Virus record (IMG/VR): IMGVR_UViG_3300017951_000149
Location: 1-22,738 of that record
From: a virus
DNA length: 22,738 nt
Strand: one strand, 5' to 3'
Position 1 is the stretch's first letter. Each line of letters starts with the position of its first letter. Of the stretch, positions 1 through 22,738 are shown piece after piece. A program made the translations under genes and the position numbers. The notes below the pieces were generated by a model. The model saw only the letters and a list, made by a program, of their open reading frames with translations, did no database searches and was not told the DNA's origin.

Positions 1-584
1 CAAATGCGGCAGTTCCCCGCGTCGGCATAGCATCCGCCACGCGTCTCCGGATCGGCGGCTTTTTTCTTGCTGGGACCATGCGCGGAAAAGCCGATCACAT
101 AATTTCGATCCAGCCGGGCGCACAATGGGGTGCCGTTGCCACAATCGGCGCAGCTAAACCCGGCGCGATATTCTGCCGGGCACCGCACAATTTTAACATC
201 CCACTCGGCGGGCTGGGTTTTTTGCCCTTGCCAGCTATCGCCAGAAACCACGCAAACCGACGGGACGCCATTAATGATTGACGCCGCTGCGGCGGATTTG
301 TTTTCGGTCGAGTAATTTATAACGGTTTTACCCGGTGCAAGCTTGCGGTCCCATCCGTATTGGCGCGGATCAAAGTGCGAGTAAGTAAAAGAAACGCCCC
401 GGCGTGGCACCGCGTCCAATAACGCGTTCAAATATTCCGCGTCAATTTTCTGCGATCCCTTGCCGCTGCAATTCATTTTGCACGATGCCGGGCAAGTCGC
501 GTATTTTTCTCCGCTCCCGGCGCGATAGGTTACAGCGATGCCGCGGGTTTTCGTTGCGCGGCTGTATTCAACAGTCTTTAACAT
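1..584 (-). CDS. Cysteine-rich phage protein, cut by left edge (Gp88/DUF7227-like?)
   Basis: The minus-strand frame is open from an ATG at 584 to the window edge, giving 194 codons with no stop, so the C-terminus is missing. A strong Shine-Dalgarno (CGGAGGG) lies 6 nt before the ATG. The protein has a C31-x3-C35-x3-C39 cluster, then C111, C135, a CADCGNGTPLC segment (145-155), the segment YVIGFSAHGPSKKK, and GCYADAGNC near the edge. This cysteine layout with an 'xGFxAHG' segment resembles, from memory, the uncharacterised Gp88/DUF7227-type phage proteins, probably metal-binding. The function is unknown. It lies downstream of a terminator and a 42-aa gene. Confidence is high that it is coding and low for the family name. 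Confidence 0.75.
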   Translation of the reverse strand, partial: MLKTVEYSRATKTRGIAVTYRAGSGEKYATCPASCKMNCSGKGSQKIDAEYLNALLDAVPRRGVSFTYSHFDPRQYGWDRKLAPGKTVINYSTENKSAAAASIINGVPSVCVVSGDSWQGQKTQPAEWDVKIVRCPAEYRAGFSCADCGNGTPLCARLDRNYVIGFSAHGPSKKKAADPETRGGCYADAGNCRI

Positions 585-611
585 GGTTTGCCCTCCGTAG
601 TGATATAAGAC

Positions 612-625
612 TTATCGCATATCAT
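612..625 (+). promoter_or_regulatory. TTATCGCATATCAT element upstream of the Cys-rich gene
   Basis: This 14-mer is identical to the one in the promoter before the AlpA-like gene (3246-3259, other strand). Here it is embedded in an inverted repeat (CTTAT-8 nt-ATAAG, 611-628), 28-41 nt upstream of the start codon at 584. No good -35 box accompanies it on either strand, so an operator role is more likely than a core promoter. That is inference. Confidence 0.4.
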
Positions 626-632
626 AAGACAT

Positions 633-664
633 AAAAAAGCCCGCAGTCAAGCGGGCTTTGTTTT
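633..664 (-). terminator. Rho-independent terminator
   Basis: A perfect 9-bp stem (636-644 with 651-659, AAAGCCCGC/GCGGGCTTT) has a 6-nt loop. Read on the minus strand it is followed by a run of six T. It sits just after the stop codon of the 42-aa gene. The plus-strand side also ends in GTTTT, so weak bidirectional function is possible. Confidence 0.85.
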
Positions 665-791
665 ACCGGCGTCGCCGGGCTTTTATGGGCGGCCTTTTTA
701 TCGGTCGGGCTCGCCTTTGTTTCCGTTCAAAATTTTCAATTGCTTCCGATCCGTAAAAAATACGGGCCCAAAGCTTTGCCAATAACGCCAT
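663..791 (-). CDS. Small basic phage protein, 42 aa
   Basis: The ATG at 791 is preceded by a strong Shine-Dalgarno (ACGGAGGAAAATT), and the frame runs to a TAA at 663. The 42 residues start MALLAKLWARIF and end in an extremely basic tail (APIKRPP-like, then KARRRR). The N-terminus could form a short amphipathic helix. A promoter with a perfect TATAAT box lies just upstream and a terminator follows directly, so it may be a short independent unit. I do not recognise the family. The ribosome-binding site and the flanking signals are the support for its being real. Confidence 0.55.
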   Translation of the reverse strand: MALLAKLWARIFYGSEAIENFERKQRRARPIKRPPIKARRRR

Positions 792-815
792 AATTTTCCT
801 CCGTAGTTAAAGTGC

Positions 816-1295
816 CTATGGGATTATATGCGAGTCTATCGGACAGATCAAGCCCAAGATTTGACCCCAATCGAAATTTCCCTCCGCACTGTACAAGGGC
901 TCGGTCTTTAGCCCGTCCATTTTCAAATCAACTGCGGCTGCGCCCGGAAACACGAAAATTTTCTGGTCACTATTTTTTGTTTTTTGTTTTCGGACTAGCA
1001 CCCAAACACTCGCATGGCCATGCGTTGTCAACCACGCAACTTGGTGCGGTCGTAAGTCAACGGCATTTCCCGCCGTCGCTTTTAGCTCTACAAAATGGAA
1101 GTTCCCTTGCTCATCGCAAATCAAAACATCCGGTACGCCGGGCATCGCCCAAGTTTCTAGCCTAGTGTACTTTAGATTCCTGTCGCTCTTCTCCATCCCC
1201 GTCTTCATCGTGCGCCAAAAGTCGGCTTCGCGCTTTGTCGCGGTTCTGGGAATTGCTCTCTCCTTCGGGAGTAACGTCGATAGTGATCGGGGCAT
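816..1295 (-). CDS. VRR-NUC-type PD-(D/E)XK nuclease
   Basis: A 159-aa protein. Residues from about 42 on contain the nuclease core: RLETWAMPGVPDVLI carries the G-x-PD motif, and NFHFVELKAT carries the E-x-K motif. The following LRPHQVAWL also fits phage VRR-NUC proteins. Such proteins are usually structure-specific or Holliday-junction-type endonucleases, used by phages in recombination or DNA processing. The start is uncertain. The ATG at 1295 overlaps the terminase gene by 134 nt, but it includes READFWRTMKTG, which fits the family's N-terminal 'EAxxW' segment. ATGs at 1208 or 1196 would shorten the protein and the overlap. It follows the terminase small subunit directly, so a packaging or DNA-maturation role is possible but unproven. 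Confidence 0.82.
   Translation of the reverse strand: MPRSLSTLLPKERAIPRTATKREADFWRTMKTGMEKSDRNLKYTRLETWAMPGVPDVLICDEQGNFHFVELKATAGNAVDLRPHQVAWLTTHGHASVWVLVRKQKTKNSDQKIFVFPGAAAVDLKMDGLKTEPLYSAEGNFDWGQILGLICPIDSHIIP
823..851 (-). promoter_or_regulatory. Sigma-70-like promoter for the 42-aa gene
   Basis: On the minus strand the -35 is TTGATC (846-851), the spacer 17 nt, and the -10 a consensus TATAAT (823-828). It overlaps the 3' end of the nuclease gene and fires toward the 42-aa gene. Confidence 0.55.
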
Positions 1296-1791
1296 AGGTT
1301 TGCTTTATCTCCTGCAACGCCTTCAGCACTTCTTCTTTGCTCATCGAATCAATGCTGCCATGGCGTATTTCGCTTTTACTCACATAAATATCGCCCTGCG
1401 CTTGCCCCCGCCGGTATTCTGCCTGCACGGCTGCCGAATAGGCACCGTTTTGCAAAGCCATATCTCTAATGACTTGCAAGTCTCTCAGGTGTCTTTGGTA
1501 GTTTACCCCAAACTTTTCATCCAGCTCCGCACGATAAGCTTGAATCGCAGCAACAACATGCGGGCTTATGTGAGGGTTGGTTAGCTCATACGCTCTCGTA
1601 TGTGCAGAGGATGCAGGATAGCCCGCGTTGATCGCAGCTTCCCGCATAGTTATTTGGCCATCTTTTGAAACCAGCTCTTTCACAAACAATTCCTGCCTGC
1701 GAGTCAGTGGCTGCGCTTTCGTTGCCTTTGGTCGTCCAACTTTCTTTTTTGGCTGGACTGCAACCATTTTCGAGGTTGATTTTGTGGCCAT
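1162..1791 (-). CDS. Phage terminase small subunit
   Basis: A 209-aa protein that recognises phage DNA and recruits the large terminase for packaging. The N-terminus is basic, with an AT-hook-like KKVGRPKATK at about residues 16-25. It is followed by LTRRQELFVKELVS and then AAINAGYPASSAHTRA, the helix-turn-helix segment typical of small terminases. The C-terminal half (LRDLQVIRDMALQNG, AAVQAEYRRGQAQGDIY) is the usual oligomerisation region, and the tail is acidic. I chose the ATG at 1791 because GGGGA lies 7 nt upstream. The frame is open to 1872, but that extension is AT-rich and overlaps a promoter. The large subunit is not adjacent in this window; the next gene is a nuclease. Confidence 0.88.
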   Translation of the reverse strand: MATKSTSKMVAVQPKKKVGRPKATKAQPLTRRQELFVKELVSKDGQITMREAAINAGYPASSAHTRAYELTNPHISPHVVAAIQAYRAELDEKFGVNYQRHLRDLQVIRDMALQNGAYSAAVQAEYRRGQAQGDIYVSKSEIRHGSIDSMSKEEVLKALQEIKQTYAPITIDVTPEGESNSQNRDKARSRLLAHDEDGDGEERQESKVH

Positions 1792-1843
1792 ACTATTTCC
1801 CCAGTTATTACAAGATAGTTTGCCATAAAATAGCGCCTTTATA

Positions 1844-1872
1844 TATATGTATCCAGAAAAATATTTTTTCAA
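1844..1872 (-). promoter_or_regulatory. Promoter for the terminase small subunit
   Basis: On the minus strand the -35 is TTGAAA (1867-1872), the spacer 17 nt and the -10 CATATA (1844-1849). A TATATA shifted by 2 nt is an alternative -10. The surroundings are very AT-rich. The predicted leader is about 45-50 nt before the ATG at 1791. Confidence 0.5.
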
Positions 1873-1914
1873 AAAACGTCGCCAGCCCCCCTTAAGGACC
1901 GAACGCTCTCTATT

Positions 1915-2024
1915 GGTTACATAAACATTGGTTACGTTACATTTGGTTAATTACCTTATGTAACTCTGTAAGTGTATATAATACAAAGGATTTTAGGCCA
2001 AGGTTACGCGGTTACACCGGTTAC
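1915..2024. repeat. GGTTAC repeat cluster (iteron- or operator-like)
   Basis: GGTTAC occurs at 1915, 1930, 2002, 2010 and 2019. GGTTAA occurs at 1945, GTTAC at 1936, and the inverted GTAAC at 1960. The first three are phased exactly 15 bp apart; the last three are 8 and 9 bp apart. Between the two groups is an AT-rich stretch containing TATAAT. The cluster lies in the only long intergenic region of the window, upstream of the terminase promoter. Such arrays are typical of replication-initiator, terminase or repressor binding sites. Which of these applies cannot be told from sequence alone. Confidence 0.7.
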
Positions 2025-2083
2025 GGCTATTTTTATGAAAAATAATTATTTTAATTTTGGCTCTATATAAATAGATAGTTTGT

Positions 2084-2200
2084 TCATTGCGTTGCCCCAA
2101 GGGCCGTGATCCGCGATAATCGTGCTTCGGTCCGGCCTGCGTCACTCCTAAAGCGCCGACACTCTGTTGGTGAACCCCAATACGCAGGTCGGGCCACCAC
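2084..2200 (-). other. Possible short ORF or gene remnant, 38 codons
   Basis: A frame from GTG at 2200 to TGA at 2084 encodes VVARPAYWGSP... ending RLSRITALGATQ. There is no convincing Shine-Dalgarno. The frame stays open further upstream into the end of the 71-aa gene in another frame, so this could be the tail of something degraded. The stretch has higher GC than the AT-rich DNA beside it, and GGCCTGCGT (2139-2147 region) can pair with ACGCAGGTC near 2183, giving a possible imperfect hairpin. Coding status is unclear and no function is proposed. Confidence 0.25.
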
Positions 2201-2229
2201 TTTCGAGGAAGAGAAGGGGTTAACCGGCT

Positions 2230-2445
2230 TTAGAGCCGGTCTTCGTATTCAGAGACGGGCGGAACTGCGCCCTCGTCTTCTACTTCAGTGCAGACAATTG
2301 CAATGACGTAAGACGGGTTGATCTGGACAAGCTTTCCGTTGTCCAGTTTCAGTTCGATCATGTCTTTGCCCCACTTCCAAGACGTAACGCTGTAGTTAAG
2401 CTGCGTCCCGACTGACGGGTGCATATCAATAGTTAGAATTTTCAT
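2230..2445 (-). CDS. Small hypothetical phage protein, 71 aa
   Basis: It starts at the ATG at 2445 (MKILTIDMHPSVG), preceded by GAGGAG at a suitable distance. The longer frame to 2472 lacks a good ribosome-binding site. It overlaps the previous gene by 20 nt, as in translationally coupled phage genes. The protein has alternating short beta-like segments (MIELKLDNGKLVQI, YVIAIVCTEV) and an acidic C-terminus. I do not recognise the family. A GC-rich inverted repeat (2223-2240) overlaps the stop codon. Confidence 0.65.
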   Translation of the reverse strand: MKILTIDMHPSVGTQLNYSVTSWKWGKDMIELKLDNGKLVQINPSYVIAIVCTEVEDEGAVPPVSEYEDRL

Positions 2446-2746
2446 CAGGTTGCTCCTCTGCGATGTAAACACGCTTCATTGGCTTCGTTTTGAAGAAACC
2501 TTTGTATTGTGGGTTTTCGTGCATGAATAATCGTGCGTAAAGCGCGATGTAGTCATTACTGATTTTGTAATCGTCTCCGGTGGTAACGATCATGGTTTCC
2601 CACCGGATGCGATTAACGATGAGCCAAGCTGACAAACGCTTGTGTCCGCGTTCGATAGCTTGGTAGGTGAACCGTTGAAACAGTGCATAAAACTCTGGAT
2701 TTTGCTTATGCCATGTCCACCATTTGGTTTTCAAATCATCAGCCAT
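2426..2746 (-). CDS. Conserved phage hypothetical protein, 106 aa
   Basis: The protein has a dense, mostly helical sequence with WHKQNPEFYALFQRFTYQ, then HKRLSAWLIVNRIRWE, then DYKISNDYIALYARLFM and PQYKGFFKT. From memory, this pattern is widespread as an uncharacterised protein in phages and prophages, with no established function. The ATG at 2746 overlaps the end of the AlpA-like gene by 8 nt, so the two are probably translated together. No catalytic motif is visible. It is confidently coding; its role is unknown. Confidence 0.8.
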   Translation of the reverse strand: MADDLKTKWWTWHKQNPEFYALFQRFTYQAIERGHKRLSAWLIVNRIRWETMIVTTGDDYKISNDYIALYARLFMHENPQYKGFFKTKPMKRVYIAEEQPDENSNY

Positions 2747-3215
2747 GAAACACGGCCCACAGGAAGCCAGCTAAGATGCCTCCAATGGCGGCTTGGATGA
2801 TGTATTTTTTGGTATTTGACGGCGGTTCAGCGTTCTCGAAATCGTAAATGTCGAAAACGTCCGCACGTCGAGCTGCATCTTCTGGCGTCAATTGTTCATC
2901 TTTAAAGAAAGCGTGGATCGTGGGCTGAAAGTCTTTGGACAGCTCGTCGCTGGTAATTGGAGCTTTATCCAATTTAGCGCACAAGTCTTTAATGTCCTTG
3001 ACGGGTTGATTGATCCAGCGTGGGTCTTTGCCCTTTAACAGCCATCCCATGACTTCCGCACGTTCCCAGCGGTTGACGTTCTTTGGGCCGCGAGTCGCGG
3101 TCGTTGGAACCTTGCAGGGTTTCGGGAAGTCTCCCAGTTTTACGCGACGATAGATCGTAGGGACTGACACCCGTGCCAGCTCTGCTACTTCGTCAATAGT
3201 GAGTTTTTCTTTCAT
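2739..3215 (-). CDS. AlpA/MerR-like HTH protein with C-terminal membrane segment
   Basis: A 158-aa protein. Residues 1-60 form an AlpA/excisionase-type winged helix-turn-helix: LTIDEVAELARVSVPTIYRR is the DNA-binding pair and the KLGDFPKP segment is the wing. NRWERAEVMGWL then closes the domain. Residues about 61-135 are charged and linker-like. Residues about 138-157 (YIIQAAIGGILAGFLWAVF) form a hydrophobic helix long enough to span a membrane, leaving only two residues after it. A DNA-binding domain tail-anchored to the membrane is unusual for this family. The ATG is preceded by CGGAG, and a strong promoter (3246-3275) precedes the gene. It is likely a regulator, and its target is unknown. 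Confidence 0.82.
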   Translation of the reverse strand: MKEKLTIDEVAELARVSVPTIYRRVKLGDFPKPCKVPTTATRGPKNVNRWERAEVMGWLLKGKDPRWINQPVKDIKDLCAKLDKAPITSDELSKDFQPTIHAFFKDEQLTPEDAARRADVFDIYDFENAEPPSNTKKYIIQAAIGGILAGFLWAVFHG

Positions 3216-3245
3216 ATCATTTCTCCGTGATTAACCACGTGATAG

Positions 3246-3275
3246 ATGATATGCGATAATGTGGGTTTTTGTCAA
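3246..3275 (-). promoter_or_regulatory. Promoter for the AlpA-like gene, with shared 14-mer
   Basis: On the minus strand the -35 is a consensus TTGACA (3270-3275), the spacer 18 nt and the -10 TATCAT (3246-3251). The -10 lies inside TTATCGCATATCAT, the 14-mer also found at 612-625. The -35 directly abuts the stop codon of the upstream gene. Confidence 0.7.
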
Positions 3276-3569
3276 CTAATGAACTGTATCGCCTGCGTCC
3301 ATGTAGTAAACACTTGTCGAATCAGCGGTGCAGGCTGCGTTCTGAATGCAAGATGAGAGGAGCCCCATTGCAGATGTGGTGTCTGGAGAGACAGTGATAA
3401 GGTGATGGATAATCTGCGTTAGGGCTCCCCCCAAAGCTGGTCCTTTGTCGAGGCCCATTTCATCAAACTGCATCAACAAATCTGCCGTGCAGTCGGCTGC
3501 CTCCGCAAAGTCTGCGCGGGCTTGTTCCTCAACCAAGGAGTATTCTTTGCCACGCTTTTTCAAGCTCAT
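3276..3569 (-). CDS. Hypothetical phage protein, 97 aa
   Basis: The frame begins MSLKKRGKEYSLVEEQARAD and includes a central helical region (ALGGALTQIIHHLITV) and a Cys-containing C-terminal part. It overlaps the upstream 58-aa gene by 41 nt. The Shine-Dalgarno before 3569 is weak (AGAAAG), so translation may depend on coupling, or a later ATG may be used. I do not recognise the family. Confidence 0.6.
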   Translation of the reverse strand: MSLKKRGKEYSLVEEQARADFAEAADCTADLLMQFDEMGLDKGPALGGALTQIIHHLITVSPDTTSAMGLLSSCIQNAACTADSTSVYYMDAGDTVH

Positions 3570-3705
3570 TAACTTTCTGCTTTTTTATATCTGGTTTCAG
3601 GGTAGCATCTTTCTCGATCAACGTCATTTGTTCATTGACCGCCTTGTTGACTTGGGATACCGCCCAAGACCAGTCGATGTCGCTTAATCGTTTTTCGGCT
3701 TCCAT
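3529..3705 (-). CDS. Short hypothetical phage protein, 58 aa
   Basis: The ATG at 3705 is preceded by a very good Shine-Dalgarno (GCGGAGG, 7 nt spacing). The frame ends at a TGA at 3529. The product is helical and charged (MEAEKRLSDIDWSWAVSQVN near the start, then a Lys/Glu-rich half). It overlaps the upstream gene by 22 nt and the downstream gene by 41 nt, filling what would otherwise be a gap of more than 100 nt. The function is unknown. Confidence 0.65.
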   Translation of the reverse strand: MEAEKRLSDIDWSWAVSQVNKAVNEQMTLIEKDATLKPDIKKQKVNELEKAWQRILLG

Positions 3706-3896
3706 GTATCTACCTCCGCATAGTATTTGCCGTTACGGCCTTCGCTGACTTGCAGGTTCAGCCAATCACCTTCTTGATTCGTGAGCCACGCAATGAGTTC
3801 CTCGCGCTTTACGCTGAGTTTGCATTTCACCCAATCAGGTGCTTTTTCGTCTGGTTTTTTGGCAATCAAGCCATCGACAAAGATTTTTTCTGACAT
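3684..3896 (-). CDS. Small hypothetical protein, 70 aa (DUF7695-like size; unrecognised)
   Basis: It starts at the ATG at 3896 (MSEKIFVDGL), which has GGAGG 6 nt upstream. The frame is open to 3956, but that extension is translated from a structured leader. The sequence alternates beta-like segments (KIFVDGLIAKKP, WVKCKLSVKREEL) and ends YYAEVDTWKPKND. I recall similar short phage proteins without a known role. Expression is probably controlled by the leader hairpins at 3911-3980. Confidence 0.68.
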   Translation of the reverse strand: MSEKIFVDGLIAKKPDEKAPDWVKCKLSVKREELIAWLTNQEGDWLNLQVSEGRNGKYYAEVDTWKPKND

Positions 3897-3910
3897 TTCA
3901 GTCCTCCAAA

Positions 3911-3948
3911 AAAGAATGCCCCTAGACGGGGGCAACCGAACTAGGGGC
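3911..3948 (-). terminator. Terminator-like hairpin in the leader of the 70-aa gene (possible attenuator)
   Basis: An 8-bp perfect stem (GCCCCTAG 3918-3925 with CTAGGGGC 3941-3948) encloses a 15-nt loop. On the minus strand it is followed by ATTCTTTTTT. The T run ends immediately before the GGAGG ribosome-binding site of the 70-aa gene, so termination here would occur just before translation starts. Confidence 0.65.
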
Positions 3949-3964
3949 AGGGTCAACTACGGAG

Positions 3965-3980
3965 AACATGCTGCCATGTT
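3965..3980 (-). promoter_or_regulatory. Short hairpin at the 5' end of the leader
   Basis: AACATG-GCAG-CATGTT forms a perfect 6-bp stem with a 4-nt loop, within a few nucleotides of the start of transcription expected from the promoter at 3989-4018. Together with the terminator-like hairpin it makes a compact structured leader of about 70-75 nt. Confidence 0.45.
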
Positions 3981-3988
3981 CGATTGTG

Positions 3989-4018
3989 ATTATACGCACA
4001 ATTATATGGGATAAGCAA
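3989..4018 (-). promoter_or_regulatory. Promoter for the leader and 70-aa gene
   Basis: On the minus strand the -35 is TTGCTT (4013-4018), the spacer 18 nt and the -10 a consensus TATAAT (3989-3994). A second TATAAT lies at 4001-4006 inside TTATCCCATATAAT, a 12/14 match to the shared 14-mer. Confidence 0.6.
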
Positions 4019-4021
4019 CAC

Positions 4022-4219
4022 TTAATCGCATACATCGCATGTTGAACCGGGATATTCTGCTGTACTTAACTCATCGCGCACTTCTAGTTTGCAGGTGTTG
4101 CATTTACGGATGAGCATTTCTCTGTTGGCGCGGACGATCATAGGGGTATCGCACTTCGGACAGTGATTCTTCATCAGCCGGTTGTGAATCTCACCGTGTT
4201 CCTGTTCCCATTCGGTCAT
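4022..4219 (-). CDS. Zinc-ribbon protein, 65 aa
   Basis: It starts at the ATG at 4219 (MTEWEQEHGEIHNRLMKN), placed 6 nt after GGAGG. The frame is open to 4288, but that extension lies inside the upstream gene. HCPKCDTPM and RKCNTCKLE give two CxxC pairs of a zinc ribbon, and the C-terminus ends TCDVCD, a third CxxC. Such small proteins usually bind nucleic acid or protein partners. It overlaps the ribbon-helix-helix gene by 29 nt, so the two probably form an operon. Confidence 0.72.
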   Translation of the reverse strand: MTEWEQEHGEIHNRLMKNHCPKCDTPMIVRANREMLIRKCNTCKLEVRDELSTAEYPGSTCDVCD

Positions 4220-4379
4220 CATCATCCTCCAACAGTTGCGAGGTTGTTGCTTCCTTATACCATTCAAAAACGACGCGCAGTTGACCACCGATGGTCCTGC
4301 CTTCGTTTTTAGCTAAATCTTTTATTTCCTCATACACTTCACGTGGCACAAGGACGCTTTTCCAGCGGCTAGTATCCAT
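4191..4379 (-). CDS. Ribbon-helix-helix-like protein, 62 aa
   Basis: The ATG at 4379 is preceded by GGGAG at a good distance and by a promoter. The sequence has a beta strand followed by two helices (KSVLVPREVYEEIKDLAKN, then TIGGQLRVVFEWYKE), the pattern of Arc/MetJ-type ribbon-helix-helix dimers that repress transcription. The C-terminal tail is acidic (LEDDDD). It is a candidate for binding the palindromic promoter elements in this window, which is inference only. It could be an antitoxin-like protein, but no toxin is adjacent. Confidence 0.65.
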   Translation of the reverse strand: MDTSRWKSVLVPREVYEEIKDLAKNEGRTIGGQLRVVFEWYKEATTSQLLEDDDDRMGTGTR

Positions 4380-4413
4380 TACGTTGCTCCCAGTTTATAT
4401 ACCGGCATCTACG

Positions 4414-4442
4414 ATAATATAGGAACATATACTAGAATGCAA
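4414..4442 (-). promoter_or_regulatory. Promoter for the ribbon-helix-helix gene
   Basis: On the minus strand the -35 is TTGCAT (4437-4442), the spacer 17 nt and the -10 TATTAT (4414-4419). It lies in the 74-nt gap after the DNA polymerase stop codon. Confidence 0.6.
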
Positions 4443-4453
4443 GAAAAACCCCA

Positions 4454-6349
4454 CTATTTTGCCTCTCCCCACGACGGTCCGATCTCTATGTCGCACTTGG
4501 ATGGAACCTCCAACGGCACGGCAGTTTCCATGATTGTGGCAATCTCAGCCGCTTGGTCTTTGCTCTTGACCGACATTGCAATCTCATCATGGATTTGCAC
4601 CATTGGCAGATGTCCTGCTTGGTAAAGATTAACCATGGCTTGCTTGGTCATGTCCGCAGCAGACGCTTGGATCAAACGATTGAGCGCCTTATAGGTGTAG
4701 GCTCGTTTTAGACGGGTCGTGGGCCCATAGGCGTCCACCGCGTCTTTGTAGGGCAGCGCCTTGTTCATCTCAAACGTATCCGGCTCCCACAGGTCGAAAC
4801 GACACTTACGGCCTTTGATGGAGCGTAGCGAGCCGCCAGACGTTTTCTCGTTCAGTCTGTTCATGACGCCGTTCATCAAACCTTTAACGAACGGAACGCG
4901 GTTATGGTATTGCTTGATGATGCCCCGCGCTTCGTCAACCGATATGTCTAACTGTTCAGAAAGCTTATTCACTCCCATGCCATACATCATGCCAAGGTTA
5001 ATCGTTTTGGCTTGCTTACGTGGGATGTTCGCCATCTCTGCCACAAGGGTATGGAAGTCGGTATCGGGATTGTTGTTGTATGCCTCAACAAAGTCAGCCG
5101 CGCCCTCCAGTTCGATTCCTCGCGTTTTGCCATATACATGGGCATAATGGACCAAGATGCGTGGTTCTTGTTGCGAGAAGTCAATAGCCGCCCATTGTTC
5201 TCCTTCTTCTGGGAGAAAGAGAGACCGGATCATTGGACCCATCACAGGGTCGCGGGCCGGGATTTGTTGTAAATTGGGGTTCGACATTGAGATTCTGCCG
5301 CTGACTGTTCCCCCGTCGTCAGAACGGATTTGATTAATATGAGCATGTATTCGGCCATCAGCGTGACAGTGCTTCATGATGGTATTGATGAAAGTTCCGG
5401 ATGTCTTATTCAGATTCCGCGCCTCGACGATGAGCTGCGCGAGCGGGTGTGGATGCTCTTGGAGGAAGAGCTTGGTGAAGCTAGGTGCGCCTTTTTCGGT
5501 CTTTGGGTATGCGATGTTGAGTTTATCGAAAGCCTTCGCAAGGGACTGAGCAGCCCAGATTTCAACCTGTCCGCCCGCGACATTCTTAATCTTCTTCAGC
5601 ACTTCCGTTTCTCGTTTGAGCAGACTATCCCGCGTTCGCTCCACCCGGTCGAGATCGACGCGGACGCCACGCCAAGTCATGTCAACGAGACATGGCAGCA
5701 AATCCAGCTCAAGGTTCGCGATCTGCCACAAATCTTCTTTGCTAAGTTGAATGGAGAAGAAGTTCCAGAGTTCGAGAGTCAGTTCAGCGTCGGTTTCAGC
5801 GTATGGTCCGACGTACATAGCTGGCATTTTCCACATTTCAGCTTTTGGGTCGATGCCGAACTCCCGCGCTGCCTCGATGAGCCCTTTTTCTGATTTAACT
5901 TTTCCCAAGTAATCGTAGGCCAAAGCATTCAAGCTGTAGCTTAATCTGTTTTCATCAAGCAATGACGCAATCAACATCGTGTCGATGATGCGTCCGTTGA
6001 CCGTGAACCCCATGCGTTTTATCCAACCCAAGTCATATTGGGCGTTGTGCATGATCTTATCGGCGGGGCATTCAAAGACTTTCTTCAGCCACTTGTTGGC
6101 TTGCTTTTCATCTATGTTGCCACCGCCAAGGTGGCGGACTGGGATATACCCAGACCAGCCATCAACGGCAATTGCATAACCAACCACCTCACCATCGCCA
6201 GTTGGCCAGCCGGGACCGTTCTGTTTTAGGTTTGGGTCTTTTGTTTCTACGTCAATTGCAATCTTTGTTGCAGACGTAAGGTCTGGTAATTCCAGCGGAG
6301 GCACCCACTCACTCATCGGTGCAAACATCGCCATTTGTAGTCCCGCCAT
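4454..6349 (-). CDS. polA: DNA polymerase I (family A) with 3'-5' exonuclease domain
   Basis: A 631-aa phage replicative polymerase. Residues about 25-200 are a DEDDy proofreading exonuclease: D33/E35 in IAIDVET, D106 in HNAQYDLGW and Y183/D187 in YAETDAE. The polymerase domain follows. It has the SGRISMSNPNLQQIP region, motif A with D390 (AAIDFSQQEPR), the O helix RKQAKTINLGMMYG and motif C HDE at 587-589. At the site equivalent to E. coli Phe762 it has leucine (residue 452, codon 4994-4996). I chose the ATG at 6349, which overlaps the upstream gene by 41 nt and follows GGAGAG. A GTG at 6361 would add four residues. No 5'-nuclease domain is present, as is usual in phages. Confidence 0.96.
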   Translation of the reverse strand: MAGLQMAMFAPMSEWVPPLELPDLTSATKIAIDVETKDPNLKQNGPGWPTGDGEVVGYAIAVDGWSGYIPVRHLGGGNIDEKQANKWLKKVFECPADKIMHNAQYDLGWIKRMGFTVNGRIIDTMLIASLLDENRLSYSLNALAYDYLGKVKSEKGLIEAAREFGIDPKAEMWKMPAMYVGPYAETDAELTLELWNFFSIQLSKEDLWQIANLELDLLPCLVDMTWRGVRVDLDRVERTRDSLLKRETEVLKKIKNVAGGQVEIWAAQSLAKAFDKLNIAYPKTEKGAPSFTKLFLQEHPHPLAQLIVEARNLNKTSGTFINTIMKHCHADGRIHAHINQIRSDDGGTVSGRISMSNPNLQQIPARDPVMGPMIRSLFLPEEGEQWAAIDFSQQEPRILVHYAHVYGKTRGIELEGAADFVEAYNNNPDTDFHTLVAEMANIPRKQAKTINLGMMYGMGVNKLSEQLDISVDEARGIIKQYHNRVPFVKGLMNGVMNRLNEKTSGGSLRSIKGRKCRFDLWEPDTFEMNKALPYKDAVDAYGPTTRLKRAYTYKALNRLIQASAADMTKQAMVNLYQAGHLPMVQIHDEIAMSVKSKDQAAEIATIMETAVPLEVPSKCDIEIGPSWGEAK

Positions 6350-6605
6350 TACTCTCTCCACCTAACGCGCCATATCCGCAGATGTCTAGCCATGAGTCTT
6401 CATGGTCGGGCGTTACTATTAATCTTGATAGCTTAACAGCAATCATGCACTGATAAACCTGTTCCACAGTCACATCCTTGTCGAGAATGACTGACCATAA
6501 TTGGGCGATGCGCCAGTGGTTTTGATACGCATCACCGTAATCTTTTGCGCGGTCGCCGTTAATCAACTGCTCCGCTTGCTTGAGTATCTCTTCGCGCCGC
6601 ATCAT
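6309..6605 (-). CDS. DUF6378-like phage protein, 98 aa
   Basis: The sequence has REEILKQAEQLINGDRAKDY, then NHWRIAQLWSVIL, a helix carrying MIAVKLSRL, and then DHEDSWLDICGYGALGG. This order matches, from memory, the uncharacterised DUF6378 proteins common in phages and located among nucleotide-metabolism or replication genes. The start overlaps the stop of the 65-aa gene as ATGA. The C-terminus (NGGTTNGDVCTDE) overlaps the polymerase start by about 40 nt. A MazG-like helical nucleotide-handling role has been suggested for similar folds, but nothing here proves it. Confidence 0.75.
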   Translation of the reverse strand: MMRREEILKQAEQLINGDRAKDYGDAYQNHWRIAQLWSVILDKDVTVEQVYQCMIAVKLSRLIVTPDHEDSWLDICGYGALGGESNGGTTNGDVCTDE

Positions 6606-6799
6606 TCATCCTTCACAAACTCTTTGCGTTTCTTATCAAACGTGAATTTAACGCTGGGGATGTCGTCGTCTGGAACACTGGGGTCGTTCCATAACTTCTC
6701 AGCACGTTTTTGCTCGAAATCAATGATCCCGTTTTCTTTTAACGTAGCACGACGTTGCTTCTCGTACTCTTGCCATTCGGTCCAACTCATACCTTTCAT
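6602..6799 (-). CDS. Hypothetical phage protein, 65 aa
   Basis: A charged helical protein starting MKGMSWTEWQEYEKQRR and ending FTFDKKRKEFVKDE. It overlaps the helicase stop by ATGA and the next start by ATGA, so it is clearly part of the coupled replication operon. I do not recognise the family. Confidence 0.7.
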   Translation of the reverse strand: MKGMSWTEWQEYEKQRRATLKENGIIDFEQKRAEKLWNDPSVPDDDIPSVKFTFDKKRKEFVKDE

Positions 6800-8310
6800 A
6801 GGTCATAACTCCTTGTTACATCTTCTGCATCTACGATATATAAATTCTGTTTTGCACGAGTGACACCAACGTAAAACACGCGGTGCATATCGTCTGGGTT
6901 AATTTGCATTTCATTGTCGGCTGCTGGGCTCAGGTCCGTGAACAGCACGACGTTTTCCGCTTCCCCACCTTTTGATCCGTGGATCGTGGACGCTGTAATG
7001 CGAGGAATGCCATTGAACTTCTCGCCGCGCCGCAACAGCGCAGTGACATAGGCCCGGTCGGTTTCCGGTAGCTTGTCCATGGCTTCGGACCAGATCATGT
7101 CCTTGGTTGCCAGCAAGCCGTGTTGAGAAACTAAATTTTCAAAAGTTATCAGGTCCGTGTCGTCTACGCCGGGTAGCTTTTTATAGCCTCTGGTAACGCG
7201 GTCCTTGATTGACATGTAGCTGTAGATAATCCGCGCTACCTTCCCAGACACTTCTTTGTCCTTGCGTAGCTGCTCCCATCCGTTGACGGCCTCGCTTACT
7301 TTCTCACTAATGGACCGTTTGCCACGGTACGTGAACAGGTATCCACCGGAGCGCAGGTCGTAATACACGGGCTGTAGTTGGTAGGCTGCCTGCGACAAAA
7401 TCAGCCAAGACCCCTGCGCCATGTCCAAAGAGTTAATAGTGTTAATACGCGTCACATTACCTTGCTCAGAGCGGGGTTCGTATTTTTTCGGAAACCGTCT
7501 CGTAATGCGACGCACCACTTTCTCTGCCACTTCATGCACTGCAAGAGGTATGCGGTAAGACTGAGACAAAGTTTCGGACCCGCCTTCCAAGTTAATAAAA
7601 TGGTCTACGTCAGCGCCAGCCCACCGATAGATAGCTTGGTCATCATCTCCCGCGCAGTACATCCGCTTTGAATGGCTGTCCAAGATATGGGCTATGTCCC
7701 ATTGTAGTGGGCTCAAGTCTTGCGCTTCGTCTAAAAAGCAAAGGTCAAAGTCTGGGCAGAACTTATCTGCGCCTTTGGCAAAGTGTTCAAGCATGTCTGT
7801 GAAGTCATAGAGACCCATGCTTTCTTTGTAGTCACGCAGGCATTTGTCTACATAGTTGACGATGTTCCAATCTTCTTCAATGTGACTTTGGTTGTACTGC
7901 TCCCGCAGATCAACCTTGCGTAGTCGCGCCAAGTTAATCAAGCCAAGCACTGGGTCGCTGCTGTTCACCATACTAGGGATGTCATCGTCGATGGACGTGT
8001 TGCGCCCACCTAGCGTGATACCAATATGGTTACTCAGTTCCTTGTAGTTCTCATCCTGCATCACCTGTTCCGGACGGATGTCGGTCATGGTGAGCGCCAG
8101 CGAATGAAGTGTTCTGAAGAAAATTAAATCTTTCTTCGGGTCCAAGTTGAACCGTGCGGCTGCCCGTTCTTTGGCTTCGTTTGCTGCTTTGCGAGTAAAG
8201 GCAAGGAATGCAATCCGCTCCGGGTGTATCCCATCTTCTAGCGCCTTATCTACCATGTTAAGCAGGGTAGTGGTTTTGCCAGTTCCGGGCGGTCCAAATA
8301 TCCTAAACAT
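6796..8310 (-). CDS. SF1 (UvrD/Rep-like) DNA helicase
   Basis: A 504-aa ATP-dependent 3'-5'-type helicase. The motifs appear in the expected order: Walker A GPPGTGKTT at about residues 6-14, motif Ia (AFTRKAANE), motif II LDEAQD at 193-198, motif III GDDDQAIYRWAGAD, motif IV (SYRIP), motif V (TIHGSKGGEAENVVL) and motif VI VFYVGVTRAKQNLY near the C-terminus. It is shorter than UvrD (about 720 aa), with a reduced 2B-like region. I chose the ATG at 8310 because Walker A follows closely and GA-rich ribosome-binding sequence precedes it. A GTG at 8349 would add 13 basic residues. It overlaps the small HTH gene by 8 nt. Confidence 0.94.
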   Translation of the reverse strand: MFRIFGPPGTGKTTTLLNMVDKALEDGIHPERIAFLAFTRKAANEAKERAAARFNLDPKKDLIFFRTLHSLALTMTDIRPEQVMQDENYKELSNHIGITLGGRNTSIDDDIPSMVNSSDPVLGLINLARLRKVDLREQYNQSHIEEDWNIVNYVDKCLRDYKESMGLYDFTDMLEHFAKGADKFCPDFDLCFLDEAQDLSPLQWDIAHILDSHSKRMYCAGDDDQAIYRWAGADVDHFINLEGGSETLSQSYRIPLAVHEVAEKVVRRITRRFPKKYEPRSEQGNVTRINTINSLDMAQGSWLILSQAAYQLQPVYYDLRSGGYLFTYRGKRSISEKVSEAVNGWEQLRKDKEVSGKVARIIYSYMSIKDRVTRGYKKLPGVDDTDLITFENLVSQHGLLATKDMIWSEAMDKLPETDRAYVTALLRRGEKFNGIPRITASTIHGSKGGEAENVVLFTDLSPAADNEMQINPDDMHRVFYVGVTRAKQNLYIVDAEDVTRSYDL

Positions 8311-8461
8311 TCTTCTTCTCTTTCTCCCGCCTATATATTTGCTGGACACGCTGTTTTGATATGTTGAAGAACTCAGCTACCGCCGTCATGGTCATTTTAT
8401 CTTGGTCGATCATGCGGACAATTTCGCGGTTCCTCATTTTGATTACTGCACTGGTGGGCAT
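8303..8461 (-). CDS. Small HTH protein, 52 aa
   Basis: The frame runs from ATG at 8461 to TAG at 8303 and is linked to the primase stop (TGATG) and the helicase start (ATGTTTAG). MTAVAEFFNISKQRVQQIYR is a clear helix-turn-helix like that of sigma-70 region 4 or small resolvase-type HTH proteins, followed by a basic tail (REKEKKN). An internal ATG (residue 9) could also be used. It is probably DNA-binding, either regulating transcription or assisting the primase and helicase encoded on either side. Confidence 0.7.
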   Translation of the reverse strand: MPTSAVIKMRNREIVRMIDQDKMTMTAVAEFFNISKQRVQQIYRREKEKKNV

Positions 8462-10002
8462 CAGAACGGGGCCTCCTGTTGTGATCCGAACGACGGTGGA
8501 TCAATTTCAAAATCTACACTGTCAAATGCTGGGATTTGCCAGACACGCACCGCCCTGCCCTTGATCTTTAGCACCACACTCTCACCGTTTATGTCGCGTA
8601 AACGCTGGGCAATCTTGTGGCTCTTGTATTCAAAAAACTTATTCTTGCGGAGAAAAGCCTCGAAGTCCTTAAGTCTGAAAAACGTAATGTTCTTCTCATC
8701 ATCAGTCCACGGTCTGCGTAATAAGATTTCCTCCTTGTCTTGCGCCTGCTGTAGGTGACGGCAGAACTCTTCGAGATAATCGTAGAACTGACCGCTGATG
8801 CTGGCGTCTTGTGCCACCTCAATGATGGCGCTTTCGTTGTCTCGCATCTCTGTTAACAACGTGCTGATCCTGCTTTCCCACTGGGCCTTGGCGACGGACC
8901 GCGGCATGAAGTTAAGCTGCTCCATGCAAGCCTTCTGGAAAGTGCCTTGGTTCATCAGGGCTTCGGTATCTAACTCTAACGGCTCACCGTTAACGTCCAT
9001 GAACCAGACCGGTGGGGTTGAGTTGTATTTGCGTAGGTTCGCGATGGTCGCCCCTGCTACGGCTGCGCCGATACCAAACTTCTTGGTAAGACAAAGCTGT
9101 TTGTTGCAGTGCGAATTGATTGGAGCGTCGTTACATTTGTAGGCGTAGTCTTTGCGCTGCACCTGCTTGGCAACTATGTTGACCTCCGACAATGGCAATG
9201 GCGGAGATAGGTACTCCATGTTGAACTTGAGTATTTCAGATTCCCAACTATCGGGGTACGCCTTCCGAAGATATACCCCCAAGTTGAATAGACCATTGTT
9301 TCTGCCTCCTTCACTGATACCAGAACTGCAAAGTATCTGTAGGCATGGCGGACCATCCGGCAGTAGGTCGGTCGGACCGCTTCCTGCTACTTGTAGCTTA
9401 ATGATTTCTTCGGGGGTTTGAACATGTTTATCGTACAGTTCAAAAAATTCTACGAGGGTTGCTGATGTACCGTCGTCAAGGAAAGCGTAACGCAAGCCGT
9501 CTTCGTGGTCGTAGTACGGCAAATTCAGAAAGTTACCTACATCGCCTCTGTCCAATTGCAGCTTAATTTGCTTGGGGAATATCTCACTCTCGCCATACCC
9601 AAGGGCCGCGGACATGTGTTGCAGAGCCTTCTGCATATCCTTCGCATCCGTCCATCCGGACGCGAACAAGAAACAGTGTGCGCCGCCCGATTTGGAGCGG
9701 CAGACTACCAGAGGTAGTTTCATGCGGCGGATTTTATCCACCAGCAATTTGTGATCTAAGGGGTATTGGTCTATGTCAATGCAACCCCATACGCATTGAT
9801 TGTCTTCATTAATCGGGATAATTCCAAGGCCATTACCTTTGCCCGATAGGTGGTTCTCCCAAAGCTTCGTGGTCCGTGGTTCGCGTGTTACGCCAGCCTT
9901 TCCCTGTGCTTTGCCGTTTGCGCCAGTCTTCTCGATTTTAAAGTAGCCATACGCTTCTTTAAGACCGTTAAAGATTGACGAAAATTTTTCAACTGCTGAC
10001 AT
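8461..10002 (-). CDS. Archaeo-eukaryotic-type primase (TOTE/PrimPol-like)
   Basis: A 513-aa protein. The N-terminal half matches the AEP primase fold: GCIDIDQY holds the catalytic D-x-D (about D76/D78), RSKSGGAHCFLF holds the S-GG-H motif (H about 109), and EIFPKQ followed by GNFLNLPYYD is typical of the TOTE/PrimPol group. A PriCT-like middle region follows (ISEGGRNNGLFNLGVYLRK). Next is a Cys cluster (YAYKCNDAPINSHCNKQLC) that probably binds metal, and then a C-terminal helical part. It probably makes primers for the family A polymerase. I chose the ATG at 10002, preceded by GGGGG. An ATG at 10014 is possible and would add 4 residues. A terminator lies directly upstream. Confidence 0.88.
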   Translation of the reverse strand: MSAVEKFSSIFNGLKEAYGYFKIEKTGANGKAQGKAGVTREPRTTKLWENHLSGKGNGLGIIPINEDNQCVWGCIDIDQYPLDHKLLVDKIRRMKLPLVVCRSKSGGAHCFLFASGWTDAKDMQKALQHMSAALGYGESEIFPKQIKLQLDRGDVGNFLNLPYYDHEDGLRYAFLDDGTSATLVEFFELYDKHVQTPEEIIKLQVAGSGPTDLLPDGPPCLQILCSSGISEGGRNNGLFNLGVYLRKAYPDSWESEILKFNMEYLSPPLPLSEVNIVAKQVQRKDYAYKCNDAPINSHCNKQLCLTKKFGIGAAVAGATIANLRKYNSTPPVWFMDVNGEPLELDTEALMNQGTFQKACMEQLNFMPRSVAKAQWESRISTLLTEMRDNESAIIEVAQDASISGQFYDYLEEFCRHLQQAQDKEEILLRRPWTDDEKNITFFRLKDFEAFLRKNKFFEYKSHKIAQRLRDINGESVVLKIKGRAVRVWQIPAFDSVDFEIDPPSFGSQQEAPF

Positions 10003-10017
10003 CGTTGCCCCCATACG

Positions 10018-10047
10018 GAAAAAACGGCAGGGCCGAAGCCCCGCCGT
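10018..10047 (-). terminator. Strong terminator with UUCG tetraloop
   Basis: A 10-bp GC-rich stem (10038-10047 with 10024-10033, including one G-T pair) is closed by a C(TTCG)G tetraloop on the minus strand and followed by six T. It sits between the putative ssDNA-binding gene and the primase gene, which it should insulate unless transcription reads through. Confidence 0.88.
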
Positions 10048-10056
10048 GATGAATAA

Positions 10057-10827
10057 TTAGAAAACGGAGGAACCGCCCTCTTCATCATCCGTATGTTTCA
10101 CAACAACCTCGCCTGCTGAGATACTATCAGCGAAGCCCTTTGCTCGTGTGTAAAGAGCTGCGTCGTCGATGGGGCCTTCACAAGACATTTCCCACCCGTG
10201 CCAAGAACCTTTGGAGTTTTCCTCCGCAATGGTCTTGAGGTGGTAGACATGTGAAAAGCGTGGCGGAGTAAACGGTCCGTTCTTGCCCATCATGCTGCGA
10301 GACGCCATCATGCTATTCCACTTACGCGACTTCTTGAGCTGCGTAGATTTCATGGCAATCAGAGCGGTCTCATGAGACCCATCCTCATTGATTAGGATGA
10401 CGAAATGCTGGTGCGTCTCTTCGATGTACTCGCCATTACCTCCAACAACATAATCTTTGTTGTCGTCGGCAGAACGTTGCGTCTCAGGACGGCCTTCACC
10501 CGGTTCGTAAATTGCCACAGGCGCACCGGTTCCGCTGCCACGCGGAGCCCATTGGATGAACCTACGCTGGTAAGCACACGGCACAACACGAATGCCGTCT
10601 TTACCTTTGTAAGCCGTCCCGGTTACGGTGTTGTAAATATCGCCCTTACGAGCCGTTTCGTTTTCGTCAAGGACAGGATCGTTTCCTGACAGAACCTTTA
10701 AGAAGGGAAGCGCGAGGTCTTCCTGTCCCAAGTTCTCCATTCCACGTCCGGCGTCCTGCTCGAACATCGTTGGATCGAATGCTACGATCTCTTTATCGCC
10801 AGCTTTGGCTACTTGCTTATTACTCAT
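10057..10827 (-). CDS. Putative phage ssDNA-binding protein
   Basis: A 256-aa protein. Recognisable blocks are ALPFLKVLSGNDPVLDENE, IRVVPCAYQRRFIQWAPRG, HFVILINEDGSHETALIAMK and STQLKKSRKWNSMM, a set I recall from an uncharacterised but widespread phage family. The C-terminus is acidic and ends in phenylalanine (KHTDDEEGGSSVF), as in T7 gp2.5 and bacterial SSB, where the tail recruits other replication proteins. Its place in the replication block fits an ssDNA-binding role, which is inference. It overlaps the upstream gene by ATGA and is followed by a strong terminator, suggesting that more of it is made than of the downstream enzymes. Confidence 0.72.
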   Translation of the reverse strand: MSNKQVAKAGDKEIVAFDPTMFEQDAGRGMENLGQEDLALPFLKVLSGNDPVLDENETARKGDIYNTVTGTAYKGKDGIRVVPCAYQRRFIQWAPRGSGTGAPVAIYEPGEGRPETQRSADDNKDYVVGGNGEYIEETHQHFVILINEDGSHETALIAMKSTQLKKSRKWNSMMASRSMMGKNGPFTPPRFSHVYHLKTIAEENSKGSWHGWEMSCEGPIDDAALYTRAKGFADSISAGEVVVKHTDDEEGGSSVF

Positions 10828-11405
10828 TTCTTACCTCTCTTGATAACTGCGCGTTGACCAACCCATGCTCCGAAAAGCTCCATAGGAAACTCATCCCCGT
10901 TTTCTACACGCTCTTTGACAAAAGCCCGTAGTGTCTGCGGATGTATTTCTGTTTTTTGCTCTGGAACATACCCCTGCTTCTGCGCAAAAGCAGCAAAGGC
11001 GCTTGCTAGATCGTCTTCTCCACGGCCAAACTGGCAGGCGACAGTATTCTTGATAATGTCGTCGTACCCATGGTCGCGTAGCCATTCATAGGCTTGTGGA
11101 CGATTGTCTACGAGGATTGAGGCACCATACGTTTGCTTGATGTCAACGGTAGAACCGTCGTCTAAGGCAAACGATGACAACCCAATTTCTGCCAGCATTG
11201 CGGGCATCTCTTCATCCGTTAACTTTATAAGCGCCTTCTTCTCCTCCTTGAGTTCAGCCTCAAGAGATTCGATCCGCACTTCTTTGTCTCGGATTGTTCG
11301 GGCCAACGCAGCCACCGAAGTTAGGCCTTGCTGGTCGATTTTGTCGATGGACGTTGCGAGATTTTGTTCAAAATCCTGCTCCATCAAGTCGGTTAGGTCA
11401 CTCAT
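10824..11405 (-). CDS. Phage replication-region coiled-coil protein, 193 aa
   Basis: First gene of the replication block. Residues about 35-65 form a coiled coil (RDKEVRIESLEAELKEEKKAL). A conserved globular part follows (LSSFALDDGSTVDIKQTYGA, then EWLRDHGYDDIIKN). The C-terminal half includes HPQTLRAFVKERVENGDEFP, a pattern I recall from podovirus-type phages without a known function. The protein ends very basic (VIKRGKK). A Shine-Dalgarno (AGGAGAAAC) precedes the ATG. It is expressed from the minus-strand promoter at 11458-11485, and its coupling to the ssDNA-binding-like gene suggests a shared role. Confidence 0.78.
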   Translation of the reverse strand: MSDLTDLMEQDFEQNLATSIDKIDQQGLTSVAALARTIRDKEVRIESLEAELKEEKKALIKLTDEEMPAMLAEIGLSSFALDDGSTVDIKQTYGASILVDNRPQAYEWLRDHGYDDIIKNTVACQFGRGEDDLASAFAAFAQKQGYVPEQKTEIHPQTLRAFVKERVENGDEFPMELFGAWVGQRAVIKRGKK

Positions 11406-11444
11406 CGTGTTTCTCCTGTCGTGGTTAAAGGCACCTTTTGGGCC

Positions 11445-11474
11445 TTGACAATTACAGATAATATCTTATATCAT
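11445..11474 (+). promoter_or_regulatory. Plus-strand promoter for the SNF2 helicase
   Basis: The -35 is a consensus TTGACA (11445-11450), the spacer 18 nt and the -10 TATCAT (11469-11474). The layout equals that of the promoter before the AlpA-like gene. The -10 lies in ATATCTTATATCAT, an 11/14 match to the shared element. Confidence 0.68.
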
Positions 11475-11485
11475 AATCTTGTCAA
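11458..11485 (-). promoter_or_regulatory. Minus-strand promoter for the replication block
   Basis: On the minus strand the -35 is TTGACA (11480-11485), the spacer 16 nt and the -10 TATTAT (11458-11463). Its elements interlock with those of the plus-strand promoter, so the two probably cannot be occupied at once. Confidence 0.62.
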
Positions 11486-11511
11486 GCGGTTTTTAAAAAA
11501 AGAGGAACACG

Positions 11512-12957
11512 GTGGACTACGAATACAAAACACAGCCTTACGATCACCAAAGACGCGCCTTTGAAGGCTCGTGGTCCGCGGAGTTTTTTGCGCTCTTCAT
11601 GGAGATGGGCACAGGTAAGACCAAGGTAGCTATCGACACCATGGCTGCGCTGTATGAAGCGGGCAAGATAAAAGCCGCGCTCGTTGTTGCACCGAAAGGT
11701 GTGTATGACAACTGGGTAAAAGGCGAAATACCGATTCACCTTCCGGACAGAATACCACGCCAAGTGGTCCGCTGGACCCCTTCTAAGACGCAAAAGTTTG
11801 AAAACGAGCTGAAAGATTTCATCGTAGACCGCACCCCCATGCTGAAGATATTTGTCATCAACGTGGAAGCGTTTTCGACACCACGTGGTGCAGAGGCCGC
11901 AGAAGCGTTTTGTTATCAAAATGCAGAAAACATTGTGATAATTGACGAATCGACTACAATAAAAAATAGGAAAGCTGCGAGAACCAAGAACATCATTGCT
12001 CTTCAGCGCAGGGCTAAATATCGCCGGATATTGACCGGATCACCTATAACAAAGAGCCCTATGGACCTGTTTAGTCAATGCGGTTTTCTTGCGGAAAAGG
12101 CGTTAGGTTTTAATAGTTACTTTGCATTTCAGGCACGATACGCCAACGTCCAGAAACGCACGATGGGACATCGCAGCTTCCAGCAGATTACAGGCTACCG
12201 CCGGTTGGACGAACTCTCTGAAAAGTTAGATAGGTTCAGCAGCCGGGTACTGAAGGAAGAGTGCCTTGATCTGCCTGTCAAAGTTTACGTGCGCCGCGAG
12301 ATAGAACTCACCCCAGAACAAGAACGCTTGTACAAGCAGATGAAAAAGCTTGCGCTGGCAAAATTAGAATCTGGGGAGTTAGCGACGACGGCCAGTGTAT
12401 TGACGCAAATCATGCGTCTTCAACAAATTTGCTGCGGGCATTTGCAGCCAGACGATGGTGAAATACAGCTCATCAAAAACGACAGGCTCAACGAGCTGTT
12501 GGATTTGTCTGAAGAGTTACAGGGAAAGGCTATTATTTGGGCGACGTATACACACGACATCCAACAAATAGCTTATGCCCTGCGCGACCGTTTCGGGCCC
12601 GATTCGGTCGCAACCTATTATGGTGCTACACCCCAAGATGAGCGTCAGGAGATCGTTAATCGGTTTCAAGACCGTAACGATCCCCTGCGCTTCTTCATCG
12701 GGCAGCCTAAAACAGGCGGGTACGGCATCACTTTAACAGCCGCAAACACGGTAATTTACTACAGCAACAGTTACGACTTAGAAATCCGGCTGCAATCAGA
12801 GGACAGGGCGCACCGAATTGGTCAGACCAACAAGGTTACATATATTGACTTGGTGTCTCCTAACACGATTGACGAGCGGATATTAGAGGCCCTGCGTAAC
12901 AAAATTGACATTGCAGGCAAAGTGCTGGGCGAAGACGCTAAAGACTGGCTTACCTAG
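11512..12957 (+). CDS. SNF2-type SF2 helicase
   Basis: A 481-aa ATPase. It has a Q-motif-like YDHQ, Walker A MEMGTGKTKVAI (GTGKT at 33-37), motif Ia (LVVAPKGVYDNW), Walker B IIDEST (DEST at 145-148), motif III LTGSPI, then helicase C motifs GYGITLTAANTVIYY and QSEDRAHRIGQTNKV. The last is the SNF2-family motif VI with its arginine finger. At 481 aa it is close to the minimal helicase core. It begins at a GTG with AGAGGAA upstream. It is the only plus-strand gene in the window. Phage SNF2 proteins are thought to assist recombination, repair or replication-fork work. Confidence 0.93.
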   Translation: MDYEYKTQPYDHQRRAFEGSWSAEFFALFMEMGTGKTKVAIDTMAALYEAGKIKAALVVAPKGVYDNWVKGEIPIHLPDRIPRQVVRWTPSKTQKFENELKDFIVDRTPMLKIFVINVEAFSTPRGAEAAEAFCYQNAENIVIIDESTTIKNRKAARTKNIIALQRRAKYRRILTGSPITKSPMDLFSQCGFLAEKALGFNSYFAFQARYANVQKRTMGHRSFQQITGYRRLDELSEKLDRFSSRVLKEECLDLPVKVYVRREIELTPEQERLYKQMKKLALAKLESGELATTASVLTQIMRLQQICCGHLQPDDGEIQLIKNDRLNELLDLSEELQGKAIIWATYTHDIQQIAYALRDRFGPDSVATYYGATPQDERQEIVNRFQDRNDPLRFFIGQPKTGGYGITLTAANTVIYYSNSYDLEIRLQSEDRAHRIGQTNKVTYIDLVSPNTIDERILEALRNKIDIAGKVLGEDAKDWLT

Positions 12958-12976
12958 CCCAGAGCCAAATAGATCA

Positions 12977-13375
12977 TTAAATTCCTATTTTTTGATTATT
13001 CCAAAGCTCGAAAAGGGTCTCTATTTTCTCTTCTTGGGTTTCGGTCTGGCTTCTTAGCCGCCCAAGTTCTATTTCCATGACCCGCATTTCGCGTTTCAGT
13101 TCTTGGATTTCTTGCACTTTTTCTTCTAACGCCATAATTTTGGCGTTTTGAATTAGATCGTCTGGTAAAGCGCCTCTTAAGCCTAAAGGCCACTCGCGAA
13201 CAAATGAGGCGTTGTCCTTTATGGTTCTGTCGCTCATTTCGAGGCCATGCTCGACAGTGGTTATTCTGGAGTTTAAGGTAACGTAAGCCGTGGTCGCCAT
13301 AACAAGTCCTGCGGCCAAAGCTACGAGATTTCTTAGCGGTATCTCGACCCGTGTGTCATCACTGATCTCTGCCAT
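12977..13375 (-). CDS. Membrane-anchored coiled-coil protein, 132 aa
   Basis: Residues about 15-33 (LRNLVALAAGLVMATTAYV) form one membrane helix. A short conserved-looking segment (REWPLGLRGALPDD) follows, and residues about 80-128 form a coiled coil (EEKVQEIQELKREMRVMEIE onward). This resembles, from memory, small phage membrane proteins at the end of structural operons with no firm function. A lysis-associated or holin/spanin-type role is possible but unsupported. Its stop codon is 19 nt from the end of the convergent SNF2 gene, with no terminator in between. Confidence 0.72.
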   Translation of the reverse strand: MAEISDDTRVEIPLRNLVALAAGLVMATTAYVTLNSRITTVEHGLEMSDRTIKDNASFVREWPLGLRGALPDDLIQNAKIMALEEKVQEIQELKREMRVMEIELGRLRSQTETQEEKIETLFELWNNQKIGI

Positions 13376-13384
13376 TTTTCATAA

Positions 13385-14176
13385 TCAATACGTTGTTGCC
13401 TGCGGTATAGCTGGGCCTCCTACAATCCCCCGATCCATTGGCGTTTGTTGTTCAAATTGGGCCTGTGGCTGCGGCATATATTGCTGCATCATAGGTCCGC
13501 CCCCAAAGCCGTAGCTTTGTTCTGCGCCGAAATGAGCGCGTTCTGCTTGGTCAACCAAGTCTAAGAAATGATCTACCTTTTGCTGCTGCTGTTGCATTTC
13601 TGGTTGCGCGTAGGTTTGCATTAGATAGTTCTGATATACCCTGAGTGGCGACGATTGCATCATGCCAAACTGCTGGTGGATTTGCTCGAACAAGCCTCCT
13701 ACCCCTTGTTGAGGTTGAGGGCCCGCGGGCATCGGCATGGGGTCCGATTTGATCGGCTCCCTGCGCACCGGCATTGTCCCATACATTACTTTTTCGTTTA
13801 AATCATTAGACATCGGGTCCGCATACGGCGAAGTAATAGAACCACCTTCCTGCATATACTGTACTGGATACACGGCACCACCTCCTGCGTATGCTCTACC
13901 TGCTAATCCGGCTATCCCACCGCTAGTCATGCCACCACGACCAGCTAAACTTGCAATAGCGTCTGTCCCACCTTCTTGAAGACCTGCATAACCCCCTCCC
14001 ATAGCAGATTGCACCGCCATGTTTTCTGCGCGGGCTCGACGCTTTGCTTTTGCCGTCGTTGCGGCGTGGTACGCGTCATATTCTGCTTGGTCCTTGGCCC
14101 AATCAGCGTTGTTGAGCTTCGCAAGCTCTGCGCTGGTGTAGTAGGGGCTGCCGGTAAATTCAGAAATAATAGGCAT
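13385..14176 (-). CDS. Virion-associated protein, 263 aa (inferred)
   Basis: The N-terminal part (MPIISEFTGSPYYTSAEL) is followed by a charged helix. A Gly-rich low-complexity region (about 57-112) contains VQYMQEGG, a motif shared with the 880-aa protein. The remainder is rich in Met, Gln and Pro (MQQQQQ, MMQQYMPQPQ). It starts at an ATG overlapping the stop of the 1340-aa gene by 1 nt, so the two are coupled. Composition and position suggest a structural or minor virion protein. No enzymatic motif is visible. Confidence 0.68.
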   Translation of the reverse strand: MPIISEFTGSPYYTSAELAKLNNADWAKDQAEYDAYHAATTAKAKRRARAENMAVQSAMGGGYAGLQEGGTDAIASLAGRGGMTSGGIAGLAGRAYAGGGAVYPVQYMQEGGSITSPYADPMSNDLNEKVMYGTMPVRREPIKSDPMPMPAGPQPQQGVGGLFEQIHQQFGMMQSSPLRVYQNYLMQTYAQPEMQQQQQKVDHFLDLVDQAERAHFGAEQSYGFGGGPMMQQYMPQPQAQFEQQTPMDRGIVGGPAIPQATTY

Positions 14177-17100
14177 TACGACGCTCCACTCAAGCTCATA
14201 ATACCGACCAAATCACGGTCTTCTGTGAATAAAGCTGCGTACCTAGTCCGATCTACAGGACCTGAACTCTGTATGGGTGCAACCTGTGGGGCTGCGGCAG
14301 TATTAATCGGACTAGGCGCAGGTCCAACGTTATTCGGTGTGGGAGACGGAATAACATTTGGATTAAGTGAACCTTGTTGGTTTGACGGCGGTACGTTCTG
14401 TGGTGGAGGAGGCGTTTGCTCTTCTTCACTCACAGAATCTCGAATGTAATCACCGAATTGGTCAATCATTTCCGAACCTAACCTTTCTGTCGGTCCGGCG
14501 GTCCGGCGAATGCTGCTCATCAATCCGTTATCAACTAGGCCTTGGACCAGTCGAGTCATGATTCTCGTTCCTTCTGGCGAAAGATGAGAAGCACCTTGCG
14601 TTCTGGTATCGTGAACTTTCTTGAGGGCAGTTGCGAGTAACTGCGGATCGTTGATTAATGTTTCAATAACGTCCATCCGCAAGCTGGCAGGAAGTTCTGA
14701 TAAATATTTATTTACAATCGTCTGAGCATACTGCGAACCAGCTTGTCGTGCGATCAAGCTTTGGTTGCTGCCACTCATTACAGATTGGACACCAGCACCC
14801 ATCTCTGAACCAGAAATTCTTGTAACAAGAGCGAATAGAGGACCTACTTGTTGAATATAACCTTCGGTATCTCCAGCCCGGCCACGTGCCGCAAATGCTT
14901 GTATTTCAGCCATACGTCTGAGCAATTGTCGTGTGCGGCCAATCTCCTCTGACGACATAATTCCCTTTTCTTGCATCCATTCGGATAAGCGAATGTTAGC
15001 AGAAGAGTTAGGATGAGCCTCAAACAACGTATTGAAAGCGCCACCAACATTGAAGATAGGTCCGTTTTCACCTTGACGGTTAAAAACAGACTCCATGATG
15101 GCCGTTCGGAAGCCGTTCACCAAATCTTCTCTGCTATACGTTTTGCCTCTGTTCGGTCCTTGTGTAACGGTAAACCCGCCTTCACCAACATTTTCAATGA
15201 ATTCCCACAGCCTGTTTAATTCATTGAACGGACGGGGGTTATCCAAAGACAACGCAAGGGATACTTGTGTGGTTGGATTTTGCGTTTTGTCCGGCAGCAG
15301 TTCGTAAAGAGACAGCTCACCGTCCCTACGACTGGCAGCTAATTCAGTTGTTTCTCTTTTAGTGTCTTCCAAAAGATGTCGAGCTATAGGTATGTTTTCT
15401 AAATCAGCTCGCAGCGCAGGCATGGATTCCAACAACCGTTGGTTCTGGTCTTTACGCATCCAAGTTTCAAGGGCGCTGGTGTTTAAAGTGCCGTCCGGGT
15501 TCAAAACTTCAGAACGCAAGCTTCTCAACAAATTTTCAGAAGCGCCACGGATAGTAGCGTTATCGTTGTACATGTCGGTCAATTGAGTGCGCAAACCGGG
15601 TATGGCATCAATTGCATTTTCGTTTGCGGTAAACCAGCTATTGAAAGCTCGTCTATCTAGCATCTGAGTACGCGGATCAATGACTCCCGCTTCTTGGGCG
15701 CTTGTCAACAAGGCTTGACCTGCTTCGCGGGCGTCTCCTTGCAACATATTGGTTAGAGACGTACCAAACTGTGTTTGAGAAATCAGGTCTAGTTGCTGCG
15801 CACGGAGATAACCGGCGTCGCCTCTAAATAAACGGTCTCTAAGCACCTCAACAGGAATGCGCGGTGCGCCGTCTCGACTGGTTCCCAAAACATCGCCTGC
15901 AAAACTTCTTGTAAACACGTCATTGTAGGCGCGTGAAAAAGCTCTTGCATTGTCATATTCTGCGCTGACTGATCCAGCAGGGATAGACTCCAAGTCTTTT
16001 AAAATCGCGTCTGCAAATTCATAAGCCACACGCGCTTGATTACTACGCCCATCTGCTGCCAAGGCGCGACCGGCGTCCAAAGCTACACTACGCATATCAA
16101 TCAAAGATCGTATTGAAATACCGCCACTAGGGGCAGGCGTCCCGTCCATCGCTGTTTGTTGTGCTTGGGCAGTAATCATGTTGGCCCGCGCATTTAGCGC
16201 CGCCACATAATCTCGCTGACGTTGATCTAGTCTCGCACCGCCTGCGGTCATGCCATCCGCTTCTCGACGTAAGGCTGCAATCTGTTCAGCTTCTGGCAAA
16301 CCTTCCGTTCGCTTAACAATATCATCAAAAGTAATACCGAAAGGTGTGCCTTCGAGCTTGTTTCGAGCGGTGTTAAAAGCTCCTACTTCTCTAAGTTGAC
16401 GCGGTGCAGGTGTATTTGGATTTATTCCTAGGTCTGTGGACACTCTATTTACATACGCGTCCATCTCACGAAGATCAGCGTTTCGCAGCAAAACGTTTCT
16501 TGCGTTTTCGTCTAAATCGGTTAAGTCGCGCCACGCGGTTATGAAATTCGGCGTATTCGACTCAGTAAAACCACCTTGTCCATCTGGTACATTGAACGTC
16601 GTAAGTTCCACGTCGCGTGGAACGCGTCGCCAAAGGGTTCTTTCCTGACCCCTTAAACGTTGTTGCAGGTTAGAAATAACTTCATACAGACGCCTAGCTT
16701 CTTCAAGGTTATCAACACTTTCTCCACCAGCTTCCCCTACGCGGCTCATTGCCGACCTAAGTCGTTGAGTTGCTTGGTCCAGTTGTTGTGTAATATCGGC
16801 GTCCCAAAGACCGGTGTACAGCTCAGACATTTGTCCAAGGGCTTGCCGGTCTCCTTTTGCGTAAGTAAATAAAATAAGCCTACGCAAAGCTTCTGTTGCT
16901 TGTTCGGTTTTGTTTTGTCCAGTCGCAGAAACCCCGGTGTCTCCCCCGCGATCCATAATCATGCGTAGGAGTGTAGGGCTTGAGGTTAAAGTTGCGGAAT
17001 CTAACTGAATCAGATTGCCGTCTGCATCTCTTAACTGATCTTGAAACTCAGGTGTTAAAAGCAGCTCAATAACTTTTTCTGGGTCTTCTTTATTAGCCCT

Positions 17101-18198
17101 TAATTGATCGTAAATCCAAGTTCCGCCCTCAATTTGTTGGGCTTCTGTTAGCCCTCCCGTCGCGTTGACGGCGCTATCGGCTTTAGTGCGATCAAAAAGT
17201 TGTAAAGCTTTTTCCCAAGCCATACCAGTTAGTTGCGGTATTCTTTTGGCTGCTAGGTCACCAATTAACCCTCCGGAAACGGCCCCGGCTGTTTCAAAAC
17301 CAAACCTTACCCAAGGGTCGTCTGGAGCTAGTTTTTCTGCCCCGCCTGCGGCAAATGCACCCCCGGCAACAGCCAATCCTTCCGCCGTCAAAGTTCGGCC
17401 TACCTGATCCCGTGCTGCGGAGCCTGTCCGTTCTAAACTGTTTTCAACTTGGCGTATAAAACGTGTAGAAAGGGGAACTTTTGCCCCGGCTTCTATGTTG
17501 TCTAATACAAGTCGAGAACCAAGATTGACCTTTCCTGAAATTAAGAAAGGCATTGGTAAAAAGGCTAGTCCGCCTGCGGTAGCTTTACCGGCTTCGTAAG
17601 CAGCGCGTGTGCCGGGTACATATAATTCTTCTTCGCCAAATAAAGCGTCTTGCGCAACCCTAGTGGCGTAGTCTCCAAACATGGACGCGCCAAGGCCTGT
17701 GAGTATCGGAACACCAATACGAACTGCGGCTGTCCAAGGTGTTACAGGAGGAACCCCCGCAACTAACGTATTTCCATACAACATCCCTGCGTAAAAACCA
17801 CCGGCACCTACCGCTGCGGGAGCAACCTCTCGTTTTGCGCCGCTAATGAAATCATCCCAGAAATCGGTGCCTGCTGAGATAGGCCGTCCCTGAGTGTCAC
17901 GTCCAAAAAGCTCAATAATTTGCTCGTCGGTTACGCTCTTCCCCGGTTCTATACCCAAATCACGCAGAATACCCGCATTGCCCATACGCAAAGCGTTGTA
18001 GTTAAGGTAGTTATCACCTCTGTTTTGGAGCCGTGGGTCGCGGCCCAAGGTATTTGCCATCATTTCGGCCAGTTGTGGAACAACCGGCCCGGATGATCTG
18101 AGAACTTCTGTTATTTCCGAAAACTCATCTGCACCAAACGTTGCACGTGGAATAAAGAGACCTTCGGCATTTGTAGGAGTAGTGTTATTGTCCGCCAT
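14176..18198 (-). CDS. Large virion protein, possible internal/ejection protein, 1340 aa
   Basis: The largest gene in the window. The N-terminal 125 residues are soluble. At about 125-175, 205-222, 271-290 and 299-317 there are Ala/Gly-rich hydrophobic stretches that could insert in membranes. The rest is mostly helical and highly charged, with many short repeated-looking helical blocks, and the C-terminus is Pro/Asn/Gln-rich. This composition, size and position beside other virion genes resemble phage internal virion (ejection) proteins such as T7 gp16, but no lysozyme motif is seen and the call is inference. It starts 9 nt after the stop codon of the 880-aa gene. Confidence 0.7.
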   Translation of the reverse strand: MADNNTTPTNAEGLFIPRATFGADEFSEITEVLRSSGPVVPQLAEMMANTLGRDPRLQNRGDNYLNYNALRMGNAGILRDLGIEPGKSVTDEQIIELFGRDTQGRPISAGTDFWDDFISGAKREVAPAAVGAGGFYAGMLYGNTLVAGVPPVTPWTAAVRIGVPILTGLGASMFGDYATRVAQDALFGEEELYVPGTRAAYEAGKATAGGLAFLPMPFLISGKVNLGSRLVLDNIEAGAKVPLSTRFIRQVENSLERTGSAARDQVGRTLTAEGLAVAGGAFAAGGAEKLAPDDPWVRFGFETAGAVSGGLIGDLAAKRIPQLTGMAWEKALQLFDRTKADSAVNATGGLTEAQQIEGGTWIYDQLRANKEDPEKVIELLLTPEFQDQLRDADGNLIQLDSATLTSSPTLLRMIMDRGGDTGVSATGQNKTEQATEALRRLILFTYAKGDRQALGQMSELYTGLWDADITQQLDQATQRLRSAMSRVGEAGGESVDNLEEARRLYEVISNLQQRLRGQERTLWRRVPRDVELTTFNVPDGQGGFTESNTPNFITAWRDLTDLDENARNVLLRNADLREMDAYVNRVSTDLGINPNTPAPRQLREVGAFNTARNKLEGTPFGITFDDIVKRTEGLPEAEQIAALRREADGMTAGGARLDQRQRDYVAALNARANMITAQAQQTAMDGTPAPSGGISIRSLIDMRSVALDAGRALAADGRSNQARVAYEFADAILKDLESIPAGSVSAEYDNARAFSRAYNDVFTRSFAGDVLGTSRDGAPRIPVEVLRDRLFRGDAGYLRAQQLDLISQTQFGTSLTNMLQGDAREAGQALLTSAQEAGVIDPRTQMLDRRAFNSWFTANENAIDAIPGLRTQLTDMYNDNATIRGASENLLRSLRSEVLNPDGTLNTSALETWMRKDQNQRLLESMPALRADLENIPIARHLLEDTKRETTELAASRRDGELSLYELLPDKTQNPTTQVSLALSLDNPRPFNELNRLWEFIENVGEGGFTVTQGPNRGKTYSREDLVNGFRTAIMESVFNRQGENGPIFNVGGAFNTLFEAHPNSSANIRLSEWMQEKGIMSSEEIGRTRQLLRRMAEIQAFAARGRAGDTEGYIQQVGPLFALVTRISGSEMGAGVQSVMSGSNQSLIARQAGSQYAQTIVNKYLSELPASLRMDVIETLINDPQLLATALKKVHDTRTQGASHLSPEGTRIMTRLVQGLVDNGLMSSIRRTAGPTERLGSEMIDQFGDYIRDSVSEEEQTPPPPQNVPPSNQQGSLNPNVIPSPTPNNVGPAPSPINTAAAPQVAPIQSSGPVDRTRYAALFTEDRDLVGIMSLSGAS

Positions 18199-18207
18199 TG
18201 CTACCTC

Positions 18208-20850
18208 TTAATTTCCAGCTCCAGTTACCGCCTGATTCATCAAGTCTTGGGCTCTTTGAATATTACCTTGGTTGGCAGTATTAGATAGAGTCAAGATTGG
18301 GCCAAGCAGTTTTTCAAGTCGGTCAATTTCAAACAGTTTCTGGCTGAGAGTGCTGGCTTGATCTGACGGCAGAGGCGTACCACTCGCTTGCAGGCTAAGA
18401 ATACGGGCTTTTTCAGACCGTAGTTCTTCAGCAAGTCTTGAAAGTTTACGCGCTTCCGAAACAGGGTTGCGGAAGAAGGCTCTTTCGTCTGGGAACAACT
18501 GAGCTGTTGTTTCCAAATCGGCCACCGCAAACCTTGGCGATGCGGACAAGGCAGATCGACCAAACACACGAACCATTTCGATGTATTGACGCGAATCTTG
18601 GTTGTCGGCAAACATTTCGCCAAAGTATTCTGGGCTGATAACACCACCAAGAACACCGTCCAAGCCTGAGTACACTTTAGACCAGAAACCTGTACCTTCT
18701 CGTGCTTCTCGAAGTGCGTCGCGCACTCGTCGCTGCGTTTGGCTTGTAAGAGGATTGCCTTGCATGTCCGTCATGCCGGAAACAAGGTCATTGTCCATCT
18801 GGTTAAGTTGTTCCGCCGCGTTGGCCGAGATACGAGCATTACGCATAACCTCGTAAGCGGTCGTACTAGACACTTCAAACGCGTTGCTAGGCATCGTGTA
18901 CTGTGTGCCATTCGGCATCGTAACTGTTCTACCGTCATAAGAGGTGTAAACACCAGACTGAACATCATTGTCTGGATCAGCCGGAACATAAAAGCCACGA
19001 GGCGTAACGCTTTCCGTACCAATTTTCTGAAGAGTGAAATTAGGTGTATTGGAAGCTGTTTCAATAGCATTTTGACCTTCCGTGGAATTGACATCCACAA
19101 GCTGACGAGTGCTAACGCCGTCTGCGTTGGTGGTTGTGATAACCATGTAATCAGGTTCGAGTATTTTGTCTGTGTCGTAAATGCTGACAGGCACTGCATT
19201 TGGATCGTTTTTGTCAATCCGTAGAATGTCTATTTTTCCGCCAGTATCAACGGTGCGGAACTCATACTCAGGCGCAACACCAAGAAGGCGATTACGCGTA
19301 GAAAGCTCCAATTGATCCCAATTGTCTTTGGTCATGCCAAATTTAGTGAAGTAATCGCGGTCGGTAAGGACCGGCAATCCTTGCAAAAATTGACGATCAG
19401 ATGCAGGTAACGCATCAAACTGCGCCTTGGTCATGCGGAACTTATCCCAATAATCTCTATCGTTGATTGGGGCTTCGTATTCTCTGTAAGCATCTGCACC
19501 ATACGTTTGTGCAATGGCGTTAAGTTCGGCTTGCGAGAAATTAGGAGAAGAACCCGCAGGATAATTACGATTACCTATAGTGATGTCCATGTTCAACGTC
19601 ACTTGGTCTCGTTTCATTATCATGTCTGGGCTATAGGCGTTTTGACGCATAGCACCTTGTTCGACTAGGGCGACGTAACGCGCTGTGCCGGGAATAGCTG
19701 CAATAGAACTACCGTCGCGCAAAATAAAGTTTTCTGCGCTCTGTGGTGAACCAGAAGGTTTGGCTATAGGCGTAATAACAATATTGCCTTTACCGAACTC
19801 TGCTTCCAAAGATTGTAAATCACCACGGTTCAAGGGCCGCGATCCGTAGTCCTTCAGAATTTCGTTGCCGTCCTCGTCAGTTTCGCGGATTTGAATGCGA
19901 TAAGAGTCTCCGAGGTCTTTACCGGCAGCCGTTAGTTCTGCTTGACGTTCGGCGGCATACAAGCTGCCGGAACTCTGCAATGCCGCTAAATCAAGGGCTC
20001 TGTTTTCCTTGGCTTGTGCGTCTTTATATTTTTGGAACTCACCCGCACGGGCTCCAATGTTCCCAAGCGGCTGCACAAAAGAGGCCGCAAGCTGTTCCGC
20101 TGGCGTAGCGCCGGGTTTACCCGCCCCTGACGCGAACAAAAGACCACCCTGCGCAATATCAAAAAGCATTTGCGCTTGAGTCATGTCTTTCTGTTCTTGT
20201 AATTGATTGGCTTGTTGCGCAGGATCAATTAACTGTCTGTAAAGCTCTCTTTGTTCATCAAATAATGCCTGCTGACGTGACGGGGGCCCACCCGCAGCCA
20301 TGTATTGAACCGGACCCCCTTGGTTAAAATTTACGGGATTGGGAGCCTCCGCTGCACCCATGTCTACGGTTGACATAATCCCTTCGGCCATCGCACCTTC
20401 TACCGGTGCGGCCATTTGATCTTGTGCTAGACCACCAATACCTTGGTCTACCGCGGCCATCAGCATTACAGGCTGAACAAGTGCAAGCACTGATTCCGGG
20501 GTGGCCTGTGAATCTTCCGGGCCCACTATCTGTGCCAATTCCTGATAGCGAGCCTCAATCGGTAGATCGTCACCTCGAATACCGTTTATTACGGTTTCGT
20601 AGTCTTCGGCATTATCCAAATCCTGCATTTGCGAAGCATATTGACCTAACATGCTTTCTATTGCTTGAGGATCAATACCACTCTGCATCGCATATTGTGC
20701 AGCTTGTGGTAAATCAACGCTGTTCGGATCAACAGGCATTGACGGAATGGTAGGAGAGGCAGAAGGCATCATAGGTGCCATCCCCCCTTCCTGCATTCTG
20801 ACAACGCCGCCATTACGGAACATTTGTCGGTCCATCACACTTCTATTCAT
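18208..20850 (-). CDS. Large virion-associated protein, 880 aa
   Basis: It starts MNRSVMDRQMFRNGGVVRMQ at an ATG overlapping the repeat-protein stop by 1 nt. Residues about 11-23 and 175-188 carry the GG-x-V-x-x-M-x-x-GG motif also found in the 263-aa protein. Residues about 200-300 are helical, with a coiled-coil-like Gln-rich stretch. A 33-residue segment starting DRDYWDKFRMTKAQFDAL is repeated directly by DRDYFTKFGMTKDNWDQL (DNA 19264-19461). The C-terminal 200 residues are helical and charged. I recall similar N-termini in uncultured marine phages. It is probably a structural protein; its function is unknown. Confidence 0.7.
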   Translation of the reverse strand: MNRSVMDRQMFRNGGVVRMQEGGMAPMMPSASPTIPSMPVDPNSVDLPQAAQYAMQSGIDPQAIESMLGQYASQMQDLDNAEDYETVINGIRGDDLPIEARYQELAQIVGPEDSQATPESVLALVQPVMLMAAVDQGIGGLAQDQMAAPVEGAMAEGIMSTVDMGAAEAPNPVNFNQGGPVQYMAAGGPPSRQQALFDEQRELYRQLIDPAQQANQLQEQKDMTQAQMLFDIAQGGLLFASGAGKPGATPAEQLAASFVQPLGNIGARAGEFQKYKDAQAKENRALDLAALQSSGSLYAAERQAELTAAGKDLGDSYRIQIRETDEDGNEILKDYGSRPLNRGDLQSLEAEFGKGNIVITPIAKPSGSPQSAENFILRDGSSIAAIPGTARYVALVEQGAMRQNAYSPDMIMKRDQVTLNMDITIGNRNYPAGSSPNFSQAELNAIAQTYGADAYREYEAPINDRDYWDKFRMTKAQFDALPASDRQFLQGLPVLTDRDYFTKFGMTKDNWDQLELSTRNRLLGVAPEYEFRTVDTGGKIDILRIDKNDPNAVPVSIYDTDKILEPDYMVITTTNADGVSTRQLVDVNSTEGQNAIETASNTPNFTLQKIGTESVTPRGFYVPADPDNDVQSGVYTSYDGRTVTMPNGTQYTMPSNAFEVSSTTAYEVMRNARISANAAEQLNQMDNDLVSGMTDMQGNPLTSQTQRRVRDALREAREGTGFWSKVYSGLDGVLGGVISPEYFGEMFADNQDSRQYIEMVRVFGRSALSASPRFAVADLETTAQLFPDERAFFRNPVSEARKLSRLAEELRSEKARILSLQASGTPLPSDQASTLSQKLFEIDRLEKLLGPILTLSNTANQGNIQRAQDLMNQAVTGAGN
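19264..19461 (-). repeat. Tandem 33-residue duplication inside the 880-aa protein
   Basis: Two adjacent 99-bp in-frame units encode DRDY[W/F]xKFxMTKxxxDxL... and end RxxLxG or similar. They diverge in most third positions, so the duplication is old. Confidence 0.75.
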
Positions 20851-22738
20851 TAAAATAACCCCGCTTTGCTTGCGCCAGCCGCTGCGGAGAGGCCAGCTAT
20901 ACCCAAGCCAAGGATGGATTGGGCCGGAGATACATTACCTCCGGAAGTTTGGGATATTGCCATTTGGCTAGTAGGCGCACCCTTGTAAATATCGGATAGG
21001 AAGCCGACACGCTGATATGGCTCGTAAAGCTGTGCCATTTCGCTTTGACGTTGTGCTTCCAATACCGCCTGATCTTGTGCTTGGAACTGTTTGCCCATGT
21101 CGAACAAGAATCCAGCGTCTTTCTGGTTGAGCTGTTGTGACAGTTCTCCAAGAGCGCCTTGGCGGAGTGCGAGCTGACTGAGAGCATCGCCTTGTTGTAG
21201 ATTGAGTTGTCCGTACTGCGTACCGAGGTTGCCAATCCCTTCGCCCAAGCGTCCCATCATTTCGGAACCTTGCAACCCTAGCTGTCCGCCAGCTTGAGCG
21301 CCCGATACCGCAAGATTTGCTTGATTCTGTCCAAGCGTTCCAGCCTGCCCTGCCAACTGACCGGCTAATTGCTCCGCGCTGATGCCCAATTGAGCCGCAC
21401 GTTGTGCAATATCTGCTTCTTGGTTAACACCCTGTAGGCCCATTTGACCCAAGTTAGTATTAAGTTGCCCAGCAAGTTGTGCTGCGCTCAAGCCAGTTTG
21501 TGAAGCAAGCTGCTGCAAATTCATGCCCGTCTGAGACAGCGCCTGCGCATTAGCAGACGCAAGTTGCTCAGTAGACAGACCCATTGTGCCTGCCTGTTGA
21601 GCGGCTTGAAGACCTAGCTGACCCCCAATTTGTGCGCCTTGCTGCCCCATCTGAGCAGCCTGCATACCAAGTTGAGCGCCTTGGGCCGCGGATTGCATTC
21701 CGCTTTGCGTAATAAGTTGTTCGGCGGACATGCCAGTTTGTGCTTGCTGGTTGAGGAGTTGTCCAGCAAGCTGTTCTGCTGACATGCCCAGTTGTGCAGC
21801 CTGACCGGCCAATTGACCTTCAAGCTGCGAGGCACTGATGCCTAATTGTCCCGCGAGTTGGTTGGCGGCAATACCTGTCTGGGCTTGCTGTTGCGCGGTT
21901 TGCGCTGCCAATTGCTCTGCGGAAAGCCCTAACTGACCAGCTTGCTGACCGGTTTGAGCCAATAATTGATTTGCGGAAAGACCTGTTTGCGCTTGTTGCT
22001 GTAGGAGCTGACCGGCAAGCTGTTCGGTAGAAATACCCATCTGAGCCGCTTGTTGTGCAAGCTGGCCCTGAAGTTGCGCAGCCGACATACCAAGCTGACC
22101 GGCAAGCTGTTCTGCCGATTGACCCAGTTGTCCTGCCTGAGAAAGGTTTGATGCGGCGAGCTGTTCTGCGGACAACGCTTGTTGTCCAGCGCCCAACGAT
22201 CCAGCCTGCGCTAATTGCTCTGCACTGAGACGTTGCTGACCAGCCTGCAATAGACCGGCTTGAGCCAACTGTTCGGCACTCATGCCCAACTGGCCCGCTT
22301 GTGCCGCGTTTTGTGCAGCTAACTGCTCTGCCGACAAGCCCATTTGACGTGCTTGTGCTGCGTTTTGTGCAGCAATTTGTTCGGCAGAAAGCGCCTGTTG
22401 TCCCGCTTGACCGTAAGCTGAAAGACCAAGCTGGCCGCCTTGTAACAAGCCTGCTTGAGCCAATTGCTCTGCGGACATACCTGTCTGAGCCGCCAATTGT
22501 TCGGCGGATAGACCAAGTTGTCCTTGCTGTTGCGCGGTCCGTGCAGCTAATTCCTCCGCCGACATGCCGAATTGTGCGGCTAGTTGTTCGGCGGAAAGAC
22601 CTGTTTGAGCAGCTAACTGTACCGCGGACATGCCAAGCTGACCTAACTGGCCAGCTTGAGCTGCCGCCAATTGCTCTGCGGACAGACCGAGTTGGCCCGC
22701 CGCTTGAGCTGCTTGAAGTCCTGCTTGCGAGCCTTGCG
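20850..22738 (-). CDS. Gln/Ala-rich tandem-repeat virion protein, N-terminus outside window
   Basis: The frame is open to the right edge (at least 629 codons), so an ATG must lie outside; the TTG at 22670 is internal to the repeat. Residues in about 20900-22738 are built from units beginning [L/M/I]S-A-E-Q-L-A, spaced either 11 or 18 residues apart, with A, Q, G and L as the main residues. The C-terminal 130 residues are non-repetitive: a coiled region, then LYEPYQRVGFLSDIYKGAP and a hydrophobic tail SILGLGIAGLSAAAGASKAG. The repeats suggest a long alpha-helical fibre or stalk in the virion. The C-terminal segment resembles one I remember from marine phage structural proteins. Confidence 0.8.
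   Translation of the reverse strand, partial: QGSQAGLQAAQAAGQLGLSAEQLAAAQAGQLGQLGMSAVQLAAQTGLSAEQLAAQFGMSAEELAARTAQQQGQLGLSAEQLAAQTGMSAEQLAQAGLLQGGQLGLSAYGQAGQQALSAEQIAAQNAAQARQMGLSAEQLAAQNAAQAGQLGMSAEQLAQAGLLQAGQQRLSAEQLAQAGSLGAGQQALSAEQLAASNLSQAGQLGQSAEQLAGQLGMSAAQLQGQLAQQAAQMGISTEQLAGQLLQQQAQTGLSANQLLAQTGQQAGQLGLSAEQLAAQTAQQQAQTGIAANQLAGQLGISASQLEGQLAGQAAQLGMSAEQLAGQLLNQQAQTGMSAEQLITQSGMQSAAQGAQLGMQAAQMGQQGAQIGGQLGLQAAQQAGTMGLSTEQLASANAQALSQTGMNLQQLASQTGLSAAQLAGQLNTNLGQMGLQGVNQEADIAQRAAQLGISAEQLAGQLAGQAGTLGQNQANLAVSGAQAGGQLGLQGSEMMGRLGEGIGNLGTQYGQLNLQQGDALSQLALRQGALGELSQQLNQKDAGFLFDMGKQFQAQDQAVLEAQRQSEMAQLYEPYQRVGFLSDIYKGAPTSQMAISQTSGGNVSPAQSILGLGIAGLSAAAGASKAGLF
21320..22720 (-). repeat. 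Coding tandem repeats, 33- and 54-bp units
   Basis: Degenerate in-frame repeats of the SAEQLA motif recur at 33- or 54-bp steps (11 or 18 codons). On the plus strand they show as recurring ttgctctgcggaca-like strings. Units differ by synonymous and conservative changes, so the array is not a recent expansion, although recombination within it would change protein length. Confidence 0.85.

Follow-up and report, generated by a model that had tools for sequence, protein, structure and literature searches.

What kind of protein is built from short units whose starts lie 11 or 18 residues apart, and what does the irregular order of these two steps mean? The question is raised by one end of the window, i.e., the whole stretch of DNA analyzed here, which is an entire IMG/VR record of 22,738 bases (IMGVR_UViG_3300017951_000149). 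There, a minus-strand reading frame (22736..20850) is open at the contig end and carries an array of SAEQLA units, which a sequence-only reading had taken for a fibre or internal scaffold. Because the contig stops within the gene, only the last 628 residues and the stop codon are visible (20850..22736, minus strand), and its 5′ half lies beyond. We found the complete gene on a near-identical contig (IMGVR_UViG_3300025889_000220, hereafter L002; 99.2% identity to the window across 8.8 kb), where it occupies positions 2032-6072 and encodes 1346 aa; the window protein corresponds to residues 719-1346.

The SAEQLA array and its spacing

The strict motif [LMI]SAEQLA occurred 12 times in the window, and the array spans 21363..22685 (minus strand) from the first to the last of these. 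A looser SAEQLA-like pattern of our own definition had 25 matches in the full-length L002 protein, one of which precedes the window part, with spacings of 29, 18, 11, 11, 18, 11, 29, 18, 18, 18, 18, 18, 11, 18, 18, 18, 18, 11, 18, 18, 51, 18, 11 and 36 residues. Twenty of the 24 spacings were 11 or 18, and two more were 11+18, which confirms the spacing first read from the window; the order given there (11, 11, 18, 11, 18, then 18s) also held, except that a leading 18 had been left out and one unit is degenerate. Motif-free identity autocorrelation over the first 480 residues, compared with residue shuffles, gave z values of 15.7 at lag 18, 13.5 at lag 29, 11.1 at lag 36, 10.8 at lag 47, and 10.5 at lag 11. 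Values so far above the shuffles, obtained without any motif, exclude chance as the source of the periodicity. The N-terminal half of the L002 protein (residues 91-650), whose composition is unlike that of the array (Ala, Gly, Gln, and Thr), peaked at lags 18 (z 5.2) and 36 (z 4.8), the first hint of a partner for the array.

Recent microsatellite-like expansion of the DNA was ruled out: the coding sequences of seven identical SAEQLAA peptides in L002 differed, on average, at 4.8 of their 21 bases, Tandem Repeats Finder returned a single short array of 2.7 copies, and the gene part shared by the window and L002 showed 12 synonymous changes and one non-synonymous change among 629 codons. With this 12:1 ratio, the protein is under purifying selection.

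Arm lengths, mirror-placed indels and the charge ladder

We investigated how the array is placed within its protein family. The C-terminal 129 aa used as a query recovered 35 viral loci, and profile queries recovered many more (at least 80 loci in each of two viral searches). Aligned members had three regions in common: one at the N-terminus that finishes near GIGGYQPYL, one at the tip (MNPYxxAV...GAFGGSR), and one at the C-terminus (LGLRQAALGE ... PYQRLGFLSDIYKGAPTSQM ... GLGIAGLSAAAGASKAGLF). Some more distant members, such as L006 and L007, had different C-terminal ends. Members varied most in the length between these conserved regions, and the shortest (approximately 270 aa) were without the SAEQLA array. 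Sequence statistics show a layout of N-domain, N-arm, tip domain, C-arm, and C-domain, in which the two arms are antiparallel and in register. In the L002 protein, HMM anchors placed the N-arm at residues 67-618, the tip domain at 619-681, the C-arm at 682-1236, and the C-domain at 1237-1346. The SAEQLA array is the C-terminal arm only; an N-terminal arm that is just as long and rich in Ala/Gly comes before the conserved tip domain. Within the window, the visible part of the C-arm (residues 719-1236 of the L002 protein) lies at 21183..22736, in antiparallel register with an N-arm that is outside the window, and the conserved C-terminal domain (LALRQGALGE ... EPYQRVGFLSDIYKGAPTSQM ... GLGIAGLSAAAGASKAGLF) lies at 20853..21182, both on the minus strand. 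The protein is very probably an antiparallel helical hairpin.

The lengths of the two arms were almost perfectly correlated. Among the matches listed, 125 distinct proteins measured between HMM anchors had N-arms of 14 to 552 and C-arms of 13 to 555 residues, with a slope of 1.009 (r = 0.997, Spearman’s rho = 0.991). These were drawn from at least 202 ORFs with any anchor (all three in 160, two in 30, one in 12); L012 and L015 were left out, the core model having missed both, and simple motifs give arms of 518/545. When arms were delimited by simple motifs, all of which were found in 31 of the 41 sequences examined (25 distinct), the slope was 1.016 (r = 0.9999). Among the listed matches, the arms agreed within 3 residues in 78 of the 125 and within 9 residues in 109, and they differed by more than 9 residues in 16; the larger departures included proteins with extra sequence in the N-terminal region (e.g., L011, L125, and L060) and four with a C-arm 11 to 27 residues longer (L108, L145, L154, and L162). 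To allow for kinship, we used 56 disjoint nearest pairs; neither arm had changed in 25 of them, and 29 showed a change of at least 7 residues. In the 29 changed sister pairs, r was 0.994, and 20 agreed within 4 residues (10,000 permutations: mean 2.3, maximum 9); one arm changed alone in none of the 29, and no clear one-arm intermediate was found among them. Every such change of length requires either a pair of matching events or a single unusual one. The expectation that length would differ between related phages was borne out by this range, but that of a self-contained fibre freely lengthened by recombination was not, as the array is one arm of a hairpin whose other arm changes by matching lengths. 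Growth of the arms with genome size was considered and rejected (14 hand-picked contigs of >50 kb; Spearman’s rho = −0.50, p = 0.07).

The length changes were also placed symmetrically. In 12 pairs, which we chose and which overlap, with both arms read outward from the tip, 20 of the 25 N-arm indel blocks had a C-arm block of the same size near the mirror position (median offset: 14.3 residues), and a control assuming a parallel arrangement explained 5 of the 25. For instance, L010 and L009 differed by 18 residues in each arm, L004 and L003 by 115 and 116 residues, and L013 and L002 by blocks of 40, 72, and 32 versus 40, 72, and 29 residues, arranged alike going outward from the tip; in an earlier set of nine chosen, overlapping pairs, L012 and L003 differed by 29, 18, 119, and 18 residues in both arms. 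Both arms changed length together at mirror positions, as expected for symmetric indels in a hairpin. Of ten chosen indel sizes, mostly from C-arm blocks, nine were within 0.12 of a whole number of helical turns, and some N-arm partner blocks fitted whole turns less well (e.g., 63 residues, or 17.5 turns). Similarly, C-arm lengths of up to 100 residues fell on whole turns (period 3.58, R = 0.84-0.85, p = 0.0002, the floor of the test), and quantisation of N-arm lengths was weak at best (p = 0.009 to 0.10).

Charged residues of the two arms faced each other in the same register. In 28 long homologs, N-arm Arg/Lys at tip distance d coincided with C-arm Glu/Asp at d+15 in 92 cases (z 26.8, a value that counts related sequences many times), with side peaks at offsets of 44, 33, −14, and −3, reflecting the 18 and 29 periodicities. 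With one representative for each of 17 clusters, offset 15 gave 25 coincidences (z 9.9), 14 of which came from L002. In the L002 protein, 14 of the 18 N-arm Arg/Lys residues faced a C-arm Glu/Asp at a single constant mirror offset (8 at the next best offset), and none of 20,000 shuffles of the spacing order reached 14, indicating that the irregular 11/18 order is mirrored by Arg residues of the other arm. Rather than a stand-alone feature of a fibre, the order is a register read against the Arg/Lys of the partner arm, and its offset of 15 agrees with the median of 14.3 from the indels. Fifteen cluster representatives without the array had no convincing ladder (their best z was equalled by 674 of 1000 shuffles), and the ladder is confined to the SAEQLA clade. 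In addition, 42 of the 54 homologs with arms of at least 60 residues had fewer than two copies of the motif S[AT]EQ[LI], and their arms followed the same rules. The case of related phages without the 11/18 periodicity, which the sequence-only reading had named as refuting it, limits the motif and not the architecture: the antiparallel hairpin is a family trait, and the salt-bridge code is a clade trait.

We also examined the helical character of the arms. The hydrophobic signal peaked at approximately 3.6 residues per turn in both arms (nine SAEQLA-clade proteins and 42 other members), in line with the nearly straight stripe, as opposed to a 3.5-residue heptad coil, that had been expected. The 18-residue C-arm consensus (28 units from nine proteins), roughly L-S-A-E-Q-L-A-A-(R/Q)-T-A-Q-Q-Q-G-Q-L-G, has a Gln-rich face, and its Glu lies within an Ala/Gly face, an arrangement that suggests arms packed tightly through Ala/Gly, presumably of the kind called ‘Alacoil’. 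AlphaFold2 predicted nearly all long helices and no strands for the 664-aa relative L004 (pLDDT 60.7, pTM 0.27), which upholds the helical assignment, and likewise gave long helices and no strands for the 285-aa L027 protein (pLDDT 52.0, pTM 0.27); these low-confidence models agree with a helical structure and are no proof of it. Sequence searches for a solved homolog gave one non-significant match for the L002 protein (E = 0.081) and none at E 1 for phiM5_27, a homolog from Sinorhizobium phage phiM5, or for alignment A4. Fold searches gave eight PDB matches at E ≤ 10, none of them at E ≤ 0.001, and three BFVD matches at E ≤ 0.001, one from an uncultured Caudovirales phage, and added nothing beyond viral proteins.

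Evidence for a probable role in DNA ejection

The family is probably one of ejection or internal virion proteins. PHROG 4287, labelled ‘DNA ejection protein’, had matches at E ≤ 0.01 in 8 of the 12 homologs searched at full length (L017, L038, L042, L006, L007, L036, HTVC023P, and phiM5, the last at 6.5e-91) and missed L002, L022, L032, and L035. The full L002 protein had no PHROG match at E 0.01, and the window part had none at 0.001. When L002 was searched in pieces, the best PHROG match of both the tip (E = 0.018, profile positions 126-240) and the C-terminal piece (E = 0.0017, profile positions 199-314) was phrog_4287, weak in each case, and the N-terminal piece had no match. The homolog in phiM5, gene 27, is annotated as detected in the phage particle proteome and is followed by three genes annotated as putative internal virion proteins.

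The gene neighbourhood points the same way. Ten of 12 loci had, next after the hairpin gene, an ORF of 645-1146 aa and then one of 1068-1519 aa; the exceptions were L015, where the following genes are in pieces, and L027, which has an extra ORF between. In the window, the next gene (880 aa; 18208..20850, minus strand) overlaps the stop of the hairpin gene and has a distant relative in DSL-LC04, and the gene after it (1340 aa; 14176..18198, minus strand) is a distant relative of the annotated ‘DNA transfer protein’ of DSL-LC04; they are gp15-like and gp16-like, respectively, by position and size only. The protein upstream of the hairpin gene in L002 (609 aa) had a LysM domain in Pfam and weaker transglycosylase, endolysin, and tape-measure matches. 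DSL-LC04, which carries the relative WJZ48114.1, has genes annotated as Pam1-like adaptor, stabilization, and cement proteins; against an ejection role, its upstream gene is annotated as ‘tail tape measure protein’. Another relative (gp81) is carried by Pelagibacter phage HTVC023P, which is of the Podoviridae type according to the available part of PMC9599517. Portal models of the P22 and T7 types matched none of 17 records, and the T7-type search matched no control either, which makes it uninformative.

We compared the hairpin loci with known ejection systems, as described in the portions of the cited papers available to us. In T7-type operons, the order and sizes of gp15 and gp16 are reported, and gp14-like proteins have 181-240 aa and 4-5 predicted membrane helices (PMC8954989). 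The gene order and the sizes of the second and third proteins are shared with the hairpin loci, whereas the hairpin family ranges from approximately 270 to 1346 aa and lacks a membrane-like segment in the members checked. A gp14-like membrane protein was rejected on these grounds, given the 1346 aa of the L002 protein and no Kyte-Doolittle segment of ≥1.6 in five hairpin proteins. In Schitoviridae, the ejection protein gp51 of N4 is seen as a helical hairpin next to the portal, and gp72 of DEV is a dodecameric ring within the virion and, once ejected, a nonameric tube (PMC12633501, PMC10925440). Both are all-helical, as is predicted for the window protein, but they have 644 and 521 aa and no detectable sequence relation to it, and no repeat arms are described in the accessible text of those papers. 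Protein H of phiX174 has Gln-rich hendecad and heptad helices and forms a decameric tube that conducts the genome (PMC7354561). It shares Gln-rich helices with the array but contributes a single helix per subunit, has no hairpin, and belongs to an unrelated ssDNA phage; it shows that Gln-rich hendecad/heptad helices are able to form a genome conduit.

A putative tube and competing readings

Based on PHROG 4287, the neighbouring genes, and the parallels with N4, DEV, and phiX174, we propose that the hairpins form or brace an ejection tube. Each monomer, or domain-swapped pair of monomers, would form an extended, straight alpha-helical hairpin, its arms packed against each other by way of the Ala/Gly face, with an Arg-Glu ladder added in the SAEQLA clade. 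The 11- and 18-residue units would correspond to three and five helical turns, differing by a two-turn heptad, and would act as steps that lengthen an arm without rotating its faces. As a podovirus DNA-ejection protein, the hairpin protein would be carried in the virion with the 880- and 1340-aa proteins and would exit through the tail after adsorption; several hairpins side by side could then make a helical tube, or be part or brace of one, that takes the genome across the envelope, with the Gln-rich face lining the lumen or facing solvent. Taken as a whole, a long helical hairpin serving as a DNA-ejection protein is a reasonably likely explanation. That the hairpins form a DNA-conducting tube is a tentative step beyond this, and somewhat doubtful.

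In such a tube, arm length would set tube length, from approximately 2 to 83 nm. An alpha-helix rises 1.5 Å per residue, and 552 residues, if fully helical, would reach approximately 83 nm, a rod that exceeds a small podovirus head and the usual envelope. If the proposal holds, the longest tube would have to be threaded out and assembled outside or would cross a thick host surface layer. A length-tunable delivery device, adjusted by paired whole-turn insertions from ~2 nm to ~83 nm within one phage family and fitted with an Arg-Glu register code in its longest clade, is possible but on balance improbable at present.

An alternative, which we consider unlikely, is that the same antiparallel hairpin is an external appendage, i.e., the shaft of a trimeric tail fibre or spike, with arm length setting fibre reach. 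An 83-nm rod is easier to fit outside the head than inside. Peptidase_S74 (chaperone of endosialidase), which trimeric fibres and spikes commonly carry, was found at the C-terminus of L006, L007, and phiM5_27; phiM5_27 is also labelled ‘putative tailspike protein’, and related genes are annotated as ‘tail fiber domain-containing protein’ or ‘chaperone of endosialidase’. However, Pfam found no S74 domain in the L002 protein or in the other short members scanned alongside, the protein is mostly Ala/Gly/Gln helix in which no adhesin domain was found, and both the PHROG 4287 label and the internal virion proteins next to phiM5 gene 27 argue against this reading. A DNA-ejection, or internal virion, protein better replaces the earlier ‘fibre or internal scaffold’, and the external fibre is kept as its rival.

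Readings that do away with the hairpin are less probable still. A solenoid in which every G-[LM]-S interrupts the chain, leaving short helices and no continuous arms, is quite improbable: Gly-Leu-Ser resembles a helix stop followed by an N-cap, the units look like helix N-caps, and Pfam HTH_26 and HTH_19 matched in the array, but no single stretch passes the threshold alone, for which a helix-turn-helix domain was rejected; moreover, the 3.6-residue hydrophobic phase runs on across units, C-arm lengths step by whole helical turns, and a solenoid gives no reason for equal arms and mirror indels. We give very little credence to one long fibre, helical or coiled-coil, or a head scaffold, that grows by recombination and has neither an intramolecular nor a swapped hairpin; it would account for the helical prediction, the 3.6-residue stripe, and the large length variation, but not for arms that co-vary at mirror positions with a charge ladder in mirror register. 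Equally implausible is a low-complexity, largely disordered Ala/Gln/Gly spacer, which the composition and the modest AlphaFold2 confidence might suggest but which the synonymous excess, the register-preserving indels, and the charge ladder contradict.

Precedents for the helical hairpin itself come from cellular proteins. In the cytoplasmic hairpin of chemoreceptors (MCP), which is antiparallel with a conserved tip, symmetric insertions and deletions change length (PMC5907407, in part); unlike the phage protein, it changes in seven-residue steps, is a cellular receptor, and has no homology to it, and neither the window nor the full-length protein had a chemoreceptor Pfam match. The helical hairpins of MacA/AcrA-type periplasmic adaptor proteins hexamerise into a nanotube (PMC8277102, in part), which offers a model for hairpins making a conduit, but these serve cellular export, and no homology was found. 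Symmetric hairpin indels and a helical-hairpin ejection protein are already known from chemoreceptors and N4, respectively. In the portions of open-licence PMC full-text papers available to us, symmetric growth of a phage ejection protein, 11/18 steps, and a ladder were not described, and relative to those papers the length range, the stepping by 11 and 18, and the occurrence in a phage look new.

To our knowledge, what sets the length of a transient podovirus DNA channel is not settled. In the hairpin family, arm length varies approximately 40-fold while the tip and the N- and C-terminal regions stay recognizable, a natural length series with which to investigate what determines how long a phage DNA-delivery device is. 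The family also provides a clear case of insertions and deletions that come in pairs at two widely separated places in a single gene, and its residue-level register makes hairpin pairing readable where AlphaFold2 is unsure. Members of PHROG 4287 (phiM5 gene 27, the best of those seen; HTVC023P gp81; and DSL-LC04 WJZ48114.1) have homologous tip and C-terminal regions and the same equal-arm layout, with arms, both read by hand, of 16/16 residues in HTVC023P and, from weak anchors, ~73/73 in phiM5; their arms of ~16-73 residues contrast with 552/555 in L002, and they have no SAEQLA array. The phiM5 member further differs from the L002 protein in its extra C-terminal S74 domain, a C-terminus that its ‘putative tailspike’ label fits.

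A substitution in the SAEQLA array and variation among homologs

The hairpin-gene region was compared between the window and L002, the near-identical contig that carries the complete gene, and a single non-synonymous difference was found: at 22620-22622 (minus strand), Glu in one SAEQLA unit of L002 (residue 757) is replaced by Val in the window. In the mirror-register charge analysis, the ladder pairs N-arm Arg/Lys at tip distance d with C-arm Glu/Asp at d+15; at that offset, no Arg/Lys faces this Glu.

Among the homologs, the C-arm exceeded the N-arm by 11, 14, 27, and 22 residues in the group formed by L108, L145, L154, and L162, respectively, perhaps because these proteins carry an additional element or differ in pitch. 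In the hairpin-protein relatives at L006, L007, and L206 (phiM5 gene 27), the C-terminus is a Peptidase_S74 intramolecular chaperone, a hint that the protein forms trimers in these lineages.

Neighboring genes in the window and at homolog loci

Two neighboring virion-module proteins (18208-20850 and 13385-14176, both minus strand) contain similar Gly/Met-rich stretches (VVRMQEGG, YMQEGG, and YMAAGG). At L015:8390-15070, four ORFs (315, 635, 310, and 953 aa) occupy the place of the two large post-hairpin genes of other loci; this split would represent frameshifts, either real or assembly-derived. The upstream genes at L027:155-3044 form related pairs, with phrog_7759 and phrog_2295 each matched by two ORFs.

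Replication module

Gene matches placed a replication module at 4454-12957, spanning both strands: DNA polymerase A, an AEP-type primase, and Pam3 gp33-like and Pam3 gp34-like proteins are encoded on the minus strand, and a SNF2-type helicase on the plus strand.
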